Shown here: one piece after another, positions 1-64,000 of the stretch
Numbering within the stretch: position 1 is the stretch's first letter
Layout: each line of letters opens with the position of its first letter
Source: Streptomyces mirabilis
GTDB lineage: Bacteria; Actinomycetota; Actinomycetes; Streptomycetales; Streptomycetaceae
DNA: 64,000 bases
Reading direction: 5' to 3'
Assembly: GCF_039503195.1 (NCBI RefSeq)
Contig: NZ_JBCJKP010000001.1
Span: 2,046,001-2,110,000 of the forward strand
Position numbers and translations under genes: made by a program
The notes under the pieces: model-generated
What the model was told of the DNA's origin: nothing
Databases searched by the model: none
The model's input: only the letters and a program-made list of their open reading frames with translations

Positions 1-2
1 TG

Positions 3-572
3 GTGAACCCCAAATGGGGCATCGCCTTCGACGTGCCCGCGGACTGGGAGGTCCAGTCCCCCGGCCTCGGGATCGGCTTCGAGTTCCCGAAGGAGGCGGA
101 CAAGGGAATCACGATGTCGGGCACCGCCGAGTACAAGTCCAAGTGGTGCACCTCGGACGACGACAAGGACGGCCGGACCGAGGACACCCCCTTGGCCGTG
201 GTGGGCACCAAGGGCGCCAGCGGTGCCAAGAACAGCGACGAGGTCGCGATCAACACCCCCGTCTGGTGGGTCTTCGGCGGCTACACCCAGCCCGACAAGA
301 AGAGCCTCTCGTACGACAAGAAGGCCACGCCCTTCACGACCACCTCGGGCATCACGGGCAGCGTCGGGTGGGCCCAGTCGACCAACACACCCGACAAGGG
401 CAAGTGTGCGAGCGACGGCAAGGCACTCACGTTCGGCTTCAAGAACTCCGCCGCCGATTTCGTGTCGTTCAACTTCTACGGGGCCAAGGGCGTGAAGGAC
501 GAGGTCGCCAAGGCGACCATCATGAAGATCCTCGGCACGGTCCGGCTGCACGGGACCCCGACCGGCGGCTGA
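3..572 (+). CDS. Hypothetical protein, C-terminal part (5' end outside window)
   Basis: The reading frame is open from the left edge, so the GTG at base 3 is probably not the true start and the 189 residues seen are the C-terminal part of a longer protein. The sequence begins with a WGIAF-DVPADWEV type strand and is rich in Gly, Lys, Thr and aromatic residues, with three well separated cysteines. This is the look of an extracytoplasmic beta-rich domain found at the C-end of Streptomyces membrane-anchored proteins. No catalytic motif was recognised. Any signal or membrane segment would lie upstream of the window. Confidence 0.6.
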   Translation: MNPKWGIAFDVPADWEVQSPGLGIGFEFPKEADKGITMSGTAEYKSKWCTSDDDKDGRTEDTPLAVVGTKGASGAKNSDEVAINTPVWWVFGGYTQPDKKSLSYDKKATPFTTTSGITGSVGWAQSTNTPDKGKCASDGKALTFGFKNSAADFVSFNFYGAKGVKDEVAKATIMKILGTVRLHGTPTGG

Positions 573-624
573 CCCCGGTGGCACACCGGCCCGCCTCGAC
601 GGGCGGGCCGGAACGCCGGGAGCC

Positions 625-753
625 TCAGCCCGTCAGGTAGTCGCGGAAGACCCAGCGGCCCGTGGTCGACTCCTCGTCGCCGTGGCACTGGCCGATGCAC
701 ACCCAGTTGCCGGTGCCGTTGCCGCAGGCAAAGTCGGCGTGCACCTTGTTGGA
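625..753 (-). pseudogene. C-terminal remnant of a small Cys/Trp-containing protein
   Basis: Read on the minus strand, 42 codons of good coding quality end in WVFRDYLTG and a TGA stop (625-627); they include NGTGNWVCIGQCHGDEEST. Coding character disappears at a perfect 9-bp inverted repeat, GGACGGCCGTCGGCCGTCC (751-769). No start codon or upstream half exists. It looks like the tail of a gene cut off by a rearrangement. The parent family was not recognised. Confidence 0.4.
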
Positions 754-837
754 CGGCCGTCGGCCGTCCGGTCGGCTTGTCCCGTCATGGTCGGAGATGG
801 GCCGGCAGTTCGTCCCCGGGACTCCCCCGTACGGGCG

Positions 838-1250
838 GCCCTCCTGGACTGGCTCGGATCACCTGCCTACGACGGCGATGACGAGAGCCTCGCCATCGGT
901 GAGCGGCACTTCGACGATGGCTTTCTCAACGAGTACCCGGAGACGCGTGTCTTCCGGGAGCACCGCCCCGTCTTCTACCGTGCTGTCTCGCCCTTCCCGA
1001 CCCGCAAGGACGCGGATGCGCGTCATGCCGCCGTCGTCACGGCACTTCCCCTGATCGAGCACCCCGACCCCGCCTCCCACCGAGACGCACTGGCGGCCAC
1101 GCCCAGCACTTTTCCTGGCAAGCGCCCACCGCTACCACCGCAGCCGATGCCTGGACGCCCTGAAGAACTGGGGCCACGACGTCACTGCTCTGGAAACAGC
1201 CGACGACGTCCGCGCGCGCAAGAGACCTGTTCATCAAGCCGTGTTGATAG
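838..1250 (+). pseudogene. Degenerate coding remnant, frameshifted
   Basis: Plus-strand codons from about 838 have the G/C-rich third positions of real coding sequence (residues such as LLDWLGSPAYDGDDESLAIG) but no credible start. Near 1100 the coding signal moves to another frame (AHRYHRSRCLDALKNWGHDV) and fades by 1250. No family was recognised. A competing 55-codon minus-strand frame covers part of the same bases, so the coding strand is not certain. I read it as a decayed gene rather than a working one. Confidence 0.3.
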
Positions 1251-1280
1251 ACCCGGATCCGCTGATCCCTGGGCGGCAGC

Positions 1281-1314
1281 GATTCACGTCAAGCCTCGCT
1301 CACAGACCTTTGGG
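1281..1314 (+). repeat. Dispersed repeat A, copy 1 (partial)
   Basis: This holds the core ATTCACGTCAAGCCTCGCTC of a repeat that recurs, in the same orientation, at 2513, 5149 and 6108. The 5' part of the repeat (GTGAACGCGGCTTGATGAT) is missing here. It lies at the end of a decayed gene. Confidence 0.6.
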
Positions 1315-1369
1315 CTCCGCGCCCCCGCAGACCATCGGTCCGCTGTATGCCCGGCAAACTCAGCCGTCG

Positions 1370-1867
1370 TCACTGGGAGGCGGCTTTGAGCTGAGCGGTG
1401 ATTTTGGCCAGAGCCTTTTCGGCGGGGTGCTGCTTGATGAGCCCCTCACGACCTGCGGCGCGGAGCTCCACCACCGCTACGCCTTCGGGACCTGCGGCCA
1501 CGACAGCGGTCACAACGGTGGGGTTCAGGCCCCCGATCCCTACACCGACCATCGCTCGTACGGCGATGTCCCCGTTGTCTCGGGCTTCCACGCCCAGCGG
1601 ATTCCCTATGTCGGCCAGAGTCGTGTGAACCAGCTGGAAGACTGCCGTCACCGTTCCGGACAACTCGACAAGAGTGGTGCTGACGTCCTTCTTCGTCCAT
1701 CTGAAGCCTCGAGCGGCTCCACGAGCACCGCCCCGTGCCCCTGCTCTGCCCAAACCGTGCGTTCCGGTGGCCGCCCCTCCGGCGGCAGCTCCTATCGAGC
1801 CGCCCTTCGCACCGAGTTGCATCAGTGCGGCGAGCAGGAGCTCGTTCTCGCTGGCCTCATCGAACAT
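1370..1867 (-). CDS. Hypothetical protein, small Ala/Gly-rich
   Basis: I chose the ATG at 1867 because GAGGAGG lies just upstream of it; a longer frame to 1915 has no such site. The 165-residue product opens MFDEASENELLLAALMQLG, then has a low-complexity Gly/Ala/Thr segment (about 25-55), then an Arg/Lys patch with W-x-K-K-D, and a more hydrophobic C-terminal half with several VV and AV pairs. No signal peptide or known catalytic motif was seen. It stands alone between decayed genes, so operon context gives no clue. Function unknown; coding confidence rests on codon use and the ribosome binding site. Confidence 0.55.
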   Translation of the reverse strand: MFDEASENELLLAALMQLGAKGGSIGAAAGGAATGTHGLGRAGARGGARGAARGFRWTKKDVSTTLVELSGTVTAVFQLVHTTLADIGNPLGVEARDNGDIAVRAMVGVGIGGLNPTVVTAVVAAGPEGVAVVELRAAGREGLIKQHPAEKALAKITAQLKAASQ

Positions 1868-2084
1868 GCCCGCCTCCTCAGCACCACCAAGACATGGCTC
1901 TACAACCAAAGTCACCCAGTCTTACCACTGGCCGGCAGCCAGATCGGCTGCCGTCTGCGGCTTCTCCGTGTGATCCATGCATTCGTTGGGGGCGCGCGAC
2001 CTCGACCCGGAAGCCGGCGAGGACCACGACCGGGTGGCGAGCCTGCCCGGAGGGCTGACGCACTTTGGTGCCACCCCTCGTAGC

Positions 2085-2450
2085 TCAGCCGGTGTGCCGG
2101 TCGGTGGAGAGTAGCCACTGCCAGCGTGGACGTTCCGTGACGAGGGTGGCCGCCACGAGGAGAGACACGAGGACTGCCGCGTAGATGGGCCATGCCAACC
2201 ATGCGGCGATCGCGGCAGCAGTGAGCTGGAGCAGCACGAGCAGGATCGTGACCGTACCCGAGACAGGGATGATCACCTGCGCCTTGTCTCCCGGAGTGGA
2301 GAAGACGGTCGGGAGGCCGATCAGTACCACCACCGCCAAGACGGCAAGCAGCCATGAGTACTTGGACAAGGCCCAGGGGGTGGCCACCCAGGCGACGAGT
2401 TCCGCGGTGAAGCGCAGGACGGATGCGATGCGGTCGTCCGGTCTCTCCAT
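2085..2450 (-). CDS. YrdB-like (DUF2568) small membrane protein
   Basis: The 121-residue product starts MERPDDRIASVLRFTAELVAW and has four hydrophobic segments, at roughly residues 8-28, 32-52, 62-88 and 92-110. The R-F-x-x-E-L-V-A opening, the size and the four-helix layout match the YrdB/DUF2568 family of uncharacterised inner-membrane proteins. I preferred the ATG at 2450 over one ten codons upstream because the family starts close to the LRF motif and a G-rich stretch precedes it. It has no coherent neighbours, being surrounded by pseudogenes. No molecular function is known for the family. Confidence 0.65.
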   Translation of the reverse strand: MERPDDRIASVLRFTAELVAWVATPWALSKYSWLLAVLAVVVLIGLPTVFSTPGDKAQVIIPVSGTVTILLVLLQLTAAAIAAWLAWPIYAAVLVSLLVAATLVTERPRWQWLLSTDRHTG

Positions 2451-2512
2451 GTTCGCCCCCGCGCAAGCTGTATCGATCACCAGCGGGAGATCTTACGACC
2501 ACGGATGGGGCT

Positions 2513-2560
2513 GTGAACGCGCCTTGGTGATCCACGTCAAACCGTGTTCATGGAATGTGC
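2513..2560 (+). repeat. Dispersed repeat A, copy 2 (diverged)
   Basis: It begins GTGAACGCGCCTTGGTGATC and continues CACGTCAAACCGTG, matching copies 3 and 4 over the first 35 bases with a few substitutions. Similarity is lost after GTGTTCATGG. Confidence 0.6.
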
Positions 2561-2614
2561 ACGTGTCATGGGCACGCGACCGGCCACACGCAGCTGATTA
2601 CCCTGGTTGGAACG

Positions 2615-2657
2615 GACTGGGGGCGTCCTGCCCGACGGGGATTGCCTCGGCACCGTC
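2615..2657 (+). repeat. Dispersed repeat B, copy 1
   Basis: It holds GGGGGCGTCCTGCCCGACGG followed by GGATTGCCTCGGCACC. The reverse complement recurs at 6255-6300, and a shorter match is at 10560-10600. It does not belong to any recognisable gene. Confidence 0.55.
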
Positions 2658-2810
2658 GACGCCCATAGCCACCCTTGGTGAATCCGCGTCTGAAGAAGGC
2701 GGCCGTGAGACCGGCGACTCGCACGGTGCTGCGGCCGACGTGCTCCGTCGCAGCGAGCAGCAGTCGAAAATCGGTGGCCATCTGAGCCGGCCGATCTCAC
2801 GCTGTACGCC

Positions 2811-3404
2811 ATGGAAGAACCGCACCGCGGGATCCGCGCACTCCACACGGCATCCACGATCACCGTCTACCAGGCGTACGCCCCTGAAATCGGAGTGACC
2901 GCCGTCCGCGACGGCCGCTTCCCCTCCACGTGGCTGCGGAATCGCATGACGTGGATCAAACCCAGCTTCCTGTGGATGATGTACCGCTCCAACTGGGGCA
3001 CCCGTGCTGGGCAGGAGACCGTTCTTGCCGTCGAGATCGCTCGCGTCGGCTTCGACTGGGCGCTGCGCCACGCCTGCCTGTCGAGCTACGTTCGCGGCCT
3101 GCATCCCGATCGCGGCACCTGGCGGCGTGAACTCAAGCGCGCACCGGCCCGTGTCCAGTGGGACCCCGAACGCGACCTGAACTTGCGTCCCCTGCCGCAC
3201 CGCTCGCTGCAACTCGGACTCTCGGGCGAGGCATCGTCGCGCTACGCGGACGAGTGGACGGTGTCCATCAGCGACGTGACTCCACTCGCGCGAGAAATCC
3301 GCACACTCGTCCATCGCGGCGATCTGGACTCCGCGGCACGACTGCTTCCCCAGGAACAGCGATACCCCGCCGGTGACGGACTGCTCGCCCACCTGCGGTC
3401 CTGA
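2811..3404 (+). CDS. DUF4291 family protein
   Basis: The 197-residue product carries the hallmark blocks of DUF4291: IRA near the N-terminus, TITVYQAYAPEIG (about 17-29), RMTWIKPSFLWMMYRSNWG (about 45-63), and the GQETVLAVEIAR-x-GFDWALRHAC segment that follows. The length is normal for the family, so the gene appears complete. There is no strong ribosome binding site before the ATG at 2811, which may mean a leaderless transcript. The family has no established biochemical role and often sits alone in actinobacterial accessory DNA, as it does here next to an epoxide hydrolase remnant. Confidence 0.85.
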   Translation: MEEPHRGIRALHTASTITVYQAYAPEIGVTAVRDGRFPSTWLRNRMTWIKPSFLWMMYRSNWGTRAGQETVLAVEIARVGFDWALRHACLSSYVRGLHPDRGTWRRELKRAPARVQWDPERDLNLRPLPHRSLQLGLSGEASSRYADEWTVSISDVTPLAREIRTLVHRGDLDSAARLLPQEQRYPAGDGLLAHLRS

Positions 3405-3594
3405 CCAGCAATTCGAACAGGGAAGCCGGCAGCGCCCAGAGGTCGCTTGGCAGCACGGGCTCGCCGGGACGGAGACCAAGCCAGATGACCTCCTACCGCA
3501 GGGCCGCTGTCCGCCCCACCCGCGAGGCGAGCAACACGTCGGCACCCGTTGGCGGTCGTGCCAGCGCTCACAGCCCACCGAAGCGGCTGGAACG

Positions 3595-3984
3595 ACTAGG
3601 CATGCTGAGGCCTTCCTGCTCGACCACGACAAGGCCAGCCTGGCCCTGATCTCCCGGGCCTTCGCCGGGCAGACCGAAGACCTCACCCGGGACGACGTCC
3701 TGGACAACATCACGCTCTTCTGGCTGACCAACACGGCGATCTCCGCGGCTCGCCTCTACGCGGAGAACAAGACCTCCTTCTTCGGTATCAACGGCGTCAC
3801 CCTGCCGGTTGCCGTGAGCGTCTTCCCCGATGAGCTCTACCAGGCCCCGAAGAGCTGGGCGGAGCAGGCCTACCCGAACCTCGTCCACTACAACAGGCTT
3901 CCCAAGGGCGGCCACTTCGCCGCCTGGGAGCAGCCGGAGCTGCTTGTTGAGGAGACTCGCGCGGGCCTCCGGTCACTTCGCTAG
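3595..3984 (+). pseudogene. Epoxide hydrolase (alpha/beta hydrolase), C-terminal fragment
   Basis: About 125 codons match the C-terminal half of EphA/EphB-type epoxide hydrolases: the cap-domain segment LTRDDVLDNITLFWLTNTAISAA, the strand GVTLPVAVSVFPDELYQAPKSW, and KGGHFAAWEQPELLVEE, which contains the catalytic histidine. The N-terminal half, with the HGWP oxyanion motif and the Asp nucleophile, is absent. Upstream of about 3595 the frame continues without homology or codon bias. With no nucleophile it cannot be an active hydrolase. It appears to be what is left after a deletion that brought the DUF4291 gene next to it. Confidence 0.8.
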
Positions 3985-4019
3985 ACGTCCACGCCCGACC
4001 GACGGCACAAGCCTTAGCT

Positions 4020-4250
4020 CGGCGGGGCGGCCGAGTGGCCCATCTCCGAGGGGCTCGACCGCCCCGAGCTGCGTGGCCATGCCGTCTTTGTACTTCTGGA
4101 CGCGGAGGTACATCACCCGCTGCGCGCGCAGCCGTACATGTGTGTGGTCACATGCCTGCCGAAACGACGGGTTGGTCGTCATCGGAGTCCACACGCCGGA
4201 GTTCTCGTTCGAGCACGCGATCGATCGCGTGCGGCGGGCGACGACGGGGC
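4020..4250 (+). pseudogene. Two fused gene scraps, the second thioredoxin-like
   Basis: Bases 4020-4140 read AEWPISEGLDRPELRGHAVF and on to LRAQPYM, good coding sequence of unknown family. A different frame from about 4155 reads LVVIGVHTPEFSFEHAIDRV, the signature of DipZ-type thioredoxin-like domains (the strand and helix after the CxxC site). The redox cysteines are not included. Both pieces lack starts and stops. They abut the transposase remnant on the opposite strand, which may mark the event that cut them. Confidence 0.5.
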
Positions 4251-4289
4251 GAAAGAGCGACAGAATCGAGCAACCCGATCGCGAACGAA

Positions 4290-4470
4290 CGGCGACAGAT
4301 GGTCCCGGTGGTGAGGCGTCGCTGGTAGTGGCTGCTGCTGGCGGCGGCCTGGTGGTGCCTGCGCCAGGTGGACCGGTGCAGCAGCGTGGTGAGGTCCGCA
4401 GCACGAAGAGCGTGCCGATGAGCCGGCGGATTTCAGGGACGGTCAGGTCGATCAGGGTGCGGCTGTGGTC
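4290..4470 (-). pseudogene. DDE transposase C-terminal remnant, frameshifted
   Basis: On the minus strand, DHSRTLIDLTVPEIRRLIGT is followed after a one-base shift by LLHRSTWRRHHQAAASSSHY and QRR. An 'LTVPEIRRLL' helix followed by a WRRxHQ...HYxRR basic tail is the standard C-terminus of a common class of actinobacterial insertion-sequence transposases. The DDE catalytic core is missing and the frame is broken, so it is not functional. It lies immediately downstream of a truncated HEAT-like gene on the same strand and probably caused that truncation. Confidence 0.65.
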
Positions 4471-4555
4471 GGCCCGGGTTGGGCCCGCGGGGAGGGCGTG
4501 GGGCGACGGCAGCGAGGCAGGCCGGCGCGAGCATGGCGAGGCGTCGAGCGCCAGC

Positions 4556-4879
4556 CTATTGGCCAGCCCGCACACCGATCGCGATGGCGACCAGCAGACC
4601 GACGAATCGATGCCTATCGGCCAATCTCGGGTCGAGTGCCATCCGCACGAGGAACGGAACGGTATGCACCGCGGCCTGAGAGCGCGTGCCCTGGTGCACG
4701 ATATGGTTCGCGAGCTGCGCACTCGGAAGGTACCGGCCCTCCCGGACTCCCGCCTGCATCGCCCGGAGGTGTCCGGGGACGTCGTCGGCCATGCCGTAGC
4801 AGTGCTGCAGCTGGGCCCAGGGCACACCGTCCAGGCCGGTGAGAGGGTCGTCGTCCGTCGCAGCAGCCGATCCTGGCAT
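4556..4879 (-). pseudogene. HEAT-like hypothetical protein, truncated N-terminal part
   Basis: The ATG at 4879 opens a 107-residue frame with GLDGVPWAQLQHCYGMADDV near the start, then NHIVHQGTRSQAAVHTVPFLVRM. This is the N-terminal pattern of a Streptomyces hypothetical protein family with HEAT/ARM-type helices, usually several hundred residues long. Coding similarity stops at about LLVAIAIG, then VRAGQ and a stop, where the transposase remnant begins. I therefore read it as an insertion-truncated gene. The role of the family is unknown. Confidence 0.55.
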
Positions 4880-5148
4880 ACCAGGATTCCATCCTGCGAT
4901 TCGAATGTCCGATCAACCGATAGTCATGCGATCACCTGCGACCTGGACTCTGAGACACACGGGCCACATGTCTTCGCTGTGATGAGGGCTCTGGCCGGCC
5001 GCTTCGGGGAGGAAGGCGTTCGCCCGGTCGTGGCATGCGACTGACGTCGCGGAGCGTGGTTCTCACAGCGCGGGAACGCTGGCAGTCCCGCGCACGAGCT
5101 GACCCCCCCCGGCGACTTGCCCCCACCACGCCGACGCATGGACGAGTT
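4880..5148. other. Decayed interval with a short coding scrap
   Basis: From about 4917 the plus strand reads SHAITCDLDSETHGPHVFAV and MRALAGRFGEEGVRPVVACD to a TGA at 5042. This looks like the C-terminal end of a gene whose start is gone, and no family was recognised. The rest, up to the repeat at 5149, shows no coding signal. Confidence 0.35.
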
Positions 5149-5200
5149 CTGTGAACGCGGCTTGATGATCCAGGTCAAGCCTCACTCGCAAACCTCTGGC
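5149..5200 (+). repeat. Dispersed repeat A, copy 3
   Basis: This copy reads CTGTGAACGCGGCTTGATGA then TCCAGGTCAAGCCTCACTCG and CAAACCTCTGG. It ends about 15 bases before the open frame of a transposase C-terminal fragment. It is nearly identical to copy 4 across 35 bases. Confidence 0.65.
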
Positions 5201-5214
5201 GGGACTGCTGGCCC

Positions 5215-5403
5215 GTGACAACCGCGGCACCAGAAGCCGACATCCGGTCGTTTGGGAGTTGGACCGTGGAGCGAACGGTGGCGTGGCTGGCCGGGCGCCG
5301 CCACCTGTACCGTCGTTACGAGCTCAGGGCGGAGCGCTTCCTGGCCTTCGCCGGGATCGCCGCGGCGCTCATTTGCTTCCGGCGCTTCTCGCGGCAGGCG
5401 TGA
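5215..5403 (+). pseudogene. IS5-type transposase, C-terminal remnant
   Basis: The 62-codon frame ends GSWTVERTVAWLAGRRHLYR, then RYELRAERFLAFAGIAAALI and CFRRF. The WTVERT-x-AWL...RYE-R...A-LIC-RR pattern is the C-terminus of IS5-group DDE transposases and contains the last catalytic Glu (VERT). The rest of the transposase is missing. The GTG at 5215 is just the first available start. Repeat A copy 3 abuts it on the 5' side, and the convergent histidine phosphatase gene begins 15 bases after its stop. Confidence 0.75.
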
Positions 5404-5418
5404 AGCAGCGCGCTGCCG

Positions 5419-6006
5419 CTACGGGACGTTCCAGGCGGCGATGAAGGGCTGCTCGTCCTCGGTGGCCAGGAAGCTGAGAGTGCCTGGATGTGGGTGGCCG
5501 AGCAGTCGGCCGGCGTACGCGTCGAGGCCGAGCCAGCGCACGGTGAGCACGCGTGCCAGATGACCGTGGGCGACGACGGCGACGTCGCCGTCGTCCAACA
5601 GCGGCCGGATCCGGTCCAGCACCGCGTCCGTGCGCGCGGCCACCTGCTGGAGCTGCTCGCCAGGATGGGCGGCGTCGCCGGGAACGACGCCGTCCCGCCA
5701 CAAGTCCCAGCCCGGCCTCGCCTCCTGGATCTGCGCCGCGGTCAGGCCCTCATAGCCGCCGTAGTCCCACTCCATCAGGTCGGAATCGAATCTGACGCCG
5801 GTCAGGTCCGCCAACTCGGCCGTCCGCACAGCGCGGCTCAGCGGGCTGCTGAACACGGCGGCCAGATGGCGTCGGGCAAGCCTCGGAGCGAGCGACTTGG
5901 CTGCGGCCTCGCCCGCGTCAGTAAGCGGAATGTCGGTGCGGCCGGCGTGCCGGCCAGACAGGCTCCATTCGGTCTGACCGTGCCTGATCAGTATCAGTTC
6001 ACCCAT
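5419..6006 (-). CDS. Histidine phosphatase family protein
   Basis: The 195-residue product begins MGELILIRHGQTEWSLSGRH. RHG holds the phospho-accepting histidine and an arginine of the phosphate pocket. The second pocket arginine is in FSSPLSRAVRTAEL, the acid/base Glu in MEWDYGGYEGL, and the second histidine in VVAHGHLARVL. All catalytic positions of the branch 1 phosphoglycerate-mutase-like fold are present and the length is normal, so it should be an active phosphomonoesterase, probably cytosolic; the substrate cannot be told. I start at 6006 because the RHG motif should lie within the first dozen residues. It is monocistronic. Confidence 0.88.
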   Translation of the reverse strand: MGELILIRHGQTEWSLSGRHAGRTDIPLTDAGEAAAKSLAPRLARRHLAAVFSSPLSRAVRTAELADLTGVRFDSDLMEWDYGGYEGLTAAQIQEARPGWDLWRDGVVPGDAAHPGEQLQQVAARTDAVLDRIRPLLDDGDVAVVAHGHLARVLTVRWLGLDAYAGRLLGHPHPGTLSFLATEDEQPFIAAWNVP

Positions 6007-6107
6007 GGCTGCGCACGATATCTGATCATGCGGCACGGCTGGACACTTCGTCACTTACGCCCTCATCTGCTGCACCCGACTCACCGCATGAGATGACGTC
6101 TAAGTCG

Positions 6108-6155
6108 GTGAACGCGGCTTGATGATGCACGTCAAGCCTCGCTCGCAGCCCTTTC
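6108..6155 (+). repeat. Dispersed repeat A, copy 4
   Basis: This copy reads GTGAACGCGGCTTGATGATG then CACGTCAAGCCTCGCTCGCA and GCCCTTTC. It is in the same orientation as the other three copies and is not adjacent to a transposase piece. Confidence 0.65.
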
Positions 6156-6190
6156 AGCGCGAGTTGCCAGTGCCACGGCCGCCCTCTTCG

Positions 6191-6234
6191 GGCGAGGGGG
6201 CTTGCGTCGTCAGGCGAGGGGGCTTGCGTCATCG
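6191..6234. repeat. 22-bp tandem duplication
   Basis: Two adjacent units share GGCGAGGGGGCTTGCGTC and then differ in the last four bases. It is a simple local duplication in non-coding DNA. Confidence 0.7.
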
Positions 6235-6254
6235 CCAACTTGTCCGTTGCCTCC

Positions 6255-6300
6255 GGCGCCGGGGCGATGCCGGTCGGGCACGACGCCCCCAGTACGTCTC
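6255..6300 (-). repeat. Dispersed repeat B, copy 2 (inverted)
   Basis: The reverse complement reads TACTGGGGGCGTCGTGCCCG then ACCGGCATCGCCCCGGCGCC, matching 2615-2657 in inverted orientation. Confidence 0.55.
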
Positions 6301-6471
6301 GATCGGCGGCGCGCGATCCGGGTCGGCGGTCGATCGGGATGCCTCCCCGGAGGCGGTTCTCGGATTGCGGTGGGGCCGCACTCCCCTTAATTTCAGGTCG
6401 TCGGGTATACCGACAAGGCGGCATAAAATCGTTATGTCCGCTTTTCTGTGGTGGCATCGAATGGAGCATTC

Positions 6472-6963
6472 ATGTCGGTGATGACCGGTACTCAACCCCA
6501 ACAGCAGTTCGGCCAGCAGATGGGCGGCTCGCAGCAGATCGCCCAGGTGGTCCAGCAAGCCATCCAGCAGGCGTGTCAGCAGGCGAGCCAGCAGGTCGCG
6601 CAGCAAGTGCAGCAGACGTTCCAGCAGATCCAGCAGGTCCAGCAGCAGCTCCAGCAGCAGGGATTGGCCCAGCAGGCGCACCCGTACCTGGCTCTCGCGC
6701 TGCACCGCTCGCTGCACACAGGCATTCAGCACGCCGTGGAACAGTCCGTGCAGCAGGCGCTGCCGACCGCGATCGTGGCGCTGCTCCAGCAGAGCCAGCA
6801 CGGCCAGCACGGCCAGCAGGGCCAGCAGGGCCAGCAGGGCCAGCAGCAGTGGGGTGGTGGGTTCGGCCAGCAGTCGTTCGGTCAGCCGTTCCAGCAGTAC
6901 CAGCAGCCTGGCTTCGGCTTCGGCCAGATGGGCCAGATGGGCCAGCCGTACGGTATCGGCTGA
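6472..6963 (+). CDS. Glutamine-rich low-complexity protein
   Basis: The 163-residue product has about 60 glutamines. Residues 10-70 are a run of QQ pairs alternating with small or hydrophobic pairs (QQIAQVVQQAIQQACQQ), which should form a long amphipathic helix or coiled coil. Residues 72-105 are a normal-composition helix (HPYLALALHRSLHTGIQHAV). Residues 106-125 contain GQQ repeats encoded by 9-bp DNA repeats. The C-terminal tail is Gly/Phe/Gln/Tyr-rich, as in prion-like domains. There is no signal peptide. It ends 12 bases before a strong terminator and is followed by the inactive subtilisin-like gene on the same strand. Function unknown; a self-assembling or scaffold role is inference only. 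Confidence 0.8.
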   Translation: MSVMTGTQPQQQFGQQMGGSQQIAQVVQQAIQQACQQASQQVAQQVQQTFQQIQQVQQQLQQQGLAQQAHPYLALALHRSLHTGIQHAVEQSVQQALPTAIVALLQQSQHGQHGQQGQQGQQGQQQWGGGFGQQSFGQPFQQYQQPGFGFGQMGQMGQPYGIG

Positions 6964-6975
6964 CCCTTGGGCGGC

Positions 6976-7019
6976 GTGATGCGGTGTGCCCGGAGCAGCT
7001 TCCGGGCACACCGCATCAC
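6976..7019 (+). terminator. Rho-independent type hairpin after the Q-rich gene
   Basis: A perfect 19-bp stem (GTGATGCGGTGTGCCCGGA and its complement) closes a six-base loop, GCAGCT. It has no U tract, as is common in Streptomyces. It separates the Q-rich gene from the subtilisin-like gene, so the latter probably has its own promoter or receives only read-through. Confidence 0.85.
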
Positions 7020-7108
7020 CGTGGAAGCGCGAGATCGTGGAAGCGCGAGCCGCCCCGCCGCCGGATCAGGAGCACATCGACGACGTAGGCGTGGTGAAGG
7101 TGGACGTG

Positions 7109-8845
7109 ATGGTCAAGGAAAGGCCCGGAAACGGCAGCGAGAGCGGGGCCGAGGGTGCGGGGGTGGGCGGGCCCGGACCCGAGGCTAGGCAAGCAGGGCC
7201 GAGCAGGAAGGGCGCGCAGTCACCGCTCCCGGTGCAGCCGCGCCGGGAGCGGTACATGGTGACACCGCTGCCGCAGCATCTGCTCCCGCCGGGAGTGCCC
7301 GAACTCGGCATGGACGCAATGTGTGACCGACTGGACCGGATGCCCGAGGTCAAAGTGGTCCGCAGACTCCGGCCGTCGGAGAAGACCCAATCGGGCGACC
7401 TGCCCCTCTCCTGCCCGGAAATCGCTGTCGTCGAGGCAGCCGAGGCTCAAGTACCGGCGATGCGGTCGCTGCACGTGCACATCGAGCCGGACCTGCCGCT
7501 CTCCGGAACCGGCCACGTCGCCGGGCCGACCACGGGGGTCCTGCCGCTCCGCGATCCGGGGCTGGTCGCACCGCTGGAAGAACCGGTGGCGATCTCGCTG
7601 CGCATCTGCGGGCCGGAGGGCGAACCGCTGGCCGGCGCCGGGGTGTTCCTGATCGGGGCGTCATGGCCGGGCCAGGGCCTCACCGGGGCCGACGGGACGA
7701 CCACCGTCATCATGGCCACGGAGACCCCGCAGTCCATTCAGTGTCTGTACGTCCGGCCCGCGGGCGGTTATGCGGACCGCTGGATCCATCGCCCGGAACT
7801 GTCGGTGACCCGGGAGAATCTGGTCACCCTCACACCGCTGGCCAAGGTTTACCCCGGGCTGGAAGAGAGACAGCAGTACGGCTGGGGTCAGCAGGCCATG
7901 CGGCTGGACCGGCTGCCTCCCACATTCCGTGCCTTCGGCATCAAGATCGCGGTCATCGGTTCGGGTGTCGCCGCCGAGCACCCCGATCTCAAACAACGGG
8001 TGCACTCCGGGGCCGATCTCGTACGCGGCACGGAAGAGGGCTGGGCCCACGACCCGGTGGGCACCGGTACCCACGCAGCGGGCATCATCGCCGGGGCGGA
8101 CACCGGCACGGGCGTCATCGGCATCGCGGTCGACGCGGAGATCGATGTCTGTCAGGTCGTGCCCGACGGCTGCTTCAGCGACCTGATCGCCGCTCTGGAC
8201 TACTGCATCGAACACGAGGTCGACATCGCCCATATCGCGGTGGCGACCCCGTACTCGTCGGCGCTGGTCTCACGCAAACTTGCCGATGCCAACGCGGCGG
8301 GTATCGCCTGTGTCGCCCCGGCGGGCGACACGGCTGGACCGGTCGCCTTCCCGGGCTCGTTGCCCACCGTGTTCACCGTGGGCGCCCTGGGAGTCTTCGG
8401 GTCCTATCCACCGGACACATCCCAAGCCACCCATTCGGGCCCGCAGCTGACACCGGAAGGGCTGTTCGCCGCGCCGTTCAGCTGCTACGGCCCCGGGGTC
8501 GACGCGGCTGCCCCCGGCGTGGCAGTTCTGTCGTGCTCGCCGCTCGGCGGATACACGGCTCTCGACGGCACCGGCACGGCGTCGGCCCACGTCGCCGGTC
8601 TTGCCGCCCTCGTTCTCGCCCACCACGAGGACTTCCACGGCCAACTGCTGCCACGCGGACCTGGCCGGGTGCAGCACCTGTTCGACATCATCGCCGGCAG
8701 CTGCCGCCCACTGGCTGCCCCCGGCACGGTGGAGGCGGCTCGCGTCGGACGTGGCCTCCCCGACGCTCTCGTCGCCCTCGGCCTGGCCCTCGGAGTGCAA
8801 CTCGCTCCGGCCTTGTCCCCGTACGCCTCGTCCATGGCCGGTTAG
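7109..8845 (+). CDS. Subtilisin-fold (S8) pseudoprotease
   Basis: The 578-residue product has a propeptide-like start (RYMVTPLPQHLL, about residue 48), an Ig-like carboxypeptidase-regulatory domain (about 165-230), and an S8 domain from about 258. The S8 framework is clear (IKIAVIGSGVAAEHPDL, GTGTHAAGIIAG, FPGSLPTVFTVGA, GTGTASAHVAGLAALVLAHH), but every active-site position is changed: Asp to Gly at 284, His to Thr at 319, the oxyanion Asn to Asp at 407 and Ser to Gly at 489. It should not cleave peptides and may bind them. No signal peptide is seen. I chose the ATG at 7109, preceded by GAAGGTGG, because earlier in-frame starts overlap the terminator; the start is uncertain. Confidence 0.8.
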   Translation: MVKERPGNGSESGAEGAGVGGPGPEARQAGPSRKGAQSPLPVQPRRERYMVTPLPQHLLPPGVPELGMDAMCDRLDRMPEVKVVRRLRPSEKTQSGDLPLSCPEIAVVEAAEAQVPAMRSLHVHIEPDLPLSGTGHVAGPTTGVLPLRDPGLVAPLEEPVAISLRICGPEGEPLAGAGVFLIGASWPGQGLTGADGTTTVIMATETPQSIQCLYVRPAGGYADRWIHRPELSVTRENLVTLTPLAKVYPGLEERQQYGWGQQAMRLDRLPPTFRAFGIKIAVIGSGVAAEHPDLKQRVHSGADLVRGTEEGWAHDPVGTGTHAAGIIAGADTGTGVIGIAVDAEIDVCQVVPDGCFSDLIAALDYCIEHEVDIAHIAVATPYSSALVSRKLADANAAGIACVAPAGDTAGPVAFPGSLPTVFTVGALGVFGSYPPDTSQATHSGPQLTPEGLFAAPFSCYGPGVDAAAPGVAVLSCSPLGGYTALDGTGTASAHVAGLAALVLAHHEDFHGQLLPRGPGRVQHLFDIIAGSCRPLAAPGTVEAARVGRGLPDALVALGLALGVQLAPALSPYASSMAG

Positions 8846-8871
8846 GCCCACGCCCACAACAGCAAGCGCGA

Positions 8872-8907
8872 GCAACGGCGCCCGTCTGAGGGAACGGGCG
8901 CCGTTGC
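8872..8907 (+). terminator. Hairpin terminator after the S8-like gene
   Basis: A perfect 14-bp stem, GCAACGGCGCCCGT with its complement, closes an eight-base loop, CTGAGGGA. It lies 27 bases after the TAG stop. Confidence 0.85.
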
Positions 8908-9071
8908 GTGTGCCACGCGTCCCGGCGGACCCGAAGTACCGGGCCGGAATCCTTGCTGTCGAGGCACTGCTGACCACTGGGTCGGGGGCGTGAGATTCAG
9001 TCCTCTCGGTTGTGGCCGAGCATCCATCTGCGGGATGAACCGCACCAAAAGGCGCACGTCTACGGCTGATA

Positions 9072-10496
9072 AATGGCTTCCTGACCCACACCGACCACCA
9101 GATCGGCCGACTGATCGACTTCCTCGAAAGCACCGGAGAACTCGACAACACGCTGATCATGGTGGTCTCAGACAACGGAGCCAGCCCGGAGGGCGGCGTC
9201 ACCGGCACCGCCAACGAGGCCGAGTTCTTCAACAACGCGCCCGCTCCGCTGGAGGAGACCCTCCGCTCGATCGACAACCTCGGTGGCCCCACTCTGTTCA
9301 ACCACTACCCGTGGGGCTGGACCTGGGCGGGCAACACACCCTTCCGCCGCTGGAAGCGGGAGACCTACCGCGGCGGCGCAAGCGACCCCTTCCTCGTCCA
9401 CTGGCCGCGGGGCATCAAGGCCCGGGGCGAGGTGCGCGCCCAGTACGCCCACCTGATCGACATGGTCCCCACCGTGCTCGACGCCCTAGGCATCGACCCT
9501 CCCGACACCATCAGAGGCGTCACGCAGTCTCCCTTGCACGGCGTCAGCTTCGCGCACACCTTCGACGACGCCGCCGCGCCCACTCGCCATCACACCCAGT
9601 ACTTCGAGATGCTCGGCCACCGCGCCATCGACCACGACGGATGGCGCGCGGTCTGTCCGTGGCCCGGCCCGTCGTTCGCTGAGTCCGAGGCACCGTTCGG
9701 AACACCCATCACTGCCCGAACGCTGTCCCAACTGGACGCCCACCACTGGGAGCTGTACCACATCGACGAGGATTTCGCCGAGACGGAGGACCTCGCCGCC
9801 GACCATCAAGACAAGCTGATCGAGATGATCTCGCTGTGGTACGTGGAGGCGGGCAAGTACGGCGTCCTTCCCATCGACAGCAGCACACTCGCGCGCATGA
9901 CGGTCGAACGCCCGCAGATCACCCCGGCACGGACTTCGTACACGTTCCGGCCCGGCACCCAAGCGCTCCCGTCGGCCGTGGTCCCACGGGTCCTCAACCG
10001 CCCGCACAGCATCACCGCCGAAGTGGAGGTCCCCGCCGAAGGCGCGGAGGGCGTACTGATCAGCCAGGGCACGAGCGCCGGCGGCTGGTCCCTCTACATG
10101 AAAGACGGCAAGCTCCACTACACCCACAACTACGTCGGTCGCGCCTCGTACACGGTCTCCTCGCAAAACCCGGTATCAGAAGGCCGACACCAATTGCGCT
10201 TCGAGTTCGAGCCCACCGGCGAGCCCGACCTCCAATCCGGCAAGGGCGCACCCGGACGAGCAGAGCTCTACGTCGACCATCGGCCGGCCGGCTCGGCGGA
10301 CTTCCCCGTCACCACGCCGATCATGTTCAACCCCGGCAGCCTGATCTGTGGCGCTGGCCTCGGCCCAGCCGTCACCCCGGAATACACTCCGCCCTTCCGC
10401 TTCACCGGCACACTGCACACCGTGACCATCGACATGTCTGGCGACCTCATCACGGACGCGGGGAGCGAGATGCGCATGCACCTCGCCCGGCAGTGA
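9072..10496 (+). pseudogene. Arylsulfatase, 5'-truncated
   Basis: The frame is open from about 9072 (NGFLTHTDHQIGRLIDFLES) through TLIMVVSDNGASPEGGVTGT to a TGA at 10494. The SDNGAS metal/substrate block and the long C-terminal domain match large bacterial arylsulfatases. The first half is gone, including the CxPSR motif whose cysteine becomes formylglycine, so activity is not possible. The ATG at 9159 is internal to the SDNG strand and not a real start. The remaining 474 codons have no internal stop, so the truncation may be recent. Neither flank contains the missing part. Confidence 0.82.
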
Positions 10497-10559
10497 TCCT
10501 CAGGATCCGACAACGCAGCAGCGGTAATGGGGGTGGGGCTTCTCACTCCTCGTTGTCTG

Positions 10560-10600
10560 TCGGCACGAGTCCCGTCGGGCAGGACGCGCACCCATTCGTT
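10560..10600 (-). repeat. Dispersed repeat B, copy 3 (short)
   Basis: On the minus strand GCGTCCTGCCCGACGGGACT matches the core of copies 1 and 2; similarity is shorter here. It coincides with the point where the beta-lactamase remnant loses coding similarity. Confidence 0.45.
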
Positions 10601-10780
10601 TCGACGGCGGTCGGCGAAGGCCGTGCTGCCGCCCGACCCACTGTGGCCGAAGCCGCCTGCCGGGCGCACCGGCTTCGCTCCGCTGTCCCCGATCACGAAT
10701 CCGCCGCCCATCGTGCAGGTGGTGCCCATCATCCTGTCCACCCCGCTCGCCCACCCCGTGGTCGCCTCCTTCAAGGTCGC
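10560..10780 (-). pseudogene. Serine beta-lactamase/esterase family, C-terminal scrap
   Basis: The minus strand reads GWASGVDRMMGTTCTMGGGF, VIGDSGAKPVRPAGGFGHSG, SGGSTAFAD. A G-x-GHxG-x-GGS-x-AFAD block is the third conserved motif region of beta-lactamase-type serine hydrolases. No SxxK or YxN motif is present, and coding is lost on the downstream side at repeat B. It is a remnant of perhaps 70 residues. Confidence 0.55.
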
Positions 10781-10800
10781 CGCCGAGTACGGCCGCCCCG

Positions 10801-10965
10801 TGGGGCTGTTCGGCGCCGGTCGTCGTGGTCACGGCGGCGGTGCTGTGCGTGCCGGACGTACGGAATCTGACCCGGCGGACCAAGGCGGTGGCCCACGGGT
10901 CACCGGTGGCGGAGTTCGCGCTCCGGTCAGCCGATGCTGAAGGCACCGCCGGGCGGCTCGGGTGA
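10801..10965 (+). pseudogene. Possible membrane protein C-terminal scrap
   Basis: A plus-strand frame reads APVVVVTAAVLCVPDVRNLT, RRTKAVAHGSPVAEFALRS and stops at 10963-10965. One hydrophobic helix followed by a basic tail looks like the end of a transporter. There is no start, and its end overlaps the 3' end of the convergent spermidine-synthase-like gene by about 39 bases. Weak evidence. Confidence 0.25.
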
Positions 10966-11772
10966 GGGAACCGCGTCCTCGTCACGCACGGGTGCGGCGG
11001 AGCCGATGAACTCCCTCAGCGCGGCGCCGCTTTCGACGCGAGCCGGGAAGGCGTCGGCGGCCGTGCGGCGGGCGAGGACGGCCGTGTCGAGCGGGCGGTG
11101 GGAGGCCACGAGTACCGCGTTGCCGAAGCGCCGGCCACGCAGCACACCGGGTTCGGCGATCAGGGACAGCTCCTCGAACACCGTGGCGAACGTGGCGAGT
11201 TGAGAGCGCAGGAAGGCGAAGGGCGCGGCGTCGGCGAGGTTGGCCAGATAGACACCGTCCTCGCGCAGGACGCGCGCGGCGGCGCGCGCGTACGCCGTGG
11301 ACGTCAGGTGCGCCGGGACACGCGCGCCGCCGAAGACGTCCGCGATCACGATGTCGGCAGAGGCGGGCGCGGCGGATTCGAGCCAGCCCCGCGCGTCCGC
11401 GCCGTGCAGCGTGATGCCGGCGTCCTCGGGCACGGGCAGGTGCTCGCGGACCAGGTCCAGCAGACCCAGGTCGGCCTCCACCACGTCCTGTCGTGAGCCG
11501 GGGCGGGTCGCGGCCACGTAGCGGGGCAGTGTCAGGGCTCCGCCGCCGAGGTGGAGCACGTCCAGGGGCCGTCCCGGCGCCACGACCGTGTCCAGGACAT
11601 GCCCGAGCCGTCGGGCGTACTCGAACTCCAGATGGGTCGGCTCGTCCAGATCGACGTACGACTGCGGTGCGGCGTCGACCGTGAGCAGCCAGGCCCGCTT
11701 CCTGTCCACGTCCGGCATCAGCTTGGCGGTTCCGTGGTCCACGGTCCGTGTCACGGGTATCGGCTCGTCCAC
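10927..11772 (-). CDS. Spermidine synthase-like SAM-fold protein
   Basis: The 281-residue product has a seven-stranded SAM/decarboxy-SAM fold: VLHLGGGALTLPRYVA (glycine loop), VVEADLGLLDL (acidic residue after strand 2), GITLHGADARGWL, and DIVIADVFGGARVPAHLTS. Actinobacteria carry many such spermidine-synthase-like proteins whose substrate is unproven; the canonical DxxD polyamine site is not clear here. I chose the GTG at 11772 because the alternative upstream start adds a low-complexity leader. It lies downstream of tuf3 on the same strand, but a strong terminator between them makes it a separate unit. Confidence 0.75.
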   Translation of the reverse strand: MDEPIPVTRTVDHGTAKLMPDVDRKRAWLLTVDAAPQSYVDLDEPTHLEFEYARRLGHVLDTVVAPGRPLDVLHLGGGALTLPRYVAATRPGSRQDVVEADLGLLDLVREHLPVPEDAGITLHGADARGWLESAAPASADIVIADVFGGARVPAHLTSTAYARAAARVLREDGVYLANLADAAPFAFLRSQLATFATVFEELSLIAEPGVLRGRRFGNAVLVASHRPLDTAVLARRTAADAFPARVESGAALREFIGSAAPVRDEDAVPSPEPPGGAFSIG

Positions 11773-11861
11773 GGGTCCATTGTGCCGCCCCTCAGGAGCG
11801 CGGTCGTCGCTGCCGGACCCCACGCGGGCCGCGGGCTCCGCGACCGCGATCGGTACGAGCC

Positions 11862-11894
11862 GGTGCCCGCTCCCCCGTAGCGGGAGCGGGCACC
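11862..11894 (-). terminator. Hairpin terminator after tuf3
   Basis: A perfect 13-bp stem, GGTGCCCGCTCCC with its complement, closes a seven-base loop, CCGTAGC. It begins 17 bases beyond the tuf3 stop. Confidence 0.85.
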
Positions 11895-11910
11895 CTCGTC
11901 CTGCCCTCCG

Positions 11911-13101
11911 TCAGTCCACCGAGGTCACCGTCCGGTCCACCGAGGTCACCGTCCCCGCGCCGACCGTCCGGCCGCCCTCGCGGATCGCGAAGCCGAGCCC
12001 CGGCTCCAGCGGCACCTCACGCCCGAGCTCGACCGTCATCGTGACGGTGTCGCCGGGCCGGGCGACCGCCCGCTCGCCCAGGTCGACGTCGCCGACCACG
12101 TCCGCGGTGCGGATGTAGAACTGCGGCCGGTACCCGGTGGAGACGGGCGTCGTACGACCGCCCTCGCCCGTCGACAGGACGTACACCTGGGCCGAGAAAC
12201 GGCGACTGGGGACGACGCTGCCGGGCGCGGCGACGATGTGCCCGCGGCGTACGGCGTCGCGGGGCACCCCGCGCAGCAGCAGCGCCACGTTGTCCCCTGC
12301 CTGCGCCTCGTCCATGGGCTTGCCGAAGGTCTCCAGGCCGGTCACCACCGTGTCGACGGCCGCGCCGAGCACTTCGACACGGTCGCCGACCCGGATCGTG
12401 CCGCGCTCGACCGCTCCGGTGACGACCGTCCCGCGCCCGGTGATCGTGAGCACGTTCTCGACCGGCAGCAGGAACGGCGCGTCGAGGTACCGCTCGGGCA
12501 TGGGCACATAGGTGTCCACCGCGTCGAGCAGCGCGTCGACCGCCGCCGTCCAACGGGGGTCCCCCTCAAGAGCCCTGAGGCCGGACACCCGTACGACGGG
12601 TACGGATTCGCCCCCGTAGCCGTGCGCGGAGAGCAGCTCGCGGACCTCCAGCTCCACGAGGTCGGTGAGCTCCTCGTCGCCCACGTCGGCCTTGTTCAGG
12701 GCGACGACGATGTGGTCGACGCCCACCTGCCGGGCGAGCAGCACGTGCTCGGCGGTCTGCGGCATGATCCCGTCGAGCGCGGAGACGACGAGGATCGCCC
12801 CGTCGAGCTGCGCGGCGCCGGTGACCATGTTCTTGACGTAGTCGGCGTGACCCGGCATGTCCACGTGCGCGTAGTGGCGGGTGTCGGTCTCGTACTCGAC
12901 GTGCGCGATGTTGATGGTGATGCCGCGCGCGGCCTCCTCCGGCGCCCGGTCGATCCTGTCGAACGGGACGAAGGTGCCGGAACCGCGCTCGGCGAGGACC
13001 TTGGTGATGGCGGCGGTCAGGGTGGTCTTGCCGTGGTCGACGTGACCCATCGTGCCGATGTTCAGATGCGGTTTGGTGCGGACGTATGCCGTCTTGGGCA
13101 T
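11911..13101 (-). CDS. tuf3: Elongation factor Tu, divergent second copy (tuf3 type)
   Basis: The 396-residue product has all GTPase motifs: [10 protein letters not shown] (19-28), RGITI switch I, DMPGHADY (usually DCPGHADY), NKAD (usually NKCD), then domains II and III. It departs from housekeeping EF-Tu at many conserved positions, with an Arg/Asp-rich substitution pattern and a duplicated end, [11 protein letters not shown]. This is the character of the Streptomyces tuf3 product, a non-essential EF-Tu reported to be under positive stringent control. It stands alone, without the rps/fus genes that accompany tuf1. The start ATG follows GAGGTACCGCC. A 21-bp direct repeat at the 3' end (11914-11955) encodes the doubled last seven residues. 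Confidence 0.93.
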
Positions 13102-13419
13102 GGCGGTACCTCGAAGCCTCTTGAGTGTCAGCGGAGCTGAGTGATGGCCCCGGCGCTCGGCGGCCGGGACGGGGACCCCAAGGACTTGCCGACCCTCCCC
13201 CTGCGGGGTCCGCCGGACGATCCGGGAAGGGTCAGCTTCGGGCGCCGTCGACGGCGGCCACGATGATCGGGACGGCAGCCTTCGGCGCGTCCGCGACTGC
13301 GGATGCTGCGAGGAGGAAGGCGTGCCGGAACATGAGGCGATCATCGCCGACGTATCCGGCCACGTCGAATGGTTTTTCTCGCCACGCAGGCGGGTGCGGC
13401 GGGTGTTTCTGCTGGTGCG
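13102..13419. other. Intergenic region upstream of tuf3
   Basis: It must hold the tuf3 promoter and leader. A GC-rich imperfect inverted repeat occurs around 13185-13220. A 33-codon minus-strand frame (13232-13333) reads [20 protein letters not shown] and ends VDGARS; it has no clear ribosome binding site and I do not call it a gene. A plus-strand frame from a GTG at 13322 has a good GGAGG but runs into the AlkD-like gene antisense and looks spurious. Confidence 0.4.
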
Positions 13420-14154
13420 TCAGGGGCCGATGTTCTTGAGTGCCTCACGTACGGAGAGGGGAGCGAGCCGCTCGCGTTCCCGGGCGACGAAGGCCCGTAC
13501 CGCCTCCGGATCCGTCTTCGCGTGCTCGCGCAGACACCAGCCGATCGCCTTGCGGACGAAGAAGTCGGGATGTCCGGACTGCCGTACGCAGTAGGCGAAG
13601 AGCCGCTCGGTGTCGGTCGTCTCCTTGTAACGGAGCTGGTGGAGCAGCGCCGTACGGGCGACCCACTGGTCGTCGTCCTCGATCCACGCGTCCATGTCGC
13701 TCTTCAGCTTCGCATCGGCGGCCACGAGGCCTCCCACGACGTGGGAGGCGAGTGCGTCGACGGTGTCCCACCAGGAGACCGTGCCGACGAGATGGCGCGC
13801 CACCGGGAGGAAAGCGGAAGAGAGTTGCCTCACATGGCGGCGCAGGTAGTCGACGGCGAAATAGTGGTACTCGCGCTCCGGCAACGCCCAGCAGCGCAGG
13901 GCCACGGCGGTGCAATCGGCCTCTGCAGGGGCCGCTGTCGCGAGCAGGACCGTACGGGACAGCGCGCGGCGATCGGGCGTGGTCAGACCGAGGAAGGGGG
14001 CGACGTCCTTCATGTACGCGCGCATGGACACGGCCCGTTCCGGGTCGGCCGCATCGCCGTAGGTGGCGGTGAGCCGTTCCAGCACGGTGTCCGCGAGGGA
14101 ACTGTTCGGCACCTCGAACCGCGCACCCGACGTTCCGGAAGCTGTGACGCCCAT
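13420..14154 (-). CDS. AlkD-like DNA alkylation repair protein
   Basis: The 244-residue product is all-helical with HEAT-like repeats and the conserved AlkD features: DPERAVSMRAYMKDVAPFLG near the N-terminus, WALPEREYHYFAVDYLRRHV, SWWDTVDALASHVVGGLV, and the C-terminal FFVRKAIGWCLREHAKTDPE and VREALKNIGP. WWDTVD contains the Trp and catalytic Asp that contact the alkylated base. AlkD enzymes excise cationic N3- and N7-alkylpurines. The start is ambiguous between ATGs at 14154 and 14166, neither with a good ribosome binding site. It is divergent from the TVP38-like gene by 49 bases. Confidence 0.85.
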   Translation of the reverse strand: MGVTASGTSGARFEVPNSSLADTVLERLTATYGDAADPERAVSMRAYMKDVAPFLGLTTPDRRALSRTVLLATAAPAEADCTAVALRCWALPEREYHYFAVDYLRRHVRQLSSAFLPVARHLVGTVSWWDTVDALASHVVGGLVAADAKLKSDMDAWIEDDDQWVARTALLHQLRYKETTDTERLFAYCVRQSGHPDFFVRKAIGWCLREHAKTDPEAVRAFVARERERLAPLSVREALKNIGP

Positions 14155-14203
14155 GAGACGAACCATACGGCGATCACACACACGGGTCGGTTAGTGTCGC
14201 CGA

Positions 14204-14983
14204 ATGCTCGATGCCACCACCCGCTCTGGGGGCACCGCCACAGCCGTTCCCCCGGCTCCCGTCGCTGAGCTCTCCCTCGCCGCGGAGTTCGCCGTCTCCA
14301 CACCCACGGGCCTCGCCGCCCGTTGCACGAGAGTCCTGCTCTCGCCCTGGTCCCGGCTCTCCCTGCTGCTGGTGCTGCTCGCGGCGGCCGCGTCGAGCGT
14401 GCTGCTCTTCGAACCGCAGCGGCTGCTCTCCGACGGCTGGCCGCCACAGCTCAGCGGCGCCGCGGCGGCCGTGGTGTTCGCGGTGGCGTACGGGCTGTGC
14501 ACGGTGGCGTTCGTGCCCCGGCCGCTGCTCAACCTCGCGGCGGGCGCGCTCTTCGGCTCGCAGCTGGGCCTCGGCACCGCGCTCGCGGGCACGGTGCTCG
14601 GCGCCGGCGTGGCGTTCGGGCTCGGCCGGATCCTCGGGCAGGACGCGCTGCGCCCGCTGTTGCGCGCCCGCTGGCTGAAGGCGGCCGACGGACAGCTCAG
14701 CCGGCACGGCTTCCGCACGATGATGCTGGCCCGGCTCTTCCCCGGTGTGCCCTTCTGGGCGGCGAACTACTGCGCGGCCGTCTCCCGCATGGGCTGGCTG
14801 CCGTTCCTCCTCGCCACCGCCCTGGGATCGATCCCGAACACCGCCGCGTACGCCGTCGCGGGCGCCCGGGCCTCGGCGCCGACCTCCCCCGCCTTCCTGA
14901 TCGCCATGGGCTTCATCGCGCTGCCGGCCCTGGTCGGCGCGGTGGTGGCCTGGCGCAAGCGCCACCACCTGCGCGGAGACTGA
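14204..14983 (+). CDS. TVP38/TMEM64 family (VTT domain) membrane protein
   Basis: The 259-residue product has about six hydrophobic segments, at roughly residues 48-70, 84-105, 110-150, 175-200, 205-225 and 232-250. The VTT domain shows VAFVPRPLLNLAAGALFGSQ, then GxxLGRILGQDALRPL, and MLARLFPGVPFWAANYCAAV, the re-entrant loop with conserved Arg and Pro. Members of this DedA-related family have been linked to lipid scrambling or transport and membrane homeostasis; a specific role here is unknown. It is a single gene followed by a short tandem repeat and the convergent thiolase gene. Confidence 0.85.
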   Translation: MLDATTRSGGTATAVPPAPVAELSLAAEFAVSTPTGLAARCTRVLLSPWSRLSLLLVLLAAAASSVLLFEPQRLLSDGWPPQLSGAAAAVVFAVAYGLCTVAFVPRPLLNLAAGALFGSQLGLGTALAGTVLGAGVAFGLGRILGQDALRPLLRARWLKAADGQLSRHGFRTMMLARLFPGVPFWAANYCAAVSRMGWLPFLLATALGSIPNTAAYAVAGARASAPTSPAFLIAMGFIALPALVGAVVAWRKRHHLRGD

Positions 14984-14984
14984 G

Positions 14985-15048
14985 CGACCTCCAGCACTGA
15001 TCGGCCTCCAGCACTGATCGATCTCCGGCACTCACCAGTCCCCGGCAC
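14985..15048. repeat. 17-bp tandem repeat, about 3.5 units
   Basis: Units CGACCTCCAGCACTGAT, CGGCCTCCAGCACTGAT and CGATCTCCGGCACTCAC follow each other directly after the TVP38-like stop codon, with a partial fourth. It fills part of the gap between two convergent genes. No hairpin of note forms. Confidence 0.75.
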
Positions 15049-15088
15049 GGCGGCTCTCGCGGAGGCGGACGGCCCGGGCCGTCCGGGT

Positions 15089-16258
15089 CTACACGGCCTC
15101 GATGACCATCGCGTTGGCGAGTCCGCCCGCCTCGCACATCGTCTGCAGGCCGTAGCGGGCTCCGCGCTCGCGCATCGCGTGCACGAGGGTGGTCGTCAGC
15201 CGGGTGCCGCTCGCACCGAGCGGGTGGCCGAGCGCGATCGCCCCGCCGTGCACGTTGACCCGGGACAGATCCGCGCCCGTCTCCTGCTGCCAGGTCAGGA
15301 CGACGCTCGCGAAGGCCTCGTTCACCTCGAAGAGGTCGATGTCGCCGAGGGCGAGCCCCGCCTTGCGGAGCACCTTCTCGGTGGCCGGGACGACGCCCGT
15401 GAGCATCAGCAGCGGGTCGGAGCCGGTGACGGCGAAGCTGTGCAGGCGGGCGAGCGGGCGCAGGCCGAGCCTGGCCGCGGTCTCGCTCGACGTGATCAGC
15501 ACGGCCGACGCGCCGTCGTTGATCGGGCTCGCGTTGCCCGCCGTGACGGACCAGTCGATCTGCGGGAAGCGCTCGCCGTAGCCCGGGTCGTAGTAGGCGG
15601 GCTTGAGCCCGGCGAGTATCTCCGTGGTGGTGGCGGGCCGGACACTCTCGTCACGCGTCACGCCCTCCAGGGGCGCGACCTCGGCGTCGAAGAGGCCGTT
15701 GGCCCAGGCCGCGGCCGCCTTCTGGTGCGAGCCCGCCGCGAAGGCGTCCATCTGCGCGCGCGACAGGCCCCACTTGGCGGCGATGAGCTCGGCGCTGATG
15801 CCCTGCGGCACCAGGCCCTCGGGGAAGCGCGCCGCGATCCCGGGTCCGAAGGGATCTTCGGCACCTCGGACGTTCGAGCCCATCGGCACACGGCTCATCG
15901 ACTCCACACCGCAGGCGACGACCATGTCGTACGCCCCCGACAGGACGCCCTGGGCCGCGAAGTGCACGGCCTGCTGGGACGAGCCGCACTGGCGGTCCAC
16001 GGTGGTCGCGGGCACCGTCTCGGGGAAGCCCGCCGAGAGCGCCGCGTACCGGGTGATGTTCGCGGCCTGCTCACCCACCTGGCTGACGGTGCCGCCGATG
16101 ACGTCGTCGATCAGCGCCGGATCGACTCCCGAGCGCTCGACGAGGGTGCGCAGTGTGTGGGCGAGAAGCTCCACGGGGTGGACGTGGGCAAGGGAGCCGT
16201 TCGGCTTGCCCTTGCCGATGGGGGTGCGTACGGCTTCGACGATGACGGCGTCACGCAT
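15089..16258 (-). CDS. Acetyl-CoA C-acyltransferase (thiolase)
   Basis: The 389-residue product has the thiolase catalytic set: the nucleophilic cysteine in DRQCGSSQQAVHF (about 90), the EVNEAFASV motif, the histidine in VHGGAIALGHPLGASGTR, and the second cysteine in LQTMCEAGGLANAMV near the end. It would cleave or form 3-oxoacyl-CoA in fatty acid degradation or a related pathway. The ATG at 16258 gives the standard MRDAVIVEAVRTPIGKG start. It is transcribed divergently from an HxlR regulator 100 bases away with an inverted repeat between them, suggesting that regulator controls it. Confidence 0.93.
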   Translation of the reverse strand: MRDAVIVEAVRTPIGKGKPNGSLAHVHPVELLAHTLRTLVERSGVDPALIDDVIGGTVSQVGEQAANITRYAALSAGFPETVPATTVDRQCGSSQQAVHFAAQGVLSGAYDMVVACGVESMSRVPMGSNVRGAEDPFGPGIAARFPEGLVPQGISAELIAAKWGLSRAQMDAFAAGSHQKAAAAWANGLFDAEVAPLEGVTRDESVRPATTTEILAGLKPAYYDPGYGERFPQIDWSVTAGNASPINDGASAVLITSSETAARLGLRPLARLHSFAVTGSDPLLMLTGVVPATEKVLRKAGLALGDIDLFEVNEAFASVVLTWQQETGADLSRVNVHGGAIALGHPLGASGTRLTTTLVHAMRERGARYGLQTMCEAGGLANAMVIEAV

Positions 16259-16321
16259 GGCTGCTCCAAACTCACCGAGTTTGATTTCCAAACCTACTAG
16301 GTGACTCGAGAGTAACTCAGT

Positions 16322-16340
16322 GGGTTGGACAAACCAACCC
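16322..16340. promoter_or_regulatory. Inverted repeat, probable HxlR operator
   Basis: GGGTTGG-ACAAA-CCAACCC is a perfect 7-bp inverted repeat in the thiolase/HxlR divergent promoter region, 18 bases before the HxlR start codon. Its position fits autorepression and control of the thiolase. Confidence 0.6.
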
Positions 16341-16358
16341 ACCCCCTAGACTGGTGGC

Positions 16359-16820
16359 ATGAAGGACGCCCGCCCCTGTTCGATCGCCGACACACTCGCT
16401 CTCGTCGGCGAGAAGTACTCCCTGTTGGTACTGCGCGAGGTGTCGCTCGGCGCCACCCGCTTCGACCAACTCGTCCGCAACATCGGCGCACCGCGCGATG
16501 TGCTCACCGCCCGCCTGAAACGGCTCGTCGACGCGGGCGTACTGGAGAAGGTGGAGTACAGCGACCGCCCGAAGCGCTACGAGTACCGGCCCACCCAGGC
16601 CGGTCTGGAACTGGAGCCGGTGCTGCACACGCTGATGGCGTGGGGCGACCGCCATCTCCAGGAGGGCGGTTTCCGTCCCATGGTGCTGGAGCACACCTGC
16701 GGACATGAGCTGGTCCCGCAGGTCGTGTGCCGGGAGTGCGGCGAGGTGGTCGAGCACGGCCACCTGACGGCCCACCCGCAGACCCCGGGCTGGACGGCGA
16801 CGGGGCCTGCGGTGGCGTAG
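16359..16820 (+). CDS. HxlR family winged-helix regulator
   Basis: The 153-residue product has the HxlR wing-helix: CSIADTLALVGEKYSLLVLR (7-26), RFDQLVRNIGAPRDVLTARL for the recognition helix, and a VEYSDRPKRYEYRPT wing. A C-terminal extension, HTCGHELVPQVVCRECGEVV, has a CxxxH...CxxC spacing that could bind zinc or act as a redox sensor; short HxlR proteins lack it. It is likely a dimeric repressor of itself and the divergent thiolase. The start ATG follows a short leader with the inverted repeat at 16322-16340. Confidence 0.9.
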   Translation: MKDARPCSIADTLALVGEKYSLLVLREVSLGATRFDQLVRNIGAPRDVLTARLKRLVDAGVLEKVEYSDRPKRYEYRPTQAGLELEPVLHTLMAWGDRHLQEGGFRPMVLEHTCGHELVPQVVCRECGEVVEHGHLTAHPQTPGWTATGPAVA

Positions 16821-16849
16821 GGACCAGCCTGCACTCGCTCAGGAGGGAC

Positions 16850-16871
16850 GGACCCGCGGTGGCGCGGGCCC
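16850..16871. terminator. Hairpin between convergent HxlR and cupin genes
   Basis: GGACCCGCG-GTGG-CGCGGGCCC forms a 9-bp stem with one mismatch and a four-base loop. It sits between two convergent stops and may serve both. Confidence 0.5.
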
Positions 16872-16890
16872 GGAAGAACCCCCGTAGGGG

Positions 16891-17622
16891 CTAGTCGGTC
16901 CCCTTGTAGACGTCGAGCCGTCCGCACATCCCGAACTTGCCGTGCGCGGACGGCTGTTCGGCCCGTACGAGGGCATCGGTGAGGTGGGAGACGTCGCCCC
17001 GCTCCAGCCGGTCGAGCTGCTCTCCCGTGGCCGCGGCGGCGGCCTCGGCACCGCGCCGCCACCGCTCGCGCCACGCGGCGAGCCGGGGCCGCACCAGCGC
17101 GGCCGCGGCCCGGTGGAACGCGGCGAGCGGCTCGGGCCCGTCCGCCGCGCGCAGCGCCCGGTAGCCCTCCAGGGCGAGGTCCCGCCGGGACCGGGCGACC
17201 CGCTCCTGCTCCGCCTCGGGCGCGTCGGCCGGGATCACCGTCGCGGCGGCGTACGTCTCGGGATCGGTCAGGTACTCCGGGGGCAGGGTGAGCACGGCGT
17301 CACCCGCTTCGGGGAGGCCGTTGTTCTGCATGAGGACCGTGATGCGCAGGTCACCCTCGTTGACCAGGCGATGGATGGTGCCGGGCGTGAACCACGCGAC
17401 GGTGCCGGGTTCGAGCGGCGTGACCTCGTACCCGGACGTCGTCAGCGTCTGCACCGCTCCACGCCCGCCGGTGACGACGTACGCCTCCGAACAGGTCAGG
17501 TGCAGATGGGGGGTTCCGCCGGAGACTCCGTCGGGGGCGGGCCAGTCGTACACGCAGAGGTGCGAGACGGCGACGGCGCCCGGCAGCCCGGTGAACACCG
17601 GGGTCTCGTGTGCGCCGCTCAC
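16891..17622 (-). CDS. Cupin domain protein
   Basis: The 243-residue product carries a cupin fold in its first half: GGTPHLHLTCSEAYVVTGGR (metal-binding HxH...E pattern) and PLEPGTVAWFTPGTIHRLVN (second motif with its His). The C-terminal half is helical and Arg/Ala-rich, with no recognised domain. It is the third gene of an operon with a Gfo/Idh/MocA dehydrogenase and a PmoA-family protein, overlapping the latter by four bases (GTGA), so the GTG start at 17622 is translationally coupled. Such trios are seen in carbohydrate catabolic loci; a sugar isomerase or binding role is plausible but unproven. Confidence 0.8.
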   Translation of the reverse strand: MSGAHETPVFTGLPGAVAVSHLCVYDWPAPDGVSGGTPHLHLTCSEAYVVTGGRGAVQTLTTSGYEVTPLEPGTVAWFTPGTIHRLVNEGDLRITVLMQNNGLPEAGDAVLTLPPEYLTDPETYAAATVIPADAPEAEQERVARSRRDLALEGYRALRAADGPEPLAAFHRAAAALVRPRLAAWRERWRRGAEAAAAATGEQLDRLERGDVSHLTDALVRAEQPSAHGKFGMCGRLDVYKGTD

Positions 17623-18560
17623 CACGGGTGCTCCTCCAGGTACTTGGCGACCTCCTCGCGTTCCCAGGCCCCGTCGGCCACGACGACGCGGTAGCGGCGG
17701 GTGAGGGTGGCGCCGGGGGCGAGTTCGAGCTCTTCGAAGAAGGCGAACGAGGGGGCGACGGCGGCGAACGGATCGTTGCGCACGAACCAGTGGGCCGGGT
17801 GGGCGCCGCCCTCCCCGGTGTGGTCGTTCTCGGGACCGTGCGCGAAGACAAGCGTCGCGTGGCCGTCGGCGCCGTCGTGCTCGCCGGAGTACGCGAGCCA
17901 GGGCGCCTGCTGCCCCATCAGACCGGGCCCTTCGGAGTCCGGCCCGATGATCCGGCCGTCGCGGAAGGCACGCGGTCCGCGCCAGAACAGGCCCGTGTAG
18001 CCGGCCATCTCCCGCCCCGCGGTGGTCGGGCTGCCGAAGCGCAGCGCCTCGTCCCGGCGGTTGGTGACCGCGGTCGTCCAGGTCAACGCCCAGGAACCCG
18101 ACGCGGGATCGACGTCGTGCACCTCGACGCGGCGCTCCTCCTCGGCCCACAGCTCACCGTCGTACGGATGCCAGGTGAGGCGCTCGGCGATGACCGCACG
18201 GCTCCCGTCCGAGACCACCTCGTCGAAGCCGACGTGGGCCATCGACCCGACGCGCTCCGGGAGTTCGAGGTATCCCTCCCCGTGGACGTACGTGTTGCCG
18301 CCCCACAGGTTGGAGCCCGACAGGTGGGAGGCCGTCATCTGGAGGCCCTTGTGCCAGCGGTGGTCGTTGGGCCGGTAGTCCGTGACGATGTCACCGGCCA
18401 GTGTCCTGAGGGGGTGCAGATACGGCTTGGGGGCCTCCCAGGCCGCCTCGGGCCGGTAGACGTAGCTCAACAGCTCCACGCCGGTCGTCGTGTCGCTGAT
18501 CGTGATGCGATCACCATGGGCGTGGACGATACGCAGCCCACCCTGCGCGGACTCGGTCAT
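17619..18560 (-). CDS. PmoA/DUF6807 family protein
   Basis: The 313-residue product is beta-rich with the family blocks RPYLHP-like KPYLHPLRTLAGDIVTDYRP, NDHRWHKGLQMTASHLSG, NLWGGNTYV and HPAHWFVRNDPFAAVAPSFA. This family is called 'PmoA' after weak similarity to a methane monooxygenase subunit, but it is soluble and is found in carbohydrate operons; its activity is not established. It overlaps the upstream dehydrogenase stop by ATGA and the downstream cupin start by GTGA, so the three genes are one translationally coupled unit. The length is normal. Confidence 0.82.
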   Translation of the reverse strand: MTESAQGGLRIVHAHGDRITISDTTTGVELLSYVYRPEAAWEAPKPYLHPLRTLAGDIVTDYRPNDHRWHKGLQMTASHLSGSNLWGGNTYVHGEGYLELPERVGSMAHVGFDEVVSDGSRAVIAERLTWHPYDGELWAEEERRVEVHDVDPASGSWALTWTTAVTNRRDEALRFGSPTTAGREMAGYTGLFWRGPRAFRDGRIIGPDSEGPGLMGQQAPWLAYSGEHDGADGHATLVFAHGPENDHTGEGGAHPAHWFVRNDPFAAVAPSFAFFEELELAPGATLTRRYRVVVADGAWEREEVAKYLEEHPW

Positions 18561-19759
18561 GCCGACACCTCCTGGCTCACGGTGGACGTGGACTCGCCGG
18601 CGGACGCGGCGGGCGGCGCCCAGCCCGGCGCGCCCCCGTGCAGGGCCGTGTAGAACGGGTCCCCGGGCCCGACCTCCCCGGCGCGGACGGTCGTGTCCGT
18701 GAACGCCGACTTGTAGAGCGCGGTGATCAGTTCCAGACTCGTACGCCCGTCGGCGCCGCTGCTGCGCGGCCGCTCACCCGCGCGCATGCTCGCGACCAGC
18801 TCCCGCAGCTGCTCCAGATGCGAGCTGGGCAGGTCCGTACCGAAGTCACGCCAGGCCGCCACGTCCTCGTCGGACACGTCGGGGGCCGGGGTGATCCGCC
18901 AGTTGTCGTTACTGTGGCCGTAGAGGTGCGTGAGCTCGACGGTGGCGCGTTCGCAGTCGATGCGGATGCGGCTCACCTCGTCCGGGCTCAGGACGCTGTT
19001 GACGATCGTGGCCAGCGCGCCGCTCTCGAAGCGGACGAGGGCGGTCGAGACGTCCTCCGTCTCCACGTCGTGCACCAGGCGCCCGGCCATCGCCCGCACC
19101 TCGCTCCACGGCCCCATCAGGTCCAGGAGCAGGTCCATCTGATGGATGCCGTGTCCCATCGCGGGCCCGCCGCCCTCGGACTCCCAGCGCCCGCGCCAGG
19201 GCACGGCGTAGTACTCGGCGTTGCGGTACCAGGTGGTCTGGCAGTGCGCGACGAGCGGGCGGCCCATGGTCCGCTCGGCGATGAGGCGCCGCACGTGCCG
19301 GGACCCGGAGCCGAACCGGTGCTGGAAGACGATGGCCGCGTACGGGCCCCCGTCCGTCCCCTCCTCCGCCTCGACGGCGTCGAAGTCGGCGAGCGTCAGG
19401 ACCGGCGGCTTCTCGCACCAGACCCAGGCTCCGGCGCGCAGCGCGGCGACGGTCTGGTCGCGGTGCAGGGTCGGCGGGGTGCAGATCGCGACCAGGTCCG
19501 GCCGCTGCTCCTCCAGCATGCGGTCCAGATCGGTGTACGCGTGCGGGATGCCCGCCTCGGCGCAGAACTTCTGGACGGCGTCCTCCGCGATGTCGACCGC
19601 GGCGACGATCTCCGTCTCGCCCTCCTCGGCGAGCCGGGCGAGCGCGGGAACATGGCTCCCGCGCGCGATGGCGCCCGTACCGATGACGGCGGCCCGGATA
19701 CGGCGGCCCTCGAACGGGGTCGCGGGACGGTTGGGGGCGGACTCGGTGCTGTTACTCAT
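18557..19759 (-). CDS. Gfo/Idh/MocA family oxidoreductase
   Basis: The 400-residue product starts MSNSTESAPNRPATPFEGRR and has the NAD(P)-binding Rossmann motif AAVIGTGAIARGSHVPAL (about 25-42), the EKPP motif (WCEKPPVLTLADFD) with the catalytic lysine, and GHGIHQMDLLLDLMG with the catalytic His/Asp region. It would oxidise or reduce a sugar or inositol-type substrate with NAD(P). It is the first gene of the Gfo-PmoA-cupin operon. About 80 bases upstream lies a LacI-type operator, GAAAGCGCTTGC on the coding strand, so sugar-responsive repression is likely. Confidence 0.9.
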   Translation of the reverse strand: MSNSTESAPNRPATPFEGRRIRAAVIGTGAIARGSHVPALARLAEEGETEIVAAVDIAEDAVQKFCAEAGIPHAYTDLDRMLEEQRPDLVAICTPPTLHRDQTVAALRAGAWVWCEKPPVLTLADFDAVEAEEGTDGGPYAAIVFQHRFGSGSRHVRRLIAERTMGRPLVAHCQTTWYRNAEYYAVPWRGRWESEGGGPAMGHGIHQMDLLLDLMGPWSEVRAMAGRLVHDVETEDVSTALVRFESGALATIVNSVLSPDEVSRIRIDCERATVELTHLYGHSNDNWRITPAPDVSDEDVAAWRDFGTDLPSSHLEQLRELVASMRAGERPRSSGADGRTSLELITALYKSAFTDTTVRAGEVGPGDPFYTALHGGAPGWAPPAASAGESTSTVSQEVSA

Positions 19760-20116
19760 GTACGTGATCAGCGCTCCATCGGACGTCACGTCAGACGTTG
19801 GCCAACGCATGGTGTCACCGAGACGGAACCGGCGGCAGCAAGCGCTTTCTCTTCTGCTGCAACGTATGTGCCGGTCCAGTGGCAGGTCAACACCCCCGTC
19901 ACCCGGTGGACAACGTTGCCCACCGGGTGACGGCACAGGACCCTCACGGCCCACCCTCCGTCCGCCCACCGCCCGACCACCGTCTGCACCCGAAACCCCT
20001 GTGGCCGAGCCGTCCTTGGGGGACGCTACGCTGCCACCCACACCCGTGATCACCGCCCACAGCGGCCCGGCGTGCCCGTCGTCCCTTTCCGATCAGTGCT
20101 TGGACCACCTCACTTC
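19760..20116. other. Divergent promoter region of the sugar-type operon and uppP
   Basis: It contains the LacI-type site at 19836-19852 and otherwise no credible gene. The plus-strand frames here have poor codon bias. No confident -35/-10 pair was recognised. Confidence 0.45.
19836..19852. promoter_or_regulatory. LacI-family type operator
   Basis: CAGCAAGCGCTTTCTCT contains the palindrome AAGCGCTT with the central CG typical of LacI/GalR operators. It lies 77 bases upstream of the Gfo/Idh/MocA start. No LacI gene is within the window, so the regulator would act in trans. Confidence 0.5.
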
Positions 20117-20992
20117 ATGTCTTGGTTTGAATCCCTCATCCTCGGACTCGTCCAGGGGCTGACCGAATTCCTTCCCGTCTCCTCCAGTGCGCATCTGCGC
20201 CTGACGGCGGCGTTCTCCGGCTGGGAGGACCCCGGAGCGGCCTTCACCGCGATCACCCAGCTCGGCACGGAGACGGCGGTACTGATCTACTTCCGCAAGG
20301 ATGTCGGCCGGATCCTCGCCGCGTGGTTCCGCTCGCTCACGAACCAGGAGATGCGCCGGAACCACGACGCCCAGATGGGCTGGCTGGTCATCGTCGGCTC
20401 CATACCCATCGGCGTGCTCGGCCTGACACTCAAGGACCAGATCGAGGGCCCGTTCCGCGATCTGCGGATCACCGCGACGATGCTCATCGTCATGGGCGTG
20501 GTCATCGGCATCGCCGACCGGCTCGCGGCGCGTGACGAGACCGGCGGGAAGCACCGGGCACCCAAGCAGCGCAAGGCCCTCGAGGACCTGAACGTCAAGG
20601 ACGGCCTGCTGTACGGCCTCTGCCAGGCGATGGCCCTGATCCCCGGCGTCTCCCGGTCCGGCGCGACCATCAGCGGCGGCCTCTTCATGGGCTACACCCG
20701 CGCCGCGGCGGCCCGCTACTCCTTCCTCCTCGCCATGCCGGCCGTGCTCGCCTCGGGCGCCTTCGAGGTCAAGGACGCCACCGCGAACGGCCATGTGGCG
20801 TGGGGGCCGACCATCTTCGCGACGGTGATCGCCTTCGCGGTCGGTTACGCGGTAATTGCGTGGTTTATGCGATTCATCTCGCACAAGAGCTTCATGCCGT
20901 TCGTCTGGTACCGGATCGCGCTCGGCATCGTCATCATCGCGCTGGTCTCGGCCGGCGGCCTGAGCCCGCACGCGGCCGAGTCCGCGGGCTGA
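20117..20992 (+). CDS. uppP: Undecaprenyl-diphosphatase UppP (BacA)
   Basis: The 291-residue integral membrane protein has the family motifs [17 protein letters not shown] (12-28; Glu and Ser are catalytic) and [20 protein letters not shown] (about 176-195; Arg binds phosphate). Seven to eight hydrophobic helices are visible. It converts undecaprenyl diphosphate to the monophosphate, recycling the lipid carrier for peptidoglycan. I start at 20117 because [18 protein letters not shown] is the family's N-terminus. Its stop is only 14 bases from the convergent carboxymuconolactone decarboxylase-like gene. Confidence 0.95.
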
Positions 20993-21006
20993 CGGCTCAC
21001 CACCCC

Positions 21007-21582
21007 TCAGGCGCCCGAGCGGTCCGTCCCCGGCAGGGCGAGCGCCCAGGGTTCCGGTTCGATCCGCGCACCGTTGGCGACGTACGCGATCGTGCGGTAC
21101 CAGCCCGCGAGGACCAGCAGTTCGAGGACTTCGGGCTCGTCGAGATGCTCCCGCAGTCCGCTCCAGGCGGCGTCGCCCACCCGGGCCGTGTCGTGCAGTT
21201 CGTCGACGGCACGGAGCAGCGCCGCCTGCCGCCCGGACCAGGCCGGATGGTCGGGTCCGCCGGTCGCCGTGAGCGTCACCTGCCGCGGGGTGAGTCCGGC
21301 CGCCTCGGCGTACGTCGCCATGTGGACACCCCACTCGTACGCGCACCCGGCGCGGGCGGCGACGCGGGCGATGACGAGTTCTCGGTCGGCGTCGCTCAGT
21401 CGGCCGTGGACGAGGAGGCCCGCGCCCAGTGCCCGCATGCGTGAGGCCAGCTCCGGGTGGCGCTCCAGCACCTTGAACAGCATCAGGGGATCGCGGGCGA
21501 CACCGGGCGGCATCCACCGGTGCAACGCGCGGTCGGTCTCGGGCTCGTAGGGCGGCGTGACGCCGTCGATGCGCTGCCTCAT
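21007..21582 (-). CDS. Carboxymuconolactone decarboxylase family protein
   Basis: The 191-residue product is helical, with the AhpD-like core LSDADRELVIARVAARAGCA, YEWGVHMATYAEAAGLTPRQ and a C-terminal ELLVLAGWYRTIAYVANGAR. Only one cysteine is present in the C-A-Y-E-W-x-x-H position, so the CxxC peroxidase site of AhpD is absent; it belongs to the single-Cys CMD group of unclear activity. It is divergent from an HxlR regulator, with a 10-bp inverted repeat between them, and likely its target. The start ATG at 21582 places the family's first helix correctly. Confidence 0.85.
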   Translation of the reverse strand: MRQRIDGVTPPYEPETDRALHRWMPPGVARDPLMLFKVLERHPELASRMRALGAGLLVHGRLSDADRELVIARVAARAGCAYEWGVHMATYAEAAGLTPRQVTLTATGGPDHPAWSGRQAALLRAVDELHDTARVGDAAWSGLREHLDEPEVLELLVLAGWYRTIAYVANGARIEPEPWALALPGTDRSGA

Positions 21583-21592
21583 GGCTCGTAGC

Positions 21593-21619
21593 CTTGCGCT
21601 TCTGAAATCGAAGCACAAG
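21593..21619. promoter_or_regulatory. Inverted repeat, probable HxlR operator
   Basis: CTTGCGCTTC and GAAGCACAAG pair in 9 of 10 positions around a seven-base centre. The site is midway between the divergent CMD and HxlR genes and so could cover both promoters. Confidence 0.6.
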
Positions 21620-21656
21620 AGTGGGAGACGAGCGACTCCCAGCGAGAGGTACGTAC

Positions 21657-22214
21657 TTGGGCACGACACCCGCGCCGAACGATTCGACGTCCGGCGTTCC
21701 GCGACGGGGCGATCCGGGCCCCGGCGGCCCTTTCGAGGGCACGGGCACCTCGGCTCCCGGCGGCTCCGTTCAGGGCGCGGGCATCCCGGCACCCGGCAGC
21801 AGTGGTCACGCACCGGAAGCCCTTGGTCCCGGCTTCCCCACGTCTGGCACCACCGCCCCCGGCACCCCCGTCCCCGCCATTCCCACACCCGGCCGCCCCG
21901 TGCGCGGCTCGGCCGGCGGTCGCCCCGTCATGGCGGCGCTGGATCTGCTCGGCCGACGCTGGACACTGCGGGTCATCTGGGAACTCCACGTCGACGGCGC
22001 CCCGATCGGCTTCCGGGACCTCCAGCGCCGCTGCGACGACATGTCGTCCAGCGTCCTGTCCACGCGCCTCACGGAACTGCGCGAGGCAGGCATCGCCGCG
22101 TCGACTTCGACGGCGGCGCAGCCGGCGTGGCATCTCACCTCCCTCGGCGACGACCTGGTCACCGCGATGGGGCCGCTGCTGGACTGGTCCCGCGCCTGGG
22201 CCGAGCGGCGCTGA
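21657..22214 (+). CDS. HxlR family regulator with long Pro/Gly-rich N-terminus
   Basis: The 185-residue product has an HxlR domain in its second half: ALDLLGRRWTLRVIWELHVD, GFRDLQRRCDDMSSSVLSTR, LTELREAGI, and a C-terminal LLDWSRAWAERR. The first 90 residues are Gly/Pro/Thr-rich with no predicted structure, which is unusual for this family (typically about 110-120 residues in all). I chose the TTG at 21657 because GAGAGG lies seven bases upstream; a GTG at 21621 is in frame but overlaps the operator-like repeat. It probably represses the divergent CMD-family gene. Confidence 0.8.
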   Translation: MGTTPAPNDSTSGVPRRGDPGPGGPFEGTGTSAPGGSVQGAGIPAPGSSGHAPEALGPGFPTSGTTAPGTPVPAIPTPGRPVRGSAGGRPVMAALDLLGRRWTLRVIWELHVDGAPIGFRDLQRRCDDMSSSVLSTRLTELREAGIAASTSTAAQPAWHLTSLGDDLVTAMGPLLDWSRAWAERR

Positions 22215-22269
22215 GCCGGCCCCGTCCACCTCGGCGCAAGTCCGGCGGCAGCGCACCTCCGACCTGCCC

Positions 22270-22841
22270 ATGCTCCAGCACATGGCCCTGATCCAGGAGT
22301 TCGCCCGAGCCACTCCGGAGTACTTGGCACGGTGTCGCGGGTCGGCCGTCGACTCCCCCGGCGCCGCCCCTCATCGGGACCCTCCGCCCGACGACGTCCT
22401 GGACACCGACTGGGCGTTGTGGGGCCTGCTCCGGTACCGCCGCGGGACGGCACGCTGGGCACCCCTCCACACCGCTCTCGACCGGGCGCTGTCCGGCGAC
22501 GACATCGGCTTCCTGGACCACGACGAGGTGTACGACGGTTGCACCGCCCCGCCCCGTCTGCCGGCTCCGGCCGCGGTCGACGAGATCACCCGTGCCCTGC
22601 TCGCAGCGGACATCGACCAGGTCCTCGCGGGCCTGCCGGACGCCCCCGCGGCAGCGGCCTCGGCCGTCGGATTCCAGGGATTCCGGGGTGACTGCGCGTC
22701 TACCTGGTCGAGCACTTCCTCACGCTGTGTGCCTTCTTCTCGGGCGCTCAACTCCGGGGCCGGTGCGTCATCGTATGGATCGACCGAGCCCGTTCGCGTC
22801 GCTCCGCGTCGGCCGTGACGAACCGCATACGGGATGAGTAG
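22270..22841 (+). pseudogene. YfbM/DUF1877-like protein, frameshifted
   Basis: The frame from an ATG near 22270 or 22282 reads MALIQEFARATPEYLARCRG, then DDVLDTDWALWGLLRYRRGT and ALSGDDIGFLDHDEVYDG. At about 22693 coding moves to another frame: LRVYLVEHFLTLCAFFSGAQ, LRGRCVIVWID, ending at TAG 22839. Together these give a complete DUF1877-like protein of about 190 residues. Either a single-base indel has inactivated it or the sequence has an error at the shift. Function of the family is unknown. Confidence 0.6.
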
Positions 22842-22886
22842 CCGCCCGGTAGCGCAGTGTCAGTCCTTGCCCCTAGGCTGGTGCGC

Positions 22887-23066
22887 ATGTCCCCCGACTT
22901 AATGTCCTCTGGTTCCGTGCGGTCCGCTGCGGCGCTGAACGAGCAGATCCGCGCCTTGTGGATGCGCGCGGGCGGCTCCCTCTCCGCCCAGGAGCGCGCG
23001 GAGTACGAGCTGCTGGTCGTGAAGTGGGCGGAAGCGATACGCGGAGAGGTCGTCGAGGCCGCGTGA
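22887..23066 (+). CDS. Small hypothetical protein
   Basis: The 59-residue product starts MSPDLMSSGSVRSAAALNEQ and is a single amphipathic helical stretch, IRALWMRAGGSLSAQERAEYELLVVKWAEAIR split here as IRALWMRAGGSLSAQ and ERAEYELLVVKWAEA. Codon bias is good and a TAGGCT element about 15 bases upstream could be a -10 of a nearly leaderless transcript. It resembles small conserved Streptomyces proteins of unknown role. It is convergent with the SDR gene. Confidence 0.6.
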   Translation: MSPDLMSSGSVRSAAALNEQIRALWMRAGGSLSAQERAEYELLVVKWAEAIRGEVVEAA

Positions 23067-23126
23067 GATCGAGCATGGGGACCCGGACGAAGTCCAAGGG
23101 CCGGTGACCGGCACCCCCGTCGGGGC

Positions 23127-23867
23127 TCACCGTCCCCCGGACACCCGCAACACCGCCCCCGTCGTGTACGACGCATCGGGCGACATCAACCACGCGATGG
23201 CCGCGGCGACTTCCTCGGCCTGACCGACGCGACGCAGCGGAATCGACGAGGCGGCGCGCTCGGCGCGGCCCGGATCTCCGCTGGTGGCGTGCATCTCCGT
23301 GGCGATCATGCCGGGTGCGACCGCGTTGACGCGGATGCCGTCCGGGCCGAGTTCCTTGGCGAGGCCCACCGTCAGGGCGTCGACGGCGGCCTTGGTGGCC
23401 GCGTAGTGGACGAAGTCACCGGGGCTGCCGAGTGTGGCCGCCGCCGAGGACACATTGACGATGACGCCGCTCCCCCAGGCCGCCATGGACCGGGCGGCCC
23501 GCCGCGAACACAGCAGCGTGCCCAGCAGGTTGACGTCCACCACACGCCGTAGATCGGCGGGGTCGGTGTCCGCGAGCCTGCCCAGCGGACCGGTCACACC
23601 GGCGTTGTTCACCAATCCCGTCACCGGCCCGAGCCGGTCCGCCGCCGTGTCGAAGAGCCGCTCGACGTCGTCCTCGTCGGAGGTGTCCACGCGTACCGTG
23701 ACGCAGCGGGCCCCGGCCGCGCGGACGGCGCTCGCGGTCCACTCCGCGGCGGCGCCGTCGCGCACGTACCCCACCGCCACGTCGTGTCCGTCCGCCGCGA
23801 GACGCGCGCACGTCGCGGCACCGATCCCCCGGCTGCCGCCCGTGACGACGGTGACATGGCGTGTCAT
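23127..23867 (-). CDS. SDR family oxidoreductase
   Basis: The 246-residue product is a classical short-chain dehydrogenase: TGGSRGIGAATCARLA cofactor loop (about 9-24), LVNNAGVTGPLG, the catalytic Ser in VNVSSAAATLG, and the YAATK pair Tyr/Lys, followed by RVNAVAPGMIATEMHA. The cofactor loop has Ser-Arg after TGG, favouring NADP. Substrate unknown; sequence style is close to FabG-like reductases. The start at 23867 follows CCAGGAGGC. It stands alone, tail to tail with a small hypothetical gene. Confidence 0.9.
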   Translation of the reverse strand: MTRHVTVVTGGSRGIGAATCARLAADGHDVAVGYVRDGAAAEWTASAVRAAGARCVTVRVDTSDEDDVERLFDTAADRLGPVTGLVNNAGVTGPLGRLADTDPADLRRVVDVNLLGTLLCSRRAARSMAAWGSGVIVNVSSAAATLGSPGDFVHYAATKAAVDALTVGLAKELGPDGIRVNAVAPGMIATEMHATSGDPGRAERAASSIPLRRVGQAEEVAAAIAWLMSPDASYTTGAVLRVSGGR

Positions 23868-23975
23868 ACGTGCCTCCTGGTGGCGAACGGGCAACCCGGG
23901 TCCGTATCGAGCCCGTACTCGTCTTCGATCACTCTACGATCGAGGACGCACCGCCGTGCAAGGGGTGAGGATGCG

Positions 23976-24839
23976 TCAACCCGCCCTCATGGATACGTCC
24001 TGGGCGACGGGGTCCGCGGCGACGTACGGCACACGGAACACACGGCCTCGGGGCCCCCACAGCCCGGGGACGCCCTGCCACAGCACGGCCCCGTTCGCGC
24101 GCTCCCAGCCCGCGGTCGCCCGGGACCGCGCCCCCTGGGTCAGGGCAAGCGTGACCAGCATGATCGGCGGCAGCACCTGATGGGACGCCAGGCCGATGAA
24201 CAGGAACCAGCAGGCCATGACGCCCCCGAATCCCGCCGTGCGCCGCAGCAACAGCCGCCGCACCGCGTCCTGCCCGTCGCGTGGTGCGGCGACGCTCTCG
24301 ATCGGCGAGGCATCGTCGTAGGTGCGGCGCAGGCGGGCGGGGAGACGAAGACCCATCGGCGGCAGCAGCACGGACACGAAAGCGATCGCTGTCGATCCCA
24401 TCATCAGCGTCTCGCGGTCGTGAGCCGTGCCGACCAGGGCACACAGCACCGCTTCGGACAGCACCGCGCCCCCGGCCATCATCAGCGCGGAGATCCGCTC
24501 CAGATACACCACGCGTATCAGCCCGTCGCGCGCGTCACCAGCCATCGTCGTACCCCTCTCACAGCCCGGACGCCCCCACGGGCAGGCAAACCCCGTCGCC
24601 TCACCGGCAGCACCGACGGTGAGGACGCAGGACAGGACGATGCCGGCGTACGCGTCGTCGTCCCAGGAGCCGGACGGGCTGATGGTCAGCGCCATCCAGC
24701 AGAAGTACGCGGCGACGAGGGTGAGCAGGGTCAGGGATACGGCGAGCGCCAGGCGTAGGCAGCCGCGGTATTCGTCCGGGTGAGACGAGTGGGACGCGTG
24801 AGCGAGGGGACTACGGTCGGCGTCGGGCAGTCCGGTCAA
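23976..24839 (-). CDS. Hypothetical membrane protein
   Basis: The 287-residue product has hydrophobic segments at roughly residues 30-55, 65-83, 115-135, 145-165 and 205-235, and a C-terminal soluble part that is Gly/Arg-rich. No family motif was recognised. The proposed TTG start overlaps the upstream gene's stop (TTGA), which argues for translational coupling to the maltokinase-cap-like gene. Later in-frame ATG starts are possible. The gene pair's joint role is unknown. Confidence 0.6.
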   Translation of the reverse strand: MTGLPDADRSPLAHASHSSHPDEYRGCLRLALAVSLTLLTLVAAYFCWMALTISPSGSWDDDAYAGIVLSCVLTVGAAGEATGFACPWGRPGCERGTTMAGDARDGLIRVVYLERISALMMAGGAVLSEAVLCALVGTAHDRETLMMGSTAIAFVSVLLPPMGLRLPARLRRTYDDASPIESVAAPRDGQDAVRRLLLRRTAGFGGVMACWFLFIGLASHQVLPPIMLVTLALTQGARSRATAGWERANGAVLWQGVPGLWGPRGRVFRVPYVAADPVAQDVSMRAG

Positions 24840-25537
24840 CGCGCCGTGTCGCGCAGGACGACGAACAGGCCGCGGCTCTCGTCGCCGTTCTTCGCCCGCC
24901 AGTCGGCGACGACATGTCCTCGGGCCGACCGGGCCGCATGGGACCGGGCAGCCTGCGAGTCGGACCGGAGGACGCGCATGACGTCGATGGTCACGGCGCC
25001 CGCCGACCGACCGTGCGGCCCGGCTTCCTCCTTGGTTTCCACCATGATGGCGGTGCCGTGCTGCCGGTCGTCGACGGCTGCCGACGCGATCACGGTGGAG
25101 AAGCCGGCTCCAGTGAAGTGGCTGGTGACGGACGGGGCGGGAGTGTCGGTCTCGCTCTGCGCCTGCGGTTCGGCGCGGCCCTGGAGGAGATCGAGCAGTT
25201 GAGCGACGAGGACCGGGTCATGGGTCCCGTCGTACACCCACCGCCGTCCCAACACCCCGTGCTCGGACGTGCCGATGAGCGCCCGATCGGCTCCGTCGAG
25301 CGGCGCCCCACGGTAGCTGAGCGGCACGTGGTAGGAGCGCGGTCGCTCGCCGGAGTTGTCCGTGACCACCATGAACTCGATTCCCACCTCCCCTTGAGGA
25401 TCATCGAGCCGGAACCCACCGGCCTTGGTCAGGTGCGGCTCACTCGCCGCGCCGATGTACCACGGCTGCCCGGGAAGCCAGGCGGCGAGGAGTTCCAGCT
25501 TGCTGGGCGTCATCGTGGTCTTGTAGATCACAGCCAT
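24836..25537 (-). CDS. Maltokinase N-terminal cap-like domain protein
   Basis: The 233-residue product begins MAVIYKTTMTPSKLELLAAW and LPGQPWYIG, then AGGFRLDDPQGEVGIEFMVV, VPLSYRGAPLDGADRALIGT and EHGVLGRRWVYDGTHDPVLV. This is the cap domain found at the N-terminus of mycobacterial-type maltokinases, here without the kinase domain. Stand-alone versions are common in Streptomyces and sometimes labelled glucan-related, but no activity has been proven. It lies four bases after the LLM oxidoreductase stop and overlaps the next gene, so it is the middle of a three-gene unit. Confidence 0.8.
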   Translation of the reverse strand: MAVIYKTTMTPSKLELLAAWLPGQPWYIGAASEPHLTKAGGFRLDDPQGEVGIEFMVVTDNSGERPRSYHVPLSYRGAPLDGADRALIGTSEHGVLGRRWVYDGTHDPVLVAQLLDLLQGRAEPQAQSETDTPAPSVTSHFTGAGFSTVIASAAVDDRQHGTAIMVETKEEAGPHGRSAGAVTIDVMRVLRSDSQAARSHAARSARGHVVADWRAKNGDESRGLFVVLRDTAR

Positions 25538-25540
25538 GCT

Positions 25541-26566
25541 TCATGAACGTCGCCCGTCGGCACGAGGTTCCTCCATGACGTGCCGCTTGACGAGTTCGTA
25601 CGACCTCAGTCGGTCGGCCAAGGCGTAGACGGGCGTCACCAGCATGAGTTCGTCGGCACCCGTCAGGTCCGCCAGGTCCGTCAGGTGCTTCGCGACGGTC
25701 TCGGGTGAGCCGTGTGCCTGATGGACACGGAAGCTCGTCAGCACGCGCGCTTCTTCCGCGGTGAACGAGTGGGCCGCCGCCTCTTCGGGCGTGGGGAAGG
25801 GAAGGTCGCCTCGCCCCTTGAGGAGTCCGGCCTTGACGACGCCCATCGGGCCGGCCAGCCGGGCCGCCTCCTCATCGGTCTCGGCGCATACCGTTTCCAC
25901 GCAGATCAGCACGCGCGGGCGAGCGCACCAGCGGGAGGGGGAGAAACGCTCGCGGTAGTGGCCGAGCGCGGCCAGGGTGTTGTCGGGACGAATGTGATGG
26001 GCGAAGGCGATCGGCAGCCCGAGTTCCGCGGCGAGCGCGGCGCCCGCCGTGCTCGATGAGAGCAGCCACGGCTCCGGGAGCGGGCTGAGCGCGACTTCGT
26101 CCACCAGGAAACGCAGAGTCGAGGACACGTCGTCGCGGTACTCGTCGTCCGTTGTCGGACCGGCCCCGCGGCGCAGGGCCCGCGCCGTGGAATCGTCGAA
26201 GGTACCCGGGCCGCGGCCGATGCCCAGGTCGATCCGGCCCGCGTGCAGTGCGGACAGCGTGCCGAATTGCTCCGCCAGCATGATCGGGGCGTGGTGCGGA
26301 GCGAGAACGCCCCCGGAGCCGAGACGGATGGACGACGTCAACGCGGCCGCGTGGGCGGTCAGGACGACGGGCGGGAACGCTCCGATGGCCGGGGAATGGT
26401 GATGCTCGGCGTACCAGAGTCGCAGGTAACCGAGGTCTTCCAGGCGCCGGGCGAACTCGGTGGTGTCTCGTAACGTGTCTGCGGCTCCGGCGCCCGCTTG
26501 GACCATGGCCACTTCGAGCGCGCTGAGCGGTACGGTGATCATCCGATCAGTATAGAAATCGCCCAT
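25541..26566 (-). CDS. LLM-class flavin-dependent oxidoreductase
   Basis: The 341-residue TIM-barrel protein shows the bacterial-luciferase-like pattern: FARRLEDLGYLRLWYAEHHH (about 35-54), RLGSGGVLAPHHAPIMLAEQ, FGTLSALHAGRIDLGIGRGP, and a C-terminal HGSPETVAKHLTDLADLTGA. Members use FMN or F420; the sequence does not settle which. The start at 26566 has GGGAG nine bases upstream, while a second ATG at 26542 has no ribosome binding site. It is probably co-transcribed with the two downstream genes, and is divergent from an NTF2-like gene. Confidence 0.88.
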   Translation of the reverse strand: MGDFYTDRMITVPLSALEVAMVQAGAGAADTLRDTTEFARRLEDLGYLRLWYAEHHHSPAIGAFPPVVLTAHAAALTSSIRLGSGGVLAPHHAPIMLAEQFGTLSALHAGRIDLGIGRGPGTFDDSTARALRRGAGPTTDDEYRDDVSSTLRFLVDEVALSPLPEPWLLSSSTAGAALAAELGLPIAFAHHIRPDNTLAALGHYRERFSPSRWCARPRVLICVETVCAETDEEAARLAGPMGVVKAGLLKGRGDLPFPTPEEAAAHSFTAEEARVLTSFRVHQAHGSPETVAKHLTDLADLTGADELMLVTPVYALADRLRSYELVKRHVMEEPRADGRRS

Positions 26567-26658
26567 CCGCACCAACTCCCTTTGCTTACGAGGCGGAGTT
26601 ATACACCTGTTGGCGCACGCCCCTTGGCTGCGCACCCGCCGTGGCCAACACTGAGCCG

Positions 26659-27144
26659 ATGACGCAGCGTGTAGAGCTCGCGACCGTGATGGACCGATTC
26701 GCCGTGGACGGACTCGTGACCGAGTACGCGGTGGCCGTCGACGACGGCGACTGGGAGGCGTACCGGAGGCTGTTCGCACCGGACGGACGCGCCGACTACC
26801 GCTCGGCCGGCGGGATCGAGGGCGGCGCCGACGAGGTCGCGGGATGGCTCGCGCGGAGCATGGAGCTCTTCCCCATGCGCCAGCATCTGATCGTGAACCG
26901 GCGGCTGCGGTTCGGGGCGCTGGACCAGGAAACGGGCGACACGGCCCGGGTCCAGGCGGACTACATCAATCCGATGCGGTTCGCGGGCCACGACGGTGGG
27001 TCCACCGCGCCCGACTTCGTGTGCGGCGGCCGGTACGCCTTCGAACTGGTGCGTACGGACCTGGGCTGGCGCCTGCGCGAGGTCGTCGTCCAGGAGAAAT
27101 GGCGCCGCGCGCCCCAGCCGGGCCGGGAACCCGCCGCCACCTGA
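26659..27144 (+). CDS. SnoaL/NTF2-like protein
   Basis: The 161-residue product has the cone-shaped NTF2 fold pattern: an N-terminal helix with VDGLVTEYAVAVDDGDWEAY, RRLFAPDGRADYR, then strands QHLIVNRRLRF and WRLREVVVQEKWRR. Such proteins include polyketide cyclases, dehydratases and small-molecule-binding proteins, and no catalytic residue can be assigned here. An alternative GTG start six codons upstream is in frame. It is followed by lnt in the same direction, about 125 bases away. Confidence 0.8.
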   Translation: MTQRVELATVMDRFAVDGLVTEYAVAVDDGDWEAYRRLFAPDGRADYRSAGGIEGGADEVAGWLARSMELFPMRQHLIVNRRLRFGALDQETGDTARVQADYINPMRFAGHDGGSTAPDFVCGGRYAFELVRTDLGWRLREVVVQEKWRRAPQPGREPAAT

Positions 27145-27268
27145 CCGGACGCGCCGACCGCAAGCCGCCCGAGTACACCCTGACCGGAAAGCCCTGACGG
27201 GAGGCCCTCTGTCGGAGATCGTCGCCGACGCGCACACTGGAGGCATCCCCCGGGGAGGGAGACCCTGT

Positions 27269-28879
27269 ATGAAGAGGCCCGAGCGTTGGCCCGAGCGTTG
27301 GCTGGGCAGTGGGCCCGATCTGTGGCTCGCCTCCCCGTGGCGGCGCGCGATCGTCGCCGTAGTGGCCGGCGCACTGCCGATGCTCGCCTTCCCCGCCCCT
27401 TCTTGGTGGTGGTTCGCCTACGTCGCCCTGGTGCCCTGGATCCTGCTGGCCCGCTCGGCCCCGACGGGCAGGCGGGCCGCCTACGACGGCTGGTTCGGCG
27501 GGCTGGGTTTCATGCTGGCCGTGCACCACTGGCTGCTGCCGAGTCTGAATGTCTTCACGGTCGTCATAGCGGCACTGCTCGGCGCGCTGTGGGCGCCCTG
27601 GGGCTGGCTCGTCCGGCGGTTCCTCGGCGGGGTGCCCTCGGCGGGGCGGGTCGGGGCCGCGCTCCTCGTCCTGCCGTCGGGGTGGCTGATCGTCGAACTC
27701 GTCCGGTCCTGGCAGGGCCTCGGCGGGCCCTGGGGACTGCTCGGGTCGAGCCAGTGGCAGGTCGGACCCGCGCTGCGACTCGCATCGGTCGGCGGGGTGT
27801 GGCTGCTCAGCTTCCTGGTGGTCGCCGTCAATGTGGCGCTCGCCGTACTGGTCGCGGTGCGTGAGTCCCGTGTGCCCGCCGTCGCCGGACTGGTCGCGAC
27901 GGCCGCCGTGACCTCGGCGACCTGGGTGTGGTCGCCGCGCCCGGACGTGACGGGCCAGGTACGGATCGCCGTCGTACAGCCCGGGGTGATCGGCGGCGCG
28001 GACAGTGCGGAGGCGCGTTTCTCACGCGAGGAGGCCCTCACCCGCACCCTCGCCGGGCAGGATCCCGACCTCGTCGTCTGGGGTGAGAGCAGCGTCGGCT
28101 TCGACCTCGCGCACCGCCCCGACCTGGCGAACCGGCTCGCCGCGCTGTCCCGGCTGACCGGCGCCGACATCATGGTGAACGTCGACGCGCACCGCTCCGA
28201 CCGGCCCGGGATCTACAAGAGTTCGGTCCTGGTGGGACCGCAGGGCCCGACGGGCGACCGCTACGACAAGATGCGGCTCGTCCCCTTCGGCGAGTACATA
28301 CCCGCGCGTTCCCTCCTCGGCTGGGCGACCTCGGTCGGGAAAGCGGCGGGCGAGGACCGCAGGAAGGGCACCGAGCAGGTCGTGATGAACGTCGGGCACG
28401 GACTGCGCGTCGGCCCGCTGATCTGCTTCGAGACCGCCTTCCCCGACATGAGCCGCCATCTCGCCCAGGACGGCGCCGGGGTGCTCCTCGCACAGTCCTC
28501 GACCTCGACCTTCCAGCACAGCTGGGCCCCCGAGCAGCACGCCTCGCTCGCCGCGCTGAGGGCCGCCGAGACCGGCCGCCCGATGGTGCACGCGACGCTG
28601 ACCGGCGTCTCCGCCGTCTACGGCCCGAGCGGCGAGCGGATCGGCTCCTGGCTCGGCACGGACGCGAGCGCGGCGGTGGTGTACGACGTACCGCTCGCGC
28701 ACGGCGTCACCCCGTACGTCCGGTTCGGCGACTGGCCGGTGCACGCGGCGCTGCTGATCCTGGCGGGGCTGTGCGCGACGGAGGGCTTCCGGGCGTTCAG
28801 GACCCGGCGGACCGCTCCTGAACCGCTCGTACCACCCGCTCGCACAGTTCATGAGTCGCCAGCGCGTCACGGGCGCTGA
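27269..28879 (+). CDS. lnt: Apolipoprotein N-acyltransferase
   Basis: The 536-residue product has an N-terminal membrane region of about six helices (20-240) and a C-terminal nitrilase domain with the catalytic triad: Glu in VVWGESSVGF, Lys in YDKMRLVPFGEYIPARSL, Cys in PLICFETAFPDM. It transfers a third acyl chain to the N-terminal cysteine of lipoproteins, such as those encoded at 30487, 34122 and 54722. The start follows GGGGAGGGA. Streptomyces usually have two lnt genes; which this is cannot be told. Its last 83 bases overlap the 3' end of a convergent Gfo/Idh/MocA gene. Confidence 0.93.
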   Translation: MKRPERWPERWLGSGPDLWLASPWRRAIVAVVAGALPMLAFPAPSWWWFAYVALVPWILLARSAPTGRRAAYDGWFGGLGFMLAVHHWLLPSLNVFTVVIAALLGALWAPWGWLVRRFLGGVPSAGRVGAALLVLPSGWLIVELVRSWQGLGGPWGLLGSSQWQVGPALRLASVGGVWLLSFLVVAVNVALAVLVAVRESRVPAVAGLVATAAVTSATWVWSPRPDVTGQVRIAVVQPGVIGGADSAEARFSREEALTRTLAGQDPDLVVWGESSVGFDLAHRPDLANRLAALSRLTGADIMVNVDAHRSDRPGIYKSSVLVGPQGPTGDRYDKMRLVPFGEYIPARSLLGWATSVGKAAGEDRRKGTEQVVMNVGHGLRVGPLICFETAFPDMSRHLAQDGAGVLLAQSSTSTFQHSWAPEQHASLAALRAAETGRPMVHATLTGVSAVYGPSGERIGSWLGTDASAAVVYDVPLAHGVTPYVRFGDWPVHAALLILAGLCATEGFRAFRTRRTAPEPLVPPARTVHESPARHGR

Positions 28880-29708
28880 GTACCTTGCCGACGCGCACCG
28901 CGTCGAGGAAGGCGAGCACACTCTGCTCGATGCCGCGCTGCCGGGCCACCGGCACCCAGTCCCCGCGCCGCCGCACCGAAGGCTGCCCCTTGTGGTCGAT
29001 CACCTCCGCGAGGTTGACCACCTGGCGTTTGGTGTCCTGCCCCGAGACCTCGAGGATCTCCTCCGCCGAGCCGCTCAGCCGGTTCATCACACCCAGCGCC
29101 GTGAAGCCGTCCCCGGCGAGTTGCAGCACGACATGGTGCACCAGGCCGCCCTCGACCCGGGCCCGCACGCTCACGTCGTCGATCGGCCCCGGCGCCAGGA
29201 ACCGCAGCGTGTCCACGACATGGATGAAGTCGTCGAGGACCATCGTGCGCACGTCCTCGGGCAGCCCTATGCGGTTCTTCTGCATCAGGATCAGGTCGCG
29301 GGGGTGATCGGCGCACTGCGTGTACCCGGGCGCGTGACGCCGGTTGAAGCCGACGGCGAGGCTGACGTTCCGCTCCTCCGCGAGCCGCACCAGACGCTCG
29401 GAGTCGGCGAGTTCGTACGCGAGCGGCTTGTCGACGAAGGTCGGCACGCCCGCTTCCAGCAGCCGCGTCACGATCTCGGGGTGCGCGACGGTCGCCGCGT
29501 GCACGAACGCCGCGTCGAGGTTCTGCGCCAGCAGATCCGACAGGTCGGTGTGCCGCTGCTCCGGCGGCAGGCGGAGGCTGTCGCCGACCCGGGCCAGCGT
29601 CGCGGGCGTCCGCGTCTGCAGATGCAGCTCGACCCCCGGCTGGACACCGAGCACCGGCAGGTACGCCTTCCGCGCGATGTCGCCGAGTCCGATGCAGCCG
29701 ACCTTCAC
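28797..29708 (-). CDS. Gfo/Idh/MocA family oxidoreductase
   Basis: The 303-residue product begins MKVGCIGLGDIARKAYLPVL with the Rossmann glycine loop and has VDKPLAYELADSERLVRLAE (catalytic Lys of the E/D-KP motif), FNRRHAPGY, and DDFIHVVDTLRFLAPG (His/Asp region). It is shorter than the 400-residue relative at 18557 and more like the virulence-factor MviM group. Substrate unknown. The two 3' ends of this gene and lnt overlap by 83 bases on opposite strands. Confidence 0.88.
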   Translation of the reverse strand: MKVGCIGLGDIARKAYLPVLGVQPGVELHLQTRTPATLARVGDSLRLPPEQRHTDLSDLLAQNLDAAFVHAATVAHPEIVTRLLEAGVPTFVDKPLAYELADSERLVRLAEERNVSLAVGFNRRHAPGYTQCADHPRDLILMQKNRIGLPEDVRTMVLDDFIHVVDTLRFLAPGPIDDVSVRARVEGGLVHHVVLQLAGDGFTALGVMNRLSGSAEEILEVSGQDTKRQVVNLAEVIDHKGQPSVRRRGDWVPVARQRGIEQSVLAFLDAVRVGKVLSARDALATHELCERVVRAVQERSAGS

Positions 29709-29842
29709 GAGGGTCTCCTTCCGTTACGACGCGGGCCTCGCCGGAAGCATACGGCCGCAGTGGAGGGCGGGCAGCGGCCCGGCGACAGTCGGGGGCAGGA
29801 AAAGCCCTGGTGAACGACCGTGCGCTCGACGAAAATACGGGC

Positions 29843-30355
29843 ATGACGAAGCAGCGCACCGAACCCGCGACCAACGCCGACGAACGGTCCATGCTGGAGG
29901 GCTGGCTCGACTACCACCGCGAGACCCTGGAGATGAAGTGCGCGGGCCTCGACGACGCCCAGCTCAGGACCGCCTCGGTCGAGCCCTCCGAGTTGTCCCT
30001 GCTGGGTCTGGTGCGGCACATGGCGGAGGTGGAGCGTGGCTGGTTCCGCAAGGTTCTGGTGGGCGACGATCCGGGGCCGATCTACTGCAGCGAGGAGGAC
30101 CGGGACGGAGAGTTCCATCTCACCGACGCGGACACCTGGGACGAGGCGTACGCCACCTGGCAGGCCGAGATCGGGATCGCCCGGCGCAACGCGGCTCGTT
30201 TCGCGCTGGACGACGCCTGCGAGGGCAGGAGCAAGTTCACCGATGGCCCCATCAACCTGCGGTGGATCTACACCCACATGATCGAGGAGTACGCGCGTCA
30301 CAACGGTCACGCGGATCTCATCCGGGAACGGATCGACGGCGCCACGGGTGAGTGA
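29843..30355 (+). CDS. DinB family protein (DUF664)
   Basis: The 170-residue four-helix-bundle protein has the DUF664 pattern: MLEGWLDYHRETLEMKCAGL, SLLGLVRHMAEVERGWFRKV (first metal-binding His), and LRWIYTHMIEEYARHNGHAD (second and third His). DUF664 members relate to mycothiol- or bacillithiol-dependent DinB-like transferases; this protein could therefore use mycothiol, but that is inference. The start ATG at 29843 was preferred to an upstream GTG because it matches the family's length. Confidence 0.9.
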   Translation: MTKQRTEPATNADERSMLEGWLDYHRETLEMKCAGLDDAQLRTASVEPSELSLLGLVRHMAEVERGWFRKVLVGDDPGPIYCSEEDRDGEFHLTDADTWDEAYATWQAEIGIARRNAARFALDDACEGRSKFTDGPINLRWIYTHMIEEYARHNGHADLIRERIDGATGE

Positions 30356-30486
30356 GACAGGGGCACTCGGCGTCGGGTCACCTTGCGGACACCGGCGCCC
30401 TCCGCAGGGACGGAAGGATCACCCGTGTGGGGCAACCTCCGCTTGTCAGCTCCCCAAAGCGGGCCGGACGCAGCAGAGTTGAGCGG

Positions 30487-30969
30487 GTGCATCGAACGAC
30501 GACCGCCGCAACGCTCCTGGTCACCATGGCCACCGCCACGCTCTCCGGCTGTGTGACCGTCCAGCGACCGCCCGCTCCCACCCTGCCGACGGGGCCGTCC
30601 CGGACGTCGCCGCCGCGTCCCGACGGCAAGGCCGGGCCGCAGATCGTGCAGGCGCCGGCGCGCGAGGCGCTGGAACTCATCGGGCCGTCCCGGAAGCCGT
30701 CACCGAGCGCTCCGGCGCCGCACCGTACGCCCGCCCCGGCGCCCGCCGCCCCGCAGGCCCCTCCGCGCCACCCGGGCGCCGCGCATCACCCACGCCCGCA
30801 GCCTCACCCCCACCCACAGCCCCACCGGCCCGCACCCCGCACCGACGTCCCACCCGTCGCCCCCGAGCTGCCGAACAACACGGACGTGTGTGCCCTCGGC
30901 CGGAAGTACGGAGGCTGGAAGGCGGACAGTCCGGAGGCGGTCATCTGCAAGCGGTCTTACGGGCATTGA
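30487..30969 (+). CDS. Proline-rich lipoprotein
   Basis: The 160-residue product starts (GTG) with VHRTTTAATLLVTMATATLS and the lipobox LSGC at about residue 23, so it should be lipid-anchored outside the cell. Residues 60-125 are Pro/His/Ala-rich low complexity. The C-terminal 30 residues (NNTDVCALGRKYGGWKADSP, EAVICKRSYG) hold two cysteines that could form a disulfide and resemble a small conserved tail in Streptomyces secreted proteins. Role unknown. Confidence 0.75.
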   Translation: MHRTTTAATLLVTMATATLSGCVTVQRPPAPTLPTGPSRTSPPRPDGKAGPQIVQAPAREALELIGPSRKPSPSAPAPHRTPAPAPAAPQAPPRHPGAAHHPRPQPHPHPQPHRPAPRTDVPPVAPELPNNTDVCALGRKYGGWKADSPEAVICKRSYGH

Positions 30970-30991
30970 CCACGGCCGGTGTCCGCAGGAT

Positions 30992-31591
30992 CTAGGGGCG
31001 CTGTCTCGGCGGCCCGAGGGTCTCCCCTCCGGACCCGCCGAAGGGACCGGGCCGCTCGACAGTGCCGGGCCCCTCGACGGAGCCGGGATCCTCCCCCGGC
31101 CCTCCGTGCGACGGGCCCGTCCCGTCGAGTCTCAGCTCCAGACGGCCGATCGCCGCGCGTACGCCGTCCCCGTAACGGTCGTTCCCGAGGGCTCCCGCCG
31201 CGCCCCGGGCATGGCGCAGATGGCTGCGGGCGGCTTCGGAGCGGCCGAGTTTCACATAGTCGGCCGCGAGGTTCAGGTGCAGCGACGGGTAGAACGCGCG
31301 CACCGCGACCGACCGGTGACGCTCGGCGACGTCGCCGTCGGTGAGTTCCTCGGCCGCCGACAACGCCCGCAGGTCCCAGGCCAGTTCGTCCGCGGGGTCG
31401 TCCTGCGTGTCCGCCAGGTAGTGCGCCAGGGTGCAGCGGTGCAGGGGGTCGCCGTCCTCGCCGATCTCCCCCCACAGATCCAGGAAACGCCCCCGAGCCT
31501 CCTCACGGTCACCACCGTGGTGCAGCATGACGACCTGGCCGATCCGGGTCATCATGGCGTCCGGCGCCGCCTGCTCCTGTTGCTCCGCCAC
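30992..31591 (-). CDS. Hypothetical protein with TPR-like helices
   Basis: I chose the GTG at 31591 because GGAGG lies five bases upstream. The 199-residue product has helical pairs: MMTRIGQVVMLHHGGDREEA, HRCTLAHYLADTQDDPADEL, AWDLRALSAAEEL, FYPSLHLNLAADYVKLGRSE, typical of a tetratricopeptide-like Streptomyces family. The last 35 residues are Gly/Pro-rich. Convergent with the lipoprotein gene, whose stop is 22 bases away. A protein-binding role is likely, but the partner is unknown. Confidence 0.75.
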   Translation of the reverse strand: MAEQQEQAAPDAMMTRIGQVVMLHHGGDREEARGRFLDLWGEIGEDGDPLHRCTLAHYLADTQDDPADELAWDLRALSAAEELTDGDVAERHRSVAVRAFYPSLHLNLAADYVKLGRSEAARSHLRHARGAAGALGNDRYGDGVRAAIGRLELRLDGTGPSHGGPGEDPGSVEGPGTVERPGPFGGSGGETLGPPRQRP

Positions 31592-31738
31592 CGCGTCCTC
31601 CAGGCTCGTCGCTGTCCCTTCCGACGCTAACCGGACACACTGACAATGAGGCTCAGGCGCCCCCGGACACCACTGAGCCGCCCCGGTGACGGCCGGACCG
31701 GACGCCCGCACCCGGCCCGGGCCGCTTCCGGTCCCGGA

Positions 31739-32422
31739 TCAGCCGAGGTTCGGAATCCGCCAGTCGATCGGCTCGTGGCCCTGCCCGGCGACCGCCTCGT
31801 TGATCTGCGTGAAGGGGCGGGAGCCGAAGAACTTCTTCGCGGAGAGGGGCGACGGGTGCGCGCCCTTCACCACGATGTGCCGCTTCTCGTCGATGAGCGG
31901 GAGCTTCTTCTGCGCGTAGTTCCCCCACAGGACGAAGACCGCCGGGTCGGGCCGGTCGGCCACGGCACGGATCACCGCGTCCGTGAACTTCTCCCAGCCC
32001 TTGCCCTTGTGCGAGTTGGCCTCACCGGAGCGCACGGTCAGCACCGCGTTCAGCAGCAGGACGCCCTGCTCGGCCCACGGCATCAGATAGCCGTTGTCCG
32101 GGATCGGGGTGCCCAGCTCCTCCTTCATCTCCTTGTAGATGTTGCGCAGCGAGGGCGGGGTCTTCACCCCCGGGCGGACCGAGAAGCACAGGCCGTGGCC
32201 CTGGCCCTCGCCGTGGTACGGGTCCTGGCCGAGGATCAGTACCTTCACCCGCTCGTACGGAGTCGCCTCCAGCGCCGCGAAGACCTCCTCGCGCGGAGGG
32301 TAGACGGGACCGTTGGCGCGCTCCTCCTCGACGAACTCGGTGAGTTCCTTGAAGTAGGGCTGCTGCAGTTCGTCACCCAGGACGCCGCGCCAGGACTCGG
32401 GCAGCATGGCGGTGTCGGTCAC
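31739..32422 (-). CDS. ung: Uracil-DNA glycosylase
   Basis: The 227-residue product has every family-1 UDG motif: the water-activating GQDPYHGEGQGHGLCFSV, the PPSLRNIYKE segment, the uracil-binding Asn in LLLNAVLTVRSGEANSH, VFVLWGNYAQKK, and the HPSPLS minor-groove loop with the catalytic His. It removes uracil from DNA to start base excision repair. The length is normal. It is followed at some distance by a TPR-like gene and preceded by a peptide-binding lipoprotein gene, all on the minus strand, without obvious coupling. Confidence 0.96.
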   Translation of the reverse strand: MTDTAMLPESWRGVLGDELQQPYFKELTEFVEEERANGPVYPPREEVFAALEATPYERVKVLILGQDPYHGEGQGHGLCFSVRPGVKTPPSLRNIYKEMKEELGTPIPDNGYLMPWAEQGVLLLNAVLTVRSGEANSHKGKGWEKFTDAVIRAVADRPDPAVFVLWGNYAQKKLPLIDEKRHIVVKGAHPSPLSAKKFFGSRPFTQINEAVAGQGHEPIDWRIPNLG

Positions 32423-32535
32423 GTCAAGTTCCTCCGATGTGCGGTCACTTCCAGGTCTCAGAACCTACAGGCGACCACTGACAATCGGCCCCGCACCCCG
32501 TAGGACGACACCACTCGCCGGGTCCTGCCCGTGAC

Positions 32536-34122
32536 CTACCAGCTGGTCTTGCGGTGCAGCTCCCACATCATCATGATCGTCGAGGGGTCCAGCGCCTGCT
32601 CCCCGCCCGAGATCTCCTCACTCGCCGCCACGAACTGCTTGCCCTGCCACAGCGGCAGCAGCCGTGCGTCGTCGACGAGGATCTGCTGGGCCGCCTCGAA
32701 CTCCTTGACCACCGCTCCACGGTCGCTCTCGCGGCGCGAGGCGGGCAGCAGAGTGTCGGTGATCCGGGGAGCCGGATAGGGCGTGCCGAGCGCGTTCTGC
32801 CGGCCCACGAAGGGCGCGATGAAGTTCTCGGCGTCCGGGAAGTCGGGGAACCAGCCGCGCCCGAACACCGGGTACTCGCCCTTGCGGTAGCCCTCCTCGT
32901 AGGTCTTCCAGGGGCGTCCGTTGAGCGACACGCGGAACAGACCGGAGTCCTCGAGCTGCCTCTTGATCTCCTGGAACTCCGGGGCGGTCTCGGAGCCGTA
33001 GCGGTCCGTGGTGTACCAGAGGGTGAGCGGGACGCGCTCGGAGATGCCCGCCTGCGAGAGGATCTGCCGGGCCTTGGACGGACTGGGGTCCCCGTAGTCG
33101 TCGAAAAAGCCCGTGGTGTGACCGGTCAGGCCCGCGGGGACCATGGAGTACAGCGGGTCGACCGTGTCCTTGTAGATCTTGTGCGCGATCGCCGCACGGT
33201 CGACGACCTGGGCGACCGCCTTGCGCACCGCGAGCTTCTTGGCCCACGGATCCTTCGGGTTGAACACGAGGTAGCTGATCTCCATGCCCGCGCCCTCGAC
33301 GAGCTGCAGTCCGCTGTCAGCCCCCTTGCTCCGGAGCGAGACGATGTCCTTGGAGGCCAGACCACGGAACGTGACGTCGATCTTCTTGTCCTTGAGGGCG
33401 TCGACCATCTGCCCCGAGTCCTGGAAGTAGCGGATCGTGACCGCGTCGTTCTTGAGCTCGGCGAAGCCCTTGTAGTGGTCGTTCCTGACGAGTTCGGCCT
33501 GCTTGCCGTCCTCGTAGGAGCGCAGGCTGTACGGCCCGGACCCGAAGACCTTGCCGTCCTTGCGCAGCGCGTGCGCGGGGTAGTCGTCGGGGTCGACGAT
33601 CGACATGGCCGGGGTGGCGAGGACGAACGGGAAGGTCGCGTCCGATTTGTTCAGGTGGAAGACGAGTTCGCGCGCGTTCAGTACCTGGATCCGGTCGAGG
33701 CTGCCGAGGAGGCCTGCGGGGCCGCCGGGCAGGTTGATCTTCTTGATCCGGTCGATGGAGTACTTGACGGCCCGGGCGTCCAAGGGGTCGCCGTCGGAGA
33801 ACTTCATGTCGGCGCGCAGCTCGCAGCGGTACACGAGGTTCGAGGTGTCCGCGAACCCACAGCTCTGGGCGGCGTCGGGCTCGGGCGTGGTGGCCCCGGA
33901 GGGGTAGCTCAGCAGCGTCTGGTAGATGTTGCGGAACAGTTCCCAGGAGCCGTCCCAGGAGGCGGCCGGATCCAGCGTGCTCGGGGCGCTGGTGGTGCCC
34001 ACGACGATCGGTCCCTTGTCGCCGGACGACGCCGAGGACAGGACGCCGCACCCGGCCACCAGGGTGATGGACGTGACCGCCGCCAGATGCCGCAGACATG
34101 GGTTCCGGTTGAACACGCGCAC
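32536..34122 (-). CDS. ABC transporter substrate-binding lipoprotein (family 5, peptide type)
   Basis: The 528-residue product has a signal peptide with lipobox VAGC (about 22-25) and the SBP family 5 pattern: GTTSAPSTLDPAASWDGSWE, a MKFSDGDPLDARAVKYSIDR motif, and PNFxx-like regions through to a C-terminal RLLPLWQGKQFVAASEEI. It would bind oligopeptides or a similar solute. No permease or ATPase genes adjoin it, so it is an orphan binding protein. Confidence 0.9.
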   Translation of the reverse strand: MRVFNRNPCLRHLAAVTSITLVAGCGVLSSASSGDKGPIVVGTTSAPSTLDPAASWDGSWELFRNIYQTLLSYPSGATTPEPDAAQSCGFADTSNLVYRCELRADMKFSDGDPLDARAVKYSIDRIKKINLPGGPAGLLGSLDRIQVLNARELVFHLNKSDATFPFVLATPAMSIVDPDDYPAHALRKDGKVFGSGPYSLRSYEDGKQAELVRNDHYKGFAELKNDAVTIRYFQDSGQMVDALKDKKIDVTFRGLASKDIVSLRSKGADSGLQLVEGAGMEISYLVFNPKDPWAKKLAVRKAVAQVVDRAAIAHKIYKDTVDPLYSMVPAGLTGHTTGFFDDYGDPSPSKARQILSQAGISERVPLTLWYTTDRYGSETAPEFQEIKRQLEDSGLFRVSLNGRPWKTYEEGYRKGEYPVFGRGWFPDFPDAENFIAPFVGRQNALGTPYPAPRITDTLLPASRRESDRGAVVKEFEAAQQILVDDARLLPLWQGKQFVAASEEISGGEQALDPSTIMMMWELHRKTSW

Positions 34123-34325
34123 GCTCCTCGATCTGCCGTACCAAGGGTCGGCAGACCATACCGCAGCGCCACACCGGTGGATCCGTGTTCCCGGCAGGGC
34201 ACTTGATCAGCGCGTTTGTGACTACGTTGTCATTTGGCTGTCCGTCTTCATACGTCGACGCGAGCGCCGATTTCGTCCATCAGCGCCCGCGTCGATGCTC
34301 CGTTCGTCCCGTCTCGGGACTCCGG

Positions 34326-35087
34326 TCAGCCCACTCCTGCGTTCAGGAAGATGCCGCCGTCGACGACGAGCGTCTGACCGGTGATCCAGTCCGACTGCGA
34401 CGAGGTGAGGAAGGCGGCGGCGCCTCCGATGTCGGAGGGCACACCGAGCCGGCCGAGCGGGTAGGACGCGGCGGCCTCCGCCTCCCGGCCTTCGTACAGG
34501 GCCTGCGCGAACTTGGTCTTGACGACGGCAGGCGCGATCGCGTTGACCCGCACCTTGGGCGCGAACTCGTGCGCCAGCTGCACGGTCAGGTTGATCATGG
34601 CGGCCTTGCTCATGCCGTACGCACCGATGAAGGGCGACGGGGAGATGCCGGCGACGGACGCGATGTTGACGATCGCGCCGCCGTTCTCGCTCTGCCAGGC
34701 CTTCCAGGTCAGCTGGGCGAAGCCGAGCGCCGAGATGACGTTGGTCTCGAAGACCTTGCGTGCCACGTCCAGGTCCAGGTCGGCCATCGGGCCGAACACG
34801 GGGTTCGTACCGGCGTTGTTGACCAGGTAGTCGACGCGGCCGAAGGCCTCCATGGTGCGCTCGACGACCGTGGCCTGGTGGGCCAGGTCGTGAGCCTTGC
34901 CGGCGACGCCGATGACACGGTCGGCACCGAGTGCCTCGACGGCCTCCTTCAGGGCGTCCTCGTTGCGGCCCGTGATGCACACGCGGTCACCGCGCGCGAC
35001 GAGGGCCTCCGCGATGCCGTAACCGATGCCGCGGCTCGCGCCCGTGATGAGCGCGACCTTGCCGGAGAGTTCGGGGAGTGTGGTCAT
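34326..35087 (-). CDS. SDR family oxidoreductase
   Basis: The 253-residue classical SDR shows TGASRGIGYGIAEALVARG (15-33), LVNNAGTNPVFGPM, the catalytic Ser in VNIASVAGIS, YGMSK, and RVNAIAPAVVKTKFAQALYE. The C-terminus is ITGQTLVVDGGIFLNAGVG. It follows a FabG-like SDR by 16 bases on the same strand, so the two form an operon; together they could act on successive 3-hydroxyacyl or alcohol substrates. Substrate unknown. Confidence 0.9.
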   Translation of the reverse strand: MTTLPELSGKVALITGASRGIGYGIAEALVARGDRVCITGRNEDALKEAVEALGADRVIGVAGKAHDLAHQATVVERTMEAFGRVDYLVNNAGTNPVFGPMADLDLDVARKVFETNVISALGFAQLTWKAWQSENGGAIVNIASVAGISPSPFIGAYGMSKAAMINLTVQLAHEFAPKVRVNAIAPAVVKTKFAQALYEGREAEAAASYPLGRLGVPSDIGGAAAFLTSSQSDWITGQTLVVDGGIFLNAGVG

Positions 35088-35103
35088 GTCGTGCCCTCCG
35101 GCG

Positions 35104-35865
35104 TCAGTTGAGGGGTCCGCCGGCCACGTACAGGACCTGGCCGGAGACGAATCCGGCGGCCTCGCCGGTGAAGAAGGCGATCGCGTTGGCGATGTCGTCG
35201 GGGTTGCCGACGCGCTGCACGGGGATCTGGGTGGCGGCCGCGGCCTGGAAGTCCTCGAAGCCCATGCCGACGCGCTCGGCGGTGGCCGCCGTCATGTCGG
35301 TGGCGATGAAGCCGGGCGCGACGGCGTTGGCGGTGACGCCGAACTTGCCGAGCTCGATGGCGAGGGTCTTGGTGAGGCCCTGGAGACCGGCCTTGGCGGC
35401 GGAGTAGTTGGCCTGGCCGCGGTTGCCGAGCGCCGAGGACGACGACAGGTTGACGATCCGGCCGAACTTGGCGTCCACCATGTACTTCTGGCAGGCCTTG
35501 GCCATCAGGAAGGCGCCGCGCAGGTGCACGTTCATGACCGTGTCCCAGTCGGACGCGGCCATCTTGAACAGCAGGTTGTCGCGGAGCACGCCCGCGTTGT
35601 TCACCAGGACGGTCGGCGCACCGAGCTCCTCGGCGATCCGCGCGACCGCGGCCTCGACCTGGGCCTCGTCGGAGACGTCGCAGCCGACCGCGAGGGCCTT
35701 GCCACCGGCGGCGGTGATCTTCTCGACGGTGTCCTTGCACGCGGCCTCGTCGAGGTCGATCACCGCGACGGCGCGGCCTTCGGCGGCCAGTCGTACGGCG
35801 GTCGCGGCGCCGATGCCGCGCGCGGCACCGGTGACTACGGCGACGCGCTGCTCAGTGGTGGACAT
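35104..35865 (-). CDS. fabG: FabG-type 3-oxoacyl-(acyl carrier) reductase
   Basis: The 253-residue product has TGAARGIGAATAVRLAAEGR, CDVSDEAQVEAAVARI, LVNNAGVLRDNLLFKM, the catalytic Ser in VNLSSSSALGNRGQANYSAA with YSAAK, and a C-terminus SGQVLYVAGGPLN. LRDNLLFKM and the YSAAKAGLQGLTK helix are typical of FabG. It probably reduces 3-oxoacyl thioesters with NADPH; it is not in a fatty acid synthesis cluster, so it may be a paralogue in a catabolic role. Its leader contains a 15-bp tandem repeat. Confidence 0.88.
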   Translation of the reverse strand: MSTTEQRVAVVTGAARGIGAATAVRLAAEGRAVAVIDLDEAACKDTVEKITAAGGKALAVGCDVSDEAQVEAAVARIAEELGAPTVLVNNAGVLRDNLLFKMAASDWDTVMNVHLRGAFLMAKACQKYMVDAKFGRIVNLSSSSALGNRGQANYSAAKAGLQGLTKTLAIELGKFGVTANAVAPGFIATDMTAATAERVGMGFEDFQAAAATQIPVQRVGNPDDIANAIAFFTGEAAGFVSGQVLYVAGGPLN

Positions 35866-35910
35866 TGCTGGTTCTCCTCGCCCTTGAAAAGCCCTGTGGC
35901 TTGAAATGCC

Positions 35911-35940
35911 CTGCGGTGGAATGTCCTGCGGTGGAATGTC
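35911..35940. repeat. 15-bp tandem repeat in the fabG leader
   Basis: CTGCGGTGGAATGTC occurs twice exactly, with a partial third unit (TTGCGG) and a related AAATGCC upstream. It lies 46-75 bases before the fabG start on the antisense of the transcript. Confidence 0.75.
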
Positions 35941-36054
35941 TTGCGGCTCACACGGTACGCCCGTCCGGTGAGCGACCGCTTAGTACCTTCGGTAGACGTG
36001 ACGCTAGAAGCCCTGGCACCCGGTGTCAACGGCACACCGCGTGGGTGTGATCCA

Positions 36055-36438
36055 TTACCTGACCAGCAACTGGAGCAACCGCTCCGTCTCCGCCTCCGGA
36101 TCGGCGGTGAGTCCGGTGTGCACGGGCCCCGGCTGCACGACCGTCGAACGGGGCGCGATCAGCCAGCGAAAACGCCGCCCGGCATCGTCACCAGCGGCCT
36201 GACCTGCCGCTTTCCCGCCCGCGCAGACCCCCTCGACTGCCCGTAGCGCGGCCCGTACGCCGGTCACGTCGGCCTCCGGGTCCAGGGCGAGCAGCTTGGT
36301 CTCGTCCAGATGGGTGCGCACTCCGACGAAGGACTTGGCGCGGCAGTACACCAGTACGCCCGCGTTGAAGCACTCGCCGCGCTCCACCCGCGGCACCACA
36401 CGCAGCAGCGCGTACTCGAAGACGTCCCGCTCGCTCAC
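36055..36438 (-). CDS. DUF3037 family protein
   Basis: The 127-residue product starts (GTG) VSERDVFEYALLRVVPRVER, then GECFNAGVLVYCRAKSFVGV and FRWLIAPRSTVVQPGPVHTG. E-x-FNxGV-L-x-C and the SxxxQ-P-xHxG segment are the DUF3037 signature. The start overlaps the stop of the upstream HipA-like gene by four bases (GTGA), so the two are coupled. In many actinobacteria DUF3037 follows a HipA-like kinase gene; the pair may be a toxin/antitoxin-like or regulatory unit, but no function is established. Confidence 0.85.
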   Translation of the reverse strand: MSERDVFEYALLRVVPRVERGECFNAGVLVYCRAKSFVGVRTHLDETKLLALDPEADVTGVRAALRAVEGVCAGGKAAGQAAGDDAGRRFRWLIAPRSTVVQPGPVHTGLTADPEAETERLLQLLVR

Positions 36439-37199
36439 TTGTCCCCCTCGAAGCCCTTGATGCGCCCCTCGATCACGCCGGCGCGTGCCAGCAGCGGCTG
36501 CGCGTAGGCACGCCGCAGTGCGTCCGGCGAGTCGAAGCCGGGTTCGTCGGCCAGCCACGCGTCGGGGATCTCCGAGGTCACCTCGGCCAGCAGGTCCTCG
36601 GTCACCAGCGGCGCCAGCTGGGCCGCGGCGGAGGCGATGTCCGGGCCGAAGGGCGCGAGCGCGTGGTCGGAGGCGTCGTAGGGCTTGGCCGCGGAGGTCG
36701 CCGCGCCCGGCCAGTGGTGATGCCAGATCATGGTGGCGCCGTGGTCGATGAGCCACAGGTCGCCGTGCCACATCAGCAGATTGGGGTTGCGCCAGGAACG
36801 GTCGACGTTGTTGACCAGCGCGTCGAACCAGACGATCCGCCCGGCCTCCTCGGGGCTCACCTCGAAGGCGAGGGAGTCGAAGCCGATCGCGCCGGGGAGG
36901 AAGTCCATCCCGAGGTTCGGTCCGCCGCTCGACTTGAGCAGCTCCTGCACTTCCTGGTCCGGCTCCCCGAGCCCCAGGACCGGGTCGAGGCCGAGTGTCA
37001 CCAAGCCGGGCACGCGCAGGCCGAGCCGACGGGCGAGTTCACCGCAGACGACCTCCGCGACGAGCGTCTTGCGCCCCTGCCCCGCGCCGGTGAACTTCAT
37101 GACGTACGTCCCGAGATCGTCGGCCTCGACGAGCCCCGGCAGCGAGCCGCCCTCACGCAGCGGCGTGATGTAGCGGGTCACGGTGACCTCTTTCAGCAT
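36435..37199 (-). CDS. HipA-like kinase family protein
   Basis: The 254-residue product shows TYVMKFTGAGQGRKTLVAEV (Lys of the nucleotide site), FDALVNNVDRSWRNPNLLMW with the catalytic Asp and Asn of a kinase-like fold, and LWLIDHGATMIWHH where LIDHG is the metal-binding DxG. It lacks the HipA N-terminal domain and is shorter than HipA. Kinase activity is likely by fold but the target is unknown. It forms a two-gene unit with the DUF3037 gene. An integrase pseudogene lies 75 bases upstream. Confidence 0.82.
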   Translation of the reverse strand: MLKEVTVTRYITPLREGGSLPGLVEADDLGTYVMKFTGAGQGRKTLVAEVVCGELARRLGLRVPGLVTLGLDPVLGLGEPDQEVQELLKSSGGPNLGMDFLPGAIGFDSLAFEVSPEEAGRIVWFDALVNNVDRSWRNPNLLMWHGDLWLIDHGATMIWHHHWPGAATSAAKPYDASDHALAPFGPDIASAAAQLAPLVTEDLLAEVTSEIPDAWLADEPGFDSPDALRRAYAQPLLARAGVIEGRIKGFEGDK

Positions 37200-37274
37200 T
37201 TCCCCAGGCCACCCATCTATGCAACCTTGCGATCCACGGCAACTTTGGAGGGGCGTAGCAACGGGAATCGCCCG

Positions 37275-37940
37275 TCAACGGGCCTGGGGAGAATCTGGGG
37301 AGTTTCGACCGGCATGCCGATCTCCCCGCTCCCCAAGCAGTCCGTCGATGGCGGTGCGCCTCTTGCTTCCGGCCTCCGGCATGAAGTGAGCATAGTAACC
37401 GAGGGTGATCGCGGGCGAGGAGTGCCCGAACCACCGCGCCAAGGACACGACGGGCTCTCCGGCCTCCAGCATGATCGAGGCATAGGTGTGCCGCAGCACG
37501 TGGAAGCCGTCCTTCGGGGCCGCCGCCCCCTGCCAGGGATTCGCTCCTCGGCGCGCGGCGGGATGAGGGCGGCCTCGGCCGGCGCGGGCTTCCAGGTGTA
37601 GGTGTTCCCCGTGTTCACCGCGACGGCGTTGCCGAGGCGTGTGGTGAACAGCGGGGAGAACTTCCTCCCCGCACCTCCGGCTTCCCCACGGAAGCTCCAC
37701 CTCCAGCGGTGGGAAGAACGCTTCGACGTGGCGCTTCAGCTCCTCGGCCACCGAGGAGGGCGTGTCGACGGTACGGGTCTTCTTCCCCTTCGGCAGGGCG
37801 AAGTACAACCTTCCACGGGTTGCGTGGATTTGGTGGCGGACGTGGAGAACGCCTCGCGCGGAGTCGATGTCCTCCGGGCTCAGCCCTGGCACCTCGCCGT
37901 GACGGAGCCCGATGCGCGCGGATCCGCCGCCGTGATGTTC
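37275..37940 (-). pseudogene. Tyrosine recombinase (integrase), truncated and frameshifted
   Basis: Three frames together give the catalytic half of an integrase: ARIGLRHGEVPGLSPEDIDS (first Arg), LYFALPKGKKTRTVDTPSSV, a middle part in a second frame (VNTGNTYTWKPAPAEAALIP), then DGFHVLRHTYASIMLEAGEP and ARWFGHSSPAITLGYYAHFM with the Tyr. Two indels and loss of the N-terminal domain make it inactive. It resembles integrases of Streptomyces integrative elements or phages. No tRNA or att repeat was recognised next to it; it lies at the border of the betaine island. Confidence 0.8.
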
Positions 37941-38209
37941 CCGAGGGGGAGTTGACCCGGGTGCGCAACGATGTGAAGGCGCGCTCTCCGCTCCTGGTTG
38001 TCCTGGGTCTTCGGAACCCGGGTCTTCGGAACTCCGCCCCTGCCCGGTGTCCAGTGCATCGCGATGCAGTCGGCAAGTGTGATGGATCGCCGACCACCGC
38101 CTTCTACTGGTGGAAGGGGAAGGTCGAGACGGCGCAGGAGTGAGGAGCGACGGGTCTGCCGTACGACGGCTTCGCGTCCTGGGCTTGCCCGCCTACCGCG
38201 CGAGGGGGC

Positions 38210-39205
38210 TCAGGATGCGAACTGCCGCAGGTGAACGGCGAGTTCCTGTGCGCTGTCGGGGAGCGAGGCTGCGACAGTCGCTGCGCGCTCCTTGCCCATC
38301 GTGTTGGGCTTGGTCTGTGCCGCCGCCGCGAACTGGGGTGACACGTAGACGCCTTGGTCGACGTCACCTCCACGCAGTAGGGCCGAAGCGAGATCTCCGA
38401 GGACCACAACGCTTCCGTCCGGCAGGCGCGCACGTGGCCGTCCGCGGTGAGCCGGGTGCGGTCGCAGGTGCCGCAGAAGGGACGCGTGACAGAGGCGAGG
38501 GCGGGCATCGGGACGGTTGCACCGGTCGGTGAGCGGTACCCGCAGGTCGGTGGCGACGCGGGGGAACGTGTCGACGAGCACAGCTGCGGCCCCCTTTCCC
38601 TCCATCAACGCGGAGATCGACAGGCCGGTCTCCCGGGAGAGTCGCAGCAGCTCGTCGCCCGTGCGGAACGGGTGGGCGAGCACGGTGTCGTCGAGCTTGA
38701 TCCGGTCCGCCCCGACGGCGTCCTCGTCGACCACGAAGCCGCCGCCGAGCGAGTGGTACGTCTTCTCGAGCAGCGGCACACCGTCGGCGTCGTACGCGAA
38801 GAGGATCATGCCGTTCGCGTGGTACGGCAGCGAGCGCCGCCGGTGCAGGACCAGCTGGTTCGCGACATCGAAGTCGATCTCATGGGCCGGGCCGATTTCG
38901 GCACCGAGCAGGCGGATGCGCCCGGTGCCGCGGATTCGCTCGACGTCCCGGTCGGCCTGGGCGACGTCGACCGTGTGCGGCTCGTTGCCCTCCAGACCCA
39001 GCAGCACGGCCTTGGGGGTGCCATGGCCGTGGCCGGTGGCGCCGAGGGAGCCGAACAGCTCCGCCCGTACGGCGGTGGTCTGGGCGAGCAGGCCGTCCTT
39101 CTTCAGCAGGGCGCCGAACCTCGCAGCGGCGCGCATGGGGCCGACGGTGTGGGAGCTGGACGGGCCGATGCCGATCGAGAACAGGTCGAAGACGCTGATT
39201 GCCAC
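38210..39205 (-). pseudogene. sdaA: L-serine dehydratase N-terminal part joined to a moaA remnant
   Basis: Residues 1-201 are SdaA: MAISVFDLFSIGIGPSSSHT, TGHGHGTPKAVLLGLEG, LPYHANGMILFAYDADG, SLGGGFVVDEDAVGADRIKL. The match ends at TGLSISALM; the C-terminal half, with the catalytic domain and the iron-sulfur cysteines, is absent. The frame continues with VLVDTFPRVATDLRVPLTDR, the start of MoaA, but its CxxxCxxC radical-SAM motif is deleted. In another frame (about 38508-38390) comes PFCGTCDRTRLTADGHVRAC, the MoaA C-terminal cluster. Neither enzyme can be active. It follows glyA, where SdaA would turn serine from betaine into pyruvate. Confidence 0.85.
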
Positions 39206-39274
39206 GCCGTACTCCGGGGGTGGGAGGAACGTGCCGAAAGGTCACGGGCACGCCCCCCTGCGGAAGGTTGTCGG

Positions 39275-40534
39275 TTACAGGCCGGGGTAGAGCGGGTGCT
39301 TGTCCGCCAGGGCCTTGACCCGGGTCTTGAGGGCCTCCGCATCGCACGACGGCTTGAGCGCCTCGGCGATGACGTCGGCGACCTCGGTGAAGTCCTGGGC
39401 GGTGAAGCCGCGGGTGGCGAGGGCGGGGGTGCCGATGCGCAGGCCGGAGGTGACCATCGGCGGGCGGGGGTCGTTGGGGACGGCGTTGCGGTTGACCGTG
39501 ATGCCGACCTCGTGGAGGCGGTCCTCGGCCTGCTGCCCGTCCAGCTCGGAGGCGCGCAGGTCGACCAGGATCAGGTGCACGTCCGTGCCGCCGGACAGCA
39601 CGTCGACCCCGGCCTCACGGGCGTCGGCGGCCGTCAGACGCTCGGCGAGGATCCGCGCGCCCTCGACCGTACGGCGCTGCCGCTCCCTGAACTCCTCCGA
39701 GGCCGCCACCTTGAAGGACACCGCCTTCGCCGCGATCACGTGCTCCAGGGGACCGCCCTGGAAGCCCGGGAAGACCGAGGAGTTCAGCTTCTTCGCGAAC
39801 GCCTGCTTCGCCAGGATGATGCCGCCGCGCGGGCCGCCGAGCGTCTTGTGCGTCGTGGACGTGACGACGTCCGCGTACTCCACCGGGTTCGGGTGGAGCC
39901 CGGCCGCGACCAGGCCCGCGAAGTGCGCCATGTCGACCCACAGGTACGCCCCGACCTCGTCGGCGATCCGGCGGAACGCGGCGAAGTCCAGCTGACGCGG
40001 GTACGCCGACCAGCCCGCGATGATCACCTTCGGCCGGTGCTCCTTGGCCAGCTGCTCCAGCTCGTCCATGTCGATCAGACCGGTCTCGGTGTCCACGTGG
40101 TAGGCGACCACGTGGAACTGCTTGCCCGAGAAGTTGATCTTCATGCCGTGGGTGAGGTGGCCGCCGTGGGCCAGGTCCAGGCCGAGGATGGTGTCGCCGG
40201 GCTGGGCCAGCGCGAAGAGCGCGGCCTGGTTCGCGGAGGCACCCGAGTGCGGCTGGACGTTGGCGTACTCGGCGCCGAACAGCTCCTTGACCCGGTCGAT
40301 CGCGATCCGCTCGGCCACGTCGACGTGCTCGCAGCCGCCGTAGTAGCGGCGGCCCGGGTAGCCCTCGGCGTACTTGTTGGTCAGGACCGAGCCCTGGGCC
40401 TCCATGACCGCGACCGGAGCGAAGTTCTCCGAGGCGATCATCTCCAGGGTGGACTGCTGACGGTGCAGCTCGGCGTCGACCGCGGCGGCGACGGCCGGGT
40501 CCAGCTCGCGCAGGGGCTGGTTGAAGAGGGTCAT
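39275..40534 (-). CDS. glyA: Serine hydroxymethyltransferase
   Basis: The 419-residue product is complete: [60 protein letters not shown], the PLP lysine in [14 protein letters not shown], and the C-terminal [20 protein letters not shown]. It converts glycine plus 5,10-methylene-THF to serine. In this island it would use glycine from sarcosine oxidase and the methylene-THF made in the demethylation steps, so it is likely a betaine-dedicated paralogue of the housekeeping enzyme. It follows a GcvH-like pseudogene with a four-base overlap, and a truncated sdaA follows 69 bases downstream. Confidence 0.95.
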
Positions 40535-40920
40535 CGACGGTCTCCTTGGGTGTGAGCGCAGTGGGCGGCACAGGCATCGGCCGACAGGGCGCCGGCGATG
40601 TTCTCGACGCGCAGCCGGAACAGCCGGCCGACGGTGCAGAGAGCGTGTTGACGACGCCGGGCTCGTCGGCCAGCGCGGTGTCGACTTCCAGAACCGCTTC
40701 CGAGGCGGGGGCGTACAGGCCGCTCACGGAGGTCAGCGACCTGATCTCGCCACAGCTCTCCCCCGCCTCGACCCACGTGCCGACTTCGGGCAGCCGCAGG
40801 TGGACTGCGTCGCCCAGGGTCTTCGCCGCGAACGCGGTGATGCCGGCGGTGGCGTTGCCCTTGTCCACGACCAGCCACTCGTGGTCCCCGGCGTAACGCA
40901 GGTGCCGCGGAATGCTCAGG
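40531..40920 (-). pseudogene. GcvH-like protein, lacking the lipoyl lysine and frameshifted
   Basis: The minus strand reads [90 protein letters not shown], the GcvH fold. The lipoylated lysine of ESVKSVSDLYAP is Thr here. After VVNTLS the frame shifts and continues [20 protein letters not shown]. No start codon of its own is visible: the frame runs in from a flavin-reductase fragment. Glycine cleavage H activity is not possible. Whether a lipoyl-independent role once existed is unknown. Confidence 0.78.
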
Positions 40921-40959
40921 GCGGTCTCCCGTCGGGACGGGAGGGGGAGCCGGGGCGGG

Positions 40960-41312
40960 GAGATCATGAGACGACGACCGGGACCGGCACCGGTCGCGAC
41001 GACGATGCCGTCGGTGCGCACATGCCGTCCTCCGGTCGGAGTGACGGTCCGGGGATCGGGGTCGAGCCGCACCGCGCGCTCGCCGAGCGGCCATTGCACG
41101 TCGAGGGCCTCGTACTCGTCCGCGTCGCCGAGCGCGAGCGCGTCGGCGTCGAGGTCGCCTTTGAGGAAGTCCTCGGACAGCGGCGGGCGGTCGTGGGGAG
41201 TGTGGCGCTCCTCCCCCACGACGACGATCTCGCCGTCGTGGCCCTCTGCGCGCAGTGCGCGAACCGTGCTCAGGCCTGCCGGCGACGCTCCGACGACGGT
41301 GATGCACCTCAT
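40960..41312 (-). pseudogene. Ferredoxin-reductase-like FAD protein, N-terminal fragment
   Basis: From the ATG at 41312, MRCITVVGASPAGLSTVRAL, VVVGEERHTPHDRPPLSEDF, LKGDLDADAL and TDGIVVATGAGPGRRLM form the FAD-binding first 115 residues of a rubredoxin/ferredoxin reductase-type flavoprotein. The NAD domain and C-terminus are missing; the frame runs directly into the GcvH-like sequence. In betaine demethylation a reductase of this kind could have fed electrons to a Rieske oxygenase. Two operator-like sites lie upstream, so the promoter may still drive the gcvH-glyA arm. Confidence 0.75.
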
Positions 41313-41353
41313 GCCGGCTCCAGACGAGGGAGTTGTCTCACATAACACAACGT

Positions 41354-41370
41354 CGATCGCTATGTGCAAC
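41354..41370. promoter_or_regulatory. Operator-like site, degenerate half
   Basis: CGATCGCTATGTGCAAC shares the GCTATG-GCAAC half with the sites over both iclR starts but lacks the left arm. It lies about 40 bases upstream of the flavin reductase fragment. Confidence 0.4.
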
Positions 41371-41439
41371 ATGCTTTCCGTGGCGCCCGGGTGCTGTCAA
41401 GAGGGAGGAGCCGCACATTGGTTCCCGAATGCGCATAGT

Positions 41440-41456
41440 GTTGCGCAGTTCGCAAC
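41440..41456. promoter_or_regulatory. 17-bp inverted repeat, probable IclR operator for the glyA arm
   Basis: GTTGCGCAGTTCGCAAC has perfect 6-bp arms and the same 17-bp span as the sites at 53567, 62964 and 43149. It lies 128 bases upstream of the flavin reductase fragment that heads the gcvH-glyA-sdaA arm, at the 3' end of an unrecognised pseudogene. Confidence 0.7.
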
Positions 41457-41768
41457 GGAAGTCCCTGAAGGGGGCCGGAGCTCCGCCGGTCGGAGCGTCG
41501 GCTCGTCCCACCGGTCCAGCAGGACGTCGACCATGGCTTCATCGAGCCCGGCTTCGGAGGCGTCCAGGGGCAGTTCGCCCCAGACGAGCTGCCGCGGTCG
41601 GTGTACCGCGTGCCCCGGCGCCGGACGAAATGAGCGACAAGGAACAGTCCTCGGCCGCCTTCGCCGGTGGTGGCCACGCAGATACCGCGGGCCGTGATCA
41701 CCTGCGGGTGCCGGGCGAGGACGAAGTGCTCGTCCGGAGATGACCGGACGCTCGATCCGCGCGGTCAC
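41440..41768 (-). pseudogene. Unrecognised gene, frameshifted remnant
   Basis: A GTG at 41768 opens [12 protein letters not shown], then the frame changes to EHFVLARHPQVITARGICVA, TTGEGGRGLFLVAHFVRRRG, then changes again to QLVWGELPLDASEAGLDEAM and VDVLLDRWDEPTL. The three pieces together look like one protein of about 100 residues with two indels. No family was recognised. It sits between the dehydrogenase fragment and the flavin reductase fragment. Confidence 0.4.
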
Positions 41769-41990
41769 AGGAGGACCACCGAGCGCAGGACCTCACCGTG
41801 GTGCATCTCGGCGAACGCTTCCTCCACCTCGTCGAGCGCGACCGCCTCGGGGACGAAGACGCCCAGACCGAAGCGGCCCTGCAGGTAGAGGTCGATCAGG
41901 GCGGGGAAGTCCCGGGAGGGCATGCAGTCACCGCACCAGGAGGGGCTTCCGCCGTGGTGCAGGCAGCGGCCGAGAAGATCTCGGACCGCC
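41765..41990 (-). pseudogene. S-(hydroxymethyl)mycothiol dehydrogenase, C-terminal fragment
   Basis: The minus strand reads [40 protein letters not shown] and [17 protein letters not shown]. This is the C-terminal 70 residues of zinc-dependent, mycothiol-linked formaldehyde dehydrogenases, which end in [11 protein letters not shown]. The zinc site and NAD domain are lost. Demethylating flavoproteins release formaldehyde when folate is limiting, so a detoxifying dehydrogenase makes sense in this island, but this copy is dead. Confidence 0.75.
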
Positions 41991-42142
41991 TCGCCACCTC
42001 CGCCGGGCCTGAGATGCGCGGGTGGACTCCGCAGGTACGTCCACCCGTCGACCGGGACGATCACTCGCGGTCGTGACAGTTGCACACCATCCCTTGACCA
42101 GCCGGTCACCCCCATTGGAGCATGTTGCGCATCACCCACTAC

Positions 42143-42159
42143 GTTGCACGATACGCATC
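42143..42159. promoter_or_regulatory. IclR-type operator upstream of purU
   Basis: GTTGCACGATACGCATC matches the 17-bp pattern with four of five bases in the right arm. A further half site, GTTGCGCATC, occurs at 42124. It lies 24 bases before the purU start and so should block or activate transcription directly. Confidence 0.65.
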
Positions 42160-42182
42160 ACCATGACACGACGGAGGATGCC

Positions 42183-43055
42183 ATGTCCCCTCGACCACAG
42201 CCCGGCCGCGAGTTCGTCCTCACCCTTTCGTGCCCCGACCAGGCCGGCCTCGTCCACGCCGTGACCACCTTTCTCGTGAGCCACTCCGGAAACATCCTGG
42301 AGAGCCAGCAGTTCAACGACCGGCTGCAGGACCGCTTCTTCATGCGGGTGCACTTCGGCGTCTCGGATCCCGACGTCTCGCTGGAGGACCTGCGCACCGG
42401 GTTCGGCCCGGTCGGCCAGGCGTACGGGATCAGCTGGCGGCTGCACGACGCCTCGACCCCGACGCGAACCCTGATCATGGTGTCGAAGTTCGGCCACTGC
42501 CTGAACGACCTGCTCTTCCGCAAATCCACGGGCGCGCTCAACATCGAGATCCCGGCGATCGTCTCCAATCACCGCGACTTCGAGCCGCTGGCGCAGACCT
42601 ACGGTGTCCCCTTCCACCACATCCCGGTGACGAAGGAGACCAAGGCGGAGGCCGAGGCGCGACTGCTGAGCCTCGTCGACGAACTGGACATCGACCTCGT
42701 GGTCCTCGCCCGCTACATGCAGATCCTCTCCGACGACCTGTGCAAGCAGCTCGACGGACGGGCCATCAACATCCACCACTCCTTCCTGCCGAGCTTCAAG
42801 GGAGCACGGCCGTACGTCCAGGCTCACCAGCGAGGCGTCAAGCTCGTCGGGGCCACGGCGCACTACGTCACGCCCGACCTCGACGAGGGCCCGATCATCG
42901 AGCAGGACGTCGTCCGCGTGGACCACTCGCGCGCCCCCGACGAGCTGGTCACCATCGGCCGGGACGTCGAGGCCCATGTGCTCTCCCGCGCCGTGGAGTG
43001 GCACAGCGAGAGCCGCGTGCTGACCAACGGGAGTTGCACCGTGGTCTTCCGCTGA
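42183..43055 (+). CDS. purU: Formyltetrahydrofolate deformylase
   Basis: The 290-residue product has an N-terminal ACT domain (FVLTLSCPDQAGLVHAVTTF, 11-30) and a formyl-transferase fold with IMVSKFGHCLNDLLFR, IPAIVSNHRDFEPLA, and the catalytic Asn/His/Asp set in INIHHSFLPSFKGARPYVQA and GATAHYVTPDLDEGPII. It hydrolyses 10-formyl-THF to formate and THF, releasing folate after the demethylation steps load it with one-carbon units. The ATG follows ACGGAGG. The operator at 42143 and the following iclR gene on the same strand place it in the betaine regulon. A decayed copy of its 5' end is at 59534. Confidence 0.95.
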   Translation: MSPRPQPGREFVLTLSCPDQAGLVHAVTTFLVSHSGNILESQQFNDRLQDRFFMRVHFGVSDPDVSLEDLRTGFGPVGQAYGISWRLHDASTPTRTLIMVSKFGHCLNDLLFRKSTGALNIEIPAIVSNHRDFEPLAQTYGVPFHHIPVTKETKAEAEARLLSLVDELDIDLVVLARYMQILSDDLCKQLDGRAINIHHSFLPSFKGARPYVQAHQRGVKLVGATAHYVTPDLDEGPIIEQDVVRVDHSRAPDELVTIGRDVEAHVLSRAVEWHSESRVLTNGSCTVVFR

Positions 43056-43148
43056 CGGGACGGGCCGTGCGACCACGCGGGCGGCCGGATCCCACCACGG
43101 CCATGACCTTCCGGAAGCCCTGCGAGCCCATGGACCCGACCGCGTATG

Positions 43149-43165
43149 GTTGCGCTATGAGCAAC
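43149..43165. promoter_or_regulatory. Operator overlapping the first iclR start codon
   Basis: GTTGCGCTATGAGCAAC has perfect 5-bp arms, and the ATG of the regulator (43157) is inside it. Binding there would directly block its own transcription or translation start. The same arrangement recurs at 63039. Confidence 0.75.
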
Positions 43166-43954
43166 CACACCGCAGACGCCGAAACAACAGGTCCCGCGGT
43201 GAACGGAGTTCAGTCCGTCGACCGTGCCGTCAGCGTCCTGGAGCTCCTCGCCCAGCGTGGCGAGGCCGGTGTCAGCGAGGCCGCCGCCGAGATCGACGTC
43301 CACAAGTCGACCGCGTTCCGCCTGCTCGGGGCGCTGGAAGCGCGCGGACTGGTCGAGCAGACGGCCGAGCGGGGCAAGTACCGGCTCGGCTTCGGGATCG
43401 TGCGGCTGGCCGGCGCGGTCACGGGCCGCCTCGACATCACACAGCAGGGCCGGCAGGTGTGCGAGCGGCTCGCCGAAGAGATCGGCGAGACCGTCAACAT
43501 CGCGGTCATGCAGGAGCACTACACGGTCAACCTCCACCAGGTACGCGGCCCGGGCGCGATCGGCACGCACAACTGGGTCGGGCAACTCACCCCGGTGCAC
43601 GCCACGTCGAGCGGCAAGGTCCTGCTGGCCCACCTGCCGGCGCAGGAGCGCGCCGACGTGCTCACGGCGTCCGGGATGCAGAAGCTGACGCCGCACACGC
43701 TGACCGTGAGAACGAAGCTGGAGAAGAACCTCGCCGAGGCGCGGGAGCGGGGGTACGCGATGACTCTGGAGGAGTTCGAGATCGGACTGCACGCCGTCGC
43801 CGCCCCGATCCGGGCCCGCGACGGCGAGGTCGTCGCCGCCTTGAGCGCCTCCGGCCCCGCGTACCGCTTCACCGAGGAACGCATCCACGAGCTCGCGCCC
43901 GTGCTGCTCAAGGGCGCGGCGGAGATCAGCCGCCGGATGGGCTATCCGGGCTGA
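43157..43954 (+). CDS. IclR family regulator of betaine catabolism, copy 1
   Basis: The 265-residue product has the IclR winged helix: VQSVDRAVSVLELLAQRGEA, GVSEAAAEIDVHKSTAFRLL, GALEARGLVEQ, and the effector domain with TVNIAVMQEHYTVNLHQVRG, HATSSGKVLLAHLP and AVAAPIRARDGEVVAALSAS. It is about 80 percent like the regulator at 63047 along its length, so the two are recent paralogues. I infer that it binds GTTGC-N7-GCAAC and responds to betaine, dimethylglycine or sarcosine. Its last 13 bases overlap the 3' end of the convergent folP-like pseudogene. Confidence 0.92.
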   Translation: MSNHTADAETTGPAVNGVQSVDRAVSVLELLAQRGEAGVSEAAAEIDVHKSTAFRLLGALEARGLVEQTAERGKYRLGFGIVRLAGAVTGRLDITQQGRQVCERLAEEIGETVNIAVMQEHYTVNLHQVRGPGAIGTHNWVGQLTPVHATSSGKVLLAHLPAQERADVLTASGMQKLTPHTLTVRTKLEKNLAEARERGYAMTLEEFEIGLHAVAAPIRARDGEVVAALSASGPAYRFTEERIHELAPVLLKGAAEISRRMGYPG

Positions 43955-44937
43955 GCCTCGAACGATCCGAGGGACCGTACCGACGCCGCCGCCTCGGCGC
44001 CCCAGCGGGCTGTCACCCGCACCGCGTCGAGCGTCGAGACGACATCGTGCACCCGCAGGCACCAGGCGCCCTGTGCGGCGGCGGGAACGGATACGGCGGT
44101 GGTCGCGGCGTCCCGCAGCCGTGCCGGGCGGGGTTGTCCCGTCACCGGGTCCACCAGCAGCCGGCCCAGGAACGACTGCAGCCGGCCCAGGAACGGCTTG
44201 CGTGACGCGCCCACGAGGACGGGACGGCCCAGCGCGACGATGTCCCCGAGCCGGCCCAGCAGTTCCCCGTTGTGCCCGGACTCCGTGGCGAAGCCCAGCC
44301 CGGGGTCGATGATCAGGCGACCGGGCCGGATGCCCGCCTCCGACGCGGCCTCGATCCGCAGGCGCAGTTCGCCGACCACGTCGGTGACCACGTCGTCATA
44401 GACGGCGTTCGTCTGCATGCCGGCGGCGTGTCCGCGCCAGTGCATCGCCACGTACGGCCTGTCCGCCCGGGCCATGAGCGGCAGCATCGCGGGATCGGCA
44501 AGGCCCCTGAGACGTCGTTGACCAGCCGTGCGCCGGCGTCGAGCACGCGGGTGGCGACCTCGGCCCGCACGGGGTCGACGCTGACGGTCCCGCCCGCCGC
44601 GGTGAGTTGCCGGACGACGGGAAGGACGCCTCGCAGCTCCTCCTCGACCGGCGGGCGGACCGCGCCGAGCGAAGCGAGATGGGGTCCCCCCGGACGGAGT
44701 CTGGGGGAGGGTCGACTCCCCGCCCACGTCCACGCTGTCCGCGCCCTGCTCGAACAGCGCGAGTCCGTGCGCGACAGCCGCTTCCGGAGCGAACGACAGC
44801 CCACCGTCGGAGAACGAGCCCCGGGTGACGTGCACGACGCCCATGACCGGCGTGCGGCCGGACCGTGGCAGGCCGTGCGGGTGGAGTTCGGGCGTTCCCG
44901 GGTGGGGCGGGGTGATGCCGTGAGCCGTGGCGGTCAC
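43942..44937 (-). pseudogene. Dihydropteroate-synthase-family gene, disrupted
   Basis: The N-terminal part (MGVVHVTRGSFSDGGLSFAP, GADSVDVGGEST) and C-terminal part (GIRPGRLIIDPGLGFATESG, LVGASRKPFLGRL, LRVHDVVSTLDAVRV) are a DHPS fold in one frame. The middle (EEELRGVLPVVRQLTAAGGT, LVNDVSGA) is in another frame. The first shift coincides with a small palindromic element at 44670-44711; the second is a missing base near 44506. DHPS joins pterin and p-aminobenzoate for folate synthesis, or in related proteins binds methyl-THF. Here a folate-linked role fits the neighbours, but the gene is broken. Confidence 0.8.
44670..44711. repeat. Small palindromic element in the folP-like gene
   Basis: GGGGTCCCCCCGGACGGAGT followed by CTGGGGGAGG is an imperfect inverted repeat of the kind scattered through Streptomyces genomes. 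It is inserted right after the DVGGEST motif and shifts the frame. A relative lies at 48573-48594. Confidence 0.6.
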
Positions 44938-44986
44938 AGGGTTCCAGCCGTCGAAGCAGAGGACGGAACTTGCTGCACAAAGCCTT

Positions 44987-45013
44987 GTGGGAGCCCCGCC
45001 GAGGGGCTCCCAC
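44987..45013 (-). terminator. Hairpin terminator after the sarcosine oxidase operon
   Basis: GTGGGAGCCCC-GCCGA-GGGGCTCCCAC is a perfect 11-bp stem with a five-base loop, 34 bases beyond the soxG stop. It closes the long minus-strand operon that starts at 53537. Confidence 0.85.
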
Positions 45014-45046
45014 GAGGGCGACGGGGAGCAACCCCGCCGAGGTCGC

Positions 45047-45649
45047 TCAGACGTACTCCGTCGCCGCGTCCAGCAACCAGTCCACCAGATAGCCGGCGAA
45101 GGACGAACGGACCAGTACCCAGAACCCGGCCCTGGGTTCGTCCCGGGAGACCAGGACCACCTGCGTGCGGCCCAGTGTCGTCTGGGCGCAGCGGCCGGAG
45201 CCGAAGGCCCTCGGATGCAGATCCAGCGCGCAGCCGTGCGCCAGCAGGTCGTGGGCGCGGGGACCCGTCACGAGGAGCGTGGTGCGCTGGGCGGAGACGT
45301 CCGTGACGGAGACGGGCTCGTCTCCCGCTGCCTCCCGGATCCGGCTCTCCAGGTCCCGTTCGCTGTCGGGCGTGCCGACCAGCAGCCATTCGTCCGGGCC
45401 GAGCCACAGCACGGTCAATTCCCCGGCGCGTACGACGGTGTTGGGTTCGAGGGGCAGTTGCAGGCCCAGCGCGAGCCCGACGGCGTCCGCCGCCGCGCCC
45501 TTGGCGTCGAGGCGCACGTTGATCTGGGCCAGGAAGGGCAGTTCGGCCAGCCGGATCGCACCCCCTGACGTGCGGGTCACGGCGGCCAGGCGGTCCGCGA
45601 CCTGAGACAAGGGGCTGCGGGGCGGGGCGGTCGGGGCGGTGTCAGCCAT
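45047..45649 (-). CDS. soxG: Sarcosine oxidase gamma subunit
   Basis: The 200-residue product matches SoxG, the smallest folate-domain subunit: AIRLAELPFLAQINVRLDAK, LWLGPDEWLLVG, VSVTDVSAQRTTLLVTGPRA, LAHGCALDLHPRAFGSGRCA and a C-terminal SSFAGYLVDWLLDAA. It assembles with SoxA, SoxB and SoxD in the heterotetrameric enzyme that oxidises sarcosine to glycine, hydrogen peroxide and methylene-THF. Its start overlaps the SoxA stop by eight bases, so it is translationally coupled. Last gene of the operon. Confidence 0.92.
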   Translation of the reverse strand: MADTAPTAPPRSPLSQVADRLAAVTRTSGGAIRLAELPFLAQINVRLDAKGAAADAVGLALGLQLPLEPNTVVRAGELTVLWLGPDEWLLVGTPDSERDLESRIREAAGDEPVSVTDVSAQRTTLLVTGPRAHDLLAHGCALDLHPRAFGSGRCAQTTLGRTQVVLVSRDEPRAGFWVLVRSSFAGYLVDWLLDAATEYV

Positions 45650-48600
45650 CGCGACGGGCTCCCTCGGGGTCGTAAAGGACGGGGCTTGCGACGGTCACCG
45701 GGACCAGCCGGTCGCCGACGGGGGCGTACAGCCGCTCGCCGATGCGGTCCCGGCCGCCCTTGATCAGGGCGAGCGCGAAGGTCCGGCCGAGGGCGGCACT
45801 GCGGTAGCTGGAGGTGACGTGGCCGAGCATCGGGACGGGCGGGGCGGGCAGCTCGCTGTCGGCGACCAGGTGGGTGCCCTCGGGAAGGAAGGTGCCCGGG
45901 TCCTCGGGGAGAAGGCCGACCAAGTGCTTGCGGTCGGCGCGGACGCTGTCGGCACGGGCGTAGGAGCGCTTGCCGATGAAGTCGGGCTTCTTCTTCGACA
46001 CCACCCAGTTCATGCCGAGGTCCTGCGGCGTGACGGTGCCGTCGGTGTCCTGGCCGATGATGGGGTAGCCCTTCTCGGCGCGCAGGACATGCATGGTCTC
46101 GGTGCCGTACGGGGTGATGCCGTACGGGGAACCGGCCTCATGCAGCGCCTGCCACAGGGTGAGTGCTTCCCAGGGGGACACGTTGACCTCGTAGGCGAGT
46201 TCGCCGGAGAAGCTGATCCGGCACACCCTGGCCTCGATGCCCGCGACGGTCGTCTCCCGCCATGCCATGAACGGGAAGTCATCGTTGGCCACGGCCAGTT
46301 GGGGTGCCAGCGCGCCGAGAACGTCACGGGAGCGGGGGCCGACGAGGGCGACGGTGGCCCACTGTTCGGTCACGGACGTGCAGTGGACCCTCAGTTCGGG
46401 CCACTCGGTCTGCAGCCATTCCTCCATCCAGTCCAGTACGACGGCCGCGTTGCCGGTCGTGGTGGTGACCAGGAAGCGGTCCTGGGCGAGGCGGATGACG
46501 GTGCCGTCGTCGAAGACCATGCCGTCCGGGCGGCACATCACGCCGTAGCGGATCATGCCGACCTTCAGCGTGCTCATCATGTTGGTGTAGAGCCGGTCGA
46601 GGAAGACGCCCGCGTCCGGGCCCTGTACGTCGATCTTGCCGAGGGTGGAGGCGTCCATGAAGGCCACCCCGTCGCGGGCGGCGGCACACTCGCGCAGGAC
46701 CGCGGCTGCCATGTCCTCGCCGTCCTGCGGGTAGTACCAGGGGCGCTTCCACTGGCCGACGTTCTCGAAGAGGGCGCCGTGCGCGACATGCCACTCGTGG
46801 ATGGCGGTCGTGCGGACCGGGTCGCTCAGGGCGCCGCGGTCGCGGCCGGCGAGCGCCGCGAAGGAGACTGGCGTGTACGGCGGCCGGAACGTGGTCGTGC
46901 CGAGCGCGGAGATGTCCACGCCGAGCAGTTCGGCGACGACGCCGCTGGCCAGGACCCCGGAGGTCTTGCCCTGGTCGTTGGCGGTGCCCGCCGTCGTGTA
47001 GCGCTTGGTGTGCTCGACCGAGCGCAGACCGGCGCCGGCCGCCCGGGCCAGGTCGTCGATGGTGACGTCGCGTTGGAGGTCGACGAAGCGGGGGGCGTCC
47101 GAAGCGCCGGGGACGACGTACACGTGCATCGCCGGCGTCTGCCGCGGCCGATCGGCCACCGCCGGCAGGCGGGGCGCCTGCGGGGTGTAGCCCTCGGCCT
47201 CGATCGCGCGGGCACCGGCGGCGGCGCCCTGGGCCAGGACCTCGGCCGGATCCAGGACACCGCTCGCACTGCCCACGACCTCGACCGCCTGTCGGCAGGT
47301 GTCCGGCACGAAGGAGCCCAGTGCCTCGTCGTAACGCAGCTTGCCGCCCGACTGGCTGAACAGGTGAGCCACCGGGTTCCAGCCGCCGGAGACCAACAGC
47401 AGGTCGGCCGTGAACTCCCGCTGTCCCACGGACTCTCCGTACGGGGCGACGGTCACCGCGGTGAGCCGCGCGTCGCCCTCCGTACCGGTGACGGCGTGCC
47501 CGGCCACCACCTCGATACCCGCCTGCCGAGCGCGCTGCGCCCACTCTCCCGGTGTGGGGCGGGTGTCGACGATCGCCACGATGTCCACGCCCGCCGCGGT
47601 GAGGTCCAGCGCTGCCGGGTAGGCGCTGTCGTTGGTGGTGAGGACGACCGCGTGGCGGCCGGGCAGCACACCGTGGCGGTTGACGTAGGTGCGGGCCGAG
47701 GCGGCGAGCATGACGCCGGGGCGGTCGTTGTCCGCGAACGCCAGCGAGCGCTCGTGGGCGCCGGTGGCCAGGACGACGCGACGCGCGCGGATGCGCCAGA
47801 CGCGCTCGCGGGAGACGTGCTCGGGGGCGTCGGCACCGAGGTGGTTGGTACGGCGTTCGACGGCGAGGAGGTGGTTGTCGTCGTAGTAGCCGAAGACGGT
47901 GGTACGGCGCAGGACGCGCACCTCGGGGGCGGTGTCGAGCTGCCCGGTGACGTCCGCCACCCAGTCGAGGTGTTCGGCCGTGCCCAGGAGGCTGCCGCCC
48001 AGTTCCGGTTGGTCGTCGGCGAGGATGACACGGGCTCCGCTGCGGGCGGCGGCGGCCGCCGCGGCGAGGCCGGCCGGTCCCGCGCCGACGACCAGCAGGT
48101 CGCAGTGGGCGTGTACGGCGTCGTAGCGGGCGGGGTCCGGTTCGGTGGCGAGGCGTCCCTGGCCGGAGAGGCTGCTCGCGACCAGGCCGTCGTAGAGCTC
48201 GACGGTGGTCGCGGGGAGCATCGGCTCGGGGAAGGGCGCCTCGATCTGGACGACCGCGTTGGGCTCCTCCACACCGGCCGAGAAGATGCCTCGGGGGCGG
48301 CCGAGCTTGATGCTGGTGCCGGCCTCGATGACACCGTTGGCGAGGAGGGCGGAGGCGAGGGTGTCGCCTCGGTGGCCCTGGTACTCGGTGCCGTCGAAGG
48401 TGAAGGTGAGGGGGGTGCCGCGGTGGATTCGGCCGCGGGTGGGGTGGCGGAACGGCTGGCCTGCGGCGGAGCCGCTGATGGTTGCAGCGCCCCCTCCGCC
48501 CCTCCTCGTCCCGTCCTGAAGGGGCTTCGCCTCCTGCGCCCCCGTCGGCCCTGAAGGGGCCTTGTCCTCAAACTCCCCCAGAGGGGGTACCCCCGGACAG

Positions 48601-48899
48601 GCTGAGTGCACCGGGCGGGGCTCAAGCGTCGCCGGGCGTTCCTCACCCGCCCGGTACACCGCCAGGATCTCGTTCGTCGCCGTGTCCCGTACCGCGTTGA
48701 ACCACTTGCGGCAGCCCGCCGCGTGGCTCCAGCGCTCGGCGAAGGGGCCCTTCGGGTTGTCGCGGAAGAACAGATAGCGGGCCCACTCCTGGTCGGTGAG
48801 GGCCGACGGGTCGTCGGGGTAGGGCACGTGGGCCTGGCCGCCGTAGTGGAACTCGGCCTCGTCGCGGGGCCCGCACCACGGGCAGGGGATGAGCAGCAT
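45642..48899 (-). CDS. soxA: Sarcosine oxidase delta-alpha fusion (SoxD-SoxA)
   Basis: One 1085-residue frame joins two subunits that are normally separate. Residues 1-95 are SoxD (MLLIPCPWCGPRDEAEFHYG, with CPWCG as zinc ligands, and AAGCRKWFNAVRD). Residues 95-140 are a low-complexity linker (PSGPTGAQEAKPLQDG, RRGGGGAATISGS). The rest is SoxA: RGDTLASALLANGVIEAGTS, an NAD-binding VVGAGPAGLAAAAAAARSGA, LATGAHERSLAFADND, and a C-terminal GcvT-like folate domain (ISFSGELAYEVNVSPWEALT). No stop, and no obvious SoxA start with a ribosome binding site, separates them. A palindromic element lies in the linker. It should form the sarcosine oxidase core with SoxB and SoxG. Confidence 0.88.
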   Translation of the reverse strand: MLLIPCPWCGPRDEAEFHYGGQAHVPYPDDPSALTDQEWARYLFFRDNPKGPFAERWSHAAGCRKWFNAVRDTATNEILAVYRAGEERPATLEPRPVHSACPGVPPLGEFEDKAPSGPTGAQEAKPLQDGTRRGGGGAATISGSAAGQPFRHPTRGRIHRGTPLTFTFDGTEYQGHRGDTLASALLANGVIEAGTSIKLGRPRGIFSAGVEEPNAVVQIEAPFPEPMLPATTVELYDGLVASSLSGQGRLATEPDPARYDAVHAHCDLLVVGAGPAGLAAAAAAARSGARVILADDQPELGGSLLGTAEHLDWVADVTGQLDTAPEVRVLRRTTVFGYYDDNHLLAVERRTNHLGADAPEHVSRERVWRIRARRVVLATGAHERSLAFADNDRPGVMLAASARTYVNRHGVLPGRHAVVLTTNDSAYPAALDLTAAGVDIVAIVDTRPTPGEWAQRARQAGIEVVAGHAVTGTEGDARLTAVTVAPYGESVGQREFTADLLLVSGGWNPVAHLFSQSGGKLRYDEALGSFVPDTCRQAVEVVGSASGVLDPAEVLAQGAAAGARAIEAEGYTPQAPRLPAVADRPRQTPAMHVYVVPGASDAPRFVDLQRDVTIDDLARAAGAGLRSVEHTKRYTTAGTANDQGKTSGVLASGVVAELLGVDISALGTTTFRPPYTPVSFAALAGRDRGALSDPVRTTAIHEWHVAHGALFENVGQWKRPWYYPQDGEDMAAAVLRECAAARDGVAFMDASTLGKIDVQGPDAGVFLDRLYTNMMSTLKVGMIRYGVMCRPDGMVFDDGTVIRLAQDRFLVTTTTGNAAVVLDWMEEWLQTEWPELRVHCTSVTEQWATVALVGPRSRDVLGALAPQLAVANDDFPFMAWRETTVAGIEARVCRISFSGELAYEVNVSPWEALTLWQALHEAGSPYGITPYGTETMHVLRAEKGYPIIGQDTDGTVTPQDLGMNWVVSKKKPDFIGKRSYARADSVRADRKHLVGLLPEDPGTFLPEGTHLVADSELPAPPVPMLGHVTSSYRSAALGRTFALALIKGGRDRIGERLYAPVGDRLVPVTVASPVLYDPEGARRDG
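48573..48594. repeat. Small palindromic element in the SoxD-SoxA linker
   Basis: CTCCCCCAGAGGGGGTACCC and the next two C residues form nested inverted repeats of the Streptomyces mini-element type, similar to 44670-44711. It encodes part of the linker (VPPLGE), so its insertion may have read through the old SoxD stop. Confidence 0.6.
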
Positions 48900-48910
48900 G
48901 GTTGGGCTCC

Positions 48911-50143
48911 CTAGTGGGCCACCGCGGCAGCGCCGTGCTCGTCGACGAGCGCGCCGGTGGTGAAACGGTCGAGCGAGAAGGGGGCGTTGAGGGCGTGCGG
49001 GGTGTCGTGGGCGATGGTGTGGGCGTAGACCCAGCCCACGCCCGGCGTGGCCTTGAAGCCACCCGTGCCCCAGCCGCAGTTGAGGTAGAGATTGTCGACG
49101 GGGCTGAGTCCGATGATCGGCGAGGCGTCGGGGCTGACGTCCACGATGCCGCCCCAGGTGCGCAGCACATGGGCGCGGGCGAAGACCGGGAAGAGCTCCA
49201 GGGCCGCGGACATCTGTTCTTCGATGATGTGGAAGGCACCGCGCTGGGTGTAGGAGTTGTACGAGTCGATGCCCGCGCCCATCACCAGCTCGCCCTTGTG
49301 CGCCTGGCTGACGTACACGTGGACCGCGTTGGACATGACGACCGTCGGGTGCACCGGCTCCAGCAGCTCCGACACGAGCGCCTGCAACGGATGGCTCTGG
49401 ACGGGGAGTTCGATGCCGGCCATGGCGGCCAGGACCGAGGTGTGGCCCGCCGAGCAGAGTGCCACCTTGCCCGCCGCGATGGGGCCGAGGTTGGTCTGGA
49501 CTCCGACCACGCGGTTGCCGACCATGTCCAGGCCGGTGACCTCGCAGTTCTGGATGAGGTCGATGCCGGCGGCGTCCGCCGAGCGGGCCAGGCCCCACGC
49601 CACGTAGTCGTGCTTGGCGATGCCGGCGCGCGGCTGGAAGGTGGCGCCCAGGACCGGATAGCGCACGTCCGGCGAGATGTTGACGATCGGGCAGACTTCC
49701 TTGACGCCGTCCGCGTCGAGCCACTCCGCGTCCACGCCGTTGAGGCGGTTCGCCTCGACGCGGCGCACGCTGTCGCGGACGTCCTGGAGGCTGTGGGCGA
49801 GGTTCAGCACACCACGCTGGGAGAAGAGGATCGGGTAGTCGAGCTCCTCTCCGAGTCCCTCCCACAGCTTGAGCGCGTGCTCGTAGATGCCGGCGCTCTC
49901 GTCCCACAGGTAGTTGGAGCGGATGATGGTGGTGTTGCGGGCCATGTTGCCGCCCGCCAGCCAGCCCTTCTCCAGCACGGCGACATTGGTGATGCCGTGG
50001 TTCTTCGCCAGGTAGTGGGCGGTGGCGAGGCCGTGGCCGCCGCCGCCCACGATCACCACGTCGTACGAACGCTTCGGCTCGGGCGTGCGCCAGAGGAAAT
50101 CCGGGTGGTCCGGGAGGTCGGCGCCTGGGGTACGGGGGCTCAT
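48911..50143 (-). CDS. soxB: Sarcosine oxidase beta subunit
   Basis: The 410-residue flavoprotein has the FAD loop [20 protein letters not shown] (about 25-44), [40 protein letters not shown] and a C-terminal [20 protein letters not shown]. This is the standard heterotetrameric SoxB, which binds FAD non-covalently and FMN covalently through a histidine. It catalyses the amine oxidation of sarcosine. I start at 50143 (MSPRTPG) with GGAGA upstream. The SoxD-SoxA fusion begins 11 bases after its stop. Confidence 0.94.
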
Positions 50144-50201
50144 CGGACGTCTCCGTCTTCTCAAAGGTACTGATACAGCTGGTGCTTGGGGGCCGTCACA
50201 T

Positions 50202-51062
50202 TCATACGGCGTTCGCGTTCCTCTCGGCGGCCTCGACGACGTTGGCGAGCAGCATGGCCCGCGTCATGGGTCCTACGCCCCCGGGCATCGGCGCGAGCCA
50301 CCCGGCGACCGAGGCCGCGTCCGGGTGTACGTCGCCGACCAGCCCGTGGTCGGTACGGGTGATGCCGACGTCCAGGACCGCGGCGCCGGGGCGCAGCATG
50401 TCCTTGGTGATCAACTCGGGCGAGCCGGCGGCCGCGATGACGATGTCCGCCTCGCGTACGTGCCAGGCCAGGCCCTTGGTACCGGTGTGGCACAGGGTCA
50501 CGGTGGCGTTCTCGGACCTGCGGGTGAGGAGCAGTCCGAGGGGCCGTCCGACCGTGATGCCCCGGCCGATCACACACACCCGTGCTCCGGTGATCGGCAC
50601 GTCGTACCGGCGGAGCAGTTCGACGATGCCGCGCGGGGTGCAGGGCAGCGGGGCTTCGACGCCGAGGGTGAGCCGGCCGAGGCTGACGGGGTGCAGGCCG
50701 TCGGCGTCCTTGGCCGGGTCCATGCGTTCCAGGACGGCGCCTGCGTCCAGGTGGCGCGGGAGCGGGAGTTGGACGATGTAGCCGGTGCAGGCCGGGTCGG
50801 CGTTGAGCTCGTCGATGACGGCCTCGACCTGCGCCTGCGTGGCGTCGGCGGGCAGTTCACGGCGGATGGAGGCGACGCCGATCTGCGCGCAGTCCCGGTG
50901 CTTGCCGCCGACGTAGGCGCGGCTGCCGGGGTCGTCGCCGACCAGGACTGTGCCGAGCCCCGGCGGACGGGCGCCCGTGGCGGTCAACTTGGCCACGCGT
51001 TCGGCGAGTTCGCGGCGGACCGCGGCGGCGGTCGCCTTGCCGTCCAGCAACTGAGCGGTCAC
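50202..51062 (-). CDS. folD: Bifunctional methylene-THF dehydrogenase/cyclohydrolase
   Basis: The 286-residue product has [20 protein letters not shown], the catalytic Tyr/Lys pair in [36 protein letters not shown], and [20 protein letters not shown] for NADP binding. It oxidises 5,10-methylene-THF, the folate product of dimethylglycine and sarcosine oxidation, to 10-formyl-THF for purine synthesis or PurU. The usual family motif GRSxxVGxP reads GRGITVGRP here, a Ser to Gly change. The GTG start lies 36 bases after the dimethylglycine oxidase stop, in the same operon. Confidence 0.93.
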
Positions 51063-51098
51063 CGGCAGTGCTCCTTCTCTCGAAGTCGACGCTGGGTA

Positions 51099-53602
<2,504 letters not shown>

Positions 53603-53684
53603 TCAATGTGCCTGTCGCAGGGAGGGGGTGTCAAGGGGTCCGTGACGTCGGAAAACAGGCCGAAACACCGCCCTGAACACGGCA

Positions 53685-53730
53685 ATGCCCGGCGGGCGGC
53701 GCGCACCTGCACGCACCGCCCGCCGGGCAT
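53685..53730 (-). terminator. Hairpin terminator after proX
   Basis: A perfect 15-bp stem (ATGCCCGGCGGGCGG with its complement) encloses 16 bases. It begins 23 bases beyond the proX stop and ends the betB-proVWX operon, insulating it from the next operon's promoter. Confidence 0.88.
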
Positions 53731-53753
53731 GTCCGACCGGCTCGGGCCTCGGC

Positions 53754-54722
53754 CTACTTGAGCCAGGCGTCCACCTTGTCCTTGTTGGCGTCGACCCACT
53801 TCTTCGCCGCCGCCTCGTCGGTCATCTTGTCCTGGGCGATGTACTTGGCGACGGTGTTCTGGTCGTCGTTCGTCCAGTTGAAGTTCTTCACCAGGTTGTA
53901 GGCGGGGCTGCCCGACTTGGCGAACTTGGCGCTGACGATCTTGTTGAGGTTGTACACGGGATAGTCGCAGGCGATCTTCGCCGCATCGGCGTCACAGCCC
54001 GTCGTGTACGTGGGCAGCGAGACCTTCTTCAGCGGGACCTCGGACAGGAACCACTGCGGCTCGTAGAAGTAGCCGATCACCCACTGCTTGTTCTTCTCGG
54101 CGGTGCGGAAGGCCTGGATGAGCGCGGTCTCGCTGCCCGCGTACACCACCTTGAAGTCCAGCTTCAGGTTCTTCACCAGCGCCGCGTCGTTCGTGACATA
54201 TGACGGGTCGCCGTCCAGGAGCTGGCCCTTGCCGCCCGACTCCGACGTCTTGAACTTCGACGCGTACTTGTTGAGGTTCTTCCATTCGAGGATGTCGGGG
54301 TGCGCCTTGGCCAGCCACGGCGGCACGTACCAGCCGATGATGCCTTTGTTGCCGGTCTGGCCGGCGTCGACGGCGGTCTTCTGGCCGCTGATGTACTTCT
54401 TCGTCAGGTCGGCGTGGCCCCAGTTCTCCAGGACGGCGTCGACCTCGCCGGTGCCGAAGCCCTGCCAGGCGATCTCTTCCTTCAGGTTCTTCTTGGTGAC
54501 CGTACAGCCGAGGTTGTGCTGAGCGACGTACGCGACGACCGCCGCGTCGGCCTCGTAGCCCACCCACGGGTTGACCGCGAGGTTGAACGTGCCGCACTTG
54601 CCGGAGCTGCCCGCGTTGTTCGAGCCCGAGGAGGAGTCGCCGACCTTCGCCCCTCCGCACGCGGTGAGGGTGAGGCCGAGGACGGCCAGGCCGGCCGCGC
54701 CGGCTCGCCAGTGTCTTGCCAT
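53754..54722 (-). CDS. proX: Glycine betaine ABC transporter substrate-binding lipoprotein
   Basis: The 322-residue product has a lipoprotein signal with lipobox LTAC (about 19-22) and the OpuAC/ProX fold: NLAVNPWVGYEADAAVVAYV, EEIAWQGFGTGEVDAVLENW, GIIGWYVPPWLAKAHPDILE, and WVIGYFYEPQWFLSEVPLKK. The Trp and Tyr residues form the aromatic box that binds quaternary ammonium. It delivers betaine, and perhaps choline or carnitine, to ProW. It is the last gene of the operon, 14 bases after proW. Confidence 0.94.
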   Translation of the reverse strand: MARHWRAGAAGLAVLGLTLTACGGAKVGDSSSGSNNAGSSGKCGTFNLAVNPWVGYEADAAVVAYVAQHNLGCTVTKKNLKEEIAWQGFGTGEVDAVLENWGHADLTKKYISGQKTAVDAGQTGNKGIIGWYVPPWLAKAHPDILEWKNLNKYASKFKTSESGGKGQLLDGDPSYVTNDAALVKNLKLDFKVVYAGSETALIQAFRTAEKNKQWVIGYFYEPQWFLSEVPLKKVSLPTYTTGCDADAAKIACDYPVYNLNKIVSAKFAKSGSPAYNLVKNFNWTNDDQNTVAKYIAQDKMTDEAAAKKWVDANKDKVDAWLK

Positions 54723-54735
54723 GGTGTCGTGCTCC

Positions 54736-59314
<4,579 letters not shown>

Positions 59315-59339
59315 GCGCCAAGCCCTTCAGCCGTTATGC

Positions 59340-59356
59340 GTTGCGCATCGTGCATT
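59340..59356. promoter_or_regulatory. IclR-type operator upstream of betB (imperfect)
   Basis: GTTGCGCATCGTGCATT keeps the left arm and three of five bases in the right arm. It starts 26 bases upstream of the betB ATG. Confidence 0.55.
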
Positions 59357-59486
59357 CAATTGCTTGTGGTGGAACACCATGACGAACGCTGCAGACCTAC
59401 GTCAAGGGGTTGGCGGATGACGATTTCGCAAGGGGCCCATCGACCCTTCTCTCTTGACCGATGACCCCATCGAGTCCGCCTATGTT

Positions 59487-59519
59487 GCGTATTGCTCGCC
59501 GAGTTGTGCAATACGCACC
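59487..59519. promoter_or_regulatory. Operator relic with the purU remnant
   Basis: GTTGTGCAATACGCACC (59503-59519) aligns with the purU operator GTTGCACGATACGCATC, and a half site GTTGCGTATTGC precedes it as at the intact purU. It marks a duplicated promoter whose gene has decayed. It might also serve the divergent betB promoter region. Confidence 0.5.
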
Positions 59520-59533
59520 GACGAACGCTGCGC

Positions 59534-59675
59534 ATGTCCCCTCGACCGCAACCTGGCCGTGAGTACGTCCGTTCGGTGATCGGCTCCAGGGCCGTTTCTT
59601 CATGAGGGTTCACTTCGACGTCTCCGGCCCTGACGCGAAGGTGAAAACTCTGCGTTACCGATTCGGTCGCCCCGG
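59534..59675 (+). pseudogene. purU remnant (5' end with internal deletion)
   Basis: It starts MSPRPQPGREYV, the same as intact PurU, then jumps to DRLQGRFFMRVHFDVSGPDA, which corresponds to DRLQDRFFMRVHFGVSDPDV about 30 residues further on. The ACT strand between them is deleted and the frame changes. All of the catalytic domain is gone. It is the trace of a duplicated purU next to the second iclR-containing half of the island. Confidence 0.8.
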
Positions 59676-59689
59676 ACGCCGACCATGGT

Positions 59690-60375
59690 GTCCAAGTGGA
59701 GCCGGTCGAGGACGGCGGGGCGCAGGCCGGGGCTGCCGGCGGAACCGACGTACTCACGCACCAGGGTGCCGTCTGGACGAGGTGCCCCGCTCCGGCGACC
59801 GGTTCGAATTGCGCGCCGGGGACGAGAGCGGCGAGCTCGCGGCCCTTCGCCACCGGGATCCAGGTGTCGTCCTCGCCCAGCAGACGAGCGTGGGGATGCC
59901 GATCCCGCTGCAGCGGCCCTGGATCTCGTCGTCGGCGTGCTCGCCGACGAGCCGGAAGAACGGGGACCCCCACGGTGCCGGCGCGACCGGATCCACCCGG
60001 GCGAGGGCCCGACAGCGGGCGCCGTGCAGCAGAGGGGCCCGCAGGACGACGGCCCCGCCGAAGTCGTGGGCGACCACGAGCGGTTCCCTGAGGCCCCAGT
60101 GGCTCAGGAGCTCGGTGAAGACCCGGCCCTGGGCGGCCAGGGACACGTCCTGGCCCGTCCTTCTCGGAGGTCCCGTAGCCGGGCATGTCCCGGACGAACA
60201 CCCGAGGGTACCGGGCGAGCGGGCGGGCGACCGCACGCCGGACGTACGACGAGAAGGGGGTGCCGTGCAGCAGGACGACCGGTGGCCGGCCGGGGTGGCC
60301 CAGCCGGTCCCAGCGGACGCCCCCGGAGGCGCCGGTATAGGTTCGGGGCAGTCGCCAGTCGGTTTCGGGTGCCAT
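59690..60375 (-). pseudogene. Alpha/beta hydrolase, multiply frameshifted
   Basis: The ATG at 60375 opens MAPETDWRLPRTYTGASGGV, RPPVVLLHGTPFSSYVRRAV and RVFVRDMPGYGTSEK. After that the frame changes to VFTELLSHWGLREPLVVAHD, FGGAVVLRAPLLHGARC, and again to LLGEDDTWIPVAKGRELAAL and AGAGHLVQTAP. The Asp nucleophile (AHDFGG) and His (AGAGH) suggest a haloalkane-dehalogenase or haloacetate-type hydrolase. At least two indels make it inactive. It is downstream of the MTHFR-like gene and overlaps the purU relic region. Confidence 0.75.
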
Positions 60376-60387
60376 GCCCCTCCCGGT

Positions 60388-61224
60388 TCAGTCGCCCAAC
60401 CGGTCCAGCAGGGCACGGCGCCACCGTTCGGTCTCGGCGATCTGGTTGAACGTGAACACGTGCAGGCCCGCCACCCCAGCCGAGGGCGTGGTAAGCGCCT
60501 CGGCACTGCGGGCGAGCAGCCGGTCCGGCGAGTAGCCGCCGGGGGTCGCGAACCGCAGGAACCACGAGGCGTGCCGGGTGAGGAAGCGCGTCGACTCCCC
60601 CACCCCGATCTTCGTCGCCATGGCCAGCAGCTTCGCCCGCTGCACGGGCCCCGCCACGCCCACATGGACGGGCAGGGTGACGTCGCGGCGCCGTATGCGG
60701 CCGACCCAGTCACCCAGCACGCGCGGATCGAAGCAGAGGTTGCTCACGATGTACGTGGCGTGCGTGTGTTTGTCCCACATGGCCTGGATGGTGAGGTCGT
60801 CGTGGATGAGCGGATGGCTCTCGGGATAGCCGGTGATACCGACCCGCGCGAACGGGCTGCCCAGCTCGCTCAGCCTGCGCAGCACCGGTAGCGCCCCGTC
60901 GTAGACCCCGGCCGGCGGATCGGCGTCGCCGGCCGGGACGAAGACGTCGTCGACACCCGTCTCCCGGAGCCGGTCGACGACATCCTTCAGATGCGCGTCG
61001 TCCCGCAGCAGCCGCGCGGGCACGTGCGGGACGACGCGGTATCCGTGCGCCGCCAGCCGGCCGACGAGGTCGAGCGTCGGCTCCAGGCCCTTGACCGGCG
61101 ACGCCGTCACGGTGACGACGACGTCGCGCGGTACATGGGCGAGGACCTTGTCCTCGGCCGTCTTCGCGGGCAGCACCTCGTAGCGGACGCTCGACAACAG
61201 CGCCCGGAACCCTTCGGCGTCCAA
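60388..61224 (-). CDS. Methylenetetrahydrofolate reductase-like protein
   Basis: The 278-residue product has the MTHFR TIM-barrel pattern: YEVLPAKTAEDKVLAHVPRD, TVTASPVKGLEPTLDLVGRL, VDDVFVPAGDADPPAGVYDG, VGITGYPESHPLI, THATYIVSNLCFDPRVLGDW and LPVHVGVAGPVQRAKLLAMA. It is a divergent relative of MetF, as found in other betaine-degrading actinobacterial loci, and may reduce methylene-THF or oxidise methyl-THF from demethylation. It begins (TTG) three bases after the betA stop, so it is co-transcribed with choline dehydrogenase. Direction of the reaction in vivo is not known. Confidence 0.85.
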   Translation of the reverse strand: MDAEGFRALLSSVRYEVLPAKTAEDKVLAHVPRDVVVTVTASPVKGLEPTLDLVGRLAAHGYRVVPHVPARLLRDDAHLKDVVDRLRETGVDDVFVPAGDADPPAGVYDGALPVLRRLSELGSPFARVGITGYPESHPLIHDDLTIQAMWDKHTHATYIVSNLCFDPRVLGDWVGRIRRRDVTLPVHVGVAGPVQRAKLLAMATKIGVGESTRFLTRHASWFLRFATPGGYSPDRLLARSAEALTTPSAGVAGLHVFTFNQIAETERWRRALLDRLGD

Positions 61225-61227
61225 CGT

Positions 61228-62895
61228 CTACCCGGCCTGCTTCTGGGCATCCCGGTATCGGTAGTACGTGGCCTTGGAGGCGGGCAACGGCTCCTTGCCG
61301 AGGATGAGGTCGGCCGCCTTCTCCGCGATCATCATGACCGGCGCGTAGATGTTGCCGTTGGTGACGTAGGGCATCACCGACGCGTCGACGACGCGCAGCC
61401 CCTCCACACCGTGCACCCGCATGCTGGTGGGGTCGACGACCGACATCTCGTCGGTGCCCATCTTGCAGGTGCAGGAAGGATGCAGGGCGGTTTCGCCCTC
61501 CTTGGCGACCCAGGCGAGGATCTCCTCCTCGCTCGCCACGGACGGGCCGGGTGAGATCTCCCCGTCGTTGTACGGGGCCATGGCCGGCTGGTTGAGGAGC
61601 TCGCGGGCGACCCGGATCGACTCGACCCACTCGCGGCGGTCCTGCTCGGTGGACAGGTAGTTGAAGCGCAGCGCCGGGTGTTCCTGCGGGTCCTTGCTCT
61701 TGATCTTCACCGAGCCGATGGCGTCGGAGTACATGGGCCCGACGTGCACCTGGTAGCCATGGCCGCCGGCGGGCGAGGAGCCGTCGTAGCGGACCGCGAT
61801 CGGCAGGAAGTGGAACATCAGGTTGGGGTAGTCCACGTCCTCGTTGCTGCGGGCGAAGCCGCCGGCCTCGAAGTGGTTGGTCGAGGCGGGGCCCTTGCGG
61901 AAGAGCCATTGCAAACCGATGAAGGGCGCGCGCCACTTCGCCATGTACGGCTGCATCGAGACGGGCTGCTTGCAGGCGTACTGGATGTACACCTCCAGGT
62001 GGTCCTGCATGTTCTCGCCGACGCCCGGAAGGTCGTGGACGACGTCGATGCCGAGCGCGCTCAGTTCCTCGGCGTTGCCGACTCCGGAGAGCTGGAGCAG
62101 CTGCGGGGAGTTGATCGCGCCGCCGCAGAGGATGACCTCGCGGGCGCGCACCTGGTGGACCTTGCCGCGGCGCCGGTACTCGACACCGACGGCCTTCTTG
62201 CCCTCGAAGAGGACGCGCGTGACCAGGGCGCGGGTGGTGACGGTGAGGTTGGGCCGCTTCTTCACGGGCTTGAGGTACGCCTTCGCGGCCGACAGCCGGC
62301 GGCCGCGGCTGACGTTGCGGTCGAAGGGGGCGAAGCCCTCCTGCTGGTACCCGTTGACGTCGTCGGTGCGGGGGTGGCCCGCCTCCTGGACGGCCTTGAG
62401 GAAGGCGGTGAACAGCGGGTTGGAGGCGGGACCGCGTTCGAGGACGAGCGGGCCGTCGTGGCCGCGGAACTCGTCGTCGGGGTCGGCCGCGAGACAGTTC
62501 TCCATCCGCTTGAAGTACGGCAGACAGTGCGCGTAGTCCCAGGTCTCCATACCGGCGTCGGCGGCCCAGCGCTCGTAGTCCATGGGGTTGCCGCGCTGGA
62601 AGATCATGCCGTTGATGCTGCTGGAACCGCCCAGCACCTTGCCACGCGCGTGGTAGATGCGCCGATTGCCCATGTGGGGCTCTGGTTCGGACTCGTACTT
62701 CCAGTCGTAGAACCGGCTGCCGATCGGGTAGGTCAGCGCCGCGGGCATGTGGATGAAGACGTCCCACGGGTAGTCGGGCCGGCCGGCCTCCAGGACCAGC
62801 ACCTGGTTGCCCGGGTCGGCGGAGAGTCGGTTCGCCAGTGCACTGCCGGCGGATCCACCACCGACGATGACGAAGTCGTATTGCAGGGGAGCCAT
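61228..62895 (-). CDS. betA: Choline dehydrogenase (GMC oxidoreductase)
   Basis: The 555-residue flavoprotein has the GMC signatures: [20 protein letters not shown] (7-26), [20 protein letters not shown] (about 82-101), [17 protein letters not shown], and a C-terminal [10 protein letters not shown] with the catalytic His and [20 protein letters not shown]. It oxidises choline to betaine aldehyde. The start ATG at 62895 is 68 bases from a perfect 17-bp palindrome that should be its operator. It forms a two-gene operon with the MTHFR-like gene and is divergent from the second iclR. Confidence 0.94.
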
Positions 62896-62963
62896 GGTGC
62901 CTCGTCTCGCTCGCGCCGTAGATACGCGTGGCATGCTAGTACGGGTATCGCTATACGCACTAG

Positions 62964-62980
62964 GTTGCGTGCCACGCAAC
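62964..62980. promoter_or_regulatory. Perfect palindromic IclR operator for betA
   Basis: GTTGCGTGCCACGCAAC has perfect 8-bp arms around one central base, the best site in the window. It lies between divergent betA and the second iclR; a further related half, GTATCGCTATACGCAC, is 19 bases away. Confidence 0.8.
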
Positions 62981-63038
62981 TTGCGCGGTCTACGTTTCGA
63001 CGCTGTTACTTGCGCCGGCGTTGTTTACTGCGCGTATA

Positions 63039-63055
63039 GTTTCGCTATGAGCAAC
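63039..63055. promoter_or_regulatory. Operator overlapping the second iclR start codon
   Basis: GTTTCGCTATGAGCAAC has the ATG (63047) inside it, exactly as at 43149. One base of the left arm differs. Confidence 0.7.
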
Positions 63056-63844
63056 TACAGTCCAGATACTGAAACGACAGGTTCGCAGTCCGGCGGGGTG
63101 CAGTCCGTCGACCGCGCCATCAGCGTGCTGGAGATCCTGGCCCAGCGCGGCGAGGCCGGCGTCAGCGAGGTGGCCGCCGAGATCGATGTTCACAAGTCGA
63201 CCGCGTTCCGGCTGCTCGGCGCCCTGGAGGCGCGCGGTCTGGTGGAGCAGGCGGGCGAGCGCGGCAAGTACCGCCTCGGTTTCGGCATCGTACGCCTGGC
63301 CGGCGCGGTCACGGGACGCATCGACATCACCCAGCAGGGCCGCCCGGTCTGTGAGCGCCTCGCCGAGGAGATCGGCGAGACCGTCAACATCGCCGTCATG
63401 CAGGAGCACTACGCGATCAACCTCTACGAGGTGCGCGGCCCCGGCGCCGTCACCGCGCACAACTGGGTCGGCGAGCTGACCCCGTTGCACGCCACCTCCA
63501 GCGGCAAGGTCCTGCTGGCCCACATGCCCGCCAAGGAGCGCGCCGCGCTGCTGTCGGAGGCCGGCCTGAAGAAGGTGACCCCGCACACGCTGACCTCGAA
63601 GGCGAAGCTCGAGAAGAATCTCGCCGAGGCCCGGGAGCGCGGCTACGCCTGGACTGTGGAGGAGCTGGAGCTGGGGCTCCACGCCATGGCCGCGCCGGTC
63701 CGCGACCGGGACGGAGAGGTCATCGCGGCACTCAGCGCCTCCGGGCCCTCGTACCGGTTCACCGAGGAGCGCATGCACGAACTCGCCCCGGTGCTGGTCA
63801 AGGGCGCGGAGGAGATCAGCCATCGCATGGGCTACCTGGGCTGA
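63047..63844 (+). CDS. IclR family regulator of betaine catabolism, copy 2
   Basis: The 265-residue product is the same length as copy 1 and differs mainly near the N-terminus (SNYSPDTETTGSQSGG) and in the effector domain. The winged helix GVSEVAAEIDVHKSTAFRLL is identical in the recognition helix, so both should bind the same sites. Effector-domain changes such as AINLYEVRGPGAVTAHNWVG against TVNLHQVRGPGAIGTHNWVG could alter the ligand. It is divergent from betA, and its gene ends ten bases before the convergent Rieske oxygenase stop. Confidence 0.92.
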   Translation: MSNYSPDTETTGSQSGGVQSVDRAISVLEILAQRGEAGVSEVAAEIDVHKSTAFRLLGALEARGLVEQAGERGKYRLGFGIVRLAGAVTGRIDITQQGRPVCERLAEEIGETVNIAVMQEHYAINLYEVRGPGAVTAHNWVGELTPLHATSSGKVLLAHMPAKERAALLSEAGLKKVTPHTLTSKAKLEKNLAEARERGYAWTVEELELGLHAMAAPVRDRDGEVIAALSASGPSYRFTEERMHELAPVLVKGAEEISHRMGYLG

Positions 63845-63853
63845 CCCGCCCCC

Positions 63854-64000
63854 CTACGGCCGGGGAGTTCCGAGGCGCTCGTTCACCCAGTCGTGGAAGG
63901 CACCGATGTGGTGTTCGCTGGGCACCAGCACCCCGCCCTTGGCATACATCCGGGAGCTCATCCCGGGCTGCGTGCGCTCGCACGCGTCGAAGTCCTGGCG
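63854..64000 (-). CDS. Rieske aromatic-ring-hydroxylase-type oxygenase alpha subunit, C-terminal end (partial)
   Basis: The last 48 residues read RQDFDACERTQPGMSSRMYA, KGGVLVPSEHHIGAFHDWVN, ERLGTPRP. D-F-x-x-CERxQ...S-R-Y-x-GGVLxPSEHHIxAFHxW is the C-terminus of Rieske oxygenases that demethylate glycine betaine, stachydrine or carnitine-like compounds. In this context it is most likely the glycine betaine monooxygenase that makes dimethylglycine. The Rieske centre and mononuclear iron site lie outside the window. Confidence 0.82.
   Translation of the reverse strand, partial: RQDFDACERTQPGMSSRMYAKGGVLVPSEHHIGAFHDWVNERLGTPRP

Follow-up and report, generated by a model that had tools for sequence, protein, structure and literature searches.

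The closest described counterparts of the sites reported here are the operators of the GTT-11-AAC motif subgroup of the IclR family, which is well represented in Actinobacteria and has a 17-bp motif with the consensus GTTYCRYW3RYGRAAC (Suvorova and Gelfand 2021, PMC8222616). In that paper, a tandem spacing of 18-22 nt is given as a general IclR-family feature, and site centres of the family are most frequent between -3 and +1 relative to the start. Our sites were found to share with this subgroup the half-site geometry (17-bp GTT-N11-AAC palindromes), the tandem spacing (centres within 18-22 nt) and the start-centred position, whereas position 4 is mostly G here and Y in the consensus (PMC8222616). 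Neither 'betaine' nor 'choline' occurs in the main text of PMC8222616.

Gene clusters containing glyA, soxBDAG, sdaA and purU, leading from sarcosine to pyruvate, have been described in Arthrobacter and Corynebacterium sp. U-96, and dimethylglycine oxidase is nearby in their pathway (PMC3534580). These clusters resemble the present island in the glyA/sox/sdaA/purU grouping, and the text of PMC3534580 has no 'IclR' and, in the passages on these clusters, describes no operator. In sponge Streptomyces, an IclR gene is placed upstream of a proP transporter, at a different locus (PMC6676996). A search of the open-access literature found no description of the choline-betaine IclR regulon presented here. 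GbdR of Pseudomonas controls the analogous catabolism of betaine and dimethylglycine and is an AraC-family activator, a protein unrelated to IclR1 and IclR2, while the pathway of BhcR is different from choline/betaine breakdown. TtgV is an efflux regulator with an operator different from the 36-bp pair found here, and cooperative DNA binding by its tetramers was reportedly modelled, by the title of a 2010 work from Lu and colleagues. Like IclR1 and IclR2, TtgV (PDB 2xro) is an IclR-family protein.

In our study, a streptomycete appears to switch the breakdown of choline and glycine betaine by one repressor family acting on paired promoter sites. The mode of working, with tandem sites and a start-codon operator, is typical of the IclR family, and the assignment of an IclR regulator to this pathway looks new. 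The choline/betaine pathway of soil actinomycetes would thereby gain a regulator, an operator and an almost complete regulon, which spans the uptake and demethylation of choline and betaine, the disposal of formaldehyde and one-carbon units, and the conversion of glycine to pyruvate. Moreover, the 36-bp pattern can serve as a specific probe for predicting regulon genes in sequenced relatives.

Proposed tandem operators in the window

The window is the whole analysed stretch of 64,000 nt from the Streptomyces mirabilis contig NZ_JBCJKP010000001.1 (2,046,001 to 2,110,000), and feature coordinates are window positions. The first-pass annotation had listed seven sites of the form GTTGC-N7-GCAAC, and all of them were found where it had placed them: exact at 41440, 43149, 53567 and 62964, with one mismatch at 42143 and 63039 and with two at 59340. 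The arms, claimed to be 6 to 8 bp long in the best copies, are 5 to 8 bp in the exact copies (5 at 53567 and 8 at 62964). Matches with up to two mismatches were not enriched in the whole window (22 against a shuffle mean of 29.5), therefore the loose motif on its own says little, and loose single-site counting was dropped as uninformative. The weight of the motif rests on its exact form and on its clustering. The exact form has 11 places in the 11.1 Mb genome, 4 of them inside the 22 kb considered here, as compared to 6 genomic places for the reversed pattern used as control; taking the 7 places outside as background, about 0.014 exact places are expected per 22 kb. An Rfam search of positions 37000-64000 gave no match at the gathering threshold.

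The conserved unit was found to be a tandem pair of 17-bp quasi-palindromes with centres 19 bp apart, described by the 36-bp pattern GTTGCG-N5-CGCAAC-N2-GTTGCG-N5-CGCAAC, in which mostly one copy is strong and the other degenerate. Every listed site except that of iclR1 is one half of such a pair; the 17-bp unit previously taken as the operator is real, but is only half of the conserved element. With at most one mismatch, the 36-bp pattern occurs at 6 distinct places in 11.1 Mb, all 6 in the island.

On the minus strand, a tandem operator at 41421-41456 (8+12 matching bases of 12 arm bases per copy), containing the 41440 site, precedes a unit at 38210-41309 which consists of a ferredoxin-reductase gene remnant (aligning over residues 1-107), gcvH, glyA and an sdaA-like gene, the names being taken from translations. 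In five of eight fetched relatives, an 11/12 or 12/12 site precedes the reductase gene red, followed by gcvH and/or glyA, and the second operator copy is weak (6 to 8 of 12) in these five. On the plus strand, the tandem operator at 42124-42159 (9+10), containing the 42143 site, is located before purU (42183-43055), the formyltetrahydrofolate deformylase gene, which exceeds its NCBIfam cut-off. The dimethylglycine oxidase-like gene (minus strand, 51099-53537, likely start 53537) has an oxidase plus GcvT-like make-up, and no NCBIfam model reached its cut-off for it; its tandem operator lies at 53567-53602 (11+9, minus strand), and folD, soxB, soxA, soxG and folP are present downstream. The betB gene for betaine-aldehyde dehydrogenase (minus strand, 57845-59314; best model TIGR01804, 594 bits, under the cut-off of 669) and the downstream opuA-like transporter genes opuAA, opuAB and opuAC are preceded by a minus-strand tandem operator at 59340-59375 (9+8).

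An eighth operator of the window, absent from the earlier list, was identified on the plus strand at 59484-59519 (9+10), ahead of a degraded purU copy at 59534-59679 (plus strand; aligning in tblastn as stretches of 15 and 38 aa). In relatives, a purU of at least 70% length in one piece is present at this position in 46 of 80 loci. The choline dehydrogenase gene betA (minus strand, 61228-62895), which exceeds its NCBIfam cut-off, has a tandem operator at 62945-62980 (8+12, minus strand) containing the 62964 site. The regulator gene iclR2 (plus strand, 63047-63844) carries a tandem operator at 63020-63055 (7+10, plus strand), whereas iclR1 (plus strand, 43157-43954) carries a single one at 43149-43165 (plus strand), its left tandem copy being unrecognisable (5/12). 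The island continues beyond the window with Rieske oxygenase, formaldehyde-dehydrogenase-like and molybdopterin oxidoreductase genes, and five further composite places were found past the window end, at genome 2111051 to 2117294.

Conservation of the operators in relatives

The operators stand before the first genes of transcription units, and almost none before internal genes. With the search limited to each gene's own side of the intergenic region, an operator of at least 10/12 was found in the relatives for betA (69/69), dmgo (50/50), fdx (72/73), purU (46/47) and fdhA (6/6); the betA operator is 12/12 in all 69 loci and the dmgo operator 11/12 in all 50. The weaker families were iclR2, betB, gbcA and fadh, with 52/81, 43/69, 32/73 and 3/62 at the same threshold and 78/81, 65/69, 43/73 and 58/62 at 9 or more; the iclR2 counts refer to its start-codon site. 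For the internal genes opuAA, opuAC, mbl and opuAB, the counts at 10/12 or more were 0/64, 0/63, 0/55 and 0/49, and for metF and red 1/54 and 1/75, while 7% of random 265-bp windows from the same loci have an operator. The unrestricted search had merged both operators of shared intergenic regions (iclR2/betA and purU/betB), as judged from the median offsets; with the own-side restriction, the counts became 43 instead of 58 for betB (of 69), 52 instead of 79 for iclR2 (of 81), 72 instead of 73 for fdx and 3 instead of 4 for fadh.

When the highest-scoring second site was sought outside the main one, its distance was exactly 19 bp in eight of the nine promoter families and 18 bp in the remaining one; this comparison used loci with a main site of at least 9 (leaving out, for example, 30/73 for gbcA). 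Under 59 other arm-letter orderings, at most 5 of the 9 families had the set spacing, and the mean score was 7.81 for the real ordering against at most 7.02. Overlapping offsets were excluded in this final control; the first shuffled-arm control had counted shifted matches within the main site and reached 7/9 once in 58 shuffles. The outer arms of the family-weighted profile read GTTGC...GCAAC.

Among 61 genomes of the genus, the 11 that have five or more pattern matches are also the 11 that encode an IclR homolog with 70% or more identity (11/11 versus 0/50). In one of them (G049), a match at 9330701 is distant from its island. Further, in another family (f26), with 31 loci whose IclRs are 50-58% identical, 22 loci, most of them adjoining purU and betB, have a pair at 19 bp; a pair at 20 bp is also seen in 11 of the 31, and 9 have none at 19; of 19 other distant loci, only 7 have a 19-bp pair and 2 an 18-bp pair. 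The prediction of one regulon agrees with the island exclusivity of the operator, with the phylogenetic footprinting and with the co-occurrence with the IclR homolog, so that these sequence comparisons strongly support a single regulon across the betaine island.

The IclR proteins and the proposed start-codon operator

For IclR1 and IclR2, several NCBIfam models of the IclR family match along almost the full length, with HTH plus effector domain across the whole protein, and IclR2 aligns with 1mkm_A over residues 20-263 in phmmer (E 6.8e-33). The BhcR model NF045644 is the best NCBIfam match for both (193.5 and 202.1 bits), but these scores are far under its equivalog cut-off of 350. Both proteins are also well under the cut-offs of the PcaR/PcaU/PobR, KdgR, AllR and IclR (glyoxylate bypass) models.

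The recognition-helix region is identical in IclR1 and IclR2, as are 59 of the 64 HTH residues, in agreement with the suggestion that the two paralogs act jointly. That claim needs correction because the operators persist in 4 of the 11 positive genomes in which only one close homolog was found, and in relatives iclR1 is accompanied by a second gene module, which has fadh, gbcA, red, gcvH or glyA genes of its own. Three of these single-homolog genomes still match the dmgo-operator sequence type and the fourth (G022) matches others. In the tree, the iclR1 clade (12 sequences) has a support of 0.96 and the iclR2 clade 0.85, the node joining them being supported at 0.46 only, so that iclR1 may have come from a duplication or from a transfer. 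The iclR2 product is probably the principal regulator.

As the first-pass annotation had noticed, the motif lies over the ATG of both iclR genes; the 17-mers 43149-43165 and 63039-63055, the latter being the right copy of the iclR2 pair, are centred on the A of ATG (43157 and 63047). Of 11 iclR1-clade loci, 10, among them the present one, have an exact GTTGC-N7-GCAAC across the start codon (exception L148). The site was found again in distant homologs whose N-terminal tail to the HTH differs in length (6 to 24 codons). There GCAAC is intact after the start in 26/52, and 16 of these 26 have at least 4/5 of GTTGC at -8 to -4, although taking the start codon that gave the best match of the arms biases this comparison towards both arms; of the 26 without an intact right arm, 11 have a left arm of at least 3/5. 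An operator over the iclR start codon is thus well supported at the sequence level. A tentative reading, somewhat less likely to hold than to fail, is that of an operator-fixed Met-Ser-Asn start and a two-paralog, two-sensor circuit with unequal self-repression. GTTGC-N7-GCAAC on the ATG would keep Met-Ser-Asn across actinomycete families while the remaining N-terminal tail would drift in sequence and length, and two-paralog lineages would have one tandem and one single start-codon operator with the same recognition helix.

Promoter position, mechanism and alternative explanations

In seven promoter families the operator starts mostly 29-33 bp past the start of the -35 TTGAC, and 35-37 bp at fdhA; because of this offset of 29-37 bp, it is predicted to cover the transcription start. 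No TTGAC is present upstream of the operator at iclR2 and betA, so these promoters were read from the -10 alone. At iclR2, the putative -10 box TATAGT (plus strand, 63035-63040) ends six bases ahead of the ATG, which makes a leaderless transcript probable, and any operator placed at its transcription start must then cover the start codon. The candidate box of a leaderless iclR1 transcript is TATGGT (plus strand, 43145-43150). The position of the start-codon site fits leaderless transcription.

Taken as a whole, the sites are very probably the operators of the IclR-family autorepressor IclR2, with IclR1 as a related copy. In the simplest reading, the tandem pair may be the footprint of two dimers, i.e. 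one tetramer, on one DNA face. From the operator position we infer repression: an IclR protein bound over the transcription start would block RNA polymerase, and a pathway compound would release it, allowing expression of the route from choline through betaine, dimethylglycine, sarcosine and glycine to serine and pyruvate, accompanied by formaldehyde and one-carbon disposal.

Among the alternatives, the one with the most weight, though still unlikely, is that IclR1 and IclR2 control different subsets of genes, the common motif reflecting relatedness and not one regulon. The separate iclR1 clade and module and its single operator, against the tandem one of iclR2, are in line with this, but the identical recognition helix, the nearly identical HTH and the dmgo-operator type kept in three of four single-homolog genomes argue for a shared regulon. 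It is rather improbable that the operators serve as activator sites, with the pathway genes activated by the IclR proteins and repression confined to the iclR genes. Some IclR-family proteins do activate. A 2006 review, listed by title among the references of PMC6676996, also speaks of activators and/or repressors. Still, in 7 of 9 families the operator mostly overlaps the transcription start instead of lying upstream. Mere coding conservation of Met-Ser-Asn in two related paralogs sharing it, without any operator, is more improbable again as the source of GCAAC over the iclR starts. The left arm is mostly GTTTC, not GTTGC, in iclR2 relatives (73 of 106 near relatives), as coding conservation would allow; yet this arm precedes the start codon and keeps at least 4/5 of GTTGC in 101 of the 106, besides the 16 of 26 distant homologs given above. 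The tail between MSN and HTH also varies in length, and in L138, the only distant homolog that begins with MSN but uses another Ser codon, the left arm is absent.

A chance or generic motif without relation to IclR, to which the unenriched loose matches might point, is practically negligible in view of the exact-site clustering, the operators before first genes, the island-only 36-bp pattern, the 19-bp spacing surpassing other arm-letter orderings and the co-occurrence with the IclR homolog. The question raised earlier, whether the motif is common outside the island, was examined on 20 lone sites there (all 7 exact and 13 of the one-mismatch places); single sites do occur outside, but tandem partners are almost completely lacking. 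The second copy reaches 8/12 in one, inside an ORF, 6 in another and at most 5 in the remaining 18. By a simple GC3-based rule ten of the sites are within ORFs, and the other ten have no tandem copy above 5/12. In L101, the exact lone site is flanked by genes for a PLP dehydratase-like protein and a PfkB kinase, with another IclR gene adjoining, and it probably belongs to that neighbouring regulator.

Tandem architecture of the proposed operator

All seven sites matching GTTGC-N7-GCAAC or a close variant that were reported in the first-pass annotation, at 41440, 42143, 43149, 53567, 59340, 62964 and 63039, were found to be present. In the 11.1-Mb genome, of which the window forms 2046001-2110000, the exact pattern occurs at 11 places, 4 of them within the 22-kb stretch here; enrichment of the looser motif across the window was not found, and one-mismatch matches go on immediately beyond its end.

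Except at iclR1, where the site is single, the proposed operator is a 36-bp tandem pair, GTTGCG-N5-CGCAAC-N2-GTTGCG-N5-CGCAAC, each site being scored by its matches among 12 arm bases. The best second match lay at exactly 19 bp in eight of nine promoter families and at 18 bp in fdhA (molybdopterin oxidoreductase); when the arm letters were rearranged in all 59 alternative orders, at most five of nine families agreed on one spacing. Real arms had a mean score of 7.81 versus at most 7.02 in these rearrangements (loci whose main site scored under 9 were excluded), and the outer arms are the most conserved part of the operator. In the whole-genome scan, the 36-bp pattern with at most one mismatch was found at six distinct places, all inside the island, and three of the 11 matches listed at exactly two mismatches lie there. 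The window and its continuation hold 12 promoter places with composites of at least 17 of 24. The composite of iclR1 scores 16, as do three other places in 36001-83000, and window positions 1-36000 contain one composite of 16 and one of 17.

At composite scores of at least 15, the operator begins 29-33 bp on from the first base of TTGAC at most loci in each of six families. The exceptions are betB (27 bp in 4 loci) and gbcA (Rieske oxygenase), where TTGAC is absent in 5 loci and farther away in 3; for fdhA the distance is 35-37 bp. No TTGAC was found ahead of the operator at betA (69 loci) or iclR2 (81 loci). At another locus (L101, 1333-1349), an exact GTTGC-N7-GCAAC with no tandem copy is flanked by genes for a PLP dehydratase-like protein and a PfkB kinase; another IclR gene adjoins, and the site is probably the operator of this neighbouring regulator.

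Island genes and placement of the sites

Downstream DNA, when fetched, revealed that the island extends past the window end. The continuation encodes a Rieske oxygenase (Pfam Rieske and Ring_hydroxyl_A), a molybdopterin oxidoreductase and, as named by inspection of translations, a reductase, a ferredoxin, a metallo-beta-lactamase-fold hydrolase and an alcohol/formaldehyde dehydrogenase-like gene. BetA, purU, soxB and dihydropteroate synthase scored above NCBIfam cut-offs and betB below. SoxA, soxG, folD, opuAA, opuAB (OpuA-like transporter), gcvH, glyA and sdaA were also named by inspection; methylenetetrahydrofolate reductase-like (metF-like), opuAC and dimethylglycine oxidase-like names rest on weak or below-cut-off matches. 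Judged by sequence, the set reads as a route from choline to pyruvate with one-carbon disposal. Passages of PMC3534580 describe glyA, soxBDAG, sdaA and purU clusters as already known in Arthrobacter and Corynebacterium; as in the island here, glyA, sdaA and purU accompany sarcosine oxidase genes. The dihydropteroate synthase (folP-like) gene (43942-44937) adjoins the sarcosine oxidase genes, likewise in several relatives, and perhaps supplies folate for demethylation.

Among the best 80 of 267 confirmed relatives, the iclR2 homolog is present in 80 loci, mostly with the same gene order. Counting the window or continuation among these loci and searching only on each gene's own side, a site of at least 10/12 was found ahead of betA (69/69), the dimethylglycine oxidase-like gene (50/50), ferredoxin (72/73), purU (46/47), fdhA (6/6), iclR2 (52/81), betB (43/69), gbcA (32/73) and the formaldehyde-dehydrogenase-like gene (3/62); at 9/12 or more, the counts rose to 78/81 for iclR2, 65/69 for betB, 43/73 for gbcA and 58/62 for the last. 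Genes internal to transcription units, scanned over 250 bp upstream plus 15 bp, had such sites of at least 10/12 in 0/64 (opuAA), 0/63 (opuAC), 0/49 (opuAB), 0/55 (hydrolase), 1/54 (metF) and 1/75 (reductase) loci, and of at least 9/12 in 0, 2, 2, 0, 1 and 6; folP, folD, soxG, soxB, soxA, sdaA, glyA and gcvH had 1 to 3 upstream regions each. Being present ahead of leading genes and nearly absent ahead of internal ones, the sites therefore mark first genes. Sequence-predicted operators should be placed in this manner. An additional tandem operator (11+6), to which no gene could clearly be assigned, lies 65 bp upstream of the ferredoxin operator in L012 (3747-3782), and three genomes of the genus (G009, G013, G033) have a second pattern match about 100 bp from the ferredoxin-type operator.

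At 41440 the reductase is truncated and the operator still stands ahead of gcvH-glyA-sdaA. A site of 11/12 or 12/12 ahead of a reductase gene, then gcvH and/or glyA, was found in five of eight fetched relatives (L164, L165, L167, L169, L171) and not in L166, L168 and L170. Remnants of a reductase and a formaldehyde-dehydrogenase-like gene at 40900-42140 are traces of a second catabolic module, more complete in L164, L165, L167 and L171. Between betB and metF, a degraded purU copy (59484-59700) has retained its tandem operator; purU is present there over most of its length in 46 of the best 80 of 267 relatives, and in this genome purU lies at 42183 instead. A minus-strand frame (59356-60375) overlapping this remnant region looks like a broken alpha/beta hydrolase gene.

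Start-codon sites and regulator co-occurrence

Both iclR1 (43157..43954) and iclR2 (63047..63844) have a TATRGT box ending six bases upstream of the ATG, which is the usual spacing from a -10 box to the transcription start. The operator would cover the start codon because the iclR transcript would be leaderless and the operator would lie at its transcription start. In the iclR1 clade, a single exact start-codon site was found in 10 of 11 loci, and the left copy present in most iclR2 relatives is missing.

Passages of PMC8222616 describe IclR motifs of GTT-11-AAC type, 94 orthologous groups with tandem sites spaced by 18-22 nt, and site positions that peak at -3 to +1; neither 'betaine' nor 'choline' occurs in its main text. 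The mechanism predicted here is therefore of a known kind.

The 61 genomes of the genus that were scanned divide into 11 with at least five operator-pattern matches (both strands counted, about 4 to 7 distinct places), 4 with one or two and 46 with none. Exactly the same 11 carry an IclR homolog at 70% identity or more; in 16 others the homologs reach only 48-60%. One IclR protein appears to be enough, since four of the 11 (G022, G024, G033, G040) keep their operators with a single close homolog found, a caution being that three of these four assemblies are split into many contigs; G024 has an additional homolog at 58%.

GCAAC is intact behind the start in 26 of 52 distant homologs; at -8 to -4, at least 4/5 GTTGC letters match in 16 of these 26 and at least 3/5 in 24, the joint frequency being an upper estimate as start choice was biased towards arm matches. 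In another family (f26), with IclRs 50-58% identical and mostly adjoining purU and betB homologs, the pair was found at 19 bp in 22 of 31 loci and also or instead at 20 bp in 11. Among 19 other distant loci, it was found at 19 bp in 7 and at 18 bp in 2.
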